From Ruegeria sediminis (GTDB lineage Bacteria; Pseudomonadota; Alphaproteobacteria; Rhodobacterales; Rhodobacteraceae), in NCBI RefSeq assembly GCF_005938215.1, contig NZ_VCPD01000002.1, positions 620,001 to 684,000 on the forward strand: DNA of 64,000 nucleotides, in the 5' to 3' direction. The notes beneath the pieces are model-generated. The model made no database searches. It saw nothing but the letters and a program-made list of their open reading frames with translations, and had not been told where the DNA came from. Below are positions 1 to 64,000 of this stretch, one piece after another; within the stretch, counting starts at the first letter, position 1; every line of letters begins with the position of its first letter. Position numbers and translations under genes: made by a program.

Positions 1-746
1 GCGCGGCGGATCGCCTCGTGCGCCTCCTCGCACGAGGTATGCACGACATAAAGCGGCACGCCGGCCGTGTCGGCGATCATGATGGCGCGGTTGGTGGCCT
101 CGCCCTCGACCTGGGGTGGCCGGGAATAGGCATGTGCCTCGGGGCCTGTATTGCCCTCGGCCATCAGCTTGGCCTGCAATTCAGCCACCACGTCGCCGTT
201 TTCCGCATGGACCAGAGCGATGCCACCCAACTCGGCCAGCCGCTTGAACGAGGCGAACAATTCGTCGTCGTTCACCATCAGCGCGCCCTTGTAGGCCATG
301 AAATGCTTGAACGTGTTGATCCCGCGCTGTTCGATCACCGTCTTGATGTCGTCGAAAACCTGCTCGCCCCACCAGGTCACGGCCATGTGGAAAGAATAGT
401 CGCAATTGGCGCGCGTCGACTTGTTGTCCCAGCGTTTCAGCGCGTCCAGCAGGCTCTCGCCCGGATTGGGCAGCGCGAAGTCCACCACCATCGTTGTGCC
501 GCCCGCCAAGCCGGCCCGCGTTCCGCTTTCGAAATCGTCCGAACTGTAAGTGCCCATGAAGGGCATCTCCAGATGGGTATGCGGATCGATGCCGCCCGGC
601 ATCACGTAGCAGCCTGTCGCGTCCAGTTGCTCGTCACCCTTCAGGTCGGGTCCGATCTGGGTGATCACCCCGCCCTCGATCAGCACATCCGCCTTGTAGG
701 TCAGATCGGCGGTGACGATGGTTCCGTTCTTGATGACTGTGGTCAT
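1..746 (-). CDS. hydA: Dihydropyrimidinase (D-hydantoinase), 3' part cut by window edge
   Basis: Encodes the N-terminal 248 residues of a cyclic amidohydrolase that opens the dihydrouracil/dihydrothymine ring to N-carbamoyl-beta-amino acids, the second step of reductive pyrimidine breakdown in the cytoplasm. The start is MTTVIKNGTIVTADLTYKAD, followed by the metal-binding DPHTHLEMP motif near residue 55, GGTTMVVDF, a MAYKGALM segment that should carry the carboxylated lysine, and HAENGD. Family members have about 480 residues, so roughly half the protein lies outside the window. It sits 83 nt downstream of the carbamoyl-amidohydrolase gene on the same strand. The repeat/terminator element in that gap may lower its expression relative to the upstream gene. 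Identification is firm; pyrimidine rather than hydantoin substrate is inferred from the neighbouring preT and preA. Confidence 0.93.
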   Translation of the reverse strand, partial: MTTVIKNGTIVTADLTYKADVLIEGGVITQIGPDLKGDEQLDATGCYVMPGGIDPHTHLEMPFMGTYSSDDFESGTRAGLAGGTTMVVDFALPNPGESLLDALKRWDNKSTRANCDYSFHMAVTWWGEQVFDDIKTVIEQRGINTFKHFMAYKGALMVNDDELFASFKRLAELGGIALVHAENGDVVAELQAKLMAEGNTGPEAHAYSRPPQVEGEATNRAIMIADTAGVPLYVVHTSCEEAHEAIRR

Positions 747-781
747 TTTGTTCTCCCTGCGGGCGCGTCAAGCACGCCTCT

Positions 782-829
782 CTTCATCTTTTTTTAAATA
801 CTCCGGGGGTCCGGGGGCAGAGCCCCCGG
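782..829 (-). repeat. Intergenic hairpin-plus-tract repeat, copy 1
   Basis: Immediately beyond the stop of the amidohydrolase gene, the minus strand shows a perfect 8-bp GC stem (811-829, loop AGA), then a tract containing GGAGTATTTAAAAAAAGATG. The 27-nt tract at 782-808 matches the second copy at 31575-31601 at 25 of 27 positions. The hairpin stems of the two copies differ in sequence but occupy the same place. It may act as a transcription terminator or as an mRNA 3'-end element. Confidence 0.7.
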
Positions 830-2080
830 CTATTCCACGACCTCCGCCGTCTCCACGACCGCATGGAACAGCACATCGGCCCCGGCGGCGGCCCAATCCT
901 TGCTGATTTCTTCGGCCTCGTTATGGCTCAGCCCGTCCACGCAGGGGCACATGACCATGGCGGTCGGCGCCACCCGGTTGATCCAGCAGGCGTCATGACC
1001 GGCTCCCGAGATGATGTCCGTATGCGAATAGCCCAGCCGCTCGGTCGCGTTGCGCACGGCGGCCACGCAGTTTTCGTCGAATTTGACCGGGTCGAAGCCG
1101 CCCACTTTCTCGAATTCGATCTGCAGCCCCATTTCGTCGGCGATGTCCTCGGCGGCGACGCGCAGGCGGTTCTCCATGTCCCGGATCACCTCCAGATCGG
1201 GCGAGCGGAAATCGACCGTGAACACCGCCTTTCCAGGGATCACGTTGCGCGAGTTGGGATAGACGTCGATATGCCCCGCAGCGCCGACGGCGTGAGGCGC
1301 GTGGGACCATGCGATTTCGTCCACCTTCTCCAGCACCCGCGCCATGGCGAGCCCCGCATTCTTGCGCATGGGCATGGGGGTCGAGCCGGTATGGGCATCC
1401 TTGCCGGTGATCGTCACCTGCGTCCAGCTGAGGCCCTGCCCGTGGGTGACGACACCGATATCCTTGCCCTCGGCTTCCAGGATCGGACCCTGTTCGATAT
1501 GCAGTTCGAAAAAGGCGTGCATCTTGCGTGCGCCAACCTCTTCGTCGCCGCGCCAGCCGATGCGTTGCAATTCGTCCCCGAATTTCTTGCCGTCGGCATC
1601 TTCGCGCGCATAGGCCCAGTCCTGCGTGTGCATCCCCGCAAAAACGCCAGAGGCCAGCATGGCCGGGGCAAACCGCGTGCCCTCTTCGTTGGTCCAGTTG
1701 GTCACCACGATCGGGTGCTTGGTCCGGATGCCCAGATCGTTCAGCGTGCGTATGATCTCGAGCCCGCCCAATACGCCCAGGACGCCGTCATACTTGCCGC
1801 CGGTGGGCTGCGTATCGAGGTGCGACCCCACATAGACCGGCAAGGCATCTGGGTCGGCACCCTCGCGCCGCGCGAACATGTTGCCCATCTGGTCTAGGCC
1901 CATCTCGCACCCGGCATCCTCGCACCATGTCCGGAACAGCGCCCGGCCTTCGGCATCCTCGTCGGTCAGCGTCTGGCGGTTATTGCCCCCGGCCACTCCG
2001 GGACCGATCCTGGCCATCTCCATCAGGCTGTCCCACAATCTGTCGCCGTTGATCCTGAGGTTCTGCGCCGGAGCCGCCAT
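830..2080 (-). CDS. N-carbamoyl-beta-alanine amidohydrolase (beta-ureidopropionase, Zn-dependent)
   Basis: A 416-residue member of the M20-type hydantoinase/carbamoylase family, which hydrolyses N-carbamoyl-beta-alanine to beta-alanine, ammonia and CO2, the last step of reductive pyrimidine catabolism. Visible motifs are GSHLDTQPTGGKYDG with a metal-binding His-Asp, TNEEGTRFAP (Glu-Glu pair), HIEQGP, DVYPNSRNVIPG in the lid/dimerisation domain, and SGAGHDA near the C-terminus. The length is normal for the family. The frame is open 15 codons further upstream, but the ATG at 2080 has a GGGGAGA ribosome site directly before it and gives the expected N-terminus. It is the first gene of a two-gene unit with dihydropyrimidinase and is divergent from a RutR-like regulator. 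Confidence 0.93.
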   Translation of the reverse strand: MAAPAQNLRINGDRLWDSLMEMARIGPGVAGGNNRQTLTDEDAEGRALFRTWCEDAGCEMGLDQMGNMFARREGADPDALPVYVGSHLDTQPTGGKYDGVLGVLGGLEIIRTLNDLGIRTKHPIVVTNWTNEEGTRFAPAMLASGVFAGMHTQDWAYAREDADGKKFGDELQRIGWRGDEEVGARKMHAFFELHIEQGPILEAEGKDIGVVTHGQGLSWTQVTITGKDAHTGSTPMPMRKNAGLAMARVLEKVDEIAWSHAPHAVGAAGHIDVYPNSRNVIPGKAVFTVDFRSPDLEVIRDMENRLRVAAEDIADEMGLQIEFEKVGGFDPVKFDENCVAAVRNATERLGYSHTDIISGAGHDACWINRVAPTAMVMCPCVDGLSHNEAEEISKDWAAAGADVLFHAVVETAEVVE

Positions 2081-2127
2081 GTCTCTCCCCCTGTTGCTCG
2101 CGATTTGGCTCGCTTTTGGTCTCATGA

Positions 2128-2145
2128 TTTGACCATCTGGTCAAA
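2128..2145. promoter_or_regulatory. RutR-type operator, perfect palindrome
   Basis: TTTGACCA-TC-TGGTCAAA is a perfect 8+8 bp inverted repeat with a 2-nt spacer. Its core equals the known E. coli RutR consensus TTGACCAnnTGGTCAA. It lies 48 nt upstream of the amidohydrolase start and 105 nt upstream of the divergent TetR-family gene, so it can serve both promoters. In E. coli, uracil releases RutR from such sites. Confidence 0.85.
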
Positions 2146-2250
2146 CTCACGCTATCACGGGCAAGACACCAGTCAAGAAATTGCATCACGCTGCCGGAAA
2201 TTTGCCCGTTCAAGGGGCGCGCCGCTGGAAAAACGAGACAAGAAACGCCG

Positions 2251-2865
2251 ATGGCAAACGACCGTGCCCCGACGAGGATCCAGAGGAAGAACCGGGCCGC
2301 CATTCTGGACGCCGCCCTGAACGTGTTCTCGGCGCACGGGTTCCGCGGAGCGACCGTAGACCAGATCGCCGCCGAGGCGGGACTGAGCAAACCCAACCTG
2401 CTCTACTATTTCCCTTCCAAGGAGGCAATTCACACCGCGCTTCTCTCCGGTCTTCTCGACACTTGGCTCGACCCGCTTCGGGCGCTCGAGGACAACGGCG
2501 ACCCGTTGGAAGAGATCCTTGGCTACGTCCGCCGAAAGCTGCAGATGAGCCAGGAATTGCCGCGGGAAAGCCGCTTGTTCGCGAACGAACTGGTGCAGGG
2601 GGCACCCCGGATTCACGAGGCGCTGTCGCAGGACCTCAAGGCGCTGGTGGATGAAAAAGCCGCCCTGATGGAACGCTGGATGGATCAGGGCCGGATCGCC
2701 CGCGTCCATCCCTATCACCTGATCTTTTCGATCTGGTCCCTGACGCAGCATTACGCCGATTTCGACGTTCAGGTCCGCGCGGTTCTGGGCGAGGAAGACC
2801 CCTTTGCCGGCGCACCTGATTTTCTTGAGACCCTGTACCGCCGGTTGCTGACGCCCAGGCCGTAG
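2251..2865 (+). CDS. rutR: RutR-like TetR-family transcriptional regulator
   Basis: 204 residues. An N-terminal helix-turn-helix (about residues 14-60, including ATVDQIAAEAGLSKPNLLYYFPSKEAI) is followed by the RutR/YcdC-type ligand-binding domain with the ELPRESRLFANE segment and a C-terminal HYADF motif. In E. coli the homologue senses uracil or thymine and controls pyrimidine use. Here it is divergent from the pyrimidine amidohydrolase, convergent with the MFS gene (9-nt gap), and its predicted operator sits in its own upstream region. The ATG at 2251 begins directly at the conserved basic N-terminal segment. Ligand specificity is inferred from family and context. Confidence 0.87.
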   Translation: MANDRAPTRIQRKNRAAILDAALNVFSAHGFRGATVDQIAAEAGLSKPNLLYYFPSKEAIHTALLSGLLDTWLDPLRALEDNGDPLEEILGYVRRKLQMSQELPRESRLFANELVQGAPRIHEALSQDLKALVDEKAALMERWMDQGRIARVHPYHLIFSIWSLTQHYADFDVQVRAVLGEEDPFAGAPDFLETLYRRLLTPRP

Positions 2866-2874
2866 TTTCGAGGC

Positions 2875-4134
2875 TCAACCCTCGGCAGGCAGTTCCCGGT
2901 CCTCGCCTTCGCCCACGGCCAGAACGGTTGTCTCGGGCGTCATTGCGCGGGCCGCGGGTGACGGCACGAATACGGCCTTGTCCTCGGCCTCGACCGCAGC
3001 CCGCGTCCATATCCGGAAGATCGCGAACAGGATCAGCAGGCCATGGGCCAATGCCGAAGTGATGAACAGCCCCTGCCCGCCGAACGGTGTCATGCTGAAA
3101 CCGGCGACCATCGGACCCGCTATGGACCCAAGCCCGAAAACCATCAGCAACCCGCCGCTGACCTGAATCGCCGTCCCCTCGGGCGCGTGGTCGTTGGCAT
3201 GGGCGATGATGATCGGATACATGGCGTAAATCGCCGCTCCGAAAAGCGCGGACAGGGCCAGGTTGACCTCGACCGCTTCCGGGCGGAGCAATATGAAGAC
3301 CAGATCGACCGCAAGCGCGGTCAGCGCAACCCCGACCAGAACGACCCTCCGGTCCATCCGGTCCGACATCCAGCCGATGGGAACCTGTGAAAAGGCGCCG
3401 GCAAGCACCGGCAGACTGGCGAACAGCGCAACCGACGCCACGGCCAATCCGATGCGGTCGGCATAAACCGCGGCCAGCGTGCCGAAGGCGCTGTTGGAGA
3501 TGCCGACAAAAAACACGCCGAACACCGCGACGGGCGAGTTCCGCCACAGCGCCTTGAGGTCCAGACGTACGCTGACCAGCGGCTTGGGCACCTCGGTCGT
3601 GGAGATCGCCGTCGGAACCAGCGCCAGGCAGTAGAAGATCGCGGGCAAGATGAAGAACAGGAAACCCATCGGGTCCCCGAGCGTCAGAACCAGTTGCCCG
3701 GCGGTCGAAGCCGCGAGGTTTACCATGGTGTAAAGCCCGAAAATCCGACCGCGGGATGAAGGATCGGCGCGTTCGCTCAGCCAGCTTTCGACGATCATCG
3801 CGGCGCCCGCAAAACAGAACCCGGACAGCGCGCGCAGCGGAATCCAGGCACAGGGCGTCAGGAAGATCAGCGAGACAAGAACGGCGACCGCGGCAAAGGC
3901 CGCCATCACCCCGAACGAGCGGATATGCCCGACCTTGCCCACCAAGGGCGGCGTCATCAGGCACCCGGCCACGTAGCCGAACGCCCAGCCGGTGCCCAGC
4001 AGGCCGAGCGAGGATGCGCTGAATCCCTCGGCCGTGCCCCGGATGGGCAGGATCAGGCCGTTGATTCCGCCGGCAAACAGCAGCAGGGCCGAGCCGAGCA
4101 GCAGCGCGCTTACCGGAAGAATTTGCCTGAACAT
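2875..4134 (-). CDS. MFS transporter (YcaD-like), possibly pyrimidine-related
   Basis: 419 residues with about 12 hydrophobic segments in two halves, beginning at SALLLGSALLLFAGGINGLILP. The signature-like loop SDRMDRRVVLV lies between the halves, and the C-terminal 45 residues are polar and probably cytoplasmic. The sequence resembles the YcaD/YfkF-type branch of the major facilitator superfamily, whose substrates are poorly known. It is the last gene of the preT-methyltransferase-preA unit, 94 nt after preA behind a short hairpin, so import of pyrimidine bases or export of a product such as beta-alanine is a reasonable guess. No residue in the sequence fixes the substrate. Confidence 0.75.
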   Translation of the reverse strand: MFRQILPVSALLLGSALLLFAGGINGLILPIRGTAEGFSASSLGLLGTGWAFGYVAGCLMTPPLVGKVGHIRSFGVMAAFAAVAVLVSLIFLTPCAWIPLRALSGFCFAGAAMIVESWLSERADPSSRGRIFGLYTMVNLAASTAGQLVLTLGDPMGFLFFILPAIFYCLALVPTAISTTEVPKPLVSVRLDLKALWRNSPVAVFGVFFVGISNSAFGTLAAVYADRIGLAVASVALFASLPVLAGAFSQVPIGWMSDRMDRRVVLVGVALTALAVDLVFILLRPEAVEVNLALSALFGAAIYAMYPIIIAHANDHAPEGTAIQVSGGLLMVFGLGSIAGPMVAGFSMTPFGGQGLFITSALAHGLLILFAIFRIWTRAAVEAEDKAVFVPSPAARAMTPETTVLAVGEGEDRELPAEG

Positions 4135-4156
4135 CTTTATGCGCTCTTGAACAATA

Positions 4157-4177
4157 CGGGGCGGTCTTGCCGCCCCG
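4157..4177 (-). terminator. Hairpin between preA and the MFS gene
   Basis: A perfect 8-bp stem, CGGGGCGG/CCGCCCCG with a 5-nt loop, sits between the preA stop and the MFS start. On the minus strand only TATTGTT follows it, a poor U-tract. It is more likely an attenuating or 3'-end protecting hairpin than a full terminator. Confidence 0.45.
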
Positions 4178-4228
4178 CTTTACACAAGCCCAACCGCACG
4201 CGCCAGTGCGGCCGCGGATTTCCGCGGG

Positions 4229-5533
4229 TCACTCGGCCGCCTTGGCCATCGGGTTGTTCGGATGCGTGGTCCAGTTGGCGTACTCTGCCTCGACCACCTT
4301 GCCGGTGCGCGGATCGACCTCGCCCGGCTTCATCGGCACCATCGAGATGCACCCCTCGACAGGGCAGACGTCGACACACAGGTTGCAGGCGACGCATTCC
4401 TCGTCGATCACCTCGAATACGCGGTCCGGCGACATCGAGATCGCCTGATGGCTGGTGTCCTCGCAGGCGGCATAGCAACGACCGCATTTGATGCACTGGT
4501 CCTGGTCGATCTTTGCCTTGGCCACGTAGTTCAGGTTCAAATACTGCCAGTCGGTCACGTTGGGCACGGCACGGCCCACGATATCCGCAGTGTTGGAATA
4601 GCCCTTTTCATCCATCCACTTGCTCAGGCCCGCGTTCAGTTCCTCGACGATGCGGAATCCATAGGTCATCGCGGCGGTGCAGACCTGAACCGTTCCGCAA
4701 CCAAGGCTCATGAACTCGGCCGCGTCGCGCCATGTGGTCACTCCGCCGATTCCCGAGATCGGCAACCCACGGGTTTCCGGATCGCGGGCGATCTCGGCCA
4801 CCATGTTCAGTGCGATCGGCTTGACGGCCGGGCCGCAATAGCCGCCGTGGCTGCCCTTGCCGTCGATCGACGGTTCGGGGCTGAACGTGTCCAGATCGAC
4901 CGAGGTAATCGAACTGATCGTGTTGATCAGCGACACCGCATCCGCGCCGCCGTTTTTGGCCGCCCGCGCCGGAAAGCGGATATCGGTGATGTTCGGCGTC
5001 AGCTTGACGATCACCGGCTTGTCGTAATGGGTCTTGCACCAGCGCGTGACCATTTCGATGTATTCCGGCACCTGCCCGACGGCGCTGCCCATGCCACGCT
5101 CACTCATCCCATGCGGGCAGCCGAAATTGAGCTCGATGCCATCGGCCCCGGTTTCGGCCACCCGCGGGAGGATCGCTTTCCACGCCGCTTCCTCGCAGGG
5201 CACCATGATCGACACGATCACGGCGCGGTCGGGATAGTCCGACTTCACCCGAGCGATTTCCTCGAGGTTCACCTCCAGCGGACGGTCGGTGATGAGTTCG
5301 ATGTTGTTGAGGCCAAGCAGCCGTCGGTCGGCCCCGTAGATCGCGCCATAGCGCGGACCGTTGACGTTGACGACCGGCGGCCCCTCGGCCCCCAGCGTCT
5401 TCCACACGACGCCGCCCCATCCAGCCTCGAAAGCGCGGCGGACGTTGTATTCCTTGTCCGTCGGCGGCGCCGAGGCCAGCCAGAACGGATTGGGGCTTTT
5501 GATCCCCAGAAAATCGGTTGTCAGATCGGCCAT
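4229..5533 (-). CDS. preA: NAD-dependent dihydropyrimidine dehydrogenase, PreA subunit
   Basis: 434 residues. An FMN-binding dihydroorotate-dehydrogenase-like TIM barrel (residues 1 to about 320) is followed by a two-[4Fe-4S] ferredoxin domain with CIKCGRCYAAC and CVACNLCVDVC clusters. With PreT it reduces uracil and thymine to 5,6-dihydro forms using NADH, the first step of the pathway. The NFGCPHGMSERGMG segment forms part of the active-site loop, but the position of the human DPD catalytic cysteine (GLACGQ) reads GSAVGQ here (Val152). The gene follows the methyltransferase by 17 nt on the same strand. The start MADLTTDFLG has a GGAGGA ribosome site. Confidence 0.95.
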   Translation of the reverse strand: MADLTTDFLGIKSPNPFWLASAPPTDKEYNVRRAFEAGWGGVVWKTLGAEGPPVVNVNGPRYGAIYGADRRLLGLNNIELITDRPLEVNLEEIARVKSDYPDRAVIVSIMVPCEEAAWKAILPRVAETGADGIELNFGCPHGMSERGMGSAVGQVPEYIEMVTRWCKTHYDKPVIVKLTPNITDIRFPARAAKNGGADAVSLINTISSITSVDLDTFSPEPSIDGKGSHGGYCGPAVKPIALNMVAEIARDPETRGLPISGIGGVTTWRDAAEFMSLGCGTVQVCTAAMTYGFRIVEELNAGLSKWMDEKGYSNTADIVGRAVPNVTDWQYLNLNYVAKAKIDQDQCIKCGRCYAACEDTSHQAISMSPDRVFEVIDEECVACNLCVDVCPVEGCISMVPMKPGEVDPRTGKVVEAEYANWTTHPNNPMAKAAE

Positions 5534-5550
5534 TGGTCCTCCTCCCCGGC

Positions 5551-6387
5551 TCAGCCGGTTTTTCTGAATATCATCTCGGTCGGGCGGATGCGCCCGGCGT
5601 GAATGTTTTCGACGTAGTTGCGAAACTTCTCGGGCGCGGTATCGCCCATCATCAGATGGATGCCGAGCGGCGCTGGCCCGTTTTCGGCGATGCGTGCGAA
5701 CGCCTCTTCAAAGAACTTGACCGCAAAGGCCGTCCGATCGGTTTCCGCCGTCAATGTCAGGCCCGCGGCCTTTGCAGCATCCCTGTAGTGGTCCGGCGTA
5801 TCGACAAATGACGTGTCAGGCACACTAGACCAGGGCAAAGGAAAGGCCAGCGGTTCCTTCACTGCACCGCCCATCACGTCGAACAGCGCGAAAACGCCGC
5901 CATCAGTCAAGGTACGGGACACTTCGGCGAACAGGCGGTACTTGTCCTTGATATTCATGCCCACGTGCAACATGACCGCCAGGTCGAAGCTGGCATCCGG
6001 CACGGGCATGTCCAGCGCACTGCCGGACAGAAACGACGTTTTTTCACCCAGTCCGACCAGATCGCTCAGCGCCCTGGCGGTTTCCACGAATTCCGGGGTC
6101 AGATCAACGCCGGTCACGTCCGCCCCATAGCGGTCGGCCGCGTAGCGGGACGTTCCGCCGATCCCGCAGCCGACATCCAGAACCCGAGTCGCACCGGTCA
6201 CCGTGAGCTGCGCGAACAGGTGATCGGTGGCAGCGACGCCGCCCGTGTGAAACTCATCTCCCGCCTTCAGGTCTGCAGCAGTGGCGGCATCCGGATCGAC
6301 ACCGCTGGCGCGCAGAGCATCGCGCACCCGTTGTATCAGGGCGCCGGTGGTATAGTGACAGGCAACTGCGACTTCTGTGTCGGACAT
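5551..6387 (-). CDS. Class I SAM-dependent methyltransferase inside the pre operon
   Basis: 278 residues with a Rossmann-type methyltransferase fold. Motif I is VLDVGCGIGGTSRY near residues 90-103, the acidic end of strand beta2 is VTGVDLTPEF, and the motif around FDLAVMLHVGMNI is the usual region following the SAM site. The architecture resembles UbiE/sarcosine-dimethylglycine methyltransferases, but the acceptor cannot be read from the sequence. It lies between preT (46 nt) and preA (17 nt) on the same strand, so it is almost certainly co-transcribed with the pyrimidine dehydrogenase, although no methylation step belongs to the known pathway. Confidence 0.85.
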   Translation of the reverse strand: MSDTEVAVACHYTTGALIQRVRDALRASGVDPDAATAADLKAGDEFHTGGVAATDHLFAQLTVTGATRVLDVGCGIGGTSRYAADRYGADVTGVDLTPEFVETARALSDLVGLGEKTSFLSGSALDMPVPDASFDLAVMLHVGMNIKDKYRLFAEVSRTLTDGGVFALFDVMGGAVKEPLAFPLPWSSVPDTSFVDTPDHYRDAAKAAGLTLTAETDRTAFAVKFFEEAFARIAENGPAPLGIHLMMGDTAPEKFRNYVENIHAGRIRPTEMIFRKTG

Positions 6388-6433
6388 CGGAATACCTCGG
6401 GCAAATTGGGGGAATGGGAATGCCCCCAGCCTA

Positions 6434-7768
6434 TCACGAAACCAGTGTCGCGTGGATGTCCATCGCCGCGTCCCGGCCCTCGGCCACGGCGGTCACGGTC
6501 AGATCGTCACCACCCGCGGCGCAGTCGCCGCCGGCCCAAACGCCCTTGATCGAGGTGCGGCCCGGCCCGGATACGCCGATCTTGCTTCCGTCCAGGTCCA
6601 GGCCTTCCGGCGCGCCTTCGAGCGTCTGGCCGATGGCCTTTAGAACCTGGTCTGCCGGCAGGCGCACGGTTTCGCCGGTTCCGGTCAGCTTGCCGTTTTC
6701 ACTGGAAGTATACTCCAACTCGATCTCGGCCGCTGCGCCGTTGCCATGAATGGCCACCGGCTGCACGTTGCACATGATCTTGACTCCGTTCGCGGCCGCG
6801 AGATCCTGTTCGTACCTGCTGGCCCCCATCGCATCGCGTCCACGGCGATAGGCAATGGTGACGTGTTCCGCCCCCAGAAGCTTGGATTTCACGGCGGCAT
6901 CCACCGCTGTCATTCCACCACCGATGATCACGACGTTCCGGCCGACCGGCAGTTTTGCCAAGTCCTCGGCCTGACGCACTTCGGCGATGAAATCGACAGC
7001 GTGACGTACGCCCTCGGCGTCGACGCCCTTGACGCGCAGGGCATTCACTCCGGCCAGACCGATGGACAGAAACACCGCGTCATAGTTTTCCAGCAGACCG
7101 TCCAGGGAAATGGTTTCTCCGAGAACCGAGCCGGTTTCGATGGCTATGCCACCGATCTTCAACAGCCAGTCCACTTCGGCCTGTGCGAAGTTGTTCGTCG
7201 CCTTGTAGGCCGCGATGCCGTATTCATTCAGCCCGCCAGGCTTCGGCCTGGCCTCATGGATCACCACGTCATGGCCCAACATTGCCAGCCGGTGCGCGCA
7301 TGCCAATCCCGCCGGCCCTGCCCCGACGACGGCAACGGTCTTGCCCGTCGGAGCGGCGCGATCAAACGGGTGATCGCCCTTTGCCATCACGATGTCGGTG
7401 GCAAAACGCTGCAGACGCCCGATCTCGACCGGCTTTCCTTCAGCGGTTTCGCGCACGCAGGCCTCTTCGCAGAGCGTTTCCGTAGGACAGACCCGGGCGC
7501 ACATGCCGCCGAGGATGTTCTGATCCAGAATGGTCTTTCCCGCCGCCTCCGGCTGCCCCGCCTGGATCTGGCGGATGAACAGCGGGATGTCGATGTCCGT
7601 CGGACAGGCGGTCACGCACGGCGCGTCATAGCAGAAATAGCATCGATCCGCAGCCACCGCCGCTTCATGCGGCGCGAATGGGGGATGCAGATCCGCGAAA
7701 TTCGAGGTCAGCTCATCGCTGGAGAGCCGCCCGGCAACGATGCCGGGAGCCATCTGGCCCTGTGCCAT
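6434..7768 (-). CDS. preT: NAD-dependent dihydropyrimidine dehydrogenase, PreT subunit
   Basis: 444 residues, homologous to the glutamate synthase beta subunit and to the N-terminal part of eukaryotic DPD. Cysteine-rich segments CYFCYDAPC and CARVCPTETLCEEAC bind two [4Fe-4S] clusters. They are followed by an FAD site (VVGAGPAG, about residue 150) and an NAD(P)H site (VIIGGGMTAVD, about residue 275). It passes electrons from NADH to PreA. The frame is open to 7858, but the ATG at 7768 has a GGGAG site 8 nt before it and begins at the conserved N-terminus. It is the first gene of the preT-methyltransferase-preA-MFS unit and has two degenerate RutR-like sites upstream. Confidence 0.94.
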   Translation of the reverse strand: MAQGQMAPGIVAGRLSSDELTSNFADLHPPFAPHEAAVAADRCYFCYDAPCVTACPTDIDIPLFIRQIQAGQPEAAGKTILDQNILGGMCARVCPTETLCEEACVRETAEGKPVEIGRLQRFATDIVMAKGDHPFDRAAPTGKTVAVVGAGPAGLACAHRLAMLGHDVVIHEARPKPGGLNEYGIAAYKATNNFAQAEVDWLLKIGGIAIETGSVLGETISLDGLLENYDAVFLSIGLAGVNALRVKGVDAEGVRHAVDFIAEVRQAEDLAKLPVGRNVVIIGGGMTAVDAAVKSKLLGAEHVTIAYRRGRDAMGASRYEQDLAAANGVKIMCNVQPVAIHGNGAAAEIELEYTSSENGKLTGTGETVRLPADQVLKAIGQTLEGAPEGLDLDGSKIGVSGPGRTSIKGVWAGGDCAAGGDDLTVTAVAEGRDAAMDIHATLVS

Positions 7769-7824
7769 CACTCTACTCCCTGTAGATATGTTTGTTATTG
7801 ACCCCAGCTTGCCACAATGAATTT

Positions 7825-7842
7825 TTTTATCAATTGGTAAAA
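7825..7842. promoter_or_regulatory. Degenerate RutR-like operator 1 upstream of preT
   Basis: TTTTATCAATTGGTAAAA matches the perfect operator at 2128-2145 in 13 of the 16 arm positions and is itself a near-palindrome. It lies 57 nt upstream of the preT start and abuts the second site, with centres 17 bp apart. Confidence 0.5.
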
Positions 7843-7859
7843 TTTGCCAAGCGGTCAAA
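7842..7859. promoter_or_regulatory. Degenerate RutR-like operator 2 upstream of preT
   Basis: ATTTGCCAAGCGGTCAAA keeps 7 of 8 positions of the right operator arm and 5 of 8 of the left arm. It overlaps the T-tract of the terminator of the upstream cupin gene, so termination and operator functions share bases. Confidence 0.45.
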
Positions 7860-7893
7860 AAAATGGGAAATCCGCGCGCAAGGCCCGGATTTC
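7855..7893 (-). terminator. Intrinsic terminator of the cupin gene
   Basis: On the minus strand, after the cupin stop, an 8-bp stem GAAATCCG/CGGATTTC with a GC-rich loop is followed by CCATTTTTTT. This separates the cupin transcript from preT. Confidence 0.75.
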
Positions 7894-7928
7894 AGTTTGG
7901 TTTCGGTCAGAAGATTTTTTCGGGATGA

Positions 7929-8561
7929 TCAGACCATGTCGGCCAGATGACCCGACTTGATCCAGACCCGCGCCCCTTTCGGCCCCGCGACTCCGTGAAA
8001 GACGGAACCAGGCGGCAGGCGCAGCCAATCCCAAACCGAGAAATCCTCTTCTGCTTCGGCAAAGCCGCCTTCGATGACAAAGACCTCGATCCCGCCCACC
8101 GCATCCAGTTCGACGGCTTCGCCCGGCCCCCACGTTGCGACCCGCACATCCTCGCGTGCATTCTTGAACAGGGCCGCATTGCCACTGGCCTTCAAGGACA
8201 GGCGCACCGCGGTCCGGTCGTCAGGGTCGAACTGATGCAGCTTGACCAGGATGGTCGCGCCATCCTGCGCCGAGGGCGTGTGCGAAGAAGTGGGCGGGTT
8301 GCGCACATAGCTGCCTGCCGGAAAGTGGCCCGTTTCGTCCTGAAAGACCCCATCGAGAACAAGAAACTCTTCTCCGCCGTCATGGGTATGGGCGGCAAAG
8401 GCGCTGCCCGGGGCGAAACGGACGATGGTTGTGGCGCGCGCAACCTCGTCTCCGATCCGGTCGAGCATCTTGCGCTCGACGCCGGCGGCGGGCGATTTCA
8501 CCCAATCGGTATCCGCGAAATGGACGGCGGCGCGCTTGGTGAAGTCGGCGTTGATCCTCAT
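7929..8561 (-). CDS. ChrR-like cupin protein
   Basis: 210 residues with two cupin halves. The first has AAHTHDGGEEFLVLDG, in which two His and one Glu form a metal site, and the second has EVFVIEGGF and a degenerate site. This matches the ChrR-type cupin seen in anti-sigma factors, but the N-terminal zinc-binding anti-sigma domain is absent and no sigma factor is adjacent, so it is a stand-alone cupin of unknown substrate. The frame opens further upstream, but the ATG at 8561 (MRINADFTKRA) has a GGAGAGA site. It is a single-gene unit with its own terminator. Confidence 0.75.
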   Translation of the reverse strand: MRINADFTKRAAVHFADTDWVKSPAAGVERKMLDRIGDEVARATTIVRFAPGSAFAAHTHDGGEEFLVLDGVFQDETGHFPAGSYVRNPPTSSHTPSAQDGATILVKLHQFDPDDRTAVRLSLKASGNAALFKNAREDVRVATWGPGEAVELDAVGGIEVFVIEGGFAEAEEDFSVWDWLRLPPGSVFHGVAGPKGARVWIKSGHLADMV

Positions 8562-8734
8562 CGGCTCTCTCCTGGTTGCCTTGCTTCTCCAAAGTGGCGA
8601 ATACGGCGACGATTTCAAACAGGATCACGCAGCCATGCGCCTGTTTCGGGGTTTTGGCGGCCTCGACATCGCCCTATAGTCCGCGACGCCGACCGGGACG
8701 GCAGCACACACCGGCGCATTGCAGAGATCGCGAT

Positions 8735-9733
8735 ATGAACCAGAAATCCGCCACAAATTTCAACGTCATGGTCGTCGGCCAGAACAACCGCCTGCAATAC
8801 GAAGCCGTCCTGTTCGCTGCGTCGCTGCGCCATTCCTCGCCCGATTTCAAAGGGCGCCTTTTCGTCGCCGTCCCGCAAGAAGGGCCCAAGTGGGCGAACG
8901 ACCCCGCCATCGGCAATCAGGACGTGCTCAGGGCCCTGGAGCATCTCGATGCCGAAATCCTGCCCTTCGAAACCAAGGTGTTCGGCGAATCCTATCCCTA
9001 CGGCAACAAGATCGAGGCGCTGTTCGCGATGCCCGAAGGCGAGCCCTTCGTCTTTTTCGACACCGACACGCTGATCACCGGCGATCTGACCTCGGTGCCC
9101 TTTGATTTCAACCGCCCGGGCGCGTCGCTCAGGGTCGAGGGGACGTGGCCCAAGCCGACCCTCTACGGGCCCGGTGTGGACGAGATCTGGCATGCGCTCT
9201 TCCGCCGGTTCGAACTGGATTTCGAAAGCTCGTTGGATCTGGACCAGCCCAAGGACTATTGGCGGCGTTACCTCTATTTCAACGCCGGATATTTCTTTCA
9301 CGCCTGCCCGCGCGTCTTCGGGCAACGGTTCTTGGAATATGCGGTCGCGATCCGCGACGAGGGTCTTCCCGAACTGGTCGGGCAGAACCTGGATCCTTGG
9401 CTGGATCAGGTCGCGCTGCCCTTGGTGATCCATTCCTTCGGCGGCGGTCGCGACGCTTTGCCGCCGGGTTTGCTGGACGGGTCGGTCAGTTGCCACTACC
9501 GCCTGTTCCCGCTTCTCTATGCGCGCGAATCCGACCGGGTTGTCGAAATTCTCGAAACCGTGTCGGCGCCCAACAAGATCAAGAAGGTTCTCAAGACCTA
9601 CGACCCCCTGAAGAAGCTGGTCTTTCAAGGCAAGGGCGCCAAGGTTCGCGCCATGTTCGACCAGAACGATCTGCCCGCCAAGGAACAGGTCATCCGAAAA
9701 AGGATCAAATCCAAGGGCTTGTGGCAGCGTTAG
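8735..9733 (+). CDS. Glycosyltransferase-like protein (nucleotide-diphospho-sugar transferase fold)
   Basis: 332 residues. After MNQKSATNFNVMVVGQNNR comes a GT-A-like fold with a DxD-type motif in PFVFFDTDTLI (about residue 110) and an aspartate-rich acceptor region with QNLDPWLDQVALPL. The C-terminus is lysine-rich and basic (KIKKVLKTYDPLKK). There is no signal peptide and no membrane segment. The ATG at 8735 was chosen because homology-like sequence starts there and the upstream frame is low-complexity. It stands alone, divergent from the cupin gene, about 25 kb from the glycan island. The donor and acceptor are unknown. Confidence 0.65.
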   Translation: MNQKSATNFNVMVVGQNNRLQYEAVLFAASLRHSSPDFKGRLFVAVPQEGPKWANDPAIGNQDVLRALEHLDAEILPFETKVFGESYPYGNKIEALFAMPEGEPFVFFDTDTLITGDLTSVPFDFNRPGASLRVEGTWPKPTLYGPGVDEIWHALFRRFELDFESSLDLDQPKDYWRRYLYFNAGYFFHACPRVFGQRFLEYAVAIRDEGLPELVGQNLDPWLDQVALPLVIHSFGGGRDALPPGLLDGSVSCHYRLFPLLYARESDRVVEILETVSAPNKIKKVLKTYDPLKKLVFQGKGAKVRAMFDQNDLPAKEQVIRKRIKSKGLWQR

Positions 9734-9856
9734 GACGCCGGATCCAACCTGATGGGCCAGGAGCAGCCGCACATCTCGTTAATCAAGCTCCGTTGTACCC
9801 GGACGGTCGATGCCCTACAGATTGCCGCAACGAATTTCCAAAGGGAGACTTTGACC

Positions 9857-11149
9857 ATGTCCGACGGCCCCACCTACGGCTTCGACACCTTGCAGATCCA
9901 CGCGGGCGCGCGACCCGACCCGGCCACCGGCGCGCGGCAGACGCCGATCTACCAGACTACGGCCTACGTGTTCCGCGACGCGGATCACGCCGCCGCGCTC
10001 TTCAACCTGCAAGAGGTGGGCTACATCTATTCGCGCCTGACCAACCCGACGGTGGCGGTTCTTCAGGAACGCATCGCCACTCTCGAAGGCGGCGTCGGCG
10101 CGGTCTGCTGCTCGTCCGGTCACGCTGCGCAGATCATGGCGCTGTTCCCGCTGATGGGGCCGGGCCGCAACGTGGTCGCATCGACCCGTCTCTATGGCGG
10201 CACCGTCACCCAGTTCAGCCAGTCCATCAAACGCTTTGGCTGGTCTGCGAAATTCGTCGACACCGACGATCTGGAGGCGGTGAAGGCCGCCATCGACGAC
10301 GACACCCGCGCAATCTTCTGTGAATCGATCGCCAATCCGGGCGGCTATGTCACCGACATCCGCGCACTGGCCGACCTGGCCGACGCGGCGGGCATTCCCC
10401 TGATCGTGGATAACACTTCGGCCACCCCCTATCTCTGCCGCCCGATCGAACAGGGCGCGACTTTGGTTGTGCACTCGACCACCAAGTACCTGACCGGCAA
10501 CGGCACGGTCACGGGCGGCGCGATCGTCGACTCGGGCAGGTTCGACTGGTCGGCCAATGACAAGTTCCCGTCGCTCAGCGAGGCTGAGCCCGCCTATCAT
10601 GGCCTCAAGTTCCACGAAACCTTCGGCCCGCTCGCATTTACCTTTCACGGCATCGCCGTGGGGCTGCGCGATCTGGGGATGACGATGAACCCGCAGGGCG
10701 CGCATTACACGCTCATGGGCATCGAGACCCTGAGCCTGCGGATGCAGCGCCACGTGGAAAACGCCGAGAAGATCGCCGCCTGGCTGGAAAAGGACGACCG
10801 GGTGGACTACGTGACCTATGCCGGGCTGCCCTCGTCGCCCTATCACGACCGGGTCAAGGCGCAGTATCCCAAAGGTGCCGGCGCGTTGTTCACATTCGCG
10901 GTCAAGGGCGGCTACGACGCCTGCGTGAAACTGGTCAACGCGCTCGAGATCTTCAGCCATGTCGCCAACCTTGGCGACACCCGGTCGCTGATCATCCATT
11001 CGGCCTCGACCACACACCGCCAGCTGACGCCGGAACAGCAGCAAGCTGCCGGAGCAGGCCCGAACGTGGTGCGCGTCTCCATCGGGATCGAAGATGCCGA
11101 CGACCTGATCGCCGACCTGGACCAGGCGCTCGCCAAGGCCAGCGCCTGA
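9857..11149 (+). CDS. metY: O-acetylhomoserine sulfhydrylase / aminocarboxypropyltransferase
   Basis: 430-residue PLP enzyme of the Cys/Met metabolism family. It makes homocysteine from O-acetylhomoserine and sulfide in the cytoplasm. Evidence: FDTLQIHAGARPDPATGARQ at the N-terminus, SGHAAQ and RLYGGT segments, the PLP aspartate in VDNT, and the PLP lysine in VVHSTTKYLTGNG (about residue 212). The length is typical of the long MetY type rather than of MetB or MetZ. The ATG at 9857 is preceded by GGGAGA. I looked for a SAM-II or similar leader in the 123-nt upstream region and saw no clear signature. Confidence 0.93.
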   Translation: MSDGPTYGFDTLQIHAGARPDPATGARQTPIYQTTAYVFRDADHAAALFNLQEVGYIYSRLTNPTVAVLQERIATLEGGVGAVCCSSGHAAQIMALFPLMGPGRNVVASTRLYGGTVTQFSQSIKRFGWSAKFVDTDDLEAVKAAIDDDTRAIFCESIANPGGYVTDIRALADLADAAGIPLIVDNTSATPYLCRPIEQGATLVVHSTTKYLTGNGTVTGGAIVDSGRFDWSANDKFPSLSEAEPAYHGLKFHETFGPLAFTFHGIAVGLRDLGMTMNPQGAHYTLMGIETLSLRMQRHVENAEKIAAWLEKDDRVDYVTYAGLPSSPYHDRVKAQYPKGAGALFTFAVKGGYDACVKLVNALEIFSHVANLGDTRSLIIHSASTTHRQLTPEQQQAAGAGPNVVRVSIGIEDADDLIADLDQALAKASA

Positions 11150-11172
11150 GCGGCATTCCTGAAGACGACACC

Positions 11173-11883
11173 GTGGCAGAACCAAGAACAAACCCGTTGG
11201 GGCAACCCATCGGCGATCCGGTACCGGACAAGTTTCCCCGTCCGGTGCCGCCGCGATCACCTATGCGTGGCAGGTTCTGCACGGTGGTGCCGCTTGACCC
11301 TGCATCGCACGCGCCCGGGCTTTTCCGGGCGTTTGCCGAGGACACGGAGGGGCGGAACTGGACCTACCTGCCTTACGGGCCGTTTCACTCCGAATCCGGG
11401 TTCTCCGATTGGCTGGAAAGCAGTTGCGGCGGAACCGATCCGCTGTTTCACACACTTCTCGATTCCGCCGGAAACCCGGTCGGGATGGCGTCTTACCTTC
11501 GGATTGACCCGGCAAGCGGCGTGATCGAAGTCGGCCACATCCACTTCTCGCCCCTGCTGCAACGCAGGCCCGAAGCGACCGAAACCATGTACCTGATGAT
11601 GCGGCGCGTGTTCGACGAACTGGGATACCGCCGATACGAATGGAAATGCGACGCGCTGAACGCGCCGTCGCGCCGGGCCGCGGAAAGGCTGGGGTTTCAG
11701 TTCGAGGGCGTTTTCCGGCAGGCTACCCACTACAAAGGCCGCAACCGGGATACTGCCTGGTACGCCATCATCGACAAGGACTGGCCGCGAATACGCGACG
11801 CCTTCGAAGCTTGGCTTTCGCCCGACAACTTCGATGCGACGGGCCAACAGATCCGGCCGTTGATGGCCCGTCCGGATCCCTAG
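11173..11883 (+). CDS. GNAT-family N-acetyltransferase (RimJ/RimL type)
   Basis: 236 residues with a GTG start 23 nt after metY. The N-terminus NPLGQPIGDPVPDKFPRP is followed by a GNAT fold: VGMASYLRIDPASGVIEVG is the core strand pair, and the acetyl-CoA loop region runs through RRPEATETMYLM. The conserved YEWKCDALNAPSRRAAERLGF motif is typical of RimJ/RimL-like enzymes that acetylate protein N-termini or small amines. The substrate is unknown. Same strand and close spacing suggest co-transcription with metY, but no functional link is evident. Confidence 0.82.
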   Translation: MAEPRTNPLGQPIGDPVPDKFPRPVPPRSPMRGRFCTVVPLDPASHAPGLFRAFAEDTEGRNWTYLPYGPFHSESGFSDWLESSCGGTDPLFHTLLDSAGNPVGMASYLRIDPASGVIEVGHIHFSPLLQRRPEATETMYLMMRRVFDELGYRRYEWKCDALNAPSRRAAERLGFQFEGVFRQATHYKGRNRDTAWYAIIDKDWPRIRDAFEAWLSPDNFDATGQQIRPLMARPDP

Positions 11884-11886
11884 GCG

Positions 11887-12582
11887 TCACTCTGCGATTT
11901 CGAACACCATCGATACGGAAGCTTCCACCGCGATCTCGCCGGCTGCGACCGGAACGCTGCCCGCATCGGCCATCGCCATTTCCGACATGCGCATCATCGG
12001 ACGACCAACCGCACCATGTTCATCGATCGAGATCACCTTGCCCAGCTTCAACCCAGCCGCCTCGGCAAGTTGCTGCGCCTTGGCCATCGCGTCGGCAACG
12101 GCCTCGGCCCGCGCCGTGGCGGCGAGCGGTTCGGGGTCGAGAACGCCGAAACTCAGCCCCCCGAACTCGTTTGCGCCGTCGCGGATGACCGCGTCCAGAA
12201 CCTCACCCAGTTGATCGAGGTCGCGCAGGCGGACGAAAACCCGGTTCGAGGCGACGAAGCCGGTGATTTTCGGTGCTTCATCTTCTTTCTCGGGGTTCCT
12301 GTTCCAGACCGGAGAAACCGACAGGTCGCGGGTCTGCACGTCGCGGGGTTCGACCCCCATCTGCTCCAGTCGAGTCAGAATCTGGGCCACCACTTCGGAG
12401 GTGGCCCACATCGCAGCCGCGGCCTCGGTGTCCTGGTTCGTGACGCCCAGGGTGATCGTCGCCATGTCCGGCGCAGCCTCGGCGGATCCCGTTCCGGTCA
12501 CCGTGATGCGACGTTCTTGCGCATCGGCCAGGGCCGTCGTTGCCGCGACAAGCGCGGCGATAAGAAAAGCAAGTGTCTTCAA
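11887..12582 (-). CDS. Periplasmic SIMPL-domain (DUF541) protein
   Basis: 231 residues starting at a TTG codon (12582), chosen because GGGAGA lies 7 nt upstream and the resulting N-terminus, MKTLAFLIAALVAATTALADA, is a clean Sec signal peptide. The mature part starts RRITVTGTGSAEAAPDMATI, the usual opening of SIMPL/BP26-like proteins, and has the internal AEAVADAMAKAQQLAEAAGLKLGKVISI motif. BP26-like members form periplasmic oligomers linked to oxidative stress; their biochemical role is unsettled. It is convergent with the acetyltransferase gene (3-nt gap). Confidence 0.82.
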   Translation of the reverse strand: MKTLAFLIAALVAATTALADAQERRITVTGTGSAEAAPDMATITLGVTNQDTEAAAAMWATSEVVAQILTRLEQMGVEPRDVQTRDLSVSPVWNRNPEKEDEAPKITGFVASNRVFVRLRDLDQLGEVLDAVIRDGANEFGGLSFGVLDPEPLAATARAEAVADAMAKAQQLAEAAGLKLGKVISIDEHGAVGRPMMRMSEMAMADAGSVPVAAGEIAVEASVSMVFEIAE

Positions 12583-12746
12583 AACGCTTTCTCCCGTTGT
12601 TGCTCCATAAAGATGGGTGCGCGGAGCTTTGCCGGACAAGGGGGAAGCAGGCGTTTTTCTTTCCCTTGGCGACATCCTGCTTTAATCTCGCCGCGTGAAC
12701 GCCGATATGTTCACGCGGAACCAAAACTTTACGGTCATTCCAATCC

Positions 12747-14933
12747 ATGAAACCCGCATTTGCGTTGTCCTTGTCGATCGATGGTATCGCGTTGCTGCAT
12801 CGAACCGATGGCGGCTGGCTGCTTGTCGGCACGGTTCCCGTCGATGCGCCCGGCCTGAAAGAGGCGATGCGCGACCTTCGGGACCGCGCCGCGGCGCTGG
12901 ATGACGACACGCGGTGCAAGATCATCATTCCGAACGACCAGGTCCGCTACCTGGCCGTGGAAACGGGCGACTTGCCGGAAGATGAAAGGCTGGACGCGGT
13001 CCGGGCAAAACTGGCCGAGGCGATCCCCTATTCCCTGTCCGAGATCGTCCTGGACACCGTTCAGGACGGACCGATCACCCACGCCGCCGCGGTCGCCAAG
13101 CTGACGCTGGACGAGGCGAACGGCTTTGCCGTCGAGCAGGGGTTTCAGCCCGTCAGCTATGTCGCCAAGCCCTCGCCCGAGGATTATCCCGGCGAGCCGT
13201 TCTTTGGCCTGTCGCCCTTGGGCAAACAGTTGACAGGGTCCGACGCAGTGGAACCGGACGGCATCGCGGTCGAGGTCATTGGTGAGGTTGAACCCGCCGA
13301 GAGCACAAAGGAAAACACCGGCGAAGCCAGGTCCGACAAGAGCGCAGAGGACGACACAGTCGAGGCCGGGCTCGCGGAAAGCGACAAGACTGCCACCGCC
13401 GAAGAGCCTGCAGCGACCGACGCCGCCATAGCCCCTGTTCAGGAAACCGAAACCGAACCGGAATCCCAGGCGGCGACCGCTGACCCGGCGGAGCCTGATA
13501 AGCCGACCCCCGACGCGCCCACCATCCACCCGATCGCGGAACCCGCGTCTCCCAAAGCCTTTGCCGCGCAGCGCCTGCCCGGAAGCGAGGACATGGACGA
13601 GGCGCAGCGCATGACCATTTTCGGTGCTCGCAACCAGACCCCCGCCAAACGCCGCTTGCTGGTGCCGGCGCTTGCAGCCGGTGCCGTGGTGGTGACGGCC
13701 GTCATTGGCTGGGCCTTGCTTTTCCCTGGGGATGAACCTTTTGCCCCCGCCGATGAAGAAACACGGATCATCGCGGACGCGACGCCAAGCCCGGGCGGTG
13801 ACAAGGCAAAGGTTTTCGCAGACGATGACGAGGTTCCTGCCGATGCGCTTCCCCCGGCAGCGAAACAGCCGCCGCAGGAGAATACCGATCCTGACACCGA
13901 CTTGACCGCCACCGATACCGCGGTTTTGGACGCCTTGAGCATCGAACCGCAAACCATTGAAAGGGTTGGAGAAGAAGACCCGGAAGGCGAGCAGGATGTC
14001 TATTCTTCGGAGGAGCTGCTGGCCGAGGCGCCGCAGGCGCCGGAGGCTCCCGGTTCCGACCCGGCGATCGACCTCTATGTTTCGTCGATCGACCATGCCG
14101 ACCTGTCGCAGGATGCCGTTGCCTTGCCCAAGGCGCAGGAATTCGGCACTGATGCGCCGCTCGAGCAAGTAAGCCTGCCCGTCTCCGCCGGCACCCGGTT
14201 CGAACTGGATGACCGCGGGCTCGTCGCGCCCAGCGAGCAAGGCACGCTCAACCCTGACGGGGTAATGGTCTATCTCGGCCGTCCCGACTCGGTCCCGCCG
14301 GCCGTGCCCGAGCGGGCCGAACCCGCGCCCGAAATCGACGAAGCGCAGCAGCGTCTGGCCGGCCTGCGCCCGCGCCTGCGGCCTGAAACGCTGGTCGAGC
14401 AGAACGAACGGCTGAACCTTGGCGGCCGGTCGCGCGAGGAACTGGCCGGCGTCCGGCCCAAGATCCGCCCTGAATCCCTTCAGGTCGAACCCGAGGTCGA
14501 TGAGACCCCGACCGCGCTGGCCGTTGTCCGGGCTCCCGTACCGAAACCCCGCCCTGCCAACATCGCTGTGCAGGTCGCGCGGGCTCCGGCCGCAAAGAGC
14601 GCCGCCGCCGCGCCACAGAGCGACGAATTGGAGGAAGGGGACGAGGCGGAACCGGTCGCCGCCCAGAAAGTCACTCCGAAACTGCCTTCGTCGGCATCGG
14701 TGGCCCGCCAGGCGACCGTGGACAACGCGATCAACCTCAAGCGCATCAACCTGATCGGCGTCTACGGAACCCCTGCAAACCGCCGCGCCCTGGTTCGTCT
14801 GCCGAACGGGCGGTACAAGAAAGTGGCTGTGGGCGATCGGATCGACGGCGGCAAGATCATCGCCATCAGCGACAGCGAATTGCGCTATCAGAAAAGCGGT
14901 CGAAACATGACCCTGAGCATGCCCAAGGGCTGA
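12747..14933 (+). CDS. Large acidic single-pass protein with GspL/PilM-like N-terminus and PilP/GspC-like C-terminus
   Basis: 728 residues. Residues 1 to about 130 (ALSLSIDGIALL, IIIPNDQVRYLAVE) look like the actin-like cytoplasmic fold of GspL/PilM. Residues 160-300 are low-complexity and Glu/Ala/Thr-rich. One membrane segment lies near 304-328 (VPALAAGAVVVTAVIGWALL). A proline-rich repeated linker with LRPRLRPETL and VRPKIRPESL follows, and the last 60 residues (LIGVYGTPANRRALVRLPNG, KVAVGDRIDGGKI) resemble the PilP/GspC homology region. No other type II secretion or type IV pilus gene is nearby. The domain reading is from pattern, not a search, and the function is unknown. Confidence 0.65.
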   Translation: MKPAFALSLSIDGIALLHRTDGGWLLVGTVPVDAPGLKEAMRDLRDRAAALDDDTRCKIIIPNDQVRYLAVETGDLPEDERLDAVRAKLAEAIPYSLSEIVLDTVQDGPITHAAAVAKLTLDEANGFAVEQGFQPVSYVAKPSPEDYPGEPFFGLSPLGKQLTGSDAVEPDGIAVEVIGEVEPAESTKENTGEARSDKSAEDDTVEAGLAESDKTATAEEPAATDAAIAPVQETETEPESQAATADPAEPDKPTPDAPTIHPIAEPASPKAFAAQRLPGSEDMDEAQRMTIFGARNQTPAKRRLLVPALAAGAVVVTAVIGWALLFPGDEPFAPADEETRIIADATPSPGGDKAKVFADDDEVPADALPPAAKQPPQENTDPDTDLTATDTAVLDALSIEPQTIERVGEEDPEGEQDVYSSEELLAEAPQAPEAPGSDPAIDLYVSSIDHADLSQDAVALPKAQEFGTDAPLEQVSLPVSAGTRFELDDRGLVAPSEQGTLNPDGVMVYLGRPDSVPPAVPERAEPAPEIDEAQQRLAGLRPRLRPETLVEQNERLNLGGRSREELAGVRPKIRPESLQVEPEVDETPTALAVVRAPVPKPRPANIAVQVARAPAAKSAAAAPQSDELEEGDEAEPVAAQKVTPKLPSSASVARQATVDNAINLKRINLIGVYGTPANRRALVRLPNGRYKKVAVGDRIDGGKIIAISDSELRYQKSGRNMTLSMPKG

Positions 14934-14958
14934 GGCGCCGTAAGACGACACACGGCTT

Positions 14959-15009
14959 GCCTCTCATTCGTCGATGCGACTCTCCCAACTGAGCAACCGC
15001 CGGCTACGC
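14959..15009 (-). other. tRNA-like fragment (5' half only)
   Basis: The minus strand contains GCTCAGTTGGGAGAG (14980-14994), a canonical tRNA D-arm / internal box A sequence, preceded by a plausible acceptor-side strand. The expected anticodon stem does not pair, and no GGTTCGA-type T-arm follows. It therefore looks like a decayed tRNA remnant rather than a functional gene. Confidence 0.4.
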
Positions 15010-15022
15010 CTTGGTATAGAAC

Positions 15023-15056
15023 AAAAAAAGCGCCGCGCAATCATGGCGCGGCGCTT
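15023..15056 (-). terminator. Intrinsic terminator of hppD
   Basis: On the minus strand, downstream of the hppD stop, a strong stem AAAGCGCCGCGC/GCGCGGCGCTTT with a short loop runs into TTTTTTTG. Confidence 0.9.
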
Positions 15057-15103
15057 TGCAGTTCCGGATCGGCCTTGACCGATCCGGCCTCCCAATTGCG
15101 TCG

Positions 15104-16201
<1,098 letters not shown>

Positions 16202-16237
16202 GGCGCGTCTCCTGTTCGTAGGGGGAATGCGATTAGC

Positions 16238-16262
16238 TGAGTCAAGAATACTTCTTAGCTCA
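16238..16262. promoter_or_regulatory. Inverted repeat between hppD and the Lrp-type gene
   Basis: TGAG-TC-AAGAA-TAC-TTCTT-AG-CTCA is a 25-bp dyad whose 5-bp inner and 4-bp outer arms are perfect. It lies 37 nt upstream of hppD and 89 nt upstream of the regulator. The size and AT-rich centre suit an Lrp/AsnC-family operator. Confidence 0.5.
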
Positions 16263-16350
16263 TGCTGTTTCTGCGCGTTCTTTTCCGATATCCTCTATTC
16301 ACATGCGTGATTTCCGCACTACATGCCATGAAAACGAGGAAACGCCGCAC

Positions 16351-16806
16351 ATGCTGGATTCCACCGACACGCGCCTGCTGGCGGCCCTGCAAAAGAACGC
16401 GCACCTGACGGCGCATCAGCTGGGAGAGATGCTGCACCTGTCGCCCAGCCAGGCCGGGCGCAGGCGGCAGCGGCTCGAGGCCGAGGGCTACATAACCGGC
16501 TACGCCGCCAAGCTTGACCCGCTGAAACTGGGACTTCACGTGCAGGGTTTCATTCAGGTCCACCTGGGCACTCACGGCCCGGAACAATCCGCCAGTTTCG
16601 CCCGCATGGTGAACTCCCGCTCCGAGATCACCAGCGCCTGGACGATGACCGGAGAGGCGGATTACCTCTTACACGTCTATTGCGACGATCTTCCCGCCCT
16701 GAACCGCTTGCTTCACGAGGTGATACTGCCGCATCCTGCGGTAGCGCGGGTGCAAAGCCAGATCGTCATGGATCAGCTGAAACGCGACGCCCCTTTGCCG
16801 ACCTGA
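16351..16806 (+). CDS. Lrp/AsnC-family regulator, probable regulator of hppD
   Basis: 151 residues. An N-terminal helix-turn-helix (LDSTDTRLLAALQKNAHLTAHQLGEMLHLSPSQAGRRRQRLE, split over residues 2-43) is followed by an RAM/AsnC_trans_reg ligand-binding domain ending VQSQIVMDQLKRD. The size is typical for the family. The upstream frame is open, but the ATG at 16351 is preceded by a GAGGA-like site. Its divergent arrangement with hppD and the dyad between them suggest that it controls tyrosine degradation in response to an aromatic amino acid. The effector is inferred. Confidence 0.88.
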   Translation: MLDSTDTRLLAALQKNAHLTAHQLGEMLHLSPSQAGRRRQRLEAEGYITGYAAKLDPLKLGLHVQGFIQVHLGTHGPEQSASFARMVNSRSEITSAWTMTGEADYLLHVYCDDLPALNRLLHEVILPHPAVARVQSQIVMDQLKRDAPLPT

Positions 16807-16825
16807 GCCCCGAGAAAGGACAATC

Positions 16826-18697
16826 ATGGAAGAATTCCTCTACCAGGCTTCGATCTACCTGGCGGCCGCGGTGATCGCGGTGCCGCTGTCGGCGCGCCTG
16901 GGCCTGGGTTCGGTGCTGGGGTATCTGGCTGCCGGCATCGCGATCGGACCGGTCCTGGGGCTAGTGGGCGCCGAGACCGAGGATCTGCAGCACGTGGCAG
17001 AGTTCGGCGTGGTGATGATGCTGTTCCTCATCGGTCTGGAGTTGGAGCCGCGGGCGCTTTGGGACATGAGGGACAAGCTGCTGGGGCTTGGCGGTCTGCA
17101 GATCGGCCTGTCGACATTGGCGATCGCCTTTGTCGCCATCACCGCCAACCAACCGTGGACAATCGCGCTGGCCGTCGGCCTGACCCTGTCGCTGTCATCC
17201 ACCGCCATCGTGCTGCAAACCTTGTCGGAGAAGGGGTTGATGCAGACGACGGGCGGGCGCGCGACCTTTTCCGTGCTGCTGACGCAGGATATCGCCGTCA
17301 TTCCCATACTGGCCCTCCTGCCCTTGCTGGCGATCTATCCCAATGTCCATATCACCGCGGACGGGTCGATTGGCAGGGCGGACACCGGGGCGCATCACGA
17401 CACCCTGTCGCTTGTCGAGGGGCTGCCGGGCTGGGCCGTGACGTTGGTGACCATCGCCGCCGTCGGCTTTGTCGTCCTGGCGGGCATCTACCTGACCCGG
17501 CCGCTGTTCCGCTTCATCCACGCCACCCGTCTGCGCGAGATGTACACGGCGCTTGCGCTGATGATCGTGGTGGGCATCTCGTTTCTCATGACGCTGGTGG
17601 GCCTTTCCCCGGCTCTCGGCGCGTTCATCGCCGGCGTGGTGCTGGCAAGCTCGGAATTCCGGCACGAAATGGAAAGCGACCTGGAGCCGTTCAAGGGCCT
17701 ATTCCTGGGCCTGTTCTTCATCACCGTCGGCGCAGGCATCGACGTGGGCTTTTTCTTCGAGGATCCGCTGGACCTGATCGGACTGGCTTTGCTGGTGATC
17801 CTGATCAAGGGGATCATCCTGTACCTGGTGGGCCGGGCCTTCAAGCTCAAGGGGCGCGATCACTGGCTGTTCACGCTGGGCCTGGCGCAGGCGGGCGAAT
17901 TCGGCTTCGTGCTGCTGGCCTTTTCGACCCAGCAGAATGTCATTCCGCCTGCCCTGGGGCAAAAACTGTTGATGATCATCGCCCTGACGATGCTGATCAC
18001 GCCGTTGCTTTTCATCGTCTATGACCTGCTGTCCCGCAACCTGCGCGAAAGAAGCCCGCAGCCCCAGCCGGACAAGATCGACGAAAAGGGGCCGGTCATC
18101 ATCGCCGGGATCGGGCGTTTCGGTCAGATCGTCAACCGGCTTGTGCAGGCCAGCGGTTTCAAGACGGTGATCCTCGACAACAACATCGAGACGATCCAGT
18201 TGATGCGCCGTTTCGGGGTCAAGGGATTCCTCGGCGATCCGACCCGGCCCGAACTACTGCGTGCCGCCGGCATCGACAAGGCGCAGGTGCTGGTGGCCGC
18301 GATGGACGATCACAAGCAGGTGACCAAGCTGGTTGCCTACGCCCGCCGTCATCGGCCGGACATTCATATCGTCGCCCGCGCGCGCGACCGCAACCATGTC
18401 TACGAACTTTATCAGGCGGGCGCGAACGACATCGTCCGCGAAGTGTTCGACGCCGCGCTGCGGGCTGGCCGCTACGTGCTCGAGAATGTGGGTCTTAGCG
18501 AATACGAGGCAGCGCAGGCTGAACAGACCTTCTACCACCATGACCGCAAGACGGTGCGCGATCTGGCGGAATTGTGGATCCCGGGCGTCCCGACCGCCGA
18601 GAACAAGGCATATGTCGAACGGTCGCAGTTGCTGGAGAAGGATCTCGAGACCGCGCTGCTGCAACTGGCCGAGGAAAACGCCAAGAAGTCCGCCTGA
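16826..18697 (+). CDS. KefB/KefC-type potassium/proton antiporter (CPA2 family)
   Basis: 623 residues. About 12-13 membrane segments in the Na/H-exchanger domain (residues 1 to about 400), including LGSVLGYLAAGIAIGPVLG and LSPALGAFIAGVVLASSEF, are followed by a cytosolic RCK-N/TrkA-N domain with the dinucleotide motif IAGIGRFGQIVNRL (about residue 430) and a helical C-tail. Members exchange K+ or Na+ for H+ and are often gated by glutathione adducts or NAD(H). A KefF/KefG partner is not adjacent. It begins 20 nt after the Lrp gene with an AGAAAGGA site, so read-through is possible. Confidence 0.9.
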   Translation: MEEFLYQASIYLAAAVIAVPLSARLGLGSVLGYLAAGIAIGPVLGLVGAETEDLQHVAEFGVVMMLFLIGLELEPRALWDMRDKLLGLGGLQIGLSTLAIAFVAITANQPWTIALAVGLTLSLSSTAIVLQTLSEKGLMQTTGGRATFSVLLTQDIAVIPILALLPLLAIYPNVHITADGSIGRADTGAHHDTLSLVEGLPGWAVTLVTIAAVGFVVLAGIYLTRPLFRFIHATRLREMYTALALMIVVGISFLMTLVGLSPALGAFIAGVVLASSEFRHEMESDLEPFKGLFLGLFFITVGAGIDVGFFFEDPLDLIGLALLVILIKGIILYLVGRAFKLKGRDHWLFTLGLAQAGEFGFVLLAFSTQQNVIPPALGQKLLMIIALTMLITPLLFIVYDLLSRNLRERSPQPQPDKIDEKGPVIIAGIGRFGQIVNRLVQASGFKTVILDNNIETIQLMRRFGVKGFLGDPTRPELLRAAGIDKAQVLVAAMDDHKQVTKLVAYARRHRPDIHIVARARDRNHVYELYQAGANDIVREVFDAALRAGRYVLENVGLSEYEAAQAEQTFYHHDRKTVRDLAELWIPGVPTAENKAYVERSQLLEKDLETALLQLAEENAKKSA

Positions 18698-18715
18698 CCC
18701 GCGCAAAGCGGGTCA
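18695..18715. terminator. Hairpin between convergent antiporter and cobT genes
   Basis: TGACCCGC/GCGGGTCA, a perfect 8-bp stem with loop GCAAA, starts at the TGA stop of the antiporter gene. No U-tract follows on either strand, so it may pause or stabilise both converging transcripts rather than terminate alone. Confidence 0.5.
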
Positions 18716-18724
18716 GCGCGCGTT

Positions 18725-19738
18725 TCAGGCGTCCGAAACTCCGGCTTCGGCAAAGGTCGCCATGCCGGAATGACAGGCAACGGCGCTTTTCAGGATATTG
18801 ATGGCAAGGGCCGCGCCCGAGCCTTCGCCCAGGCGAAGCCCCAGCGCAAGCAGCGGCTGCATGCCCAGCCTGGCCAGAACCGCTCCATGCGCGCTTTCGG
18901 CGCTTTGGTGCCCTGCGATTGCATGGTCCAGCGACCCTGCCGCCGAATGCGCCAGGCATGCCGCCGCCGCCGAGCAGATGAACCCGTCAAGGATCACCGG
19001 GATGCGCAGGATCCGCGCCGCCGCGATGGCCCCAGCCATGGCTGCAATCTCGCGACCGCCAAGGCGGCGCAGGATCTCGAGCCCGTCGCCGTTGCCGCCA
19101 TGCATGGCGACGCCTTCAGCCACGACGCGGGTCTTGTTGGCCAGCCCGGCATCGTCCACCCCGGTTCCACGGCCGGTCCAGTCGGCAGCCGCCCCGCCGA
19201 ACAGCGCGCAGGCTATGGCCGCGGCGGGGGTCGTGTTGCCGATCCCCATTTCACCGACAACCAACAGATCGGCCTTCGGGTCCACGGCCTGCCACCCGGC
19301 CCGCAGAGCCGCCAGGAATTCGTCCTCGCCCATCGCCGGACCTTGGGTGAAGTCCGCAGTCGGCTTGTCCAGGTCGAGCGCATGAACATCCATCTTGGCG
19401 CCCGCGGCCTTGGCCAGTTGGTTGATCGCAGCCCCGCCACGCCGGAAGTTCAGTACCATCTGCTCGGTCACTTCCGGCGGAAAGGCGGATACGCCCTGCG
19501 CCGTCACGCCGTGATTGCCGGCAAAGACGATGACCTGCGGCGCGTCGATCCGCGGCCGTGCATCCCCACGCCAACCCGCATACCAGATCGCCAGTTCCTC
19601 GAGACGCCCCAAGGCCCCTGGCGGTTTCGTCAGTTGCCCATTGCGCTCTTCGGCGGCCTTCGCCGCGGCCCGGTCCGGTCCGGTAGCATCGGCCAGCAAG
19701 TCGCGGAACGTCTTCAGATCTTTCAGTTCGGGCAGCAT
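18725..19738 (-). CDS. cobT: Nicotinate-nucleotide--dimethylbenzimidazole phosphoribosyltransferase
   Basis: 337 residues. It makes alpha-ribazole phosphate from nicotinate mononucleotide and 5,6-dimethylbenzimidazole, in assembly of the lower loop of cobalamin. Motifs: [15 protein letters not shown] near the N-terminus, [24 protein letters not shown], and [12 protein letters not shown]-terminal [14 protein letters not shown] segment holds the putative catalytic Glu. The frame is open upstream to 19921, but the ATG at 19738 gives the standard length. It is divergent from cobS with 79 nt between; no cobalamin riboswitch fits in that gap. Confidence 0.95.
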
Positions 19739-19817
19739 GGAAAGCCTCGTTGCATCAGAGTGGTCCTGCGTGTTTAACCATTGCACCCGTTGCCACAAGA
19801 CCCGGAGAGGCCAGGGA

Positions 19818-20582
19818 GTGACCAAAAGCGACAAAAAGCCCTTTTCCCTCTGGGACATACCACTGGCGCTGGTCCTGCTGACGCGCTTGCCCCTACCCCG
19901 CTTGCCTGACGCAGTCTTCACACGTCAGGCGCAGGCGGCCTGGGCCTTCCCGCTGGCCGGTCTGGCGGTCGGGCTCCTGGCCTGCGGGGTCGGATGGATC
20001 GGGCTTGCGGCCGATCTGTCGCCTTGGATCTGCGCCGGGCTGGTGCTGGCAACGATGACCTTCGCCACCGGTGCAATGCACGAGGACGGCCTGGCCGACA
20101 CCGCAGATGGGTTTTGGGGCGGGTTCACCCCCGAGCGCCGCTTGGAAATCATGAAGGACAGCCACATCGGAACATACGGTGTACTGGCCCTGGTCCTGTC
20201 GCAACTGCTGAGGTTTTCGGCGATCGCCGCACTGATCGCCGGCGGGGCGTTCTGGATCCTTCCGGCTGCCGCGATCTGGTCCCGTGCGCTGATGCCGGTG
20301 ATGATGGCGGCCCTTCCGAACGCGCGCGGCGCAGGTCTAAGCCATCGCGTCGGCGCACCGCCGGCCTCGGCCTGCATGGCGGGTCTGGCGCTGGCATTGG
20401 CGCTGATTCTGGTTGTTGCCGGGACGAGCGTAATGATCCCGGCGCTATTCGCCACTCTGGCGGCGGCCGTCCTTGCTGCGATCGCCAAGGCGAAAATCGG
20501 CGGGCAGACGGGTGATATTCTGGGCGCCACGCAACAGGCGGCAGAAATCGGGTTCTTGCTGGCCCTGAGCGCGCAGGTCTAG
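19818..20582 (+). CDS. cobS: Adenosylcobinamide-GDP ribazoletransferase (cobalamin synthase)
   Basis: 254 residues, integral membrane. The signature [35 protein letters not shown] (split across residues 76-112) identifies CobS, which joins alpha-ribazole (phosphate) to adenosylcobinamide-GDP. About 6-7 hydrophobic segments follow. It starts at GTG (19818) with GGAGAGG upstream; earlier in-frame codons give a cysteine-rich non-conserved leader. It is divergent from cobT, so the two cooperate in the same late step of B12 synthesis. Its TAG stop shares the CTAG tetranucleotide with the stop of the convergent ion-channel gene. Confidence 0.94.
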
Positions 20583-21349
20583 CTTGCCCCGCCGGTCTCG
20601 ATATTCAAAAGCCCGCCGCAATGCTTGCAGTGGACGGCATCGGTATCATGCCGGAAAAGGCCGCAACCCGGGCATCTGTACCGCACCTTCCGGGGCATGA
20701 AAATCGCCTGCGCCAGCCGCACGAAAAGCGCCACGCCCACCACCATGATGAAGACCGAGAACAGCTTGCCCGCAGGCGTCGAAAGGGTGATGTCGCCAAA
20801 CCCGGTCGTGGTCAGCGTCGCCATCGTGAAATAGAGCGCATCGATGTAAGGGGTTTCACTGTTCGGCGGCACAAAGAACACCAGAACGGCAGAGGAAGTG
20901 GCGAACACGAAGACCAGCAGGTTGATGGTGGCGATGATCGCATCCTCGTGCGTCCGGAAAAAGCTGCTGTCCCGACGCAGATCGCGCAGCAGATGATAGG
21001 AATGGATCAGACGCAGGGCCCTGAGAACCCGCAGGAAGGCCAGTGTCTGGGTCAGGAATGGATCGAGAAGTAGCACAGCTATCACGATCGCATCCGCCAG
21101 CGTGTAGATCTGTCTGAGATGCTTCCACTTGTCCTTGGCAATCCACAGCCGGGCCGAGAAATCCATGAGGATGATCAGACCCATCACCATGCTGGCCGCA
21201 GTCAATGCGGGACCGTGTTCCACATGCGCGGTGCCGACGAAGAACATGATGGTCGCAGCATCGAACACGATCAGCACATAGCGAAAGCGGACGGATACTG
21301 GCCCGGTGCCCAGATAAAGCGTCCTCACCTGTTGCTTGAGCTTCGACAT
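20579..21349 (-). CDS. Voltage-gated-type potassium channel with C-terminal zinc ribbon
   Basis: 256 residues. Six-transmembrane layout: S1-S3 hydrophobic segments, an S4-like basic helix FLRVLRALRLIHSYHLLRDLR (split over about 103-125), then a pore with selectivity filter TTTGFGD (about 180-186) and S6. After S6 comes a short four-cysteine zinc ribbon, CPGC...CKHC (Cys226, 229, 241, 244), that is not part of ordinary Kv-like bacterial channels. The start at 21349 has GGAGGCGGAG directly upstream; an ATG 8 codons earlier has none. It is convergent with cobS, overlapping by 4 nt. Filter GFGD rather than GYGD still predicts K+ selectivity. Confidence 0.85.
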   Translation of the reverse strand: MSKLKQQVRTLYLGTGPVSVRFRYVLIVFDAATIMFFVGTAHVEHGPALTAASMVMGLIILMDFSARLWIAKDKWKHLRQIYTLADAIVIAVLLLDPFLTQTLAFLRVLRALRLIHSYHLLRDLRRDSSFFRTHEDAIIATINLLVFVFATSSAVLVFFVPPNSETPYIDALYFTMATLTTTGFGDITLSTPAGKLFSVFIMVVGVALFVRLAQAIFMPRKVRYRCPGCGLFRHDTDAVHCKHCGGLLNIETGGAS

Positions 21350-21418
21350 TCTCCGCCTCCACGCAGTCAGCAAAAGTTAAGCGTGGTTACGGGTTTGAAA
21401 GCAACTGTTCGAGCAACG

Positions 21419-21452
21419 AAAAAGGCCGCCCCGGTGAGGAGCGGCCTTTTTT
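21419..21452 (-). terminator. Intrinsic terminator of carD
   Basis: A GGCCGC/GCGGCC stem, extended by flanking A/T runs on both sides, lies 14 nt beyond the carD stop and ends in a T-run on the minus strand. The symmetric A/T runs would allow it to work in both directions. Confidence 0.85.
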
Positions 21453-21466
21453 GACATGTTTTTGGA

Positions 21467-21976
21467 TCAGGCGGCGCGCGAGGTCAGCACCTCGTCCACC
21501 TGCTTTGCGGCCGAGATTTCGTCGCCGCCGGACACGGCTGCGACTTCGCGGGTCAGACGCTCGAGCGCGGCTTCGTAAAGCTGACGCTCGGAGTAGCTCT
21601 GCTCCCGCTGGTCGTCGGTGCGGTGCAGGTCGCGGACCACCTCGGCGATCGAGATCAAGTCGCCCGAGTTGATCTTCTGTTCATATTCCTGGGCGCGGCG
21701 GGACCACATGGCGCGTTTCACCTTGGCCTTGCCCTTCAGTGTCTTCATGGCCTGACTGATCACGTCAGGCGAACTGAGGGAACGCAGACCGGATTCGGTG
21801 GCCTTGTTGGTCGGCACCCGCAGGGTCATCTTGTCCTTTTCAAAGGAAATCACGAACAGCTCGAGCGAAAATCCCGCGACTTCCTGTTGTTCGATCGAGA
21901 TGATCTGGCCGACGCCGTGCGCCGGGTACACAACATAGTCGTTGGGGCGGAATTCGAGCTTTTTCGACTTGGTCAT
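21467..21976 (-). CDS. carD: CarD-family transcription regulator
   Basis: 169 residues. The N-terminal Tudor-like RNA-polymerase interaction domain (YVVYPAHGVGQIISIEQQEV, residues 13-32) is followed by an all-helical DNA-contacting domain with the MWSRRAQEYEQKINSGDL segment. CarD homologues bind the polymerase beta subunit and stabilise the open promoter complex; in Rhodobacterales they make up for weak -10 elements. The ATG at 21976 has AAGGAAAG upstream. A hairpin with a T-run sits in its 5' leader 39 nt before the start. The gene is monocistronic with its own terminator. Confidence 0.93.
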   Translation of the reverse strand: MTKSKKLEFRPNDYVVYPAHGVGQIISIEQQEVAGFSLELFVISFEKDKMTLRVPTNKATESGLRSLSSPDVISQAMKTLKGKAKVKRAMWSRRAQEYEQKINSGDLISIAEVVRDLHRTDDQREQSYSERQLYEAALERLTREVAAVSGGDEISAAKQVDEVLTSRAA

Positions 21977-22014
21977 TCAGTCTTTCCTTCATTGCAGACC
22001 GGAACACAGGCAAC

Positions 22015-22035
22015 AAAAAACCGCAGGCAGGGCGG
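22015..22035 (-). terminator. Terminator-like hairpin in the carD leader
   Basis: On the minus strand CCGC-CCTGCCT-GCGG is followed by TTTTTTG, 39 nt before the carD ATG. The stem has only 4 bp, so it could be a weak attenuator of carD or the 3' end of a short RNA made from the 278-nt fdxA-carD gap. That gap has no ORF I can support. Confidence 0.4.
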
Positions 22036-22254
22036 AGATGCCCCGACAGCTGGTGAAGTTGTCACAAAATTAGTACTCCAAAGTGAGCATACTTACGGAG
22101 CGCATCCCGGTCTCTGTCATCATGTAGAAGACCATCATACCACAAAAACAGGCTGCCTGAAAGCGGAGCCGGCGCAGATGCGCGGCAACAGGCCTGAAGC
22201 CAAGAATTATTGACCGGCCAACCCGCTAAGGCCCGAACCTGACCTGCGAATCAC

Positions 22255-22593
22255 TCAGCCGCCTTCGCCCGGCGCTTCCGAGAAGTACTTCTCCATCTTG
22301 CCTTCTTCGCCATCGCGTTCCTCTGCGTCCGGCAGAGGGTCTTTCTTGGATACGATCACCGGCCACTGTTCGGCGTATTTCCGGTTGAACTCGACCCATT
22401 GCTCCATCCCCGGCTCGGTGTCGGGGCGAATCGCGTCCGCCGGGCATTCGGGTTCGCAGACGCCGCAGTCGATGCATTCGTCGGGATGGATGACCAACGT
22501 GTTCTCGCCCTCGTAGAAGCAGTCCACCGGGCACACTTCCACACAATCGGTGTATTTGCAGGCGATGCAGTTCTCGGTGACAACGTAGGTCAT
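22255..22593 (-). CDS. fdxA: Seven-iron ferredoxin
   Basis: 112 residues. The N-terminal [17 protein letters not shown] pattern supplies a [3Fe-4S] cluster plus one ligand of the second cluster, and [12 protein letters not shown] gives the [4Fe-4S] site. The C-terminal extension (residues 60-112, KYAEQWPVI onward) is the hallmark of the alphaproteobacterial FdxA/FdII type. It is a cytoplasmic low-potential electron carrier with an unknown partner here. It is preceded on the same strand by the S4 protein gene (66-nt gap). The ATG at 22593 has a GGAATTC-type weak site. Confidence 0.94.
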
Positions 22594-22659
22594 GGTCGAA
22601 TTCCCGTTTGCGGTTTGGGCGATTAGCTAAATCAGACTAGCCCCTTCTTCAAGGGATGA

Positions 22660-23031
22660 TCACCCCTCCGACCGGCGAGAAAGATCAAGCGCACGCCGAT
22701 CGCGTTTCGAAGGCCTACCATTTCCCTCGTATTTCGGATTCGGCGGGGGCTCGTCCTGCTTTTCGGTCAGATCGGCATACAGCGTTTGCGCCTCGGTCGC
22801 GGGGCCGCGCCGTTCGCCCAGGGCCATGATGCGCACCACCCTGATGATGCGCCCCTGCGCAAAGGTCAGGACGTCACCGGGACCCACTGCATGTGCCGGT
22901 TTCAGGACCCGGTTCCCGTTCACCCGCACATGGCCGCCGCCGACCTGCTTGGCGGCCAGGCTGCGGGTCTTGAAGAACCGCGCCTGCCAGAGCCACTTGT
23001 CGATCCGCAGCTTGGCAGGTGCCTCGGCCAT
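22660..23031 (-). CDS. hslR: S4-domain RNA-binding protein (Hsp15-like)
   Basis: 123 residues. The S4 RNA-binding module occupies residues 6-70 (LRIDKWLWQARFFKTRSLAA, VRVNGNRVLKPAHAVGPGD), and a basic C-tail includes KRDRRALDLSRR. E. coli Hsp15 binds 50S subunits carrying a stalled peptidyl-tRNA and helps recycle them. It lies only 6 nt after the RNA helicase gene on the same strand, so the two are very probably co-expressed in RNA or ribosome quality control. Confidence 0.87.
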   Translation of the reverse strand: MAEAPAKLRIDKWLWQARFFKTRSLAAKQVGGGHVRVNGNRVLKPAHAVGPGDVLTFAQGRIIRVVRIMALGERRGPATEAQTLYADLTEKQDEPPPNPKYEGNGRPSKRDRRALDLSRRSEG

Positions 23032-23037
23032 GGCCGG

Positions 23038-25884
23038 TCAGTTGTCCTCTTTCAGCGCCATCAACGCCGCAAAAGGATTGTCGGGATCGATGGCCTTTTC
23101 CTTCTTTGGCGGACGCGAGGAGAAGGTCTTGGCACCCTGATGCGGTTTGCCGCCCTTCGCGCCCTGCGGCTTGCCGCGGCCTCCTTCGCGCTGCTTGCCA
23201 CGAGGTTTGCCCTTGCCCTGCCCTTGGGCTTGATCGGTCCGCTGCTCGCGGCGCGGGCCCCGATTGGCAGGACGGGTGCGACCCCAGGTGAAGGTATAGA
23301 ACACCTCCGTCTCCGGCTCTTCGGGCTCTGCCGCGGCGGGTGCGACTTCCGCTGCATTGGCGTCGGCTTCCGGAGCCTCTGCCACTGCTGCACTCTCATC
23401 CGGTTCAGCTGCCGGCGCCGGGGTCTCCGGGGTCTCAACGGCATCCGGCCCTTCCGGTGCGGTGTCAACCGAAGCATCCTCGACAGAAGGAGCAGCAGCG
23501 ACAGGCTTGGCCTTGGCGCGTTCGCCGCGCTCGGCCTTGTAGCCAAGCCCCTGCATCAGGTCGGCAAACTGTTCCAACGTCATGCCGGTGATCGACAGCA
23601 TGTCCGCCTTGGCCTCGAACCCGCCGCGGCTGTCCTCGGAACGCAGCATGTCGGCCAGACGCTCAAGCATGTCGATGCGGATCGAGCGTTCGCCCGCCGC
23701 GCGATAGCCGCACATGGTGTCGTAGCCCTTGGGCGCATCGGCCGCGGTCGGTACGGTCACCAGACCCGGCGGCGGCGCTTCGGGGAATTCCTGCAAACCT
23801 TCGGCCAGCGCCCACAGAACCAGACGCAGGCGCGTCGGCGCGGGCTTGAGAAGCAGCGGCATGAAGACCGTGAACTGGCCGAACCGGATGCCATGCTTGC
23901 GCAGCGCGCCACGGGCGTCCTGGTCCAGGTCCTTGACCTCCTGCGCAATCTCCGAGCGTGGCAGAATGCCCAGCGCCTCGACCATGCGGAAGGCGAAACC
24001 GCGCGCCAAGCCGGTCAGCGCCTCGTCGCGCGACAGGTTCAGAAGCGGTTCGAACAGCGCGGCCACCTTGCGGTCGATGAAGTGCTGCAGGCGGCGCTGA
24101 ACCTTCTGCTGCACATCAGAGCCCGCCGCCTCGTCAACGAAAACCTCGACCTGGGGCTTGAGCGGCTCCGACCCGACAACCAGTTTGCCGACGGCGTGTT
24201 CGCCCCACATCAGACCGCCCTGATCGGTGAAATCGATCTCGGTATCGGGCGCGTTGTAGAATCGGTCGGCGCGCAGATGGAATTGCGGCGCCAGGGCCTG
24301 CAACGATGCCGATTTCAGCGTCTTGGCTTCGGCGCCCTGCGCATTCTTGTCCGGGATGAACCGGAACCCTTCCAGACGACCGACGAATTCGCCTTCGACG
24401 GTCACTTCACCCTTGTCGTTCACTTCGGCCAAAAGGGCCTCCTTCTGTTTGAGCCGGCGCAACAGCACAGAAGTGCGCCGGTCCACAAATCTCTGAGTCA
24501 AACGGTCATGAAGAGCGTCCGACACCCTGTCTTCTACAGCGCGGGTTTCGGCGCGCCAATGGGATTCGTCGCGTACCCAGCCATTCCGCTGCGCGACGTA
24601 TGTCCACGTGCGAATATATGCCAACCGTTTGGAAAGTGCATCAATATCCCCGTCCGTCCGGTCTATCCGGCGGATTTGCCGCGCCATGAAGTCCTCGGGG
24701 ATCGAACCGCGCTCGTGCAAATGCCCGTAGATCACTTCGAGCAACCCGGCATGTTCGGCATGGCTGATGCCCCGGAAATCGGGAATCCGGCAGACATCCC
24801 ACAGCAAACGGACCGACGCGCCGTCGCTGGCGCGTGCCGCCACCTCGGCCACTTGAGCCAGGGATTTCAACGCGTTGAGGTCGTCGGCCGGCCGCGCCTT
24901 GGTCAGATGTTCGCCGTCGGGGCTGACTTCCAGCGAGTCGATCAGCGCCGCCACCGAACCGAAACGAAGCGCAGCGTTGCGCCAGTTGAGCTTTTTCAGC
25001 GGGGTGAAGCGGCTTTCCATGATGGCTTGCGCCACGCCGTCTTCCAGAGGAGGCGCTTCGCCGGTGACGCCGAAGGTGCCGTCGGACATGCCGCGCCCTG
25101 CCCGCCCGGCGATCTGAGCCAGTTCGTTCGGCGCGAGCGGCCTCATGCGCCGGCCGTCGAACTTGGTCAGTGCCGAAAAGGCGACATGGTTCACATCCAG
25201 GTTCAGCCCCATGCCGATGGCGTCGGTGGCGACAAGGTAATCGACCTCACCATTCTGGTAGAGCGCCACCTGCGCGTTGCGCGTGCGGGGCGACAAAGCC
25301 CCCATCACCACCGCTGCACCGCCTTTTTGACGCCGGATCAACTCGGCGATGGCATAGACGTTTTCCACCGAAAAGCCGACGATCGCGCTGCGCGGCGGCA
25401 TACGGCTGATCTTTTTCGAGCCCGAGTAGACCAGTTGCGACATCCGCTCGCGCCGCATGAACTGCGCTTCGGGAACCAGCGCGGCGATGGGCCCGCGCAT
25501 GGTGTCCGCGCCCAGGAACAGCGTCTCGTGTGTGCCCCGCGCCCGCAGCAGCCGGTCGGTAAAGACGTGGCCGCGTTCGGGATCGGCGCACAGCTGGATC
25601 TCGTCCACCGCCACGAAATCCGCGCCCATGCCTTCCGGCATCGCCTCGACCGTGCAGACCCAGAACTGGGCGCGCGGCGGCACGATCCTTTCTTCGCCCG
25701 TGACCAGCGCCACGACCGAAGGGCCGCGGATCGCGACGATCTTGTCATAGATCTCGCGCGCAAGCAGGCGCAGCGGCAGGCCGATGACCCCTGTCCGGTG
25801 CCCCAGCATCCGTTCCACGGCATAATGCGTTTTGCCTGTGTTGGTCGGGCCAAGAACGGCCACGATTCGGGATGACCCGTTCAC
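23038..25884 (-). CDS. SUV3-like ATP-dependent RNA helicase
   Basis: 948 residues. Superfamily 2 core: Walker A GPTNTGKT (residues 12-19), Walker B-type DEIQ (94-97), LFLGADTMR, VGFSVENVY, VATDAIGMGLN and motif VI QIAGRAGRG (about 256-264). The DEIQ box and order match SUV3/SUPV3L1, the mitochondrial degradosome helicase. A long C-terminal region ends in an Ala/Glu/Pro-rich stretch and then a Gly/Lys/Arg-rich basic tail (about 780-948), probably disordered and RNA-binding. It starts at GTG (25884) after GGGGGCAAAG. It is followed by the S4 protein gene at 6 nt and preceded by a TPR gene at 28 nt. Confidence 0.88.
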   Translation of the reverse strand: MNGSSRIVAVLGPTNTGKTHYAVERMLGHRTGVIGLPLRLLAREIYDKIVAIRGPSVVALVTGEERIVPPRAQFWVCTVEAMPEGMGADFVAVDEIQLCADPERGHVFTDRLLRARGTHETLFLGADTMRGPIAALVPEAQFMRRERMSQLVYSGSKKISRMPPRSAIVGFSVENVYAIAELIRRQKGGAAVVMGALSPRTRNAQVALYQNGEVDYLVATDAIGMGLNLDVNHVAFSALTKFDGRRMRPLAPNELAQIAGRAGRGMSDGTFGVTGEAPPLEDGVAQAIMESRFTPLKKLNWRNAALRFGSVAALIDSLEVSPDGEHLTKARPADDLNALKSLAQVAEVAARASDGASVRLLWDVCRIPDFRGISHAEHAGLLEVIYGHLHERGSIPEDFMARQIRRIDRTDGDIDALSKRLAYIRTWTYVAQRNGWVRDESHWRAETRAVEDRVSDALHDRLTQRFVDRRTSVLLRRLKQKEALLAEVNDKGEVTVEGEFVGRLEGFRFIPDKNAQGAEAKTLKSASLQALAPQFHLRADRFYNAPDTEIDFTDQGGLMWGEHAVGKLVVGSEPLKPQVEVFVDEAAGSDVQQKVQRRLQHFIDRKVAALFEPLLNLSRDEALTGLARGFAFRMVEALGILPRSEIAQEVKDLDQDARGALRKHGIRFGQFTVFMPLLLKPAPTRLRLVLWALAEGLQEFPEAPPPGLVTVPTAADAPKGYDTMCGYRAAGERSIRIDMLERLADMLRSEDSRGGFEAKADMLSITGMTLEQFADLMQGLGYKAERGERAKAKPVAAAPSVEDASVDTAPEGPDAVETPETPAPAAEPDESAAVAEAPEADANAAEVAPAAAEPEEPETEVFYTFTWGRTRPANRGPRREQRTDQAQGQGKGKPRGKQREGGRGKPQGAKGGKPHQGAKTFSSRPPKKEKAIDPDNPFAALMALKEDN

Positions 25885-25912
25885 CTTTGCCCCCTGCCCC
25901 GTTTCCGGGGCG

Positions 25913-26482
25913 CTAGAGTGCCTCGCCCTCGATCCGGGGCTTCAGCCGATTCACGGCATTGGTTACTTCCTCGTGATGGGGATGTATAGACAGCGCCCGG
26001 GAATAGGCCGCGTAGGCCTGTTCCGGGCGGCCAAGCGCCTCGAAGATCAGCCCCAGCCCAAAGATCGCCTCGTACTGGCTGGGGTTGAGCGCCAGCGCGC
26101 GCTCGAGATCGGCAAGCGCCAAGCCATAGCGCTCCTGCCCGAAAAAGGCCGAGGCCCGTGCGTGCCAACCCTCGGCGAATTCGGGTGCATGGTCCGTGAG
26201 GGCCGTCAGATGTTCGATCGCCGTTTCGACATCTCCGACGTCCAGAGCTTCGCGCCCCCGCGCGAGCAGCAGATCGGCCGAGGCCGAGCCGGATTTCATC
26301 CAGATTGCCTGCAGTTCCCGGTCGATCCTCAAGGCCTGCGGCGGGTCTGCCTGCGACAGTTGATCCAGCAAGGTCGCTTCGTCCCCGGAAATCGTCTCTT
26401 CCGCCACACCGCTTCCGGAAAACGTGACTATGAACGCGACTGCCGCGACGATACCTTTGAGATTGGGGTATGCAATGCTCAT
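25913..26482 (-). CDS. Exported TPR-repeat protein
   Basis: 189 residues from the chosen start MSIAYPNLKGIVAAVAFIV, which gives a signal peptide cleaved near SGSGVA-EE; an upstream ATG at 26521 would add 13 polar residues. Three to four TPR units follow (SADLLLARGREALDVGDVET, PEFAEGWHARASAFFGQERY, PSQYEAIFGLGLIFEALGRP, EQAYAAYSRALSIHP). It likely acts as a periplasmic scaffold; its partner is unknown. It is divergent from the SCP2 gene and upstream of the helicase gene. Confidence 0.78.
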   Translation of the reverse strand: MSIAYPNLKGIVAAVAFIVTFSGSGVAEETISGDEATLLDQLSQADPPQALRIDRELQAIWMKSGSASADLLLARGREALDVGDVETAIEHLTALTDHAPEFAEGWHARASAFFGQERYGLALADLERALALNPSQYEAIFGLGLIFEALGRPEQAYAAYSRALSIHPHHEEVTNAVNRLKPRIEGEAL

Positions 26483-26551
26483 AACAATGGTCACTGTAGC
26501 GTAGCGTTGGTCGATGTCCAATCACGGCGCTGAAACAACATGAGGAATACC

Positions 26552-26842
26552 ATGAGTGACATTCTGGAACAGGCCGCGGCCGCTCTGAACGAAAAGCTGG
26601 CGGGCGGCGGATTCGACTCCTCGGCCAAGTTCGCGATTGCCGATCACGGCTCCATCGTGCTGGACGCCGGCGGAGCGCGCGTCAGCGACGAGGATACCGA
26701 CGTGACCCTGAGCGCCGATGCCGAGACTTTCGAACAGATCCTCAGCGGAGAGTTGAACCCCACCGGCGCCTTCATGTCCGGCAAGCTGAGCGTGGATGGC
26801 GACATGGGTGTTGCGATGAAGCTTGCATCGGTGCTGGCCTGA
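26552..26842 (+). CDS. SCP2 sterol-carrier-domain protein
   Basis: 96 residues covering a single SCP2 domain: DSSAKFAIADHGSIVLD, VTLSADAETFEQILSGELNPTGAFMSGKLSVDGDMGVAMKL (in pieces). Such proteins hold lipid or acyl ligands in a hydrophobic tunnel. The second ATG (26552) is preferred because GAGGA lies just before it. The stop overlaps the start of the following lysophospholipase gene (TGATG), implying translational coupling and a shared role in lipid handling. Confidence 0.88.
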   Translation: MSDILEQAAAALNEKLAGGGFDSSAKFAIADHGSIVLDAGGARVSDEDTDVTLSADAETFEQILSGELNPTGAFMSGKLSVDGDMGVAMKLASVLA

Positions 26843-27810
26843 TGACCCTGACGCCGGCCCCATTCTTTGAAGACGTGGCCGGCGGCCCCGCCGGTGGCGC
26901 GGCCCATTGGGTGCAGACCTCGGACGGTATCCGCATACGCGCGGGACACTGGCTTCCCACCGGTGCGGCAAGCGGCACGGTGATGGTGTTTCCGGGCCGC
27001 ACGGAATACGTCGAGAAATACGGCGATGCCGCGCGCGAATTCGTCGGGCGCGGGTTCGCCGTTCTTGCCGTCGACTGGCGCGGACAAGGGCTGGCGCAGC
27101 GGTTGCTGCCCGACCCGCGCATCGGCCATGTCGACGCGTTCACGGACTATCAACGGGATGTTTCCGCGGTTCTTGACCTGGCGACGGAACTGGACCTGCC
27201 GAAACCGTGGTTTGTCGTCGGTCACTCCATGGGCGGCGCCATCGGGCAGCGCGCCGCGATGGAGCGGGACTGTTTCAGCGCCAGCGCCTTCACCGGACCG
27301 ATGTGGGGGATATTCTTCTCGTCCCTCATGAAGCCCCTCAGCCAGATCACCGCCTATTGGGGGCCGCGCTTCGGGTTGGGCCACAAGACCCCGCCGACCA
27401 CGTCGCTGGAAAGCTACGTCGCCTCGCAGCCGTTCGAGGGCAATGTCCTGACCCGGGACCCGGACATGTTCCGCATGATGAAGGATCAACTGGCCGCCCA
27501 TCCCGAACTGGCGCTGGGGGCTCCTTCCACGCTGTGGCTGCGCGAGGCGCTGGACGAATGCAAGTACCTCATGGCGCAGCCCGCCCCGAACATTCCCTGC
27601 CTGACCTTCCTCGGCGGTCATGAGCAGATCGTGGACCGCAAGGCGATCCGCAAGCGTATGGAGGACTGGCCCAATGGTACGCTGGTGGAAATACCTGACG
27701 GCGAACACGAGGTACTGATGGAAGGCCCCGACGTTCGCGGCCCGGTCTACGAACGGATCGCCGAACTGTTTTCGGCAAACCTGCCGAACAACGCGCGCCG
27801 CACCGCCTGA
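26842..27810 (+). CDS. pldB: Alpha/beta hydrolase, lysophospholipase type
   Basis: 322 residues. Serine-hydrolase fold with the nucleophile elbow GHSMGG (about residue 131), an acidic residue near FLGGHEQIVDRKA and the histidine in PDGEHEVLME. The N-terminal FPGRTEYVEKYGDAAREFVGRGFAVLAVDWRGQG (in pieces, residues 51-86) is typical of the PldB/monoacylglycerol lipase group. It has no signal peptide. Its ATG overlaps the SCP2 stop by one base, so the pair probably handles membrane-lipid breakdown products. Confidence 0.87.
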   Translation: MTLTPAPFFEDVAGGPAGGAAHWVQTSDGIRIRAGHWLPTGAASGTVMVFPGRTEYVEKYGDAAREFVGRGFAVLAVDWRGQGLAQRLLPDPRIGHVDAFTDYQRDVSAVLDLATELDLPKPWFVVGHSMGGAIGQRAAMERDCFSASAFTGPMWGIFFSSLMKPLSQITAYWGPRFGLGHKTPPTTSLESYVASQPFEGNVLTRDPDMFRMMKDQLAAHPELALGAPSTLWLREALDECKYLMAQPAPNIPCLTFLGGHEQIVDRKAIRKRMEDWPNGTLVEIPDGEHEVLMEGPDVRGPVYERIAELFSANLPNNARRTA

Positions 27811-27900
27811 GCGCCGGCGCCCGTCGAAGGACCGTTGATTGCTTGTGATCGCGTGGTCCCGCGCATAGATGTGGGCAAACGCAGCTTCATGAGGTGTTCG

Positions 27901-29721
27901 ATGATCCGTCTTCCCTTTCCTGTACGCGATGCCAACACGCGCGGCGGCGCCCGCGACCTGGGTGACCTCCCCGAATGGGATCTAACCGATCTCTACACCT
28001 CCAAGGACGCCCCGGAACTGGCGCGGGACCTGCAGTGGCTCCAAGCGGAATGCGCCGGTTTTGCAGCGGACTACGAGGGAAAGCTGGCCGATCTGGACGC
28101 TGACGGCCTGTTGAACTGCGTGAAGCGCAACGAAAGGATCAACACCGTCGCCGGGCGCATCATGTCCTTCGCCGGGCTGCGCTACTATCAGCTGACCACC
28201 GATGCCGAGCGGGCGAAATTCCTGTCGGACATGCAGGAAAAGATCACCAATTTCACCACTCCGCTGGTCTTCTTCACCCTGGAACTGAACCGGATCGAAG
28301 ACGACGCTCTCAAGGCGCTTTTCGCCGCCAATGCCGAGCTCGCCCGCTATGAACCGGTGTTCCGCCGCATCCGGGCGATGAAGCCTTATCAGTTGTCCGA
28401 CGAACTGGAAAAGTTCCTGCACGATCTGGGCGTCGTCGGCGACGCGTGGGAACGTCTGTTCGACGAGACCATCGCCGGACTGAGCTTTGTCGTCGATGGC
28501 GACGAGTTGAACATCGAAGGCACCCTGAACCTGCTGACCGACAAGGACCGTGCGAAGCGCGAAGAGGCGGCACGAGAGCTGGCAAGCGTGTTCCAGAGCA
28601 ATATCAAGACCTTCGCCCGTGTTCACAACACGCAGGCCAAGGAAAAGGAGGTCGTGGACCGTTGGCGCAAGATGCCGACCGCGCAGACCGGCCGCCACCT
28701 GTCGAACGACGTCGAGCCGGAAGTGGTCGAAGCCCTGCGCAAGGCGGTCGTGGCTGCCTATCCCAAGCTCAGCCACCGCTACTACGAGTTGAAGCGGAAG
28801 TGGCTGGGCCTAGACAAGATGCAGGTCTGGGACCGCAACGCGCCGCTGCCGATGGAGGATACCCGCATCGTCGACTGGGACGAAGCCCGGAAAACGGTCA
28901 TGGACGCCTACAACGCCTTCGATCCCCGCATGGGCGAGATCGCGGCGCCCTTCTTTTCAAAGGGATGGATCGATGCCGCCGTGAAGCCGGGCAAGGCGCC
29001 CGGCGCCTTTTCGCATCCGACCGTGACCGAGGTTCATCCCTACGTCATGCTTAACTATCTGGGCAAGCCGCGCGACGTGATGACCCTGGCGCATGAACTG
29101 GGTCACGGCGTGCATCAGGTGCTGGCCGCAGATCAGGGAGAGATGCTGGCCTCGACCCCGCTGACGCTGGCCGAGACCGCCTCGGTTTTCGGCGAGATGC
29201 TGACCTTCCGCAAAATGCTCGACACCGCAAGGACGCCGGAACAGCGCAAGGTGCTGCTGGCGGGCAAGGTCGAGGACATGATCAACACCGTGGTCCGTCA
29301 GATCGCGTTCTACGACTTCGAATGCAAGCTGCACGCCGCACGGCGCGAAGGAGAACTGACGCCCGAGGACATCAACGCATTGTGGATGAGCGTCCAGGCC
29401 GAAAGCCTTGGTCCGGCGTTTGAATTCATGGATGGGTACGAAACCTTCTGGGCCTATATCCCCCATTTCGTCCACTCGCCCTTCTACGTCTACGCCTATG
29501 CCTTCGGCGACGGGCTGGTGAACGCGCTCTACTCCGTCTACGAAAGCGGTGCCGAAGGGTTCGAGGACAAGTATTTCGAGATGCTCAAGGCAGGCGGATC
29601 CAAGCATCACAAGGAATTGCTCGCTCCCTTCGGCCTTGACGCCAGCGACCCGAAATTCTGGGACAAGGGGCTGTCGATGATCTCGGGCTTGATCGACGAG
29701 CTTGAGGCGATGGAGGAATAA
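27901..29721 (+). CDS. pepF: Oligoendopeptidase F (M3 metallopeptidase)
   Basis: 606 residues. Zinc site HELGH (about residue 397) with the third ligand Glu in LAETASVFGEM about 28 residues later. The N-terminal helical domain has the PEWDLTDLYTS start typical of the family, and FVHSPFYVYAYAFGDGLVNALY is a conserved substrate-tunnel segment. It is a cytoplasmic enzyme that degrades peptides of about 7-17 residues. The ATG at 27901 follows GAGG; an ATG 12 nt earlier is also possible. The following 78-residue gene starts 9 nt after it. Confidence 0.93.
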   Translation: MIRLPFPVRDANTRGGARDLGDLPEWDLTDLYTSKDAPELARDLQWLQAECAGFAADYEGKLADLDADGLLNCVKRNERINTVAGRIMSFAGLRYYQLTTDAERAKFLSDMQEKITNFTTPLVFFTLELNRIEDDALKALFAANAELARYEPVFRRIRAMKPYQLSDELEKFLHDLGVVGDAWERLFDETIAGLSFVVDGDELNIEGTLNLLTDKDRAKREEAARELASVFQSNIKTFARVHNTQAKEKEVVDRWRKMPTAQTGRHLSNDVEPEVVEALRKAVVAAYPKLSHRYYELKRKWLGLDKMQVWDRNAPLPMEDTRIVDWDEARKTVMDAYNAFDPRMGEIAAPFFSKGWIDAAVKPGKAPGAFSHPTVTEVHPYVMLNYLGKPRDVMTLAHELGHGVHQVLAADQGEMLASTPLTLAETASVFGEMLTFRKMLDTARTPEQRKVLLAGKVEDMINTVVRQIAFYDFECKLHAARREGELTPEDINALWMSVQAESLGPAFEFMDGYETFWAYIPHFVHSPFYVYAYAFGDGLVNALYSVYESGAEGFEDKYFEMLKAGGSKHHKELLAPFGLDASDPKFWDKGLSMISGLIDELEAMEE

Positions 29722-29730
29722 GCCGGCGCC

Positions 29731-29967
29731 ATGGCCGAAACGCCGAAACCGCAAAGCATCCGCGACCGCTTCCGGGGCTTCCTGAACCGGGTTCGGGCTC
29801 GGGTGCCGCGCGGGTTGCGGCTGGCACTGGGTCTGGTGCTGATCCTGGGCGGTACCTTGGGGTTCCTGCCCATCCTGGGGTTCTGGATGATCCCGCTGGG
29901 CGTCGCGGTCGCGGCGCTCGACATCCAGCTTTACAGGCGGTGGAAACGGCGCCAGAAACCTAAATAG
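29731..29967 (+). CDS. Small PGPGW-like membrane protein
   Basis: 78 residues: a basic amphipathic N-terminus, then a hydrophobic hairpin (GLRLALGLVLILGGTLGFLP / ILGFWMIPLGVAVAALD) and a basic tail RRWKRRQKPK. The Gly/Pro-rich turn with FWMIPLG resembles the short PGPGW transmembrane family. It begins 9 nt after pepF, so it is co-transcribed. The function is unknown. Confidence 0.72.
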   Translation: MAETPKPQSIRDRFRGFLNRVRARVPRGLRLALGLVLILGGTLGFLPILGFWMIPLGVAVAALDIQLYRRWKRRQKPK

Positions 29968-29982
29968 GTCCGACGCTTCACC

Positions 29983-30252
29983 CTATTTCAACTGGCTGTC
30001 CTTGGACCCGCGGCGATTGATGCCGGCGCGCGGCTTGACCGCCGCATCCCGGTCCTGCTGGCAATCGATGCAGAGCTTGACGCCGGGCAACGCCACGCGC
30101 CGCGCCTCGGGGATCGGTTCTTCGCATTCCGCGCAGTGGGTCAGGCTCTCTCCTACCGGGCGCTTCTGCGACTGCATCCGCGCCAGTTCGTCATTGATCG
30201 ACGCCTCGATCTGTTCACTTACCGCGCCATCGCGCGCCCAGCCGCCGGCCAT
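29983..30252 (-). CDS. DksA/TraR-type C4 zinc-finger protein
   Basis: 89 residues. An N-terminal helix (EQIEASINDELARM) is followed by the zinc finger CAECEEPIPEARRVALPGVKLCIDCQ (in two parts; four Cys at about 40, 43, 61 and 64). Short members such as YbiI lack the long coiled-coil that inserts into the RNA polymerase secondary channel, so a true DksA role is uncertain. It is convergent with the small membrane-protein gene (15-nt gap). Confidence 0.82.
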   Translation of the reverse strand: MAGGWARDGAVSEQIEASINDELARMQSQKRPVGESLTHCAECEEPIPEARRVALPGVKLCIDCQQDRDAAVKPRAGINRRGSKDSQLK

Positions 30253-30390
30253 GCCATTTCTCCTTCGCAGGCCATTCAGCTTACAGCGTCGGGAAAATCC
30301 TGCAAGTCGGCGGCCCGACGACGCAAAGTCAGCCTTCCCTCAACAAGAGCCGTGCGTACTCTACCGGCAACAAAATGCGGAGAGGCGAAC

Positions 30391-31569
30391 ATGCGAAGGA
30401 TTCTGAAATGGCTGTCCGGGCTGGTGCTGGCGGCTTTGATCGCCGGGGCGGTGATCTTCTTCGGTTTCCTTCCGGCCCATGTCGAGGACACCAGCAACAA
30501 CGTGATCGACCATGAACCCTACCCAGTATCGGACACCGCCGCGCAACTGCACGAAACGCTGATCGTGGGCGATCTGCACGCAGATCCTCTGCTCTGGAAC
30601 CGCGACCTGAACCAGCGCGGCGACCGCGGTCAGGTGGACATCCCGCGCCTGATCGAGGGCAATGTGGCGCTGCAGGTCTTCACTGCCGTGACCAAGTCTC
30701 CGGCGGGTCAGAACTATGACAGCAACGCCGCAGATGCTTTTGACAACATTACACTTCTGGCGATCGGGCAGCTCTGGCCGCTGCGCACCTGGGGCAGCCT
30801 TCGGGAACGCGCGATCTACCAGGCCGAGAAACTGCACGCCTTCGAGGCCGAGTCGGACGGCAAGCTCAAGATCATCAGGACGGCCGCGGATCTCGACATG
30901 GTTCTGGATGCCAAGGCGCGGGGCGAAAACGTGGTCGGCGGCATCCTCGGTATCGAGGGAGGCCATCCGCTGGAAGGCGATCTGGCCAATCTCGACCCGA
31001 TCTTCGACGCGGGCCACCGGGTTTTCGGGTTGCAGCATTTCTTCGACAACGAATTGGGCGGCTCTCTGCATGGCGAGGGCAATTCCGGCCTCACCGAGTT
31101 CGGGCGAGCGGTCGTCGCCGAACTGGCGAACCGGCCCGTTGTCATCGACCTCGCCCATTCCAGCCCGCAGGTCGCACGTGACGTGCTGGAACTCACCGAC
31201 GTTCCGCTGATCGTCAGCCACGGCGGTTTGCATGGTTACTGCCCGGTCAAACGAAATTTCCCGGACGATCTGATGCAGGACATCGCCGCGACCGGCGGCG
31301 TGATCGGCATGGGGTACTGGGCGGACGTGACCTGCGGCGACATTTCCCCCAATGGCATCGCCAAAATGATCAAGGCGGCCGTCGAAACCGTCGGCGAAGA
31401 TCACGTGGCGCTTGGATCGGACTATGACGGTTCGGTCGAGACCGCTTTCGACACTTCGGAGCTTGCCGCCTTGACCTCGGCCCTTTTGGACGAAGGTCTG
31501 AACGAATTGCAGATCCGCAAGGTCATGGGCGAAAACATGGTTCGCGTTTTCCGCGCCCGGCTCAACTGA
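30391..31569 (+). CDS. Membrane-anchored dipeptidase (M19 family)
   Basis: 392 residues. An N-terminal signal anchor (WLSGLVLAALIAGAVIFFGFL) is followed by the M19 metal centre: HxD in GDLHADPL, the bridging Glu in GIEGGHPLEGD, and His residues in IDLAHSS and SHGGLHGYC, plus LGSDYDG near the C-terminus. It should hydrolyse dipeptides, possibly D-containing wall dipeptides, on the periplasmic side. The ATG at 30391 has GGAGAGG upstream; the longer open frame has no such site. The repeat element lies just beyond its stop. Confidence 0.9.
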   Translation: MRRILKWLSGLVLAALIAGAVIFFGFLPAHVEDTSNNVIDHEPYPVSDTAAQLHETLIVGDLHADPLLWNRDLNQRGDRGQVDIPRLIEGNVALQVFTAVTKSPAGQNYDSNAADAFDNITLLAIGQLWPLRTWGSLRERAIYQAEKLHAFEAESDGKLKIIRTAADLDMVLDAKARGENVVGGILGIEGGHPLEGDLANLDPIFDAGHRVFGLQHFFDNELGGSLHGEGNSGLTEFGRAVVAELANRPVVIDLAHSSPQVARDVLELTDVPLIVSHGGLHGYCPVKRNFPDDLMQDIAATGGVIGMGYWADVTCGDISPNGIAKMIKAAVETVGEDHVALGSDYDGSVETAFDTSELAALTSALLDEGLNELQIRKVMGENMVRVFRARLN

Positions 31570-31574
31570 CCAGC

Positions 31575-31624
31575 CTTCATCTTTTTCCAAATACTCCGGG
31601 GAGCGCGAGGGGCTGGCCCCTCGC
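31575..31624 (-). repeat. Intergenic hairpin-plus-tract repeat, copy 2
   Basis: The second copy of the element at 782-829: the tract at 31575-31601 differs at only two adjacent bases (CC for TT), and the GC stem here is GCGAGGGGC/GCCCCTCGC at 31605-31624. Both copies read stem then tract on the minus strand. It lies 5 nt beyond the dipeptidase stop and beyond the rpoH terminator. Confidence 0.7.
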
Positions 31625-31636
31625 CCCCGACCTCGC

Positions 31637-31672
31637 AAAGGAAACCCCGCCCGGACCTAAGGCCGGACGGGG
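31637..31672 (-). terminator. Intrinsic terminator of rpoH
   Basis: On the minus strand a 10-bp stem with one mismatch, CCCCGTCCGG/CCGGGCGGGG, is followed by TTTCCTTTGC, starting 24 nt beyond the rpoH stop. Confidence 0.8.
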
Positions 31673-31695
31673 TCGTTCGGAAACCGGTTGCCGTA

Positions 31696-32592
31696 TCACA
31701 TAGTGGCCAGCATTCCCTTTTCGCGCGCCAGTTCGCGCATCTTCTTCTGCAGCTTCTCGAAGGCCCGCACCTCGATCTGACGGATCCGTTCGCGGCTCAC
31801 TTTGTATTGCGTGCTCAGATCCTCCAGCGTCACCGGCTGATCCATCAGGCGGCGCTGGGTCAGGATATCCTTTTCCCGGTCGTTGAGAACGTCCAGCGCC
31901 TCGGCCAGCAGTTCCCGCCGCGCTTCCAACTCGTCACGGGCTTCATAGTCGCTGGCCTGGTCTGCATCTTCGTCTTCCAGCCAGTCCTGCCACTGCATCG
32001 TGCCTTCGCCGTCCGAACCGACCGTGGCGTTCAGCGACGCGTCGCCTCCGGACATGCGGCGATTCATGCTGATCACATCATCTTCGGTCACGCCCAGATC
32101 CTCGGCGATCTGCTTGACGTTTTCGGGGCGCAGGTCGCCCTCTTCCAGTGCGCCGATGCGCGCCTTGGCCTTGCGCAGGTTGAAGAACAGCTTCTTCTGC
32201 GCCGAGGTCGTGCCCAGCTTGACCAGCGACCAGGACCGCAGAATGTATTCCTGGATCGAGGCGCGGATCCACCACATCGCGTAGGTGGCCAGACGGAATC
32301 CCTTTTCCGGATCGAACCGCTTGACCGCCTGCATCAGGCCCACATTGGCCTCCGAGATCACCTCGGCCTGCGGCAAGCCGTAGCCGCGGTATCCCATGGC
32401 GATCTTGGCCGCCAGACGCAGGTGCGACGTCACCATCTTGTGCGCAGCCTCTGTATCCTGCTCTTCGACCCAGCGTTTCGCCAGCATGTACTCTTCTTCC
32501 GGCTCGAGCAGAGGAAACTTGCGGATCTCCTGCATATAGCGGTTCAGACCGCCTTCCGGCGTCGGCGCAGGGAGATTTGCGTAATTTGCCAT
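31696..32592 (-). CDS. rpoH: RNA polymerase sigma-32 (heat-shock) factor
   Basis: 298 residues. Region 2 includes SHLRLAAKIAMGYRGYGLP, the core-binding EVISEANVGLMQAVKRFDP, and the -10 recognition ATYAMWWIRASIQEYI. The RpoH-specific box QKKLFFNLRKAKARI lies near residues 133-147, and region 4.2 ends VSRERIRQIEVRAFEKL. It directs transcription of chaperones and proteases. The Rhodobacterales often carry two RpoH paralogues; which one this is cannot be told here. The ATG at 32592 has CGGAGGGACACGGTAC upstream. The 146-nt upstream gap contains the small dyad TAACA-GTT-TGTTA (32673-32685). Confidence 0.95.
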   Translation of the reverse strand: MANYANLPAPTPEGGLNRYMQEIRKFPLLEPEEEYMLAKRWVEEQDTEAAHKMVTSHLRLAAKIAMGYRGYGLPQAEVISEANVGLMQAVKRFDPEKGFRLATYAMWWIRASIQEYILRSWSLVKLGTTSAQKKLFFNLRKAKARIGALEEGDLRPENVKQIAEDLGVTEDDVISMNRRMSGGDASLNATVGSDGEGTMQWQDWLEDEDADQASDYEARDELEARRELLAEALDVLNDREKDILTQRRLMDQPVTLEDLSTQYKVSRERIRQIEVRAFEKLQKKMRELAREKGMLATM

Positions 32593-32738
32593 GTACCGTG
32601 TCCCTCCGAGAAATGTTTAGCTCTTTAACATAGGATGTGGGTCATCCATGTTGCCCTTTCAAGACCACGGGGTAACAGTTTGTTATTAAGCTTCCATTAA
32701 GAAAAGATAAGAATGCGTTCATCACGCTGAATTGCACT

Positions 32739-33773
32739 TCATGACACCTGCGCGCGCAGCGCAGAAATCAGGTTCTCCATGTCTTCTGGCAGGGGCGCTT
32801 CGAACCGAAGTTTCTCACCACTGACCGGGTGTTCAAAGCCCAGAACCGCCGCGTGAAGCGCCTGCCGCGGGAAGCCGCGCACCGCCTCGGCCGCCTCCTC
32901 GCGTATTGACCGCGCTGGCAGCTTGCGCTTGCCGCCATAGACCGGATCTCCGACCAGCCCATGCCCGGCATGGGCCATGTGCACGCGGATCTGGTGCGTG
33001 CGCCCGGTTTCCAGCCAGCACTCGACAAGTGCAAGCACGGCCGGAGATCCAAAGGTCTCGACCACCCGGGCCCGCGTCACCGCATGGCGTCCGCCGTGAA
33101 ACAGCACCGCCTGTTTCTGGCGGTCGGTCTTGTGGCGGGCCAGTTGCGTGGTCAGGCGCAGGATGTTTCCGGGCTCAAAGCTTGCCCCCTTGACGCCGCG
33201 CAGACGCGGATCGTTCGCCTCGGGTACGCCAAAGCAGACCGCGCGGTAATACCGCTCGACGCTATGCGCCTCGAACTGAGCCGCCAGCCCCTGATGCGCT
33301 TTGTCGGATTTGGCGGCGACCAGCAAGCCGCTGGTGTCCTTGTCGATCCGGTGCACGATGCCGGGCCGCTTGACGCCTCCGACGCCGGACAGATCGTCGC
33401 CGCAATGATGCAGCAGGGCGTTGACCAAAGTCCCGCCGGGTGAGCCCGGTGCAGGGTGAACCACCATGCCCGCGGGCTTGTTGATGACGATCAGATCGTC
33501 GTCCTCGAAGACGACGTCCAATGGGATGTCCTCGGGCCCGATATGGCTGTCCTCGGCCTCTTCGACCGAAATGGAGATCCGCGCCCCCTCGACGACGCGC
33601 GCCTTGGCGTCCGTGACCACCGCGCCGTCGACCGACACCGAACCGTTCTCGATCAGGCGGGCCAACCGGGTCCGCGACAGGCTTTCCTCTTCTGGCACAT
33701 CGCGCGAAAGCGCCTTATCAAGGCGGGGCGGCGGAGCGGCCGCGATTTCGAATTCTACCAGGCGAGTGCCCAT
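32739..33773 (-). CDS. rluD: RluA-family 23S rRNA pseudouridine synthase (RluD-like)
   Basis: 344 residues. An N-terminal S4 domain (LDKALSRDVPEEESLSRTRLARLIENGSV, in pieces) precedes the catalytic domain with the essential Asp in HRIDKDTSGLLV (about residue 147), INKPAGMVVHPAPG and the GRTHQIRVHMAHAGHGLVGDP motif. RluD modifies helix 69 of 23S rRNA at U1911, U1915 and U1917; the exact target is inferred. The ATG at 33773 overlaps the ATG of the divergent DUF6476 gene within one CATG. Confidence 0.9.
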   Translation of the reverse strand: MGTRLVEFEIAAAPPPRLDKALSRDVPEEESLSRTRLARLIENGSVSVDGAVVTDAKARVVEGARISISVEEAEDSHIGPEDIPLDVVFEDDDLIVINKPAGMVVHPAPGSPGGTLVNALLHHCGDDLSGVGGVKRPGIVHRIDKDTSGLLVAAKSDKAHQGLAAQFEAHSVERYYRAVCFGVPEANDPRLRGVKGASFEPGNILRLTTQLARHKTDRQKQAVLFHGGRHAVTRARVVETFGSPAVLALVECWLETGRTHQIRVHMAHAGHGLVGDPVYGGKRKLPARSIREEAAEAVRGFPRQALHAAVLGFEHPVSGEKLRFEAPLPEDMENLISALRAQVS

Positions 33774-34074
33774 GACTGTCCCTTCCGAACCCCAAGAACC
33801 GCAGGAAACGCCGCAGTTGAGACTGCTCAGGCGGATGGTCATGGCCCTGACCGCGGTGATGATTGGCGGCGTTCTAGTGACATTCGCACTGATTGTCATC
33901 CGTCTGTCGGACCGCACCCCCACCTTGCCCGACCAGATCGAATTGCCCGACGGCGCCCGCGCACAGGCCCTGACCATCGGCAACAACTGGTACGCCGTCG
34001 TCACCGACGACCAACGCATCCTGATCTTCGACAAGACAACGGGGCGGTTGAGGCAGGAGGTTGCGGTAGAGTGA
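33772..34074 (+). CDS. DUF6476-like small membrane protein
   Basis: 100 residues: a Pro/Glu/Gln-rich N-terminus, one membrane segment (MVMALTAVMIGGVLVTFALIVI, about residues 22-43), then a short periplasmic beta-rich tail (TIGNNWYAVVTDDQRILIFD, TGRLRQEVAVE). The tail looks like a single beta-propeller-like repeat. It is found mainly in Rhodobacterales as far as I recall, and the function is unknown. It is back to back with rluD with overlapping start codons, which leaves no intergenic promoter space. Confidence 0.72.
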   Translation: MTVPSEPQEPQETPQLRLLRRMVMALTAVMIGGVLVTFALIVIRLSDRTPTLPDQIELPDGARAQALTIGNNWYAVVTDDQRILIFDKTTGRLRQEVAVE

Positions 34075-34219
34075 CACTGCGATGTCATACTGGTCTAGGT
34101 CATGCTACGCATGCCGCGTGCGCGAACAAGGCACTTTGAGCATTTAGTGCTTTGTTCGTGCGAGATAAATAAATGGAACGACTACAAAGATTTGACCCCT
34201 CAAGATTAGGTGAAATGAA

Positions 34220-35041
34220 TTGTCCAACGAAAACCGCATTAGAACAGAACCGGCAACGCTGTGGGTAGGTGACGCATTCAGCGCTTTGGAATATGTCAGC
34301 CTGAAATCTTTGGTAATACAAGGCATGAATCCAGTGCTTTTCTGTTACGATGACGTCAAGAACGTTCCGCCAGGCGTGACAATAAAAGACGCCAACCAAA
34401 TTGTCGGCAGAGACAAAATCTGGGTCAACAAGGAACGCAATTCTCTTGCACCCTTTTCGGACTATTTTCGGTACCTCTTATTGGCAACGACTAACTACTA
34501 CTGGGTCGACGCCGACGTTCTTGCTCTGAGGCCGTTTGATTTTGTATCGGACTATTTTTTGGCATGGCATCCACCCGTATTGGCAGTCGGTGTTCTAAGC
34601 GTGCCTCATAACTCGCCAACATTATCTGATCTAATCAAAGCCTGCGAGAAACCGAATGTGAATTTCCCGTGGCTGAAAAGAAACAAAGGCCGATTGGAGG
34701 ACCTTTCAGAAGATAGCGGGGCAATAGCTCCTGAGGATTTGCCATATAAAGCGCTCGGACCACTCGCCCTTACTTGGCTGATGCGCAAACATGGGGAAGA
34801 AAGACATGCATTGCCGGCGGCATCACACTATCCGCTGCAACCAAAACACATACTGAAACCTTTTCATCGCGTTTCCCCAAGAATTAATTGGGAAGGTGCC
34901 TATTCAATTCACCTTTTTGGGTCGGTTCAACACAGGAAGTTTCGAGAGATGAAAACCACGCTACCTCCTCACGGAAGTTTTCTCGAGCACATGTACAAAC
35001 TGTTTGAGGTCGACCCCACGGCATTCGACCCTGATTTCTGA
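34220..35041 (+). CDS. GT32-like glycosyltransferase, AT-rich
   Basis: 273 residues with a TTG start after AGGTGA. The fold matches the capsular/OCH1-type sugar transferases: LWVGDAFSALEYVSLKSLVIQG at the N-terminus, DYFRYLLLATTNYYWVDADVLAL (in pieces) holding the DxD metal motif near residue 97, and HLFGS towards the C-terminus. Base composition is visibly lower in GC than every neighbour, and codons end in A/T far more often, which points to horizontal acquisition. It is the first gene of the glycan island. The 145-nt gap before it is also AT-rich. The donor sugar is unknown. Confidence 0.78.
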   Translation: MSNENRIRTEPATLWVGDAFSALEYVSLKSLVIQGMNPVLFCYDDVKNVPPGVTIKDANQIVGRDKIWVNKERNSLAPFSDYFRYLLLATTNYYWVDADVLALRPFDFVSDYFLAWHPPVLAVGVLSVPHNSPTLSDLIKACEKPNVNFPWLKRNKGRLEDLSEDSGAIAPEDLPYKALGPLALTWLMRKHGEERHALPAASHYPLQPKHILKPFHRVSPRINWEGAYSIHLFGSVQHRKFREMKTTLPPHGSFLEHMYKLFEVDPTAFDPDF

Positions 35042-35199
35042 ATTAGAGGGAAATTGACGGCGCCGTTTCAAAAATCAAACGACGACGCGTTCTTCTTCCA
35101 ACAACCAAGAAAATGAGCGGGAAAAAGCCGATCTCGAAATAGAACTACTTCGCACATAAGCGAAGCTGCTCTTGCACCTTTGGATCAAGGCATTATTCA

Positions 35200-36135
35200 T
35201 TAAAACAGCGCAAGAATCTCGCCAAGTTGCCTCGCGATTTCCTCTGGTGCGGTGCGGGCGCGAACTTCGCGCATTACCTCCAGTCCGCGTCTCCATTCCG
35301 GGCTGCCGTACAAATCGCGCGCCCTTGCGATACCCTCCAGGATCGATTGCTCCGAGGCGTCATCGATCAGAAAGGGGTAGTCCTCACCCAGATAGGCAAT
35401 CGCATCATCAACCTGTCGGTTTACCAAGACGTTGGCGTCAACCGCCGCTGCATTGAAACCTTTCGTAAATGGCTTGGCCTGCCGGGCTGAGACGGCAGGG
35501 CGAGCACTTCTTTCGCGGACGCAATAGTGCATGGGGCAACTGCGCATCGCCTCAATCACCGAAGAAAACCCGTAGTCGCGGCCGTAGTCAGGCGACTGCA
35601 CTGAACCTGCCACGGCCGCCGGCAGGTAGGTATTCGACAACTTGCCAAAATAGGAAATCCCAAAGTTTTCCGGTTCGTCTTGTGCAGGGGTCAGCCGCGG
35701 GTCCGCATGATGCGCCAGATGCATCACTTCGACACTCTGCGAGATGTCAGCACGTGAGGTCAGCGTCTTTTCGAGAATGTCCCTCCCTCGAAAAGACGCG
35801 GCGATATGAACATCCGCCAGGCCAAGTGTTTCCTGCGAGGCTGGAATGTCGAGGTGATCGATGCAAAGGCCACGCACCCGAGCGCGCAAGACATGAATTG
35901 CGGACGGTGTAAACGCTGACAGCGCGTTTTTCAGCAGGATGACAATGGCGCCGTCAAGAGATTGGGCGAATCTGCGTTGTCGAACCGGCCTACGTCGTGG
36001 AGGTGGCGACGCGACCTCAAAATGGTAACGATCCCCCAGATGCTTGCTGGCGATTACGGAAAGCTGATCACAACGCATGATCTTGCCGCCCATGTTGACC
36101 TGCCCCGGCCGATGCAGGAACACAACGCGATTCAT
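35200..36135 (-). CDS. Glycosyltransferase-like protein of the glycan island
   Basis: 311 residues. No motif gives a firm family. The N-terminus VVFLHRPGQVNMGGKIMRCDQL is Rossmann-like, RDYGFSSVIEAMRSCPMHYCVRER fits the nucleotide-sugar-binding part of a GT-B or GT1-like enzyme, and the C-terminus is helical (EEIARQLGEILALF). There is no signal peptide. Its start overlaps the stop of the sulfotransferase gene (ATGA), so they form one unit, and it probably acts on the same glycan. It could also be a non-catalytic GT-like protein. Confidence 0.5.
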   Translation of the reverse strand: MNRVVFLHRPGQVNMGGKIMRCDQLSVIASKHLGDRYHFEVASPPPRRRPVRQRRFAQSLDGAIVILLKNALSAFTPSAIHVLRARVRGLCIDHLDIPASQETLGLADVHIAASFRGRDILEKTLTSRADISQSVEVMHLAHHADPRLTPAQDEPENFGISYFGKLSNTYLPAAVAGSVQSPDYGRDYGFSSVIEAMRSCPMHYCVRERSARPAVSARQAKPFTKGFNAAAVDANVLVNRQVDDAIAYLGEDYPFLIDDASEQSILEGIARARDLYGSPEWRRGLEVMREVRARTAPEEIARQLGEILALF

Positions 36136-37148
36136 TTCCTTCCCGCTATTCCGCGGCCTGAAACGTTGAAACTCAACGCCATTCGGAAAACAATCTCAGT
36201 GGCTTTTTGCAAGGCTTCGACCTCTCCCGCGGTGTCCCGTTGAAAGGTGAGTTCATCCTCGGTCAACTGCGGCGGTTCAAACAACGTTTTGCGGTCGGGG
36301 AAGAACTCGCGCAGAAAACCGTCGTCCGTGCCGGCAAGGTAGCCGTCCAGCCAAGTGCGTTCCGAAGATTCCAGTACATCATGACGACGCAACATGACCG
36401 GATCCTTTGCTGAAAGCCGGCGCAACCTCCGGCTTTCCCGTTTCCCCATCGCGCGCGTCACGATGCCGAATGCTTCGCTGGCCACGCGGGACAGCGACGG
36501 ATTGGCGGGCATGTCCGTGGATGCCCCGTCAGGAACTTCGAGGCCCATCTTCTCAAAAAAATCATCAATTACGTTGCCGTTCTTCAAAAGTGCGCGATCG
36601 TAGATTTGCGGTTCGATCGCCGCTTCGGGAAAGGCCATGCGGATCTGTTCGACACGACCGGAATAATTGTGCCCTTCGGGAGAACGCTCAATTTGCTCAA
36701 GCCGGTCGCGGACAAACTTCGTGGCGCCTCCAGTGATGCGACCGTTTTTGGCTCTTTGTTTGTAGTCGGCCTCGAAAAAATCTGAATAGCGGCGGCAATA
36801 AAAGACAACTCTGATCTCTTTGGCGGGAATGCCCGAAAAAACTTTTGCTAGCCGCTCCATATCGGCCGTGAAGAACATCTCGGATGAGACTAGGCAGGCC
36901 TGGTGCCGATGTGCCTCGTATTCTTCGGCCAGCGCCTCTTGGAATCCGGCGAGGGAACTGGGCGTCTTGTTGAGGTCAAATACGATCCTGTTATGGCTGA
37001 TGGGCAGATTGCCTTCTCCGTTGAGCCGTCGGCGGCCTGCCTCCATGTAACGCAGCCCAGATTCCGGCAAAAGGTTGCGGTTGCTTCGGAGAAACCCTTG
37101 TAGCGCAGTGGTTCCCGTTTTGGGCATTCCTATGTGAAGCCAAAGCAT
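36132..37148 (-). CDS. Sulfotransferase-like protein
   Basis: 338 residues. The N-terminal WLHIGMPKTGTTALQGFL is the 5'-phosphosulfate-binding loop of PAPS-dependent sulfotransferases, and VVFYCRRYSDFFEADYKQ (about residue 105) resembles the 3'-phosphate-binding strand-helix with conserved Arg and Ser. The start at ATG 37148 (GAGG upstream) was preferred to the longer frame. It overlaps the next GT-like gene by 4 nt. Together they suggest a sulfated surface glycan. The acceptor is unknown, and such folds occasionally act as tyrosine or lipid sulfotransferases. Confidence 0.78.
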   Translation of the reverse strand: MLWLHIGMPKTGTTALQGFLRSNRNLLPESGLRYMEAGRRRLNGEGNLPISHNRIVFDLNKTPSSLAGFQEALAEEYEAHRHQACLVSSEMFFTADMERLAKVFSGIPAKEIRVVFYCRRYSDFFEADYKQRAKNGRITGGATKFVRDRLEQIERSPEGHNYSGRVEQIRMAFPEAAIEPQIYDRALLKNGNVIDDFFEKMGLEVPDGASTDMPANPSLSRVASEAFGIVTRAMGKRESRRLRRLSAKDPVMLRRHDVLESSERTWLDGYLAGTDDGFLREFFPDRKTLFEPPQLTEDELTFQRDTAGEVEALQKATEIVFRMALSFNVSGRGIAGRK

Positions 37149-37259
37149 ACAGGGACCTCGTTCACGTTTCGGCTTTTTTGTCTTGGTCCTTGAGGTTGAC
37201 CAAACATGGCAAGATTGCTGCAGCTGCATCGTATGCTGAAATCGGCAAGCGAAAGACCA

Positions 37260-38183
37260 TCAACACAACGACAATTCCGATATCAGCGCGGCGGCCAGCC
37301 GCCGTCCCACCTTGCGCCCGTCAAACAGGGACGGAACCGGGTGTTGTTCCCGAATGGGCGCCATATGAAAACGGTGGTTGCCGTCATAGAATTTGAAGTT
37401 CGTTTCGCACAGATACAATTTACCCGTACGGGCGCAGGGCAGAATGTCATGCGCGAACAGTCCTACCCCCAGACCCCTCTTCACCGCCGCGGCGATATCC
37501 GCGATCTGATCCTGGTTAGGCGTGATCAGTTTGTCATGGAAGTATCGTATCAGGTCGGCATCGACCGGAGTATCGCGGGTATGCACACTTGGCGCCGTTC
37601 CGGCACGCACCCAAGCGAAGAGAACCTTTCCACCAACGGCTTGTGCGCGTATGCATACGTGCCAGAGTTCGCCCGCATATTCATGGCGACAGTCAATGTA
37701 TTCGGTGTTGTAGCGGGCCGGGTTAATTTCTTCTTCCGGCCCGATCAGTTGCACAGGAACGTGGGCATCGCTGACGGCGTTTGAAAAAACAGTTTCGAAT
37801 TCTTCATTGAGCTGAATGAGCTTGGGCATGGGTACGCCCGCTTCCGTCAACACTTGGTTCTGGCGGATCTTGTGACCGACAATTCTTCCCTGTTCGACCG
37901 AATGCAGAATGTGGTGCCCCAGGTCGGCAAGTTCTCGTTCCCGCCCTCGCAGCCAGTCGACCTTTTCATTCTGAACGACAAACAGCTCGTTGTAGTGCAA
38001 AAGAACGAAACTTTTCGGGTCTCGTACAGCTCCCTGATCCAGCAAGTCCGAACACGAAAGGATGCTGGACGGCACACCCATTTTTGCAAGTGTCCGCGTC
38101 AGCCTCAGAATGACGTTGCGCGAGCCTTTGCCCTTTGCAACTACACCTGGTTCGTCGAAATCAACCACATGGAAGCGCGCCAT
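37260..38183 (-). CDS. ATP-grasp-like protein
   Basis: 307 residues. HKIRQNQVLTEAGVPMPKLIQL (about residues 105-126) resembles the central helix-strand of ATP-grasp ligases (RimK/D-Ala-D-Ala ligase type), and LYLCETNFKFYDGNHRF near residue 270 supplies the Glu-x-Asn Mg2+-binding pair. It may join an amino acid or small acid to a glycan or peptide. The ATG at 38183 overlaps the stop of the GT2 gene (TGATG), so translation is coupled. The family call is by pattern only. Confidence 0.52.
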   Translation of the reverse strand: MARFHVVDFDEPGVVAKGKGSRNVILRLTRTLAKMGVPSSILSCSDLLDQGAVRDPKSFVLLHYNELFVVQNEKVDWLRGRERELADLGHHILHSVEQGRIVGHKIRQNQVLTEAGVPMPKLIQLNEEFETVFSNAVSDAHVPVQLIGPEEEINPARYNTEYIDCRHEYAGELWHVCIRAQAVGGKVLFAWVRAGTAPSVHTRDTPVDADLIRYFHDKLITPNQDQIADIAAAVKRGLGVGLFAHDILPCARTGKLYLCETNFKFYDGNHRFHMAPIREQHPVPSLFDGRKVGRRLAAALISELSLC

Positions 38184-39178
38184 CAAACGCTCTCCGTCCG
38201 ACCGGTCGCCATCATGCGTGCTAGCAGGTCCGCCATCTCGGGCAACTCCCGCAACTCCGCGATTTGCGCACGGTGCGAGTCGCAGCAAGCCTTGTGCAGA
38301 CGTGCGGTCTCGGCGTCCGACATCAGTTCCTCGTACATGGCGGCCTTTCGCGGGGCGATGGCGTCGATCGAGCGATCCTCGACCGAGTTCTGATTCATCA
38401 TGTTCCAGTATTCCAGACCCAGGCTTTCTCCAAGATGGTGCGCACGTCCGCGCATTTTCTTGACGAGATAGCTTTCGCAGGACTTCAGCGCGTAATGGTT
38501 GAGCTGCACAAGATCGTACCCGACCGAGTCCCTGGCAGAACGCCAGCTTCCGGTGAAATAACGATCGGGCATCGGCTGCCCGGACCCGTTGTACCAATGA
38601 CACTCGTCCATGCCGTCGACAAGCGGGCGCTTTGGCCGGTGAACGCCCAGAACACCCCACAGACCGCCCTTGAACATCGTCTTCAGCCCCCAGGCCTGCG
38701 GTGGGCGGGGACAATGCTCGGGCGCCGCCATTTGGAACCGTTCAGACAGAAAGCCGTCCTCGTAGCGGACGACGCCGGCATTGCCGAACAGGCGCCAGGT
38801 CATGGAAATCATCCGCGCGTCGGGAATGGCCGCGGTCAGGGCGCGCAGAGTGTGATCGCCGGTCTTCACGTTGATCTGCTCGTCTGCATCGATCACGATC
38901 ACCCAGTCCTGATCGCGTGCCACGCCCATTTTCATGAATTTCTTGTAGGCGCGTTTTTGGGGGTTGCTCCGCCGGCCCGAATTGTTGTCCACGTGGGTCA
39001 GAATTCCGCGCGCATCCAGCCTGTCCAGCAAGGTGTCGGTGCCGTCAGTGCAGTCGTTGGTCATGACGACCATCTTGTCGATGCCGATGGCCAAGTTGTG
39101 CGCCACCCATTCCAGCAAGAACGGACCCTCGTTTTTCATTGGGGTCACGCTGATGAACAGCGGCTCTCCGTCTGACAT
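38183..39178 (-). CDS. Glycosyltransferase family 2 (Glyco_tranf_2_4 type)
   Basis: 331 residues. PMKNEGPFLLEWVAHNLAIGIDKMVVMTNDCTDGTD (in pieces, residues 13-48) is the classical start of this group, and VIVIDADEQINV carries the metal-binding DxD near residue 95. GLKTMFKGG and QLNHYALKSCESYLVKKMRGR follow, the last being typical of these GT2/GT92-like enzymes. It is a close relative of the gene at 44735-45718 and more distant from 40905-41765. It is first in the unit with the ATP-grasp-like gene. Confidence 0.85.
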   Translation of the reverse strand: MSDGEPLFISVTPMKNEGPFLLEWVAHNLAIGIDKMVVMTNDCTDGTDTLLDRLDARGILTHVDNNSGRRSNPQKRAYKKFMKMGVARDQDWVIVIDADEQINVKTGDHTLRALTAAIPDARMISMTWRLFGNAGVVRYEDGFLSERFQMAAPEHCPRPPQAWGLKTMFKGGLWGVLGVHRPKRPLVDGMDECHWYNGSGQPMPDRYFTGSWRSARDSVGYDLVQLNHYALKSCESYLVKKMRGRAHHLGESLGLEYWNMMNQNSVEDRSIDAIAPRKAAMYEELMSDAETARLHKACCDSHRAQIAELRELPEMADLLARMMATGRTESV

Positions 39179-39446
39179 GTGCTTCCTGCCCGTTATGCGT
39201 TCGCGAACTCAGGATCTGCCCCGCCTTCGCGCACCTTGAGTTTTCCGAAACCTTACGGCACGCGCCATCAAAGGCAAAGAGGCTTTGCTCGAAGCAACCA
39301 AATACCTTCGGGTTCCGAAGCCGGAAGGTCAAAATCGTCAGAAACCAAGAATTCTCTTTATCCAAACCTGCGAGAGCGGATAACAAAGCCTGCCGGGACC
39401 AGGTCCGGGCGTTGAACGGAACCCTTGGTCCAAGGTCAAACTGCAT

Positions 39447-40133
39447 ATGAGTACATCCCAGCTAGCCCCGGTCGCGAATGGACTGCCCGCCGTCGAATAT
39501 CTGAAGAGCCAGTTCAAGATCCTGCCGCAAGGCATGATCCAAGTCGGTGCGCACAACGGCCGCGAGATTCGCCAGCTTGCCCGTTCCGGCGTGTCGCGCG
39601 GCGTATTCATCGATCCGTTGGACGAAACTTTTCCCATGCTTTCGAAAAGGGCCGCGCAGCATCCCGGCTACCGGGCAGTCAAGGCGCTGGTCGGGGACGA
39701 GGACGGTCGCGAGGTCGAGTTCCATGTTGCGTCGAATTCGGGAGAAAGCTCCAGTTTTCTGGCTCCGGACGCACATCTGGAAATCAAGTCCGGCATATCC
39801 TTCGACACGACCCGCAAGCTGACCCTCCGCAGTCTCGATGCGCTCCTGGACGAACAAAAGGTGGATACTTCAGAGTATGATCTCCTCTTTGTCGATACCC
39901 AAGGCGCCGAGCTTCACGTCCTCAAAGGGGGCATGAAGACACTCGGTCGGATGCAATTCCTGTGGATGGAGGCAAGCATCGGCGGAATCTATCAGGGCGA
40001 CACGGCGCTTGGTGATTTTGTCCCATTTCTGAAGACGTTGGGATTTGAACTGGCCTGGTGCCAGATGAAACGTCTGGGTTGGGGCGACGCGCTGTTCGTC
40101 CGGCGCGAGCTGTTTGCGGGTGGCAAGGCCTGA
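39447..40133 (+). CDS. FkbM-family methyltransferase
   Basis: 228 residues. The SAM site is MIQVGAHNGREIRQL (about residues 30-44), followed by GVFIDPLDETF, the acidic loop, NSGESSSFL, RSLDALLD and LFVDTQGAELHVLKGG, the conserved pattern of FkbM methyltransferases that usually O-methylate sugars or polyketides. The ATG at 39447 follows a 268-nt divergent gap shared with the GT2 gene. It would methylate a residue of the island's glycan. Confidence 0.85.
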   Translation: MSTSQLAPVANGLPAVEYLKSQFKILPQGMIQVGAHNGREIRQLARSGVSRGVFIDPLDETFPMLSKRAAQHPGYRAVKALVGDEDGREVEFHVASNSGESSSFLAPDAHLEIKSGISFDTTRKLTLRSLDALLDEQKVDTSEYDLLFVDTQGAELHVLKGGMKTLGRMQFLWMEASIGGIYQGDTALGDFVPFLKTLGFELAWCQMKRLGWGDALFVRRELFAGGKA

Positions 40134-40164
40134 GCGCAACTCGGCATTGGCCCATCCGGACCGT

Positions 40165-40817
40165 TCAGATCCAGTCAAGAAACACCCTATCCTCCAGTTG
40201 CGCCGCCGCCACCCGCCTGCGCAACATGCGGTAATCGCGCCGCAATTCGGGAAACTGCCGCTCGTGGGTTTCCACGACGGTCAGCCTGACATGCCGCAAC
40301 AGATCCCGATCCATGAGATCGTTCATCACTTCAAGTTCGGCGCCTTCGATGTCCAGTTTGAGAAGGGCGATGTCATTGCGCTCCTCAAGCCGCTCTTCGA
40401 TGATCGCGGCGAGGCGCACGATCGGGACCGAAACCATGTTTTCAGAGTTGGCATCCACCTCGGAACTCCCGGAGACGACCGTGCTTTTGACCGTCTGAGC
40501 CAAGGGGTTCCGATCGAAGGACACCGATCTCATCAGATCCACCTGCCCTTGGCGCGCGCCAACGGCCACATTGTGGAGCCGGACACTTTTTGCCCTGCGC
40601 ATTGCCCGGACAGCTGTTCGAATGCCAGGGGATCGGGTTCGTACGCATCCACATCCGCCCCGGTTCGCGACATTCGCGCCGCAGTCAATCGCCAGGTCGC
40701 CCTCCCGCAGCAGAGCGCGAATACCAAAGACCAGCCCTTTGGCCTGCGCATGCAAACGATCTCGGCTCAACTGGCGGCGTTGCTTTTTCGAAAGCCCTTC
40801 CGTATCGAAGTACCCAT
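40165..40817 (-). pseudogene. FkbM-family methyltransferase broken by frameshifts
   Basis: The likely original start is ATG 40817 (MGTSIRKGFRKSN). This frame ends in TGA after 16 codons, and the homology resumes in another frame at LSRDRLHAQAKGLVFG and IDCGANV. It then jumps to a third reading (GADVDAYEPDPLAFEQLSG) and returns at VRLHNVAVGARQGQVDL through LKLDIEGAELEVM to the stop at 40165. The segment between IDCGANV and GADVDAYEP is also too short, implying a small deletion. Three frame changes make a functional enzyme unlikely unless the read has errors; one change is next to an AAAAA run. An in-frame TTG at 40770 could still give a 201-residue product with a scrambled centre. Confidence 0.7.
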
Positions 40818-40904
40818 GAATTAAGCGAGTTGACCCTCGGCTCGGGACAGGTTCGGGGGCCTTTTTTCGATGTCCATCACCTCAGAACCTACGGGCATAT
40901 TCGA

Positions 40905-41765
40905 ATGAATATTTGTGCGATCACAATGGCGTGGAAAGATTATTGGTTTCTCGAGAAATGGGTTCGCTACTACTCGGAACAATTCGGAAGAAACAACCTT
41001 GTCATTGTCAGTCACGGCCAGGATCCAAGGCACGAGGAAATCGCGTCCGGCTGTCAGTTGCTGGCTGTTCCCCGCAATGGGGCGATGTCCGAAGACCTCG
41101 AGCGGCAGCGGTGGCGCTTCCTGTCGGATATCTCAACCATGATGCTTCGACATCACGATACGGTGCTATGCTCGGATGTGGATGAAATCGTTCTTGCCGC
41201 GGACCCAACCAGAAGGTTGCAGGACGTACTGACCGAACTTGGCGACTTCGCCACGATTTCGCCGGTCGGCGTCGAAATCCTGCCGCCACGCCAACCATAC
41301 AATCAATCTGCCGGAATTTTTCCTCAGTGCCAGGCCGCGTTGTTCAGTTCCCGTTACTCGAAACCCTGCATCACGCGCCAACCGATATCGTGGAGCGTCG
41401 GCGGCCACGGCGTCTTCGGAAACCCGTGGCGCGTGACCCCGGAGCTCATTCTGTGCCACATGCAGTACGCGAACCCCGAGATCCTCGAAATCAGGCGGAG
41501 TGAGCGCGCGGCGGACAGCGACGCCACTCCCGACGGGGCCGGGCTTCCCGCCTGGTCACGCAAGCGGCGCCACCGCCGGGGCTTGATACAGCTATACAAT
41601 TCCCTCGAAGCGACCGAAAAAACGACTGCGCTGAACACGGCCGCGCGATTGTTGCAAGAGAGCCAAAACACGCATCCAGACGGCGAGCTTCGCTATCCGC
41701 GGCGGCTGGGCGTCTTGCATGCCATGCAATTCGATATCGGACAGCTAGCCACCGAAGGGCTGTGA
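40905..41765 (+). CDS. Glycosyltransferase family 2 (Glyco_tranf_2_4 type)
   Basis: 286 residues. MNICAITMAWKDYWFLEKWVRYYSEQFGRNN is a variant of the family opening with a Trp-Lys-Asp core, VLCSDVDEIVLAADP carries the DxD near residue 95, and SVGGHGVFGNP with CHMQYANPE forms the acceptor side. It lacks the C-terminal HRAKVAEI-type tail of the other two GT2 paralogues. The start at 40905 was chosen because the family motif begins there; the open frame upstream runs antisense through the broken FkbM gene. It is divergent from that gene. Confidence 0.75.
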   Translation: MNICAITMAWKDYWFLEKWVRYYSEQFGRNNLVIVSHGQDPRHEEIASGCQLLAVPRNGAMSEDLERQRWRFLSDISTMMLRHHDTVLCSDVDEIVLAADPTRRLQDVLTELGDFATISPVGVEILPPRQPYNQSAGIFPQCQAALFSSRYSKPCITRQPISWSVGGHGVFGNPWRVTPELILCHMQYANPEILEIRRSERAADSDATPDGAGLPAWSRKRRHRRGLIQLYNSLEATEKTTALNTAARLLQESQNTHPDGELRYPRRLGVLHAMQFDIGQLATEGL

Positions 41766-41770
41766 CACCG

Positions 41771-43771
41771 CTAGCTCCGCGAAGAAATGCGGTCCAACTG
41801 GTTGGCAAACCGCTGGTATGACGGGCAAAGGTCGCGGGCGCGCTCCAAGAAACGTCGGGCTTTGTGATCCTCGCCACGGCGCATGAGGATCTGGCCCGCC
41901 GCGCCCTGGATCGATGCTGTCTCGTTGTCCAGGCCCGCCGCCTGCAGGATCTGGCTTTCTCCCTGATCCTTGGCGCCAATGCGTTCCAGAAAGCGCCCGG
42001 ATGAATAGATCAGAAACGGGCTGTCCGGGGACAGGGCCAAGGCGTCGCCATACGCGAATCTCGCCGCCTGGTGGTCACCTTCGGCCTCAAGCAATTCTGC
42101 CAACCGCTTGTGATACAGGGGGTTCTCATTCGACAGCGCCAGTACGGCGCGGCTTTCGTCTATCGCGCAAGCGGCGGATACCTCTCCCAGACGGTATCCG
42201 AGCATGGCAGCCAGGCTGCGCCGGCTGGGATGCTCGGGGGCGATGGCTTCCACACGGTCCAAGCCCTCTTTCAGTTGCGCCAGGCGGTCGCCGCTGTCCA
42301 GCAACCGCCGGGCTTTCTGATCCAGGGCAAGCTCGTGCCAGTCAAGCAGGATCATGTCGAAATTGCAGGGCTGTCGAACGATCACCTTCCACTGCACCAG
42401 ATGCAGGTTGCTGAACGGCGTGAAACTGCGCTGCCGGACGTGCCTTTGAAGTTCCCAGTCGATCGGCGGGCAAAGGCGCTCGGGCAACTGGTTCCGGTAC
42501 AGCATGCGCGAGCCCAGAACGATGACGTCGGGCCGCATCGGTTTCGCCCAAAAGGCGCGGGTGAACATCCGCCCCGCGCCCCAGCGTTTCCCCCGCGCGC
42601 CCAGAACGGCGCCCAGCAGGGCACACAAGGCCGCGTGATCTTCGGGCCAAAGTTGCTTGTTGTTCAAACCCTCCCGCGCCAGCTTTTCCGCTTCGGCCCA
42701 CTTGCCCAGGTAGAAACAGTTCAACGCCTGCAACAACGGCAGAAAGGCGTTGTCCGCCCCGGCTTCGATGATCGGCCAAGCCAGGTCATAGGCTTCCTTG
42801 CTGCGGTCGCCCGCATTGAGGTACTGCGCCGCCTTGGAATAGATATGCGCGGCCTCGGACGGGTTCAGAAAGACCGAAGGCCCCTGTCGCACGCGCCCGA
42901 TCACCCGTTCATTGGCCTCCGCGATCTCCTGTTCCGTCAACACATCGCGAAACACCAGCCTCTGCCGCCCCGAGATGCGGGCTGCGGCCATGGAAAACGC
43001 CGATATGATCGGGGCTATGATCTGATCGGCACGCGACATGGCGTAGAGTTCCAGGAAATCGCGCTGGGCCCGCGTCATGCCGGTCAGATCCGCGATGTCG
43101 GACATCTGCATCAGATGCGGATGGCCGCGCTGAAACCGCTTCAGAAGCTCCGGCTGGTCTGAAAACATGATCGCCGGAGCGCCCGAAGCCTTTTCCAGAT
43201 GCCGCTCGTAATACTCCTCCGGCTCGACTTTCGCAGGCCAGGTCGTGTGCTTCCACGGCAACCCGTTCAGGATATCGCCTCTGCGGATGTGATAGGCGGA
43301 TACACCCTGCCCCGACAGAACCCGATCGGCACGGTCCATGATCGCCCTGATGGCGGGGTCAAAGCCGATCCGGTCCATGAACGCGCGATAGCGCGGGCGG
43401 ATGGCCTCGATGTCCTCCCATGGAAAGGCCAGTATCTCGAAACCTTCCTCGACGATGACGGCACGCCCCGAGGCCAGATGCGCGTTCAGCCTGTTCGGGC
43501 TCGTGTCGCTCTGAAAACTCCAGATGGGCGCAGCCGTCCGGTTCAGGTCCTCAAAGTCCTTTTCCGAGAGGAAATGCTGCTCCATCCAGTCCGGTGCGAA
43601 CAGTTCTTCGGGATTGTCCAGTTCGGGCGCATCGGCCCCCTGAGGAAACCAGTTCACCCTGAAGCCGGTTCCAAAATCCTCGCCCAAGCGGATGCAGGTC
43701 AGCAACATGAGCAACCGCGCGCCCAGCCGGTCCCGCCGCTGCCCGATGAAAACGCCGCGCCCGTCTGTCAC
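41771..43771 (-). CDS. Fucosyltransferase-like domain fused to TPR repeats
   Basis: 666 residues with a GTG start at 43771 that overlaps the previous stop (GTGA). Residues 1 to about 290 resemble a GT-B fucosyltransferase of the NodZ/O-FucT kind: GRRDRLGARLLMLLTCIRLGEDFG-like opening (with Gly-Gln-Arg), YHIRRGDIL as the donor-binding HxRxxD motif (about residue 168), and a final conserved ISAFSMAAARISG. The remaining 370 residues are TPR-like helical pairs (EAAHIYSKAAQYLNAGDRSKEAY, ALNCFYLGKWAEAEKLAREGL). It may act on a glycan or a protein, the TPR part presenting the acceptor as in some O-glycosyltransferases. Confidence 0.62.
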   Translation of the reverse strand: MTDGRGVFIGQRRDRLGARLLMLLTCIRLGEDFGTGFRVNWFPQGADAPELDNPEELFAPDWMEQHFLSEKDFEDLNRTAAPIWSFQSDTSPNRLNAHLASGRAVIVEEGFEILAFPWEDIEAIRPRYRAFMDRIGFDPAIRAIMDRADRVLSGQGVSAYHIRRGDILNGLPWKHTTWPAKVEPEEYYERHLEKASGAPAIMFSDQPELLKRFQRGHPHLMQMSDIADLTGMTRAQRDFLELYAMSRADQIIAPIISAFSMAAARISGRQRLVFRDVLTEQEIAEANERVIGRVRQGPSVFLNPSEAAHIYSKAAQYLNAGDRSKEAYDLAWPIIEAGADNAFLPLLQALNCFYLGKWAEAEKLAREGLNNKQLWPEDHAALCALLGAVLGARGKRWGAGRMFTRAFWAKPMRPDVIVLGSRMLYRNQLPERLCPPIDWELQRHVRQRSFTPFSNLHLVQWKVIVRQPCNFDMILLDWHELALDQKARRLLDSGDRLAQLKEGLDRVEAIAPEHPSRRSLAAMLGYRLGEVSAACAIDESRAVLALSNENPLYHKRLAELLEAEGDHQAARFAYGDALALSPDSPFLIYSSGRFLERIGAKDQGESQILQAAGLDNETASIQGAAGQILMRRGEDHKARRFLERARDLCPSYQRFANQLDRISSRS

Positions 43772-44730
43772 GCGTCGAGCCCGTCCGCATCGTCCTGAGG
43801 TTCGGCGTTCCGCCTGCTCTCGCGGCGCAGAGTCTTGAACTTGCGCCGCGCGGCCTGCACAAGCTGCGCATGGGTCTCGGCGCCCCGTTCTTCCAACCCA
43901 CGCATGTACCACGGCAGCGTGCGCCTGGCTCTGAACATCTGATAGAACTGCGCTTCGGTCAGGGTTCCATCCATCGCGCCGTTCATCAGCGGTTTCAGCA
44001 GACCAAGCTTGCGCAGCATTGGCGCAGAGAAATGGTTCGAGAACCAGGTTTTCAGGATCGTGGTGTTTGGCCCCATCAGGCGTTGTGCGTGCTTGTGGTC
44101 AAGGTCGAAGAAGGGATCGTAGAACAAGTACAGCCGCCCAATCGAAGGCAGGGACTCGGCACAATCCCCATAGGGCAGATCCCAGTTCTGGATGCGGCCA
44201 TAGCGGTACCGCGTTTCCCAGGGTACCAGCCTTTCGTCCAGAGTGGATTGCGGGTTGAAGGCGACCACGGTCGCGCCGGGAACCAGCCGTGCGAATGCCA
44301 GCGCCGCGAAAGCGCCCATCGAAGAGCCGGTCAGCACCACTTGCCCAAACCGGTCAAAAAAACCCTCACGAGCCTTGCCTTCGAGATAGGTGATGATTTC
44401 CTCGTCCCGAAACCAGGCCTTCGTGCGTGCGAATACACCCAGGTGGGACCAATTCCGGTCCCGGAAGAACTTCCACCCCCAGGGTTCGCGCGCGAATGAC
44501 AGGTCGTTCACGACGGCGATGTTGTCGAAGCTGACGACCAGGCGTTCTTCGGACCGGTGATGGAAGCTGATCGCGTGACGCTCGAGTTTCTGCAGGAACC
44601 CCTTGCCGTCGCCGCCCGGGTAAAGCTCGACGAACCAGGGGGGCGCGGGGTCGGTCAGGATGCGTTCGTACCCCGTCGTGCGGTCCGGGTGGTCGGGCTT
44701 GAGTTGGCTTTTCGATAGTTCTTCTGTCAT
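43768..44730 (-). CDS. Alpha/beta-fold hydrolase-like protein of the glycan island
   Basis: 320 residues from ATG 44730. A nucleophile-elbow-like GSSMGAFAALAFARLVPGATVVAFNPQS (in pieces, about residue 140) follows a beta-sheet start VVSFDNIAVVN. The expected acid may be in LYLFYDPFFDLDH, and a later HFSAPMLRKLG supplies His. The C-terminal 60 residues are basic and helical. Such proteins in surface-glycan clusters may deacylate or transfer acyl groups. It is between GT2 (4-nt gap) and the fucosyltransferase-like gene (4-nt overlap), so it belongs to one operon. Confidence 0.6.
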   Translation of the reverse strand: MTEELSKSQLKPDHPDRTTGYERILTDPAPPWFVELYPGGDGKGFLQKLERHAISFHHRSEERLVVSFDNIAVVNDLSFAREPWGWKFFRDRNWSHLGVFARTKAWFRDEEIITYLEGKAREGFFDRFGQVVLTGSSMGAFAALAFARLVPGATVVAFNPQSTLDERLVPWETRYRYGRIQNWDLPYGDCAESLPSIGRLYLFYDPFFDLDHKHAQRLMGPNTTILKTWFSNHFSAPMLRKLGLLKPLMNGAMDGTLTEAQFYQMFRARRTLPWYMRGLEERGAETHAQLVQAARRKFKTLRRESRRNAEPQDDADGLDA

Positions 44731-44734
44731 GGCC

Positions 44735-45718
44735 TCAGACCAGATTGTCCGCCAGCCAGCTGCGGAAGGCAACCCAGTCGGACCGCATCTTGATCTCGGC
44801 CACCTTGGCGCGATGCCAGTCGCAGGCGTCTTGATGCAGGCGCGCCAGGTCCGGATCGGCCTTCAGTTCCGCCAGCAAGGGCGCCGCCCGTTCGGCAATC
44901 GGCTGGATCGACGTATCGGGCGTTTTGTTGGCGTTCATATCGCGCCAGTAGGACTGCCCCTGATCCACACGGATGTGATTGGTCCTGCCGCGGTCCCGCT
45001 TGACCAGGAAGCCATCAAGGGACCGGACCGAGTAATGATGCAGCCGCCCCAGCGAATGATCGAAGTTTCGCCAAGCCCGCCAGCCCACGTCAGCGGCGGG
45101 AAACAGGTTGCCGCCTGCATCAGACCAGGCGACTTCGTCCTCCCTGCCCTCTTCCATGCCTTTCGGACGGTGAGGGCCGAACCGGGTGAACTTGCCGTTG
45201 TTCCGGAACAAGGTCTTCAGGCCCGACGCCCGCCCCGAATGATGGGGAAAGTCGATATCCGCCATGGTGAACGCCTCGGTGACCGGCCTGTCCTCGAATG
45301 CGATGTTGCCCGAACTGCCGAACAGCCGCCAGGCAAAGGAAATGGCATCCACCTGCCGGCCCGCACGGCGTTCCACTTCCGAGATCAAGGCGGGAAAGGT
45401 GCCGTCACCGCAACGGATGTTCCAGAACTCGTCCACGTCCAGGCACAAAAGCCAATCGGCGGATTTCACCTTTGGCTGCCTTCTGGCCCGCCGCAGCATC
45501 TGGTGCTGCGGGTTTCCGCCTTCTGCCACCTCGTTCACGACATGGGTCGCCAGCCCCAGATCCTGCAGCCGTTTCGCGATATCATCCGTGCCGTCCTCGC
45601 AACTGTTCGTGAAAATCACGAAGTGTTCGACGCCGAGTGTCCGGTGAAACGCCACCCACTCGAGCATGTACGGCCCCTCGTTCTTCATGGTCGTGAAAAT
45701 AGTAATGTTTTCAGGCAC
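44735..45718 (-). CDS. Glycosyltransferase family 2 (Glyco_tranf_2_4 type)
   Basis: 327 residues with a GTG start. TMKNEGPYMLEWVAFHRTLGVEHFVIFTNSCEDGTDD (in pieces) and LLCLDVDEFWNIRCGDG with DxD near residue 94 match the protein at 38183-39178 closely along the whole length, including GLKTLFR, LHHYSVRSLDGFLVKRDRGR and a final DWHRAKVAEI. The two are paralogues, perhaps adding successive sugars. It is the first gene of a three-gene minus-strand operon. The 229-nt region before it (45719-45947) separates it from the exporter genes and shows no other gene. Confidence 0.86.
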   Translation of the reverse strand: MPENITIFTTMKNEGPYMLEWVAFHRTLGVEHFVIFTNSCEDGTDDIAKRLQDLGLATHVVNEVAEGGNPQHQMLRRARRQPKVKSADWLLCLDVDEFWNIRCGDGTFPALISEVERRAGRQVDAISFAWRLFGSSGNIAFEDRPVTEAFTMADIDFPHHSGRASGLKTLFRNNGKFTRFGPHRPKGMEEGREDEVAWSDAGGNLFPAADVGWRAWRNFDHSLGRLHHYSVRSLDGFLVKRDRGRTNHIRVDQGQSYWRDMNANKTPDTSIQPIAERAAPLLAELKADPDLARLHQDACDWHRAKVAEIKMRSDWVAFRSWLADNLV

Positions 45719-45947
45719 GTTTACGCTGTCCCGGCATTCTCATCAAACCCTTCGCACACAACCGAACCAAGGCTCGCGACGTTGCTTCGCAGGCGTTGAA
45801 GCCATCGCGCCGGCCCTTTCGGAGTGGAGCGATTCAAGTGGTACTGCATGCGCTTCACCCGGTAAACCGCAACCTCGGGCATCCGGTTCCGTAGCCGTTT
45901 GTGCCTTGCCTACGGGCAACAATGCCACCCTGTCAGGAAGCCTGAAA

Positions 45948-47195
45948 TCAATCCAGCTGCCGACGGGCGATCCGCATTCCGTCAACCAGGTTGGCGGACG
46001 GGAACAGGACGACTGTATCCCCTGTCTCCAGCCCTCCGAGAACCTCGGCATCGACGCCGTTGTTGCGGCCCACATCGATCTTCCGCAGCTTGGCTCGGCC
46101 ATCGTCGACAACGAACACGGCCCAGTCCTGCCCCTGCCGGAACAGCGCGGCCGAGGGCACGACGACCGCGTCCGGCTTTTCCCAGACGACGATGCGGATC
46201 TCTACCCGATAGCCATGTCCCAGATCGCCCCGGTCCTCGCCGGGGTTGGCGAACTGTATCGTGGTCTCGACCCGCTGTTCCTCGACGCCGAGGGCCGAGT
46301 ACTTGGTGTATCCGTAGGGGTCGATCCGGCTGACGGTGCCGGTCAGATCCCCCTGCCCGCCCCAATTGGTGATGACCACGCGGTCGCCTTCGGTGACCTG
46401 CACCGCATCCGATGACAGCAGTTCGGCCATGACTTCGAGATCGCCGTCGACATCCCCGATTTCCAGAATCGGTTCGCCCGCCGGCAGGGTCGTTTCGCTC
46501 TTGTGGTTGACCTTCAGGATCGTTCCGTCGATTGGCGCGCGCAGCGGGATGCTGTAGGCAGGACGTTCGCTGTCGGCCAGCGCCGCGGCCAGCGCCATGT
46601 CGTCGAACCCGATCAGTTGCGCGCGGGCATTGGCCAGTTCTGCCTCGCGCATGGCGATGGCGGCCCTGACCGTGTCGAGATTGGCCTTGGCGACCTTGGC
46701 CGCCTGTTCGGCGCGCTCCATCGCCACCTTGCTGGCGACACCCCGGTCGACAAGCTTTTGCGCCCTTTCCAGATCGCTCTCGGCAAAGTCGTGCTTGGCC
46801 AGCGCAGCGTTCAGATCCGCATGCGCCACGCGCAACGCGGCTTCGGCGGCGGTGACCGCCGCATGGGCCTGCTCGCGTGTCCGAACGTCCAGCGCCGAAG
46901 GATTGGTGGGTTGCATCCGGGCGACGATGGTTTCGCCGCCGACGACCCGTTCACCGGGCAGAACCGTCACGCGCTGCAATTCGCCGGCCACGGGCGACGA
47001 GACGACATAGGGTTCCTTGACCCGCGTGCGGCCTTCCTCGTTGATCGTCACGATCATTTCGCCCTGCCGGACATCGGCCATGTCCACCAGCACGGACCGG
47101 GGCCAGAACGCCGCCGTCAGGACACCGGCCACGAGTACCACTGCGATCGTCGTCAGAAGCAGGCGAGAATTCTTCTTGCGTGCCAAGTGGGTCAC
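45948..47195 (-). CDS. HlyD/MacA-type periplasmic adaptor
   Basis: 415 residues. An N-terminal membrane anchor (LLLTTIAVVLVAGVLTAAFWP) is followed by a lipoyl/barrel-sandwich half, a long coiled-coil hairpin (about residues 105-205, with the AHAAVTAAEAALRVAHADLNAAL pattern), the second lipoyl half (PIDGTILKVNHKSETTLPAGEPI) and beta-barrel domains. It bridges an inner-membrane ABC exporter to an outer-membrane channel. It starts at GTG overlapping the permease stop (GTGA) and is the last gene of the ATPase-permease-adaptor unit. No TolC gene is adjacent. Confidence 0.88.
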   Translation of the reverse strand: MTHLARKKNSRLLLTTIAVVLVAGVLTAAFWPRSVLVDMADVRQGEMIVTINEEGRTRVKEPYVVSSPVAGELQRVTVLPGERVVGGETIVARMQPTNPSALDVRTREQAHAAVTAAEAALRVAHADLNAALAKHDFAESDLERAQKLVDRGVASKVAMERAEQAAKVAKANLDTVRAAIAMREAELANARAQLIGFDDMALAAALADSERPAYSIPLRAPIDGTILKVNHKSETTLPAGEPILEIGDVDGDLEVMAELLSSDAVQVTEGDRVVITNWGGQGDLTGTVSRIDPYGYTKYSALGVEEQRVETTIQFANPGEDRGDLGHGYRVEIRIVVWEKPDAVVVPSAALFRQGQDWAVFVVDDGRAKLRKIDVGRNNGVDAEVLGGLETGDTVVLFPSANLVDGMRIARRQLD

Positions 47196-49555
47196 TCCCT
47201 AGTTTTCAGGGCCAGAACAAGGTCCGACCTGTCGATATCCCGTTTCACCACCCATCCCGACAGTACCGCAGCCGCCACCACCACGACCATCGCCTGCCCG
47301 AAGGTGGAGAATCCGAAGCTGGCGGGCAACTGGTAAAGATCCGTGCTGAATCCCGCCGAGATCGCGAAGGTCAGGCCGTATCCGCCAAGCGCCCCCAGCG
47401 GCAGCGCCAACAACGTAACTACCGCCAGTTCGCCCAACAGGACAAAGGCGATCTCGCCGCGCGTGAAACCCAGCACCCGCAGGCCGGCCAGGTCGCGCGC
47501 CCGTTCGGCCTGGGCCACCCGGGCGGCATTGTAGATCACGCCAAAGGTGATGATCCCGGCAACCAGCGCCATGATGTAGCGCGTCGCGCCCGCGCCCCGG
47601 TCCGTGATTTCCTGAAAAGCTGCCCGGCTGTCGCCCTTTGGCGCCACCCCGGCCACCATCGGCATGTGCTTGAGCGCCCGGTAGATCTCGCCGGCATGAG
47701 CGGTATCGATGCGCAAATAGGCGCCCGAAACGCGCAAAGGCTCTTTCAGGGCCCGGTTCAGCGCCAAGAGTTCCATGTATGCGGGCGATCCCATCAGGCT
47801 TTCGGCCACGGCGATCACCGGCAACCGCACCTCGGGGCGCCGCCCCTCGCGCACGTCGACCGTCAGCCAGTCGCCCGGGGCGATATCCAACCGCCGGGCA
47901 AGACTGGCCGACAGGATGATGCCGTCCTGCCGCAGGCGTATGGCCCGCGTATCCGCGTCCACCGCCCGGTTCGGGCGCGGCAACTCGACCAGACCGCTGA
48001 TCGCGCCGCGATGGGTATGGCGGCCGTTTTTCAGAATCGCGGGAACGATCCGCACCGGCTCCACCTCGATCACGCCCGTCATTGTCTCGATATCGTGCAG
48101 GCTTCGGGCTTCGATCGGATGAATGAAGCTTACGGTCACGTCGCTGCGGTCGATCACGTCGAAGGTCAGTTCCATCATTTCATCGAAGCTCGCGAGGATC
48201 GCGGCCATCGCCGCCGACAGCGCCACGCCAGCCGCGATTCCGACAATGGCGCCGCCCATGCGGACAGGCTGCCGGGTCAGGCGGCGCAGCACCATCCGGG
48301 TCGGCTGATCCAGGAACCCCGAAAGCGTCCCGTCGAACTTCAGGGACTTGCTGTAATCCGCCGGCGCGGCCGCCCGCATGGCCACGGCTGGCGTCAGGGC
48401 AAACACACCGCGCAGCACGAAAAGCCCGCCCGCCGACGCCGCCAGGACACTCGCTCCGATGCCGATGACGAAGCTGGACGGAGCGAGCCGGAAAACGAGG
48501 AACGGGAACTTGTAGTAAAGAAGGTAGACATCGACCAGCGCCCGACCCGCGGCAATGCCCATCAGCCCGCCAAACAGCGCGCCGGAAACGGCAATGGCAA
48601 GGATCAGTTGCAGATAGTGGGCGCCGACTTCCCAGTCGGTATAGCCGAACGCCTTCATCAGCCCGATCTCTTCGCGCTCGGCCTGCATCATGCGCGAAAT
48701 GACGATGTAGAGAAGAAAGGCCGCCACGGCCATGAACACCGGCGGAACCGTCGCCGTTGTCCGGCGCAAACCATCGATTTCCTCGGCGATGAACTTGTCC
48801 GATTGCAGATCCTCGAGCCCGTAGGCCCCGAGCCCCCCGAAACGGTCCAGCAGGCGGTCGGCCGCCGAGATGACCTCAGCAGGTTCGGTGCCCCGGCTCA
48901 GAGAGATAAGCGCCTCGTTGAACGCGCCGTCCATGTCGAAGGCCGCTTCCAGCGCGGTGCGGCTCATCCATAGAACGGCAAACCGGTCGTCATCTGGCAC
49001 CAATTCGCCCGGGGCCGTGGAATACAGGAACTCAGGCGACATCGCGAAACCGACGATGCCGAAAGTCCGCCGGGCGCCGTTCATCGTGACGTTCAGACTG
49101 TCACCCGGCTTCAACCCGTGCGCCTTGGCGAAGCTCTCCAGGATCACCACCTCATCGGGTCTGTCGCCCTCGAACATGCGCCCGTCGGTGAGATAGACGT
49201 TGTTGAGGCGCGGTTCGCGGAAGTCCGGCAGGGAAACGGCCTGAGCCTGCAATGGCAGGTCGATCCCCGGCATATCCAACAGAGCGTGACCGACGATGCG
49301 GGTTTCGACCGCCGAAACCCCGGGTATCCGGCGCAGATCCGCCGCCAGCCTTTCAGGCGTGCGCGCCACCGGCGCAAAGATCTCGGCCAGGCGGTACCGC
49401 TCGTAATAGGCGCGGCGGGTTTCGTCCAGGCTGGCGACAAGACCGGTCTGCATGACCTGCATCAGGACGCCAACGGCTATGACCAGGGCGATCGCGATCG
49501 CCTGCCCCTTGATCCGCCACAGATCGCGGCCAAGCTTTTTCGTCAGCGGGGACAT
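47192..49555 (-). CDS. FtsX-family ABC permease
   Basis: 787 residues with two FtsX-type membrane units: an N-terminal anchor, a large MacB-like periplasmic domain (about 40-230), three segments around PPVFMAVAAFLLYIVIS, a second anchor near VRMGGAIVGIAAGVALSA, another extracytoplasmic domain, and terminal segments GIITFGVIYNAARVAQAERARDLAGLRVLGFTRGEI. This duplicated form moves substrates from the periplasmic side or lipid layer by mechanotransmission rather than across the inner membrane. It is 7 nt after the ATPase and overlaps the adaptor. The substrate is unknown. Confidence 0.88.
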   Translation of the reverse strand: MSPLTKKLGRDLWRIKGQAIAIALVIAVGVLMQVMQTGLVASLDETRRAYYERYRLAEIFAPVARTPERLAADLRRIPGVSAVETRIVGHALLDMPGIDLPLQAQAVSLPDFREPRLNNVYLTDGRMFEGDRPDEVVILESFAKAHGLKPGDSLNVTMNGARRTFGIVGFAMSPEFLYSTAPGELVPDDDRFAVLWMSRTALEAAFDMDGAFNEALISLSRGTEPAEVISAADRLLDRFGGLGAYGLEDLQSDKFIAEEIDGLRRTTATVPPVFMAVAAFLLYIVISRMMQAEREEIGLMKAFGYTDWEVGAHYLQLILAIAVSGALFGGLMGIAAGRALVDVYLLYYKFPFLVFRLAPSSFVIGIGASVLAASAGGLFVLRGVFALTPAVAMRAAAPADYSKSLKFDGTLSGFLDQPTRMVLRRLTRQPVRMGGAIVGIAAGVALSAAMAAILASFDEMMELTFDVIDRSDVTVSFIHPIEARSLHDIETMTGVIEVEPVRIVPAILKNGRHTHRGAISGLVELPRPNRAVDADTRAIRLRQDGIILSASLARRLDIAPGDWLTVDVREGRRPEVRLPVIAVAESLMGSPAYMELLALNRALKEPLRVSGAYLRIDTAHAGEIYRALKHMPMVAGVAPKGDSRAAFQEITDRGAGATRYIMALVAGIITFGVIYNAARVAQAERARDLAGLRVLGFTRGEIAFVLLGELAVVTLLALPLGALGGYGLTFAISAGFSTDLYQLPASFGFSTFGQAMVVVVAAAVLSGWVVKRDIDRSDLVLALKTRE

Positions 49556-49562
49556 CGGGAAC

Positions 49563-50270
49563 CTACCATTCGATATCCTCGGGCGTCAGCTTGGTTTCGT
49601 TGACCGTGACCTCGATCACCGCGCCATCCCCGAACCGGATCACGCGGTCGGCCATCGCCGCCTGCGACGCCGCATGAGTGACGATCAGGACCGTGGCGCC
49701 CAGCTTTTCGTTCACGTCTTTCAGGACATGCAGCACGGCCCGGCCCGTCGTGCTGTCAAGCGCGCCCGTCGGCTCGTCGCAGAACAGCACGTCGGGCTGC
49801 TTGGCCACGGCGCGGGCGATGGCGACGCGCTGCTGCTCGCCGCCCGACAGTTGCGCCGGAAAATGGTCGGCCCGATTGGCCAGGCCGACAAGGTCCAGCG
49901 CCTCGCCCGGATCCATCGGGTTTCGCGCAATCTCGGTCACCAGTTCGACATTTTCGCGCGCGGTCAGGCTGGGCATCAGGTTGTAGAACTGAAAGACAAA
50001 GCCGACGTGGTCGCGCCTGTACCGTGTCAGCTCGGTGTCTGACATCGCCGACAGTTCCTTGTCGCGGAAATGGACCACGCCCTCGCTGCCCCGGTCCAGC
50101 CCCCCCAGGATGTTCAAAAGCGTGGACTTGCCGCTGCCCGAGGCACCCAGCAGCACCACGAATTCTCCTTCGGGAATTTCCAGATCGACGCCGCGCAGGG
50201 CGTGAACCGCCGCCGGTCCTTCGCCATAGACCTTGCGCAAGTTCCTTGTGGTGAAAGTGTTCCGGGTCAC
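49563..50270 (-). CDS. ABC transporter ATP-binding protein (MacB/LolD type)
   Basis: 235 residues from GTG 50270, with GAGG upstream; longer frames start in non-conserved sequence. Walker [10 protein letters not shown] (about residue 42), Q-loop [18 protein letters not shown], signature [14 protein letters not shown], Walker [13 protein letters not shown] and H-loop VTHAA are all intact. It powers the FtsX-type permease that follows. It is divergent from the kinase gene with a 239-nt gap (50271-50509), in which I see no further gene. Confidence 0.92.
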
Positions 50271-50509
50271 CGCTGCACCTCTTCCCCCATGCATATCAAG
50301 GGCTTGCGCCTTTGTCGACGCCGCTACACACCCTCGTCCACAAGCTGTGCCAGCGCGCAAGAGATAAACGCGAAGCGCCCCCTGAATGGGTCCGGCACCG
50401 AACGACAACCAGCCTAGAAATTAGCCAGGACCGGCGCATTGATCTCGCGCAATGGAACGCGAAAGGCTGCTGCGCTAGTCTGGGACGCGGCCCGCGAGAG
50501 GATCATGGC

Positions 50510-52066
50510 GTGAACACCGAAGGCTCAGGAACGCTCCAAAACCCGGAGAACAGCCCGGAACACCAGGCCGTCATCGCCTTTCTGGCCGATCCCGCCACGC
50601 ATGACGGGCAACAGGTTCAACGCGTCGACACGCATATCTCGCATATCTTCCTGACGGACACCGAGGCGTTCAAACTCAAGCGCCCCATTCGGACGAATTT
50701 CCTCGACTTCAGCACGCTGAATCGGCGCGAGGCCGCGTGCCGGCGCGAAATCGAGGTGAACCAGACGGTTGCCGCCCAAATCTACCGTGACGTCCTGCCG
50801 ATCGTTCGCCGGGAGAGGAGGCTGCAGCTCGGCGGCCAAGGTGACCCTGTGGACTGGGTGGTCAGGATGCGCCGGTTCGACCGCGCCGGAGAATTCGACC
50901 GCCTTGCCGAGCGCGGGGAACTCGGTGTTCAACTGGCCGAGGCGCTGGCCGATACCGTCGCGAAAATGCACCTTGGCGCCCCCGTCGCGCCAGAATTCGG
51001 CGGGGCTGCGCGGGTCAAGGCGACGATCGAGCAAATTTCCGAGGCCATCGAGACTTCGCCGGCGGCTGCGGATCTGAAGGACCCATTGACAGACTGGCGG
51101 TCGCGGGCCCAATCGGAATTGGACAAGCGCACGGCGCAGTTGAATGCCCGCAGGCGGCATGGCTATGTGCGCCGCTGCCACGGCGACCTTCATCTGGGCA
51201 ACATCTGCCTGATCGACGGCCGCCCCACCCCGTTCGATGCGCTGGAGTTCAACGAAGAAATGGCCTCGACCGACGTCATCTACGACATCGCCTTCATCGT
51301 GATGGACATGTTGGAGCGCGGATTGCGCGATCAGGCGAACGCCTTTCTCTGCCGATATCTTTCCGCGACGCGCGACTATTCGGGCTTGGGGCTGCTGCCG
51401 CTTTTCATCTCCATGCGGGCGGCGGTGCGGGCGCTTGTCGCGGCCTCGCGCAAAGAACCGGACCCGCACGAACCCGGCGCCGGCGAACGCCTCGCCTTCG
51501 CCATCAGGGCGCTTCGCGACCAGGCAAAGCCGCGATTGATCGCCATCGGCGGCTTGTCCGGTTCGGGAAAATCGACCATCGCGCGCCGTGCCGCACCGCA
51601 GATCGGTCGGGGCATCGGCGCGGTCGTCCTGCGTTCGGACGTAGCGCGAAAGCACATGTTCGGCGTATCGCCCGAAGACCGGCTGCCCGAAGACGCGTAT
51701 GGGCCGGGAACGACGGAACTGGTTTATACCCGGCTTCTGCGCGACGCCGGGCGTGTCTTGAGACAGGGTTTCCCGGCTGTCGTCGACGCCACTTTCCTGT
51801 CGCCGTTCGAGCGCGAGCAAGTGCGATTGGCGGCGCGACGGGCGGGCGTACCGTTCTGCCCGATCTGGATGGACTGCGGCCCGAAAACCTTGCGCGCCCG
51901 GATCAGCGCTCGCACAGGGGACGCATCGGACGCCGATGTCGGGGTGCTGGAGAAACAACTGGCGCTTCGGGCCGAAGCCGGGGACTGGACCCGCGTGCCG
52001 GCGGATGGTTCGGTCGAAGATACCGCCGCGCTGGCATTGGCGGCAATCCGCAGCGGTTCCGATTGA
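50510..52066 (+). CDS. Two-domain kinase: phosphotransferase fold plus AAA/gluconate-kinase-like domain
   Basis: 518 residues, GTG start with GAGAGG upstream. The N-terminal half has an aminoglycoside-phosphotransferase-like fold: HISHIFLTDTEAFKLKRPI (ATP-binding Lys), catalytic YVRRCHGDLHLGNICLIDG (about residue 220) and FDALEFNEEMASTDVIYDIAF with the DFG-equivalent Asp. The C-terminal half is a P-loop kinase: Walker A IGGLSGSGKSTIARR (about residue 350), LRSDVARK and VVDATFLS. Members with this fusion are widespread, but their substrate is unknown. It is unlikely to be an antibiotic-resistance enzyme. Confidence 0.83.
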   Translation: MNTEGSGTLQNPENSPEHQAVIAFLADPATHDGQQVQRVDTHISHIFLTDTEAFKLKRPIRTNFLDFSTLNRREAACRREIEVNQTVAAQIYRDVLPIVRRERRLQLGGQGDPVDWVVRMRRFDRAGEFDRLAERGELGVQLAEALADTVAKMHLGAPVAPEFGGAARVKATIEQISEAIETSPAAADLKDPLTDWRSRAQSELDKRTAQLNARRRHGYVRRCHGDLHLGNICLIDGRPTPFDALEFNEEMASTDVIYDIAFIVMDMLERGLRDQANAFLCRYLSATRDYSGLGLLPLFISMRAAVRALVAASRKEPDPHEPGAGERLAFAIRALRDQAKPRLIAIGGLSGSGKSTIARRAAPQIGRGIGAVVLRSDVARKHMFGVSPEDRLPEDAYGPGTTELVYTRLLRDAGRVLRQGFPAVVDATFLSPFEREQVRLAARRAGVPFCPIWMDCGPKTLRARISARTGDASDADVGVLEKQLALRAEAGDWTRVPADGSVEDTAALALAAIRSGSD

Positions 52067-52103
52067 ACGCCGTCGATGCCGACCGGCGCTTGCAGCAAAC
52101 CAC

Positions 52104-53669
52104 TTACAACTGGCCTCCGATCGGCAGAATGGCATAGACGCCGCTCATGAACGCGCGCCAGGACGAGTCGATGGGCTCTCGCCGGTACAGCAGCAGCACC
52201 CCGTCCTCGCGCCGTGCCAGCCATTCGATGTCGCCATCCTCGTCAAGGCGAAGCCGGTAGGCGTTCCTGTCGAGATTTTCCTGGAACCGCCGCACCGCCT
52301 CGTTGGCCAGGGCTTCCGACTCGATCAGAACGCCCATCTCGTTGTTGATCCTGACCGAGCGCGGGTCCCAGTTGAACGACCCGACAAAGAGATACTTCCG
52401 GTCGATGGCAAAGGCTTTCGTGTGCAGCGAGGACTGGGACAACCCCAGACCAAGGCGCTCTCGATCTTCGCGCGAACTGTCGGGGCGCAACTCCCACAAC
52501 TCCACCCCGGCGGACAGCAGATCCTCGCGAGACAGGGCATAATGGCCGTAGACCGGCACAACGTCGGTGGAGTCCAGAGAATTGGTCAGGATCGAAACCT
52601 CGACCCCGCGCGCGCTCATCTGCGACAGGAATTCAACGCCCCTTTTCCTGGGCACGAAATATGCGGATGAGACATACAGTTCTTGTTCGGCGCGCGTCAG
52701 ATAGGGAAGCATCTGTGCGGCCACGAAACTCTGTTCGTCGGCGTCGCCTGCCGCCTTCTCGGGCGGGTCGGCCAAAAGCCGTGCCGGCACCCAGGTCAGG
52801 CCAAGGTGCCGGTGGGTGATGCTTTCGCGGATTCCATGCTTCAGCGCCTCCCCGTAAGGGCTTCGCCTTGCTTCGGCGGCCAGTTCGGACAAGCCCTGCC
52901 GCGCCTCCGCAAGCGTCAGGTCCTGTTTCTTGTCGCCCACCACCACGCTCGCGGGAACGGCATAGGGGCTGTTCCAATAAGCATCGAACGAGGCCGAAAC
53001 CTCCTTGGCGATGGGGCCGACGCCAAGGACATCGAGATCGTTGTAATTGCTGTCCTCGCGCGCCGCGAAATACTCGTCACCGATATTGCGCCCCCCGACG
53101 AGCGTCACCTCGTTGTCGAAGGTCATCGACTTGTTGTGCATCCTGCGGTTGACCCGCTCGAACTCGAAAACGGCGGCCAGGTTCCTGCCGAACCCGCGTC
53201 GGAACGGGTTGAACAGGCGGATGTCGATGTTGGGATGCCGGTCAAGCGCCGCGGTCATCCGGTCGTAGCCAGAGACGTCCATGTCATCGAGCAGCAGGCG
53301 CACCCGTACGCCGCGATCCGCCGCCTGCAAAAGCTGCCAGGTGAACAGATGGCCCGAGGCATCGTCATGCAACAGGTAGTATTGCGCGTCGATCGTGCGT
53401 TCCGCCCGTTCCGACAACACAAGCCTAAGCGCCAGCGCCTCTGGCCCGTCAGACACCAGGTAGACGCCGGAACGTCCGTCCATCGGGTCGCCCAGGGTGC
53501 TGGCCCGCTGGGCGAGGAATGTCCCGCCGGTATCCGCCGCCGCCCGCGTCACTGTCTTGGTGTAGGTCGTGGGACCAAAGGAACAGGCGGACAGCGCCGA
53601 GGCCGCCGCCCAAATCAGCGCAAACGCCAGCTTCCCGGGAAACCGGCGCGCCAGAGGCGACGCCACCAT
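52104..53669 (-). CDS. Phospholipase D-family lipoprotein (YmdC/cardiolipin-synthase-like)
   Basis: 521 residues. The N-terminal FALIWAAASALSACSFG contains the lipobox LSAC, so the mature protein is probably lipid-anchored in the periplasm. Two HKD motifs, HNKSMTFDN (about residue 185) and HTKAFAIDR (about 410), define the PLD fold. Gly-Gly-Arg-Asn follows the first motif as in ClsC/YmdC cardiolipin synthases, which condense phosphatidylethanolamine and phosphatidylglycerol. The ATG at 53669 follows AGGAAG and is preferred to an ATG 30 nt upstream. It is a single gene. Confidence 0.87.
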   Translation of the reverse strand: MVASPLARRFPGKLAFALIWAAASALSACSFGPTTYTKTVTRAAADTGGTFLAQRASTLGDPMDGRSGVYLVSDGPEALALRLVLSERAERTIDAQYYLLHDDASGHLFTWQLLQAADRGVRVRLLLDDMDVSGYDRMTAALDRHPNIDIRLFNPFRRGFGRNLAAVFEFERVNRRMHNKSMTFDNEVTLVGGRNIGDEYFAAREDSNYNDLDVLGVGPIAKEVSASFDAYWNSPYAVPASVVVGDKKQDLTLAEARQGLSELAAEARRSPYGEALKHGIRESITHRHLGLTWVPARLLADPPEKAAGDADEQSFVAAQMLPYLTRAEQELYVSSAYFVPRKRGVEFLSQMSARGVEVSILTNSLDSTDVVPVYGHYALSREDLLSAGVELWELRPDSSREDRERLGLGLSQSSLHTKAFAIDRKYLFVGSFNWDPRSVRINNEMGVLIESEALANEAVRRFQENLDRNAYRLRLDEDGDIEWLARREDGVLLLYRREPIDSSWRAFMSGVYAILPIGGQL

Positions 53670-53873
53670 CCCGCTTCCTGATCCTGTGGCAAGCGTCAAC
53701 CGACAGCCCCCTGCGAGTTTTCAACTCCGGCCGTCCTTCGCGGCGGCCCAAGCCTCCATGCCAACGACAGTATCGGGAGTGTCGCCCTGCTCAAAGAGCT
53801 TCACCCGCTTTCGGCGGACGAAAGTTGCCGAAAGATCGCCACCAGGTTCGCGGCGATCCTTCGGCCCTGTGCG

Positions 53874-55151
53874 TCAGGCGCTTTTCGCCGCGTCCACGGA
53901 CGCTTCGAGAATGTCCATGGCCTCGGCGAAGATGTCGTCCGGCACGGTCAGCGGCGCCAGGAACCGGATCACGTTGCCGTAGACGCCGCAGGTCAGCAGG
54001 ACGAGGCCGCGCTTCAGCGCCTCGGCACGGATCGCGTTGGCCATCTCGGGGTTCGGGGCCTTGCCGTCGGCGGTGTTGAACTCGGCCGCCACCATGAAGC
54101 CGGGGCCGCGGATATCCACCAACTCCGGGGTGCGTTCCGAAATCGCCGCAAGGCGTTGTTTCAAACGCGCGCCCAATTCGTTTGCACGTGCGCAAAGGTC
54201 TTCTTCCTCGATCACGTCCAGCACCGCATGCGCGGCGGCGATGCCAAGCGGGTTGCCGCCGTAGGTGCCGCCCAGACCGCCGGGTTCGGCGGCGTCCATC
54301 AGATCGGCGCGGCCTGTGACGGCGGCCAGCGGCAGGCCACCGGCCAGCCCCTTGGCCATGGTGGTGATATCGGCGGCGACGTCATAGCCTTCCATCGCGA
54401 ACAGGTGGCCGGTGCGGGCAAATCCGGTCTGCACCTCGTCCGCGATCATCACGATGCCGTGCTGGTCACACAGCGCGCGGAGGCCGCGCATCAGTTTCGC
54501 CGGGGCCGGGTAAAAGCCGCCCTCGCCCTGCACCGGTTCGACGATGATCGCCGCGACCCGCGCGGGGTCCAGATCGGCCTTGAACAGCTTGTCGAGCGCG
54601 CCCAGCGCGTCTTCGGTCGAGGTTCCGTGCAAATCGACCGGGAACGGCACGTGGTAGACATCCGGCATCATGGCGCCAAAGCCCTTCTTGTAGGGCGCGA
54701 CCTTGCCAGTCAGGCTCATCCCCATGAAGGTGCGGCCATGAAAGGCACCACCAAAGGCGATCACCGCCGGGCGTCCGGTCGCGATCCGGGCGATCTTCAC
54801 CGCGTTCTCGACCGCTTCGGCGCCGGTGGTGACAAAGACCGTCTTCTTCTCGAAATTGCCCGGCACCTTGTCGTTCAGCCGCTCGGCCAGCCGGATGTAG
54901 TTTTCATAGGGCAGCACCTGGTGGCAGGTGTGGGTGAAATTTCCCATCTGCTTCTGCACCGCCTCCATCACCTTCGGGTGGCAATGGCCGGTGTTGACCA
55001 CCGCGATCCCGGCCGCGAAATCGATGTAGCGACGGCCTTCCACGTCCCAGACCTCGGCGTTCTGCGCGCGCTCCACATAGATCTGTGTCTGCATCCCGAC
55101 ACCCCGGGAAATGGCGGCCTCGCGGCGTTCTGCAATCTGTGCGTTGGACAT
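53874..55151 (-). CDS. gabT: 4-aminobutyrate--2-oxoglutarate transaminase
   Basis: 425 residues, class III PLP aminotransferase. FAAGIAVVNTGHCHPKV, TTGAEAVENAVKIAR, AFHGRTFMGMSLTGKVAPYKKGFG, EPVQGEGGF, ADEVQTGFARTG and the PLP lysine in TTMAKGLAGGLPLAAV match GabT/PuuE closely. It moves the amino group of GABA to 2-oxoglutarate, giving succinate semialdehyde. The frame is open upstream, but the ATG at 55151 (MSNAQIAERR) is the conserved start. It is divergent from an XRE-cupin regulator. With the FAD oxidase nearby it fits the terminal part of putrescine degradation. Confidence 0.93.
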   Translation of the reverse strand: MSNAQIAERREAAISRGVGMQTQIYVERAQNAEVWDVEGRRYIDFAAGIAVVNTGHCHPKVMEAVQKQMGNFTHTCHQVLPYENYIRLAERLNDKVPGNFEKKTVFVTTGAEAVENAVKIARIATGRPAVIAFGGAFHGRTFMGMSLTGKVAPYKKGFGAMMPDVYHVPFPVDLHGTSTEDALGALDKLFKADLDPARVAAIIVEPVQGEGGFYPAPAKLMRGLRALCDQHGIVMIADEVQTGFARTGHLFAMEGYDVAADITTMAKGLAGGLPLAAVTGRADLMDAAEPGGLGGTYGGNPLGIAAAHAVLDVIEEEDLCARANELGARLKQRLAAISERTPELVDIRGPGFMVAAEFNTADGKAPNPEMANAIRAEALKRGLVLLTCGVYGNVIRFLAPLTVPDDIFAEAMDILEASVDAAKSA

Positions 55152-55276
55152 GACGTTCCCTTTCGCGGAAGGCGGGCCTTGAGGCCCCGTTTCTTTGGCT
55201 TGCGCACAGTAATTCGTCGAGGCACCGCTTGACAGCCTGTTTCTTGATTGCCGCAACATGTTGATTTATCGCTTGG

Positions 55277-55294
55277 CGAAACGAATTCGTTGCG
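55277..55294. promoter_or_regulatory. Palindrome in the gabT/regulator gap
   Basis: CGAAACGAATTCGTTGCG is an 18-bp dyad with a perfect 12-bp core (AACGAATTCGTT, 55280-55291). It lies 10 nt before the regulator start and 125 nt before gabT. It could be the autoregulatory operator of the XRE-cupin protein. Confidence 0.5.
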
Positions 55295-55304
55295 GATACT
55301 CAAC

Positions 55305-55871
55305 ATGCCGAACAGTTTCGACGAAGACCTTGATCTGGGATTGCGGCTGCGCGCCCTGCGCGAAAAAGCCGGCCTGTCCCAGCGCGCGCTGGCAAAGCGC
55401 GCGAATGTCACGAATTCGGCGATCTCGCTGATCGAAGCCGGCAAGACCAACCCGTCGGTCGGCGCCTTGCGGCGCATTCTGGACGGCATTCCCGTCAGCC
55501 TGTCCGAGTTCTTCGCATTCGAGCCGGAACCGGAGAAAACCGTGTTCTACGCGGCCGAGGATCTGCCCGAGATCGGCAAGGGCGGCGTGTCCCTGAAACA
55601 GGTTGGCACCAACCTGTTCGGGCGCGCGATGATGATCCTGCTGGAAACCTACGAACTGAACGCCGACACCGGCCGCGTGATGTACGGGCACGAAGCCGAG
55701 GAAGGCGGCATCGTGGTCTCGGGCCGCATCGAGGTCACGGTCGGCGATCAGCGCAAGATCCTGGGCCCCGGCGACGCCTATTACTTCGACAGCCGCACGC
55801 CGCACCGGTTCCGCCAGGTCGGCCCCGAGAAATGCGTGATCGTCAGCGCCTGCACGCCGCCGACCTTCTGA
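55305..55871 (+). CDS. puuR: XRE-cupin regulator (PuuR-like)
   Basis: 188 residues. An N-terminal helix-turn-helix (LRALREKAGLSQRALAKRANVTNSAISLIEAGKTNPSV, in pieces, residues 13-50) is followed by a C-terminal cupin (GHEAEEGGIVVSGRIEVTVGD, GPGDAYYFDSRTPHRFRQVG). This layout matches PuuR, the putrescine-responsive repressor. The ATG at 55305 was chosen over an upstream one because the conserved helix begins just after it. It is divergent from gabT and convergent with the FAD oxidase gene (8-nt gap), so it probably senses a polyamine intermediate. Confidence 0.87.
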   Translation: MPNSFDEDLDLGLRLRALREKAGLSQRALAKRANVTNSAISLIEAGKTNPSVGALRRILDGIPVSLSEFFAFEPEPEKTVFYAAEDLPEIGKGGVSLKQVGTNLFGRAMMILLETYELNADTGRVMYGHEAEEGGIVVSGRIEVTVGDQRKILGPGDAYYFDSRTPHRFRQVGPEKCVIVSACTPPTF

Positions 55872-55879
55872 CCGGACGC

Positions 55880-57277
55880 CTACCCCAACGGAAAGCCCAT
55901 CCGCGTGACGAATTTGAGCCACAGGTTGCGCCAGCCGCCCTTCCGGTCGGCGGTATCCATCGCGTGCATGGTGATCCTTGCGCCGATATGGCGGAACGGT
56001 TCGGGCGGAATCCAGTTCGGCATGGTGCGGGCAAATTCCATCTCCAGTTCGGGCCGGTCGCTGCCCAGCAGCTTGGCCAGGCCGAACTCGGCGCCGAACC
56101 GGCTGGTGGAAATGCCAAAGCCCGAATAGCCGCCGGCATAGACCGCCTTGCCGCCGAAATAGGTCTGGAAATGCACCGCCATTCGGGTGGTCAGCGCGAT
56201 CGGTCCGCTCCAGGCGTGGCTGAACCGCAGATCGTCAAGCTGCGGAAAGGTACGGAAAAAGGCCGCCGCAAGGCTTTCGTAGGGTTCGGTGGTTCGGTCA
56301 AGCTCGGGGTCGCGCGGGCTGTGCATGAAATAACCGAGCCGCCCGCCATACAGGATCCGGTTGTCCCTGGTCAGCCGCATGTAATTGAGCTGGGTGCGCG
56401 TGTCATAGACGCCCTGCCGGTTGGCCCATCCGATCCGGGCCATCTGCTCGTCGCTCAGGGGCTGGGTCATCAGGACGCGGTCGCGCACCATGGCGACGCG
56501 GCTGCGGATCTTCTTGTGCCCGGCCGCAAAGGCGTTCGTGCAGAGCAACACCTTCGGCGTGTACACTTCGCCGTCCCGGGTGACGACACGCAGGTGATTG
56601 CCCCGGTCCTCGATGCGTTTCATCGGGCATTGCTCGTAAAGCCGTACGCCCAGCGACAATGCCGCCCGCTTCAGCCCCCAGGCCAGTTTCGCCGGATGCA
56701 CCGTGCCGCTGTTCCGCTTGGACCACAGCGCGCCGTGAAACAGCGGCGAGTCCAGCTGCGCCCGGGTTGCCATGCGATCGAGCAACTCGACCTCGTGGCC
56801 GTGGGCCTTGTGCAATTCATACTCTTCGCGAACCACCTCGATGTGATCTTCACTGACCGCGACGGTCAATTCGCCGTTCCATTCGGCGTCGCAGTCGATG
56901 CGATGACGGTCCAGCGTATCAAGGAAACCCTTCATGTTGGCGTGGCCAAGCTGTTCCAACCGCTCCAGATCGTCCGGGAAGACGCGCGCCGCATTGTGCA
57001 GCCCATGCATCACCGACGTCGAAACGATGCCGCCGGGCCGGCCCGAGGCGCCATAGGCGACCTTTTCGGCCTCGATCAGCACCACGTCGCGGCCGGGGTC
57101 GTCCTCCTTCGCCTGTATCGCCGCCCAGAGGCCGGTAAAGCCGCCGCCGACGATCAGCAGATCAGCGTCGGTGCGGCCGATCAGCTGCGGCTCGATCGCC
57201 GGCACCTCGCCGTTGCCGTCCAGCCAGAATGGGAACAGGGTCACATCCCGCAATGCGGTCTTGTTTAGGTCGGACAT
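55880..57277 (-). CDS. puuB: FAD-dependent amine oxidase (gamma-glutamylputrescine oxidase-like, PuuB/OrdL)
   Basis: 465 residues. A DAO-type FAD fold with the dinucleotide motif LLIVGGGFTGLWAAIQA (about residue 40), EAEKVAYGASGRPGGIVS, NGELTVAV and a C-terminal GYSGFGISTSRFGAEFGLAKLL covering the flavin. The family includes gamma-glutamylputrescine oxidase and other secondary-amine oxidases. A context of GabT, a PuuR-like regulator and an agmatinase family enzyme favours putrescine, but no PuuA gamma-glutamyl ligase is visible, so another amine is possible. The start at 57277 is preferred over a GTG at 57328. Confidence 0.8.
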   Translation of the reverse strand: MSDLNKTALRDVTLFPFWLDGNGEVPAIEPQLIGRTDADLLIVGGGFTGLWAAIQAKEDDPGRDVVLIEAEKVAYGASGRPGGIVSTSVMHGLHNAARVFPDDLERLEQLGHANMKGFLDTLDRHRIDCDAEWNGELTVAVSEDHIEVVREEYELHKAHGHEVELLDRMATRAQLDSPLFHGALWSKRNSGTVHPAKLAWGLKRAALSLGVRLYEQCPMKRIEDRGNHLRVVTRDGEVYTPKVLLCTNAFAAGHKKIRSRVAMVRDRVLMTQPLSDEQMARIGWANRQGVYDTRTQLNYMRLTRDNRILYGGRLGYFMHSPRDPELDRTTEPYESLAAAFFRTFPQLDDLRFSHAWSGPIALTTRMAVHFQTYFGGKAVYAGGYSGFGISTSRFGAEFGLAKLLGSDRPELEMEFARTMPNWIPPEPFRHIGARITMHAMDTADRKGGWRNLWLKFVTRMGFPLG

Positions 57278-57413
57278 CGGTTCGGCTTCGTCTGGTCGGT
57301 TCAAGTCTGCGTTTGCGGGTTCGGGCACTCGGTGTCAGGCCGGTGGGCAGGGCCATCCGCCTGCACGACCATGCTAGGGAAAACCTGCCACCATGAAATA
57401 GCGCATTGCAATA

Positions 57414-57440
57414 TGATACATTTGGCGTTTTCAATACATT
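57414..57440. promoter_or_regulatory. LysR-type site upstream of the lysR gene
   Basis: TGATACATTTG (57414-57424) followed by a second ATACATT (57434-57440) gives a direct repeat spaced 17 bp, just ahead of the LysR start. The same 11-mer recurs at 58333-58343 before the agmatinase gene. Confidence 0.45.
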
Positions 57441-57441
57441 C

Positions 57442-58335
57442 ATGAAAATCTCGGGCACCGACATTCACCTATTGACCGTTTTCGACAGCGTCGTGCGCAA
57501 CAACGGGTTTTCCGCCGCGCAGGCGGAATTGGGGCTCAGCCAGCCGACGATCTCCAACCACATCACCGCGCTCGAAGAACGGCTGGGCGTCAAGCTGTGC
57601 CAGCGCGGGCGGCGCGGCTTCCTGCTGACCGACGAGGGCCGCATGGTGCATGAAATTGGCCTGGATCTGCTGGAAACGCTCGATGCGCATTCGGGCAAGC
57701 TGGCCGCGATCAAGGGATCTCTGGCTGGCCGGCTGAAAGTGGCGATGGTCGACTGCATCGCCACCGACCCGCACCTGAAACTGCCCGATGCGATCGGCGA
57801 TCTGGCCGCGAGCGCACCATCGGTCCGGCTGGAACTGAGCGTCGATCAGCCCCAAAATATCCTGACTGGGGTCGTCGATGGCGATTATCACCTCGGCATC
57901 GGCGGTTTTGACAACAGGATCAGCGGTCTTGACTACGAAGACCTCTACGACGAGCAGCACGCGCTCTATTGCGGCAAGGGGCATCCGCTCTTCGATCTGG
58001 CGGACGAGGAAATCACGCAGGAAGCCGCCTACGCGCACCCTTGGGCGCACCGGGGATATTGGAGCCGCCAGCGACAGAAGTCCTTCATGCAGGTCGATGC
58101 CGACCGGATCGTGCATTGCATCGAGGCGCAGATCGTTCTCGTTCTCAGCGGCAGCTGCCTTGGGCTTTTGCCCACACACCATGCCGCCATGTTCGCGGCC
58201 GCCGGCCGGCTGCGCCGCCTGCCCGTGACCAGCGACGATTTCACCAGCCGGATGCAGATGGTCACCCGGTCAGGGCCAAAGCCGAAGGTCATCGCCTTTT
58301 TCCGCGACGCGCTGCACCGGCGGCATTCCCGCTGA
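57442..58335 (+). CDS. LysR-family transcriptional regulator
   Basis: 297 residues from ATG 57442. A winged helix (IHLLTVFDSVVRNNGFSAAQAELGLSQPTISNHITALEERLGVKLCQRGRRGFLLTDEG, in pieces) precedes a periplasmic-binding-like effector domain with LKVAMVDCIATDP and GDYHLGIGGFD. It is divergent from the FAD oxidase and 111 nt upstream of the agmatinase gene on the same strand. A shared 11-mer before its own start and before the agmatinase gene suggests it controls both. The effector is likely an amine or guanidino compound. An upstream ATG at 57406 is less likely because it overlaps the operator. Confidence 0.87.
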   Translation: MKISGTDIHLLTVFDSVVRNNGFSAAQAELGLSQPTISNHITALEERLGVKLCQRGRRGFLLTDEGRMVHEIGLDLLETLDAHSGKLAAIKGSLAGRLKVAMVDCIATDPHLKLPDAIGDLAASAPSVRLELSVDQPQNILTGVVDGDYHLGIGGFDNRISGLDYEDLYDEQHALYCGKGHPLFDLADEEITQEAAYAHPWAHRGYWSRQRQKSFMQVDADRIVHCIEAQIVLVLSGSCLGLLPTHHAAMFAAAGRLRRLPVTSDDFTSRMQMVTRSGPKPKVIAFFRDALHRRHSR

Positions 58336-58355
58336 TACATTTGCCCAGACAAATG
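58333..58355. promoter_or_regulatory. LysR-type operator upstream of the agmatinase gene
   Basis: TGATACATTTG at 58333-58343 begins exactly at the TGA stop of lysR. Within it, CATTTG-CCCAGA-CAAATG (58338-58355) is a perfect 6-bp dyad with a T-N(11)-A-like shape expected for LysR regulators. It lies 92 nt before the agmatinase start. Confidence 0.55.
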
Positions 58356-58446
58356 ATCCTGTTGAGACGGCGATATTTACGAACGCGAATGCCGTGCAGT
58401 AGCGTCGCCGGGACAGTTCATGCGTTTTCCATACAAAGGGTCTCTG

Positions 58447-59409
58447 ATGCGCGACAAGTCAGGAAGCCAGTTCAACCAACCGCTTGGCGGCAACGCGATG
58501 CCGCGCTTCGGCGGCGACGCCACGATGATGCGCCTGCCGGCCCAGAAATCCGCCCAGGGGCTGGACGCGTGTTTCGTCGGCATCCCGATGGACATCGGCA
58601 CCTCGAACCGCGCCGGCACCCGCCACGGACCGCGCGCGATCCGGGCCGAAAGCTGCATGTTGCGTCCGTTCAACATGGCCACGGGCGCGGCGCCCTTTGC
58701 CAGGATGCAGGTCGCGGACATCGGAGACGTCGCGATCAACACGTTCGACCTGAAAAAGACCATCGACATCATCACCGCGGCCTACAGGGGCATCCTGTCC
58801 CATGACGCCGTGCCTCTCACGCTCGGCGGCGACCACACGCTGACCTACCCGGTGCTGCGCGCCATCGCTGAAAAACACGGCCCGGTGGCGCTGATCCATG
58901 TCGATGCCCACGCCGACACCAATGACGAAATGTTCGGCGAGAAGATCGCACACGGCACCCCCTTCCGTCGCGCCGTCGAGGACGGTTTGCTGATCAACGA
59001 CAAGGTCTTCCAGATCGGCCTTCGCGGCACCGGCTACGCGCCGGACGATTTCGACTGGGGCCGCCAAAAGGGCTTTACCGTGATCCCCGCCGAGGCCTGC
59101 TGGCACAAATCCCTGGCGCCATTGATGGACGAGATCCGCGGCAAGATCGGCGATGCGCCGGTCTATCTGACCTACGATATCGACAGCCTCGACCCGGCCT
59201 ACGCGCCCGGCACCGGCACCGTCGAAATCGGGGGGCTGACCACCATTCAAGCCCTGGAAATCGTGCGCGGCTGCGCGGGGCTGAACATCGTCGGCGCCGA
59301 TCTGGTCGAGGTCTCGCCGCCTTATGACCCCAGCGGCAACACGGCACTGATCGGCGCCAATCTGCTGTACGAGATGCTTTGCGTCCTGCCGAAGGCCCAG
59401 AAAACCTGA
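58447..59409 (+). CDS. speB: Agmatinase/guanidino-acid ureohydrolase
   Basis: 320 residues, ureohydrolase family. The binuclear Mn2+ site is complete: His in LTLGGDHTLTYP, Asp-His-Asp in VDAHADTND and two Asp in YDIDSLDPAYAPGTGT. FVGIPMDIGTSNRAGTRHGPRAIR (in pieces) at residue 45 is typical of agmatinases and of guanidinobutyrases/guanidinopropionases. It releases urea from agmatine or a guanidino acid, feeding putrescine or GABA to the neighbouring enzymes. The ATG at 58447 with AAAGGG upstream is preferred to 58420. The exact substrate cannot be told from the sequence. Confidence 0.88.
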   Translation: MRDKSGSQFNQPLGGNAMPRFGGDATMMRLPAQKSAQGLDACFVGIPMDIGTSNRAGTRHGPRAIRAESCMLRPFNMATGAAPFARMQVADIGDVAINTFDLKKTIDIITAAYRGILSHDAVPLTLGGDHTLTYPVLRAIAEKHGPVALIHVDAHADTNDEMFGEKIAHGTPFRRAVEDGLLINDKVFQIGLRGTGYAPDDFDWGRQKGFTVIPAEACWHKSLAPLMDEIRGKIGDAPVYLTYDIDSLDPAYAPGTGTVEIGGLTTIQALEIVRGCAGLNIVGADLVEVSPPYDPSGNTALIGANLLYEMLCVLPKAQKT

Positions 59410-59431
59410 CGCCCAGGCACCGTTCACGCCG

Positions 59432-60391
59432 CTATGCGTCCCCTGCGCCGATCTCACCGCAGATCGACCGGCCAAGCCAATCCCGCCGGGCCTCGGCCTC
59501 GTCATGCCGGGCCAGCGCATAGGCCAGCTTGGCATAGGCCGCCTCGACCGTCATGTCGCGCCCGTCGATCACGCCGTGCCGCCGCAGGATCGCGGCCGAG
59601 GCGTAGGTTCCGAACGCCAGACCGCCTTCGGGGCATTGGCTGACCGCGACGACCGGAATGCGCCGTGTCCCGGCAATCTCCAGCGCCCGGCGCAAACCCG
59701 GCGTGTTCGGAACCGTACCGGAGCCGTAGCATCGCAGGACGAATCCGTCACAGGTTTCGGCTGCGTATTCCAGCACCCCGGCGGACACTCCCGGCGCGAC
59801 CGCCAGCACCGCGATGGAATGTGTTCCCGCTTCATGCAGCCCCAGCGCGCTTGCCTGCTGACACGGCTTAATATCGCTGGGGTCCGCCGCGAAGGCGTCG
59901 AAAGCGCGCGAGTGCGATTTGCGAACACGCGCGCCGTGCAGCAGCCTCCCGGCGAACTGAACCCAGACCCCCGCGGGTGCGGTCGTCGCGGCGGCGAACG
60001 CGTCCGTCAGGTTGCGCTCGCCATCGTTGCCTTCGACGGTCAACGGCAGCATCGCGCCGGTCAGGATCACCGGTTTGGACAGCCCCCCAAGCGCAAAGCA
60101 AAGCGCGGCGGCGGTGAACGCCATCGTATCGGTCCCGTGCGTGACGACGAACCCGTCATATTGCGCATGGGACTCGAATATGATTCTGGCGATACGGTTC
60201 CAATCGGCCGGCGTTGCGTTGGCGCTGTCGATCAGCGGTTTCAAAACCACGATGTCGAGCTGATCCAGACCGTCGATCCGGCCTGCGCGGTTGTGGGCAA
60301 AGCCCTCTACGACGCCTTCCGAAGGCACGAAACCGTCCTCGGCGGCAACCATGCCGATCGTGCCGCCCGTATGGATCAGGAGTACCGCCAA
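59432..60391 (-). CDS. ansA: L-asparaginase family protein
   Basis: 319 residues from a TTG start (60391) with GGAAGGG 8 nt upstream; this puts the first catalytic Thr near residue 10 as expected (LLIHTGGTIGM). The second Thr-Asp pair is in VVTHGTDTMAFTA (about residue 86), with VILTGAMLP and the conserved lysine in RVRKSHSRAFDAF. It hydrolyses asparagine to aspartate and ammonia; cytoplasmic type I is likely since no signal peptide is visible. It is convergent with the agmatinase gene (22-nt gap) and 130 nt downstream of the amidohydrolase gene. Confidence 0.9.
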   Translation of the reverse strand: MAVLLIHTGGTIGMVAAEDGFVPSEGVVEGFAHNRAGRIDGLDQLDIVVLKPLIDSANATPADWNRIARIIFESHAQYDGFVVTHGTDTMAFTAAALCFALGGLSKPVILTGAMLPLTVEGNDGERNLTDAFAAATTAPAGVWVQFAGRLLHGARVRKSHSRAFDAFAADPSDIKPCQQASALGLHEAGTHSIAVLAVAPGVSAGVLEYAAETCDGFVLRCYGSGTVPNTPGLRRALEIAGTRRIPVVAVSQCPEGGLAFGTYASAAILRRHGVIDGRDMTVEAAYAKLAYALARHDEAEARRDWLGRSICGEIGAGDA

Positions 60392-60521
60392 TTTTCTTGC
60401 CCTTCCCTTGATCGAGGTCCAGAACAACCCTGCCCGTCGGGAAAGGTCGGATTTGCCCTCCTTCCGCGACCACAAACTGCGTCTGCCACCGCGCACGGCA
60501 CGCCGCAAGGGTTGCGGCGAA

Positions 60522-61409
60522 TTACGACCCGGAAGTCGGGTGCATCCGATAGAATTTCGCCGCGTTCGCACTGAACACACGCTCGTGGTGCTCGGCGGGA
60601 ACCAGGCTTTCCTGCGCGCGCACGATCGCAGCGTAGTCCGAGTACAGGCTGTCCACCGGGAAGTTCGATCCGAACATGCACCGGTTCGCCCCGAACGCGT
60701 CCAGGCAGGTCTCGACGATCGGAGCGATGCTGTCGCGAGTCCAGTTGTGCTCGAACATGCCCAACCCCGACAGTTTGCAGACCACATTGGGCAACCGGGC
60801 AAGGCGTCCCAGTTCGCCCGCCCAATTGCGCAACCCCGCCGGGCTGCGGTCATGCGGAGAGCCCGCATGGCACAGCGCGACGCGCGTTTCCGGCGAATGC
60901 GCCAGAACCGAAGCCGTCTTTGCCATCAGTTCGGGAAGCAGTTGCAGGTCGAAAGACAGCTGCCGATCCGCCAATACCTTCAACCCGCGCAGGAATCTCG
61001 GGTCGTCCAGCAGGGCATTGGTCCCGGTCCGCGCATCCTCGCCCGGGGCGCGGCCGATGATCTGGCGGACGCCGCGCAGGCTGGGCAGGCTTTGGTATCG
61101 GCCCAGTTGCGCCTCGAGGTCGTCCGCGGTCAGGTCGCAGAACGCCACCTGCGCCAGCGGCCAATCGGGATTGGCGTCGGCGACGGATTGCACCCACTGC
61201 GCCTCCGCCCAGCCATCCTCGGCGCCGACCTGGATGTGGACCGAGCCGCCGATGCCGCAGGCTTCGGCGGCGCTACGGAATTCGTCGATCAGGTAGTTGC
61301 GCTGGATCGGGGTCGGATCGCCGAAGAACCTGACCGCACCGCGCTCCATCAGCCACGGATACCTTACCGCGTCCAAATCCCAGAGGTGATGATGCGCGTC
61401 GACTCTCAT
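60522..61409 (-). CDS. Amidohydrolase family protein (fuconolactonase-like)
   Basis: 295 residues, TIM-barrel amidohydrolase_2 type. Metal ligands HHH in MRVDAHHHLWDL, His in ALCHAGSP and Asp/Asn in MFGSNFPVDSLY. This layout matches L-fuconolactonase/L-rhamnonolactonase-like lactonases of sugar breakdown. Its ATG overlaps the stop of the SnoaL-like gene by 4 nt, so both are made together. With the divergent sugar ABC importer it suggests breakdown of an imported sugar or sugar acid whose identity is not evident. Confidence 0.85.
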   Translation of the reverse strand: MRVDAHHHLWDLDAVRYPWLMERGAVRFFGDPTPIQRNYLIDEFRSAAEACGIGGSVHIQVGAEDGWAEAQWVQSVADANPDWPLAQVAFCDLTADDLEAQLGRYQSLPSLRGVRQIIGRAPGEDARTGTNALLDDPRFLRGLKVLADRQLSFDLQLLPELMAKTASVLAHSPETRVALCHAGSPHDRSPAGLRNWAGELGRLARLPNVVCKLSGLGMFEHNWTRDSIAPIVETCLDAFGANRCMFGSNFPVDSLYSDYAAIVRAQESLVPAEHHERVFSANAAKFYRMHPTSGS

Positions 61410-62407
61410 GGGCTTCCGATCTCAGTGGTTCGGGCCAGGATGTCCACGCCCTGCTGCTGCCAGAAATGCAGCAAATCGATGAACACCCAGTTCTCGGCCA
61501 GCTTGTCGCCTTCGCGCCGGTAGATGTCGATCACCCTGAACTCCCCGGCCTTGCCGGTTGCGGGCATGCCCATGAAGCCGCCCGTGGGCGCGGCGGTAAA
61601 GTTGGGCCAGCCGAAGAAGCCGCCGAAACGCCCCTCGGCCATCCGGCAGACATGGCCGGTGCCGGACCGGTCGGCGAAGGACGCCCGGAACGGGCGGGAA
61701 TGCTGCCTGGCGTAGCGTTCGATCGTGTAGGTCGCCCCGATCCCCGCCGGACCCCACCAGATCATGTCGTCGGCCCAGGTTCGGGCCAGTTCTTCCTCCA
61801 GCGGCAAGCCGCTTTTCCATTGGCCAAGATCCGAGATCATGGCGTTGATCAGGGCCAGCGTGCGTTCGCCTTCTTCCGCAGGCTGCGCATCGAACATCAG
61901 CCCGCCATGGGTCATCGGCCCCGGCTGCACCAGATGCGCGGCGGTCTGTGGCGGAAATGGCTGCAACCCGGCCTGCATCATCAAGTGCGGAATGTCGAAG
62001 AACATCGCGGTTTCCGCGATCCGGCCATCGGCGACCCGGTGAAAGGCGCAATAACGCAGAAAAGCCATCTTGCCGGTCGGCCGGATGTTCAGCCACGGGC
62101 GGTCGAACAGGCCCATCAGATGCCCCATCGAGCAAACCCAGGTGGCGTCCTCTTCGAACATGTTGCGCCCGGCCATAAAGATGTCCATCCGCCGCTGCAG
62201 GCGCGTCAGACCGTTGCGCAACGGCTGCCAGAACCGTTGCCCGACCTCTGCGGGGCCCCTGATCTCGTCAAAGGGATGATAGCCGCGCCACAGCAGATCA
62301 TCGGCGCAATGGCTCGCCAAGACACCTGGGATCGCCTGCTCATCCGCGGCGTCGAGATCCTGATAAAAGGCCCGGACGATCTGCTTTTCTGTCTGGAAAC
62401 TTGTCAT
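61406..62407 (-). CDS. Double SnoaL/NTF2-like domain protein
   Basis: 333 residues from ATG 62407 (AAGAGG upstream). Two similar halves of about 160 residues each show the cone-shaped NTF2/SnoaL pattern: IPGVLASHCADDLLWRGYHPFDEIRG with YCAFHRVADGRIAETAMFFDIPHLMMQ, then LARTWADDMIWWGPAGIGA with FRVIDIYRREGDKLAENWVFIDLLHF. Members include ester cyclases and small-molecule isomerases or lyases. Co-expression with a lactonase-like enzyme beside a sugar importer suggests a catabolic role. The specific reaction is unknown. Confidence 0.8.
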   Translation of the reverse strand: MTSFQTEKQIVRAFYQDLDAADEQAIPGVLASHCADDLLWRGYHPFDEIRGPAEVGQRFWQPLRNGLTRLQRRMDIFMAGRNMFEEDATWVCSMGHLMGLFDRPWLNIRPTGKMAFLRYCAFHRVADGRIAETAMFFDIPHLMMQAGLQPFPPQTAAHLVQPGPMTHGGLMFDAQPAEEGERTLALINAMISDLGQWKSGLPLEEELARTWADDMIWWGPAGIGATYTIERYARQHSRPFRASFADRSGTGHVCRMAEGRFGGFFGWPNFTAAPTGGFMGMPATGKAGEFRVIDIYRREGDKLAENWVFIDLLHFWQQQGVDILARTTEIGSP

Positions 62408-62538
62408 CGCCTCTTTGCCTGCAAGTATCTGTTTTTCAATGCCTTCGGATCCGCCGCCACATTGTCCGAATGTGCGCATCCGGGACCGCCAACGCGCATC
62501 GCATCACCGCAGAAGTGAATCGGCCGCCACCGACAATA

Positions 62539-62610
62539 TTGCATACGCTTGCAAATATGTCTTGCAAGTACGAATTATCGGCTCTACAAATTTTGCAAAC
62601 GTATGCAAAA
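62539..62610. promoter_or_regulatory. Cluster of TGCA-centred LacI-type operators
   Basis: Three dyads lie between the divergent units: TTGCA-TACGCT-TGCAA (62539-62554), CTTGCAAG (62561-62568) and TTTTGCA-AACGTA-TGCAAAA (62591-62610). Their centres are 18 and 36 bp apart. The TTGCA half-sites with a central CG resemble LacI/GalR-family operators, and a cognate regulator is presumably encoded beyond the window. Confidence 0.6.
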
Positions 62611-62633
62611 GCGATTCTGCTCAGGGAGGAACC

Positions 62634-63683
62634 ATGGCCGAGATCCAGCTGCGCAACATCAGCAAGCGTTGGGGCAGTTTTGTCGGGGTCAACAATTTCG
62701 ACCTGACGATAGCTGACAAGGAATTCCTCGTGCTGCTGGGCCCTTCGGGCTGCGGCAAGACCACCACGATGCGCATGATTGCGGGACTCGAGGATACGAC
62801 AGAAGGCGACATTCTGATCGGCGGCAAACGGGTCAACGATCTGGAGCCCAAGGACCGAGACATCGCCATGGTGTTCCAGAGCTACGCCCTCTACCCCAAC
62901 ATGAACGTCTACGAGAACATCCGCTTCCCGCTGAAGGTGCGCGGCACCGACCCCTCGACCCACAAGGAGCGCGTCCTGCAGGCGGCCGAGCGGGTCGAGC
63001 TTCTGGATTTCCTCGACCGCAAGCCGGCCGAGCTGTCGGGCGGCCAACGTCAGCGCGTGGCGCTGGCGCGCGCCATCGTGCGCAAGCCCAAGGTGTTCCT
63101 GATGGACGAGCCGCTCTCGAACCTCGACGCCAAGCTGCGCGTGTCCACCCGCGCGCAGATCAAGAACCTCAGCCACGACCTGGCCGCCACCACGATCTAC
63201 GTGACCCATGACCAGATCGAAGCGATGACGCTGGCCGACAGGGTCGTCGTGATGAAAAAGGGCGTCGTCCAGCAGGTCGGAAGCCCGACCGAAATCTACG
63301 ACACGCCCGCCAACACCTTCGTCGCCAGCTTCATCGGCAATCCGGCCATGAACCTTGTGGACGGGGTGATCGAAGGCGGGGTGTTCAAGGCCCAGAATTC
63401 GGTGATCCCCGGCCTCGATGCGCCGGACGGCCCCGTGACGCTGGGTTTCCGCGCCGAGGATGCCAACGTCGTCGAGTCGGGCGGCGAGATCAACGCCCCG
63501 ATCTATACGATGGAACTGCTGGGCGACGCGACCATGGTCTCGGTCCGCATCGGCGGCGCGCTGGTGGCGGTCAAGGCCGACAAGAACTACCGGGCCGAAA
63601 TCGGCGACCAGGTTTCGCTCCATGTCCATACCGATCACTGCCACCTGTTCGACGCCACGACGGGTGAGCGGATGGGGCCGTGA
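62634..63683 (+). CDS. Sugar ABC transporter ATP-binding protein (UgpC/MsmK type)
   Basis: 349 residues. Walker A GPSGCGKTT (about residue 38), VFQSYALYPNMNVYENI, signature LSGGQRQRVALARAIVRKP, Walker B VFLMDEPLSNLDAKLR and VTHDQIEAMTLADRVVVM, then a C-terminal TOBE regulatory domain (TLGFRAEDANVV, YTMELLGDATMVSVRIGG). This is the CUT1 carbohydrate importer ATPase. A strong AGGGAGGA site precedes ATG 62634. It is divergent from the lactonase-like operon with LacI-type operators between, and it is followed at 79 nt by a substrate-binding protein gene with an identical AGGGAGGAAC site. Confidence 0.93.
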   Translation: MAEIQLRNISKRWGSFVGVNNFDLTIADKEFLVLLGPSGCGKTTTMRMIAGLEDTTEGDILIGGKRVNDLEPKDRDIAMVFQSYALYPNMNVYENIRFPLKVRGTDPSTHKERVLQAAERVELLDFLDRKPAELSGGQRQRVALARAIVRKPKVFLMDEPLSNLDAKLRVSTRAQIKNLSHDLAATTIYVTHDQIEAMTLADRVVVMKKGVVQQVGSPTEIYDTPANTFVASFIGNPAMNLVDGVIEGGVFKAQNSVIPGLDAPDGPVTLGFRAEDANVVESGGEINAPIYTMELLGDATMVSVRIGGALVAVKADKNYRAEIGDQVSLHVHTDHCHLFDATTGERMGP

Positions 63684-63762
63684 CGCCCCGCCTATTCCCG
63701 CCGCGTGCGGGATCAACGGGTGCAGACTTCGAAGATGCACCCATATTCTCAGGGAGGAACTG

Positions 63763-64000
63763 ATGTTTCTGAAGAAAGTCATCGCAGCCAGCGTTCTGGC
63801 GGTGTCGGCGGGGGGTGCACATGCCGCCTGCGAAATCTCCGGCCGCGTCAACATCATCGGCAACGAATTCCCGGCGATCCACGCCGTGGCCGACGGTGCC
63901 AAGGAATGCTCCGGCGGCGAGGTCAAAGCGAACCTGACCGCCGATCACCAGAAGATCAACGTCGCGGGCATGACCGGCAACCCGGCCGAGTACACCTCGG
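63763..64000 (+). CDS. Extracellular sugar-binding protein of the ABC importer, cut by window edge
   Basis: The first 79 residues are present. MFLKKVIAASVLAVSAGGAHA is a Sec signal peptide cleaved before ACEISGRVNIIGNEFPAIH, which begins the mature binding protein. AGGGAGGAAC sits 7 nt before ATG 63763. A KKVIAASVLA-type leader directly after the ATPase gene is the usual CUT1 layout. The ligand cannot be told from this fragment. Confidence 0.82.
   Translation, partial: MFLKKVIAASVLAVSAGGAHAACEISGRVNIIGNEFPAIHAVADGAKECSGGEVKANLTADHQKINVAGMTGNPAEYTS

Follow-up and report, generated by a model that had tools for sequence, protein, structure and literature searches.

Beside rluD in Ruegeria sediminis we found eleven genes that, on balance, probably form a serotype-like cassette at a variable, genus-wide hot spot and would tailor a surface glycan with fucose and sulfate, the most likely acceptor being a polysaccharide exported by the Kps system. 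The genes are eleven intact open reading frames (g1 to g11), as a preliminary description of the locus had them, and lie at positions 34075-45718 of the window, the 64-kb stretch of DNA that was analysed, between a gene for a DUF6476 protein and a trio of HlyD and ABC transporter genes. That description took them for an accessory set of glycan genes that includes a sulfotransferase, which our results support, and for an island inserted between rluD/DUF6476 and the exporter, which they contradict.

A native core and variable additions at the rluD site

The left anchor of the hot spot is rluD (32739-33773, minus strand), which is conserved at 79-88% identity in 53 of 53 congeners. Cassettes start directly 3' of the neighbouring gene (33772-34074, plus strand), named DUF6476 in the preliminary description, whose protein has no NCBIfam match. 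The order of rluD and then this gene was kept in the rluD loci examined (in L091 by tblastn evidence only). On the far side, and outside the cassette, stand genes that read as HlyD, ABC permease and ABC ATPase (45948-50270, minus strand). HlyD orthologs of at least 79% identity occur in two other genomes, and R. marisrubri is the one other genome in which the trio adjoins a cassette; in G033 it sits elsewhere. Gene calls came from a codon-usage caller, and starts are therefore approximate.

Five genes (g3, g5, g9, g10 and g11) form a core that is complete at the rluD site in 27 of 54 Ruegeria genomes. Together with G010, which lacks g3, and G006, in which the cassette is split by contig ends, these make up type A (29/54). 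The remaining genomes carry g9 only (6), type B (10), type C (2) or none of these sets ("other", 7), so that twelve genomes, types B and C, have different glycosyltransferase sets at this place; the labels were set by hand from the loci, and the description of type B is that of one genome (L071). The type labels need 10 changes on a tree of the 54 genomes, compared with a mean of 23.3 for shuffled labels, the tree being built from 11 genes, of which ten lie in the dnaK-kpsM locus and rpoH lies beside rluD, rather than genome-wide, and having some genes missing for G006, G033 and one further row. Sister genomes with swapped types were also found, for example G048 and G051. Distances for g5, g9, g10 and g11 follow those of reference genes with a Mantel r of 0.81 (0 of 999 permutations), a figure that includes the short G006 row, which comes out nearest for many rows and distorts nearest-neighbour assignment.

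The other genes include additions. None of the other 53 genomes has g1 or g6-g8 at this site at 45% identity or more, and an alignment with R. marisrubri gave no colinear match for 34075-35196, the g1 stretch, and no match for 39181-41785, which holds g6-g8. Third-codon G+C, which averages 0.799 (sd 0.035) in 40 flank genes, gave z values of -8.7 for g1, about -5 for g2, g3 and g4, and about -3 for g6, g7 and g8; for g5, g9, g10 and g11 the values were -0.5 to -0.9, a native composition. The gene set is thus more than a chance grouping, a mosaic whose foreign look is confined to a part. A locus of another genus (L233) has eight of the eleven genes in a different arrangement and keeps the pairings g2+g3, g4+g5 and g9-g10-g11. 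We detected no tRNA within the window and no direct repeats of at least 14 bases in the junction stretches 33950-35350 and 38900-42100.

We conclude that in a large part of Ruegeria the core is at home at this site, and that the ABC exporter, rather than the five-gene core, is the unusual neighbour. Insertion of the whole island is rejected because the core belongs to the rluD site. The gene order is common in the genus without being universal, and our searches met no unrelated function. A defence system is also disfavoured, as PADLOC returned no match for g1 to g10, the ten proteins submitted.

g9 resembles GT23-type fucosyltransferases and co-occurs with gmd

The core gene g9 (41771-43771, minus strand, overlapping g10 by 4 bases) encodes a fucosyltransferase-like domain followed by C-terminal TPRs. 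Its front half has no Pfam match, and no Pfam fucosyltransferase family was reached at E 1. It does carry an HxRRGD motif (H161, R163, R164, G165, D166) that is invariant in 11 sequences from at least four genera and that ties g9 to the GT23-type fucosyltransferases (FUT8, NodZ). The g9 model matched FUT8 (6tkv, E 2e-5, 314 columns), in a list also filled by TPR proteins and with a model that includes the repeats. The VIA listing has no fucosyltransferase row; since TPR proteins fill its rows, this is not evidence against the fold. A PDB sequence-profile search likewise gave 136 matches at E 1, the best 60 of which all fall on the TPR part. The repeats match those of OGT and SPINDLY. They could point to a protein acceptor, an observation that counts against the reading we prefer.

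Presence of g9 goes with the capacity to make GDP-fucose. It is a single-copy gene in 35 of the 54 genomes, and gmd is present in 34 of these 35 compared with 6 of the 19 without g9 (Fisher p 3e-7), or 5 of 19 when the G047 fragment, which has an in-frame stop, is counted absent (p 4.7e-8); both tests treat related genomes as independent. When a pair test corrects for relatedness, on a tree that is mostly one locus, the association is borderline (median p 0.06; once G047 is recoded, 0.03). The exception is G032, which has g9 and no gmd match. Both gmd and fcl score over NCBIfam cut-offs in the R. sediminis genome. Relatives of g9 adjoin gmd-fcl in L124 and on a Paracoccus plasmid, and lie about 2.5 kb away in L125. 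In other genera gmd is near g9 relatives in 3 of 16 loci (p 5e-5), or in 2 of 15 (p 0.002) without L232, which is probably the same record as L124. Among plasmid relatives of g9, only 1 of 7 has gmd-fcl in the fetched stretch, and for the 16 loci no kps gene was found within the sequence fetched on either side of g9.

g3 models as a PAPS sulfotransferase

The core gene g3 (36132-37148, minus strand) is predicted, from motifs and modelled fold, to encode a PAPS-type sulfotransferase. In the 22 of 27 orthologs that were aligned, RRYS is invariant and PKTGTT nearly so, which covers the 5'-PSB and 3'-PB motifs of such enzymes. When the model was aligned to known structures, the top seven matches were all sulfotransferases (Z 9.6-9.9), and the first other protein followed at 6.1. 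The best Z of 9.9 is moderate, because according to the aligner's note models that have no clear match usually reach 7-8. The first strand is absent from the model, which begins 7 residues too late. Other searches were weaker: Pfam gave Sulfotransfer_3 (PF13469) at E 0.061, 14 bits against a cut-off of 27, Foldseek found no match at E 0.001 (best 3rnl, E 0.30), and a PDB sequence-profile search returned none at E 10. An APS kinase gene is present in the genome.

Glycosyltransferases and other tailoring genes

Three proteins carry PF13704 over its cut-off: the core GT2/GT92-type glycosyltransferases g5 (38183-39178, minus strand, 1.5e-20) and g11 (44735-45718, minus strand, 4.2e-20), and the glycosyltransferase g8 of the added block (40905-41765, plus strand, 1.2e-7). 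At the rluD site g5 is found in 28 of 54 genomes; g11 is 77-90% identical in 28 of 31 loci and 55-58% in the other three. The FkbM methyltransferases number two, where the preliminary description gave one, namely g6 (39447-40133, plus strand, PF05050 7.8e-15), which has a 67% relative in L233, and g7 (40165-40770, minus strand, PF05050 1.6e-13, start uncertain), both in the added block. NCBIfam had no informative family for the other nine cassette proteins. The names sulfotransferase (g3), ATP-grasp (g4) and alpha/beta fold (g10) are sub-threshold in Pfam, and GT32 for g1 (34220-35041, plus strand), an added gene with no Pfam match, is by reading; relatives of g1 at 28-33% identity occur in other cassettes. 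The glycosyltransferase-like g2 (35200-36135, minus strand) is of an unnamed family, GT-B-like by reading and without a Pfam match, with relatives in R. marisrubri (72%), L233 (54%), and L124 and L125 (42%).

The ATP-grasp-like g4 (37260-38183, minus strand) overlaps g5 by 1 base and matches PF05770 (Ins134_P3_kin ATP-grasp) at E 0.0032, below the cut-off; its relatives adjoin g5 in R. marisrubri (72%) and L233 (61%). The core gene g10 (43768-44730, minus strand) encodes an alpha/beta-hydrolase-like protein with a Ser-Asp-His pattern. The residues are S137, D205 and H233 in an alignment of 15 of the 29 orthologs and two relatives, one of which (L146) lacks the His. The best Pfam matches were sub-threshold (DMP19, 0.0018; Abhydrolase_6, 0.019), and four weak matches came from a PDB sequence-profile search, the best being an esterase (E 0.19). 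In Roseovarius (L123) g10 is fused to a glycosyltransferase-like domain. As judged from sequence, g10 is possibly a glycan esterase or acyltransferase.

The Kps system as candidate partner

None of the 11 proteins matched a capsule-export family, and the kps genes are on other contigs, which bears out the view that this is unlike a standard capsule locus. The proteins also lack Pfam matches of the flippase/polymerase (Wzx/Wzy) type, from which it had been argued that the genes decorate a glycan made elsewhere. To our knowledge, ABC-transporter-dependent capsules use neither, and the missing polymerase and flippase are therefore weak grounds for decoration; the proposal itself remains plausible, and it gains a candidate because KpsC/KpsS genes (PF05159) are present in 54 of 54 genomes alongside a near-invariant kpsM locus. 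In R. sediminis the former lie at 604286-608435 of contig C12, with KpsS at 3.2e-64, below the equivalog cut-off. The KpsM-like permease matched NF050053 at 1.2e-8 (35 bits against a cut-off of 300) and no Pfam ABC family, and a CMP-Kdo synthetase subfamily scored over its NCBIfam cut-off. Of the 54 genomes, 52 have a complete kpsM-cysQ-kpsU-galE-GT-GT-GT14-sulfotransferase locus, the exceptions being G006, where the fetched stretch ends within it, and G033, where galE was not called. This locus contains its own sulfotransferase and PF13704 enzymes. The distance between kps and the hot spot is 5.3-11.4 kb in six genomes; in G037, the one genome read, where 7 kb separates the type A set from kps, what look like riboflavin-synthesis and nusB genes stand between. 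Because kps is universal, it cannot co-vary with the cassette and offers no direct link to it, and the kpsM locus varies too little to show one. Poly_export genes are found at C13:305 kb and C15:191 kb, the first within what reads as an exopolysaccharide-type cluster.

A model for the cassette and its rivals

We infer all reactions, the order of the sugars and the role of the Kps polymer as acceptor, as follows. The cytoplasmic glycosyltransferases g5 and g11, and here also g1, g2 and g8, would extend a glycan. To this g9 would transfer L-fucose from GDP-fucose supplied by gmd-fcl elsewhere in the genome, and g3 would transfer sulfate from PAPS. Tailoring would be completed by g10 (esterase or acyltransferase), g6 and g7 (methyltransferases) and g4 (ATP-grasp). 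The acceptor would be a polysaccharide leaving via the Kps system, which is the most likely one in our judgement and to which we give slightly less than an even chance.

The acceptor may instead be LPS core or O-antigen, or a Wzy-type exopolysaccharide, which we regard as unlikely but well within reason. The genome has the two Poly_export loci, and we know of no capsule specificity for FkbM enzymes, SAM methyltransferases or PF13704 enzymes; the proximity of kps to the hot spot in six genomes, and the PF13704 enzymes and sulfotransferase of the kpsM locus itself, argue indirectly for the Kps polymer. Distinctly less probable is protein glycosylation by g9 and its partners, with the TPRs selecting the substrate as in SPINDLY (an O-fucosyltransferase), OGT and FlmG. 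FlmG, like g9, has TPRs, and the g9 repeats match those of OGT and SPINDLY. On the other side, the N-terminal domain of g9 resembles FUT8, which acts on glycans, and the relative on the Paracoccus plasmid is placed after gmd-fcl. Flagellin, the reported substrate of the modular glycosyltransferase FlmG (PMC7591256), is disfavoured as acceptor by G018 and G039, two of the 54 genomes, which have no flagellin match yet keep all five core genes; they count as one event because they are close relatives.

A passive genomic island, that is, foreign genes that came to a permissive place and share no pathway, seems to us slightly more improbable still. Although the deviant third-codon G+C of g1, g2, g3, g4 and g6-g8 would fit such an island, as would the confinement of g1 and g6-g8 to this one genome of 54 at that identity threshold, it accounts poorly for the native composition of g5, g9, g10 and g11 and their agreement with the reference genes, for the linkage of g2+g3, g4+g5 and g9-g10-g11 in a second genus, and for a window without tRNA and junctions without direct repeats.

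If the Kps-linked cassette is correct, a genus-wide swap site combined with a constant export machine elsewhere would allow variation in the surface glycan to be read from genomes. Corals, algae and particles are the habitats of Ruegeria and related bacteria, and there the surface glycan can determine whether cells attach and whether they take up phage and gene transfer agents. The cassette also names candidates for two seldom-described bacterial activities, a TPR-fused enzyme that would add fucose and a heparan-type enzyme that would add sulfate. A fuller version, rather unlikely as a whole, is a split serotype system: the backbone would be one invariant sulfated Kps polymer, its outer chemistry would be varied by the rluD-side cassettes, and a TPR-tethered fucosyltransferase and a heparan-type sulfotransferase would build a sulfated, fucose-bearing side chain.

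Comparison with known systems

We found no description of this locus among the literature matches listed, in which coverage of subscription journals is thin. At the level of single enzymes, g9 shares the HxRRGD motif with FUT8 and NodZ, its model gave the FUT8 match described above, and GDP-fucose genes co-occur with it; it differs from them in its C-terminal TPRs and in reaching no Pfam fucosyltransferase family at E 1. The g3 model shares its fold with the heparan sulfate sulfotransferases NDST1 and 3-OST5 (Z 9.6-9.9 over 212-217 residues), whereas identity is only 12-15%.

Species of one genus keep different gene sets at one chromosomal place, akin to capsule serotypes. In the ABC-transporter-dependent group 2 kps system of E. 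coli, region 2 holds the serotype-specific genes at a fixed place. The rluD-side cassette resembles region 2 in that sets of glycosyltransferases are exchanged at one constant position without Wzx/Wzy, and in sharing a genome with KpsC/KpsS, a KpsM-like permease and CMP-Kdo synthetase. Unlike region 2, it does not lie between kps genes, the export genes being on C12 and C13, and next to kpsM Ruegeria has a second, near-invariant group of glycosyltransferases together with a sulfotransferase. In Vibrio sp. KMM 8419 the gene cluster for a sulfated capsule combines glycosyltransferases, ABC export and PAPS sulfotransferases, and strains differ in one region that includes fucose-supply genes (PMC11641403). 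The Vibrio genes form one large cluster with the PAPS and nucleotide-sugar genes inside (PMC11641403), whereas in R. sediminis these functions are scattered in the genome.

A probably native core at a variable site in Ruegeria

All eleven genes (g1-g11) of the candidate glycan locus are intact between the DUF6476 gene, which ends at 34074, and the HlyD/ABC exporter, which begins at 45948, the interval in which the preliminary description had placed them. On the minus strand, g11-g10-g9 form one run with intergenic gaps of 4 and -4 bases and g5-g4-g3-g2 form another with gaps of -1, 111 and -4 bases; g6 (plus), g7 (minus) and g8 (plus) lie between the two, and g1 (plus) stands at the end of the set. 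Pfam searches identified g5, g8 and g11 as PF13704 glycosyltransferases above the cut-off, g6 and g7 as FkbM methyltransferases, and TPRs in g9, while matches for g1-g4 and g10 were sub-threshold or absent. We conclude that the locus is real and that its function is supported in outline.

We fetched the rluD region from 53 congeners and compared it with the window, for a total of 54 genomes including our own. Named relatives place our genome in Ruegeria, and the nearest of these is R. marisrubri (90% identity for g11). A variable stretch follows rluD-DUF6476 in the congeners compared. The core-gene set (type A), carried on a single strand, was present in 29 of the 54 genomes, and its five core genes (g3, g5, g9, g10 and g11) were complete in 27; G010 lacks g3, and in G006 the set is broken by contig ends, with g9-g10-g11 alone detected. 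Six genomes retain g9 as the sole core gene, ten carry a different set (type B), two carry a third (type C), and seven have none of these. In the one type B genome examined (locus L071), the set includes PF13704 enzymes and a methyltransferase, along with a protein that resembles g1 at its front and has a sub-threshold ATP-grasp match at its end. In G034 (L058) this hot spot holds two additional genes, placed between DUF6476 and g3, and the HlyD-ABC exporter trio that adjoins the cassette in the window sits elsewhere in G033 (L092, G033:C25:45-64 kb).

On a tree of the 54 genomes built from 11 genes, the set labels required 10 changes, compared with 23.3 in shuffles, and sister genomes can differ in set (type A in G048, type C in G051). 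The third-codon composition of the core genes resembled that of rluD and rpoH in each host, and core-gene distances followed reference-gene distances (Mantel r 0.81, with 0 of 999 permutations as high). Because of this native-like composition and these distances, we conclude that the core is probably old at the rluD site and has been lost or replaced several times. Insertion of the island as one unit, as initially suggested, was not borne out; the locus is layered, with a core that is native-like across much of the genus.

The stretches containing g1 (34075-35196) and g6-g8 (39181-41785) have no counterpart in R. marisrubri, and the order of g2 and g3 is swapped relative to that species. By third-codon G+C, g1 was the most foreign gene (z -8.7), followed by g2-g4 (about -5) and g6-g8 (about -3). 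A search of the window for a tRNA, and of the stretches 33950-35350 and 38900-42100 for flanking direct repeats of 14 or more bases, found neither. A passive island, a chance assembly of foreign genes, is unlikely, and is opposed by a single cluster in another genus (L233) that holds eight of the eleven, as g4-g5, g6, g3-g2 and g11-g10-g9, at 53-75% identity. Gene order there is reshuffled relative to the window, and the 19.5 kb fetched contained no rluD match. These eight genes thus behave like small operons that travel as one set.

g9 and the GDP-fucose pathway

We consider g9 to be probably a fucosyltransferase. The HxRRGD motif in its front half is invariant in 11 sequences, and its model matches FUT8 (E 2e-5), even though both structure lists are dominated by TPR proteins. 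The gene is single-copy in 35 of the 54 genomes; every carrier has it at the hot spot except G006, whose copy is at the end of a contig. Of the 35 genomes with g9, 34 have gmd, a gene of the GDP-fucose pathway (the exception being G032), compared with 6 of the 19 that lack g9 (Fisher p 3e-7). The gmd of G047 (G047:C9:4336-4974) is partial, has an in-frame stop and falls below the family cut-off; if it is scored as missing, the second count becomes 5 of 19 (p 4.7e-8). G047 lacks g9, and its nearest relatives on the tree have both genes. A correction for relatedness using 9 independent pairs gave about 4.8 concordant against 0.2 discordant pairs (median p 0.06), or 5.8 against 0.2 with G047 recoded (p 0.03), so the association is consistent, but borderline.

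In our genome, gmd and fcl lie together on contig C13. Among 394 family genomes searched, the g9 domain occurred in 16 from other genera, 3 of which had gmd within the fetched stretch (p 5e-5 under a model of one gmd per genome placed at random); one of the three, L232, probably duplicates the L124 record, and leaving it out gives 2 of 15 (p 0.002). A g9 relative adjoins gmd-fcl in Cognatiyoonia (L124) and lies about 2.5 kb from them in an uncultured genome (L125), and the stretch fetched around the Roseovarius relative (L123) contained no gmd-fcl. Among seven plasmid relatives, only that of Paracoccus aestuarii p190534 (L223:6907-11199), annotated as a TPR protein, had gmd and the GDP-L-fucose synthase gene in the fetched stretch, adjoining it on one strand.

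Putative activities of g3 and g10

Structural modeling suggests that g3 is probably a PAPS sulfotransferase. Its match to PF13469 was weak (E 0.061), as was its best Foldseek hit (3rnl, E 0.30), and a PDB sequence search gave no match. The top seven structural alignments were all to sulfotransferases (heparan NDST1, 3-OST5 and one bacterial enzyme) at Z 9.6-9.9, which is moderate by the aligner's own note, and the first other fold scored Z 6.1. The expected sulfotransferase motifs are conserved in g3, and the genome encodes an APS kinase.

The Ser, Asp, His pattern of alpha/beta hydrolases was found in all 15 aligned type A copies of g10; in L146, which is more distantly related, the His is missing. 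In Roseovarius L123, g10 is fused to a glycosyltransferase-like domain (PF13704, 27.0 bits, just under the cut-off of 27.5), and on a Loktanella plasmid the match falls within an annotated glycosyltransferase. We infer that g10 likely acts on the cassette's glycan as an esterase or acyltransferase.

The g10 family has a second recurrent place, in several genera, beside an apparent pyrC-pyrE-dnaB (by reading in L142, L144 and L146; by gene lengths in L139 and L141). Matches also occurred in 57 Phaeobacter plasmid records, with a g10-like stretch inside an annotated polysaccharide pyruvyl transferase on the 65 kb plasmid of P. inhibens (L221:7669-9678), and near an annotated PAPS reductase and sulfatase-like protein on Thioclava plasmid p2 (L224:5922-13265). 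A 44% relative is found in NZ_CP061939.1, a 16 kb plasmid record named Bacillus velezensis; either the name may be wrong or the record may contain alphaproteobacterial DNA of foreign origin.

A nearly constant Kps-type polysaccharide as candidate acceptor

PF05159 (KpsC/KpsS) was detected in 54 of 54 genomes. A second locus (L094:6290-15262; C13:462-471 kb in our genome), near dnaK, encodes a KpsM-like permease, CysQ, CMP-Kdo synthetase, GalE, two PF13704 enzymes, a GT14-type enzyme and a sulfotransferase. CysQ recycles the by-product of sulfation. This order was whole in 52 of 54 genomes, the exceptions being G006, for which the fetch was incomplete, and G033, in which galE was not called; G037 had one extra glycosyltransferase called. 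The genus therefore has a nearly constant, ABC-exported and probably sulfated polysaccharide, with the variable cassette elsewhere, and this polysaccharide is our candidate acceptor. Since ABC-exported capsules need neither a flippase nor a Wzy polymerase, the cassette could either attach side groups or assemble the repeat. The distance between kps and the hot spot is 5.3-11.4 kb in six genomes (G002, G006, G008, G030, G037 and G052; four are type A), which is no more than suggestive of a link; in G037, the sole genome read, nusB-like and riboflavin-synthesis-like genes separate the two. LPS or a Wzy-type EPS is a possible acceptor in place of the Kps-type polysaccharide, and flagellin is disfavoured, since the five core genes are all present in G018 and G039, two genomes with no flagellin match.

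We found no description of this locus among the literature matches listed. Its nearest known counterpart is region 2 of group 2 capsules, which is likewise swappable; of the sulfated capsules, the closest is the cluster of Vibrio KMM 8419 (PMC11641403). The Ruegeria locus differs from both in that a nearly invariant export locus is split from a distant variable cassette, and in its TPR-fused fucosyltransferase-like enzyme, g9.
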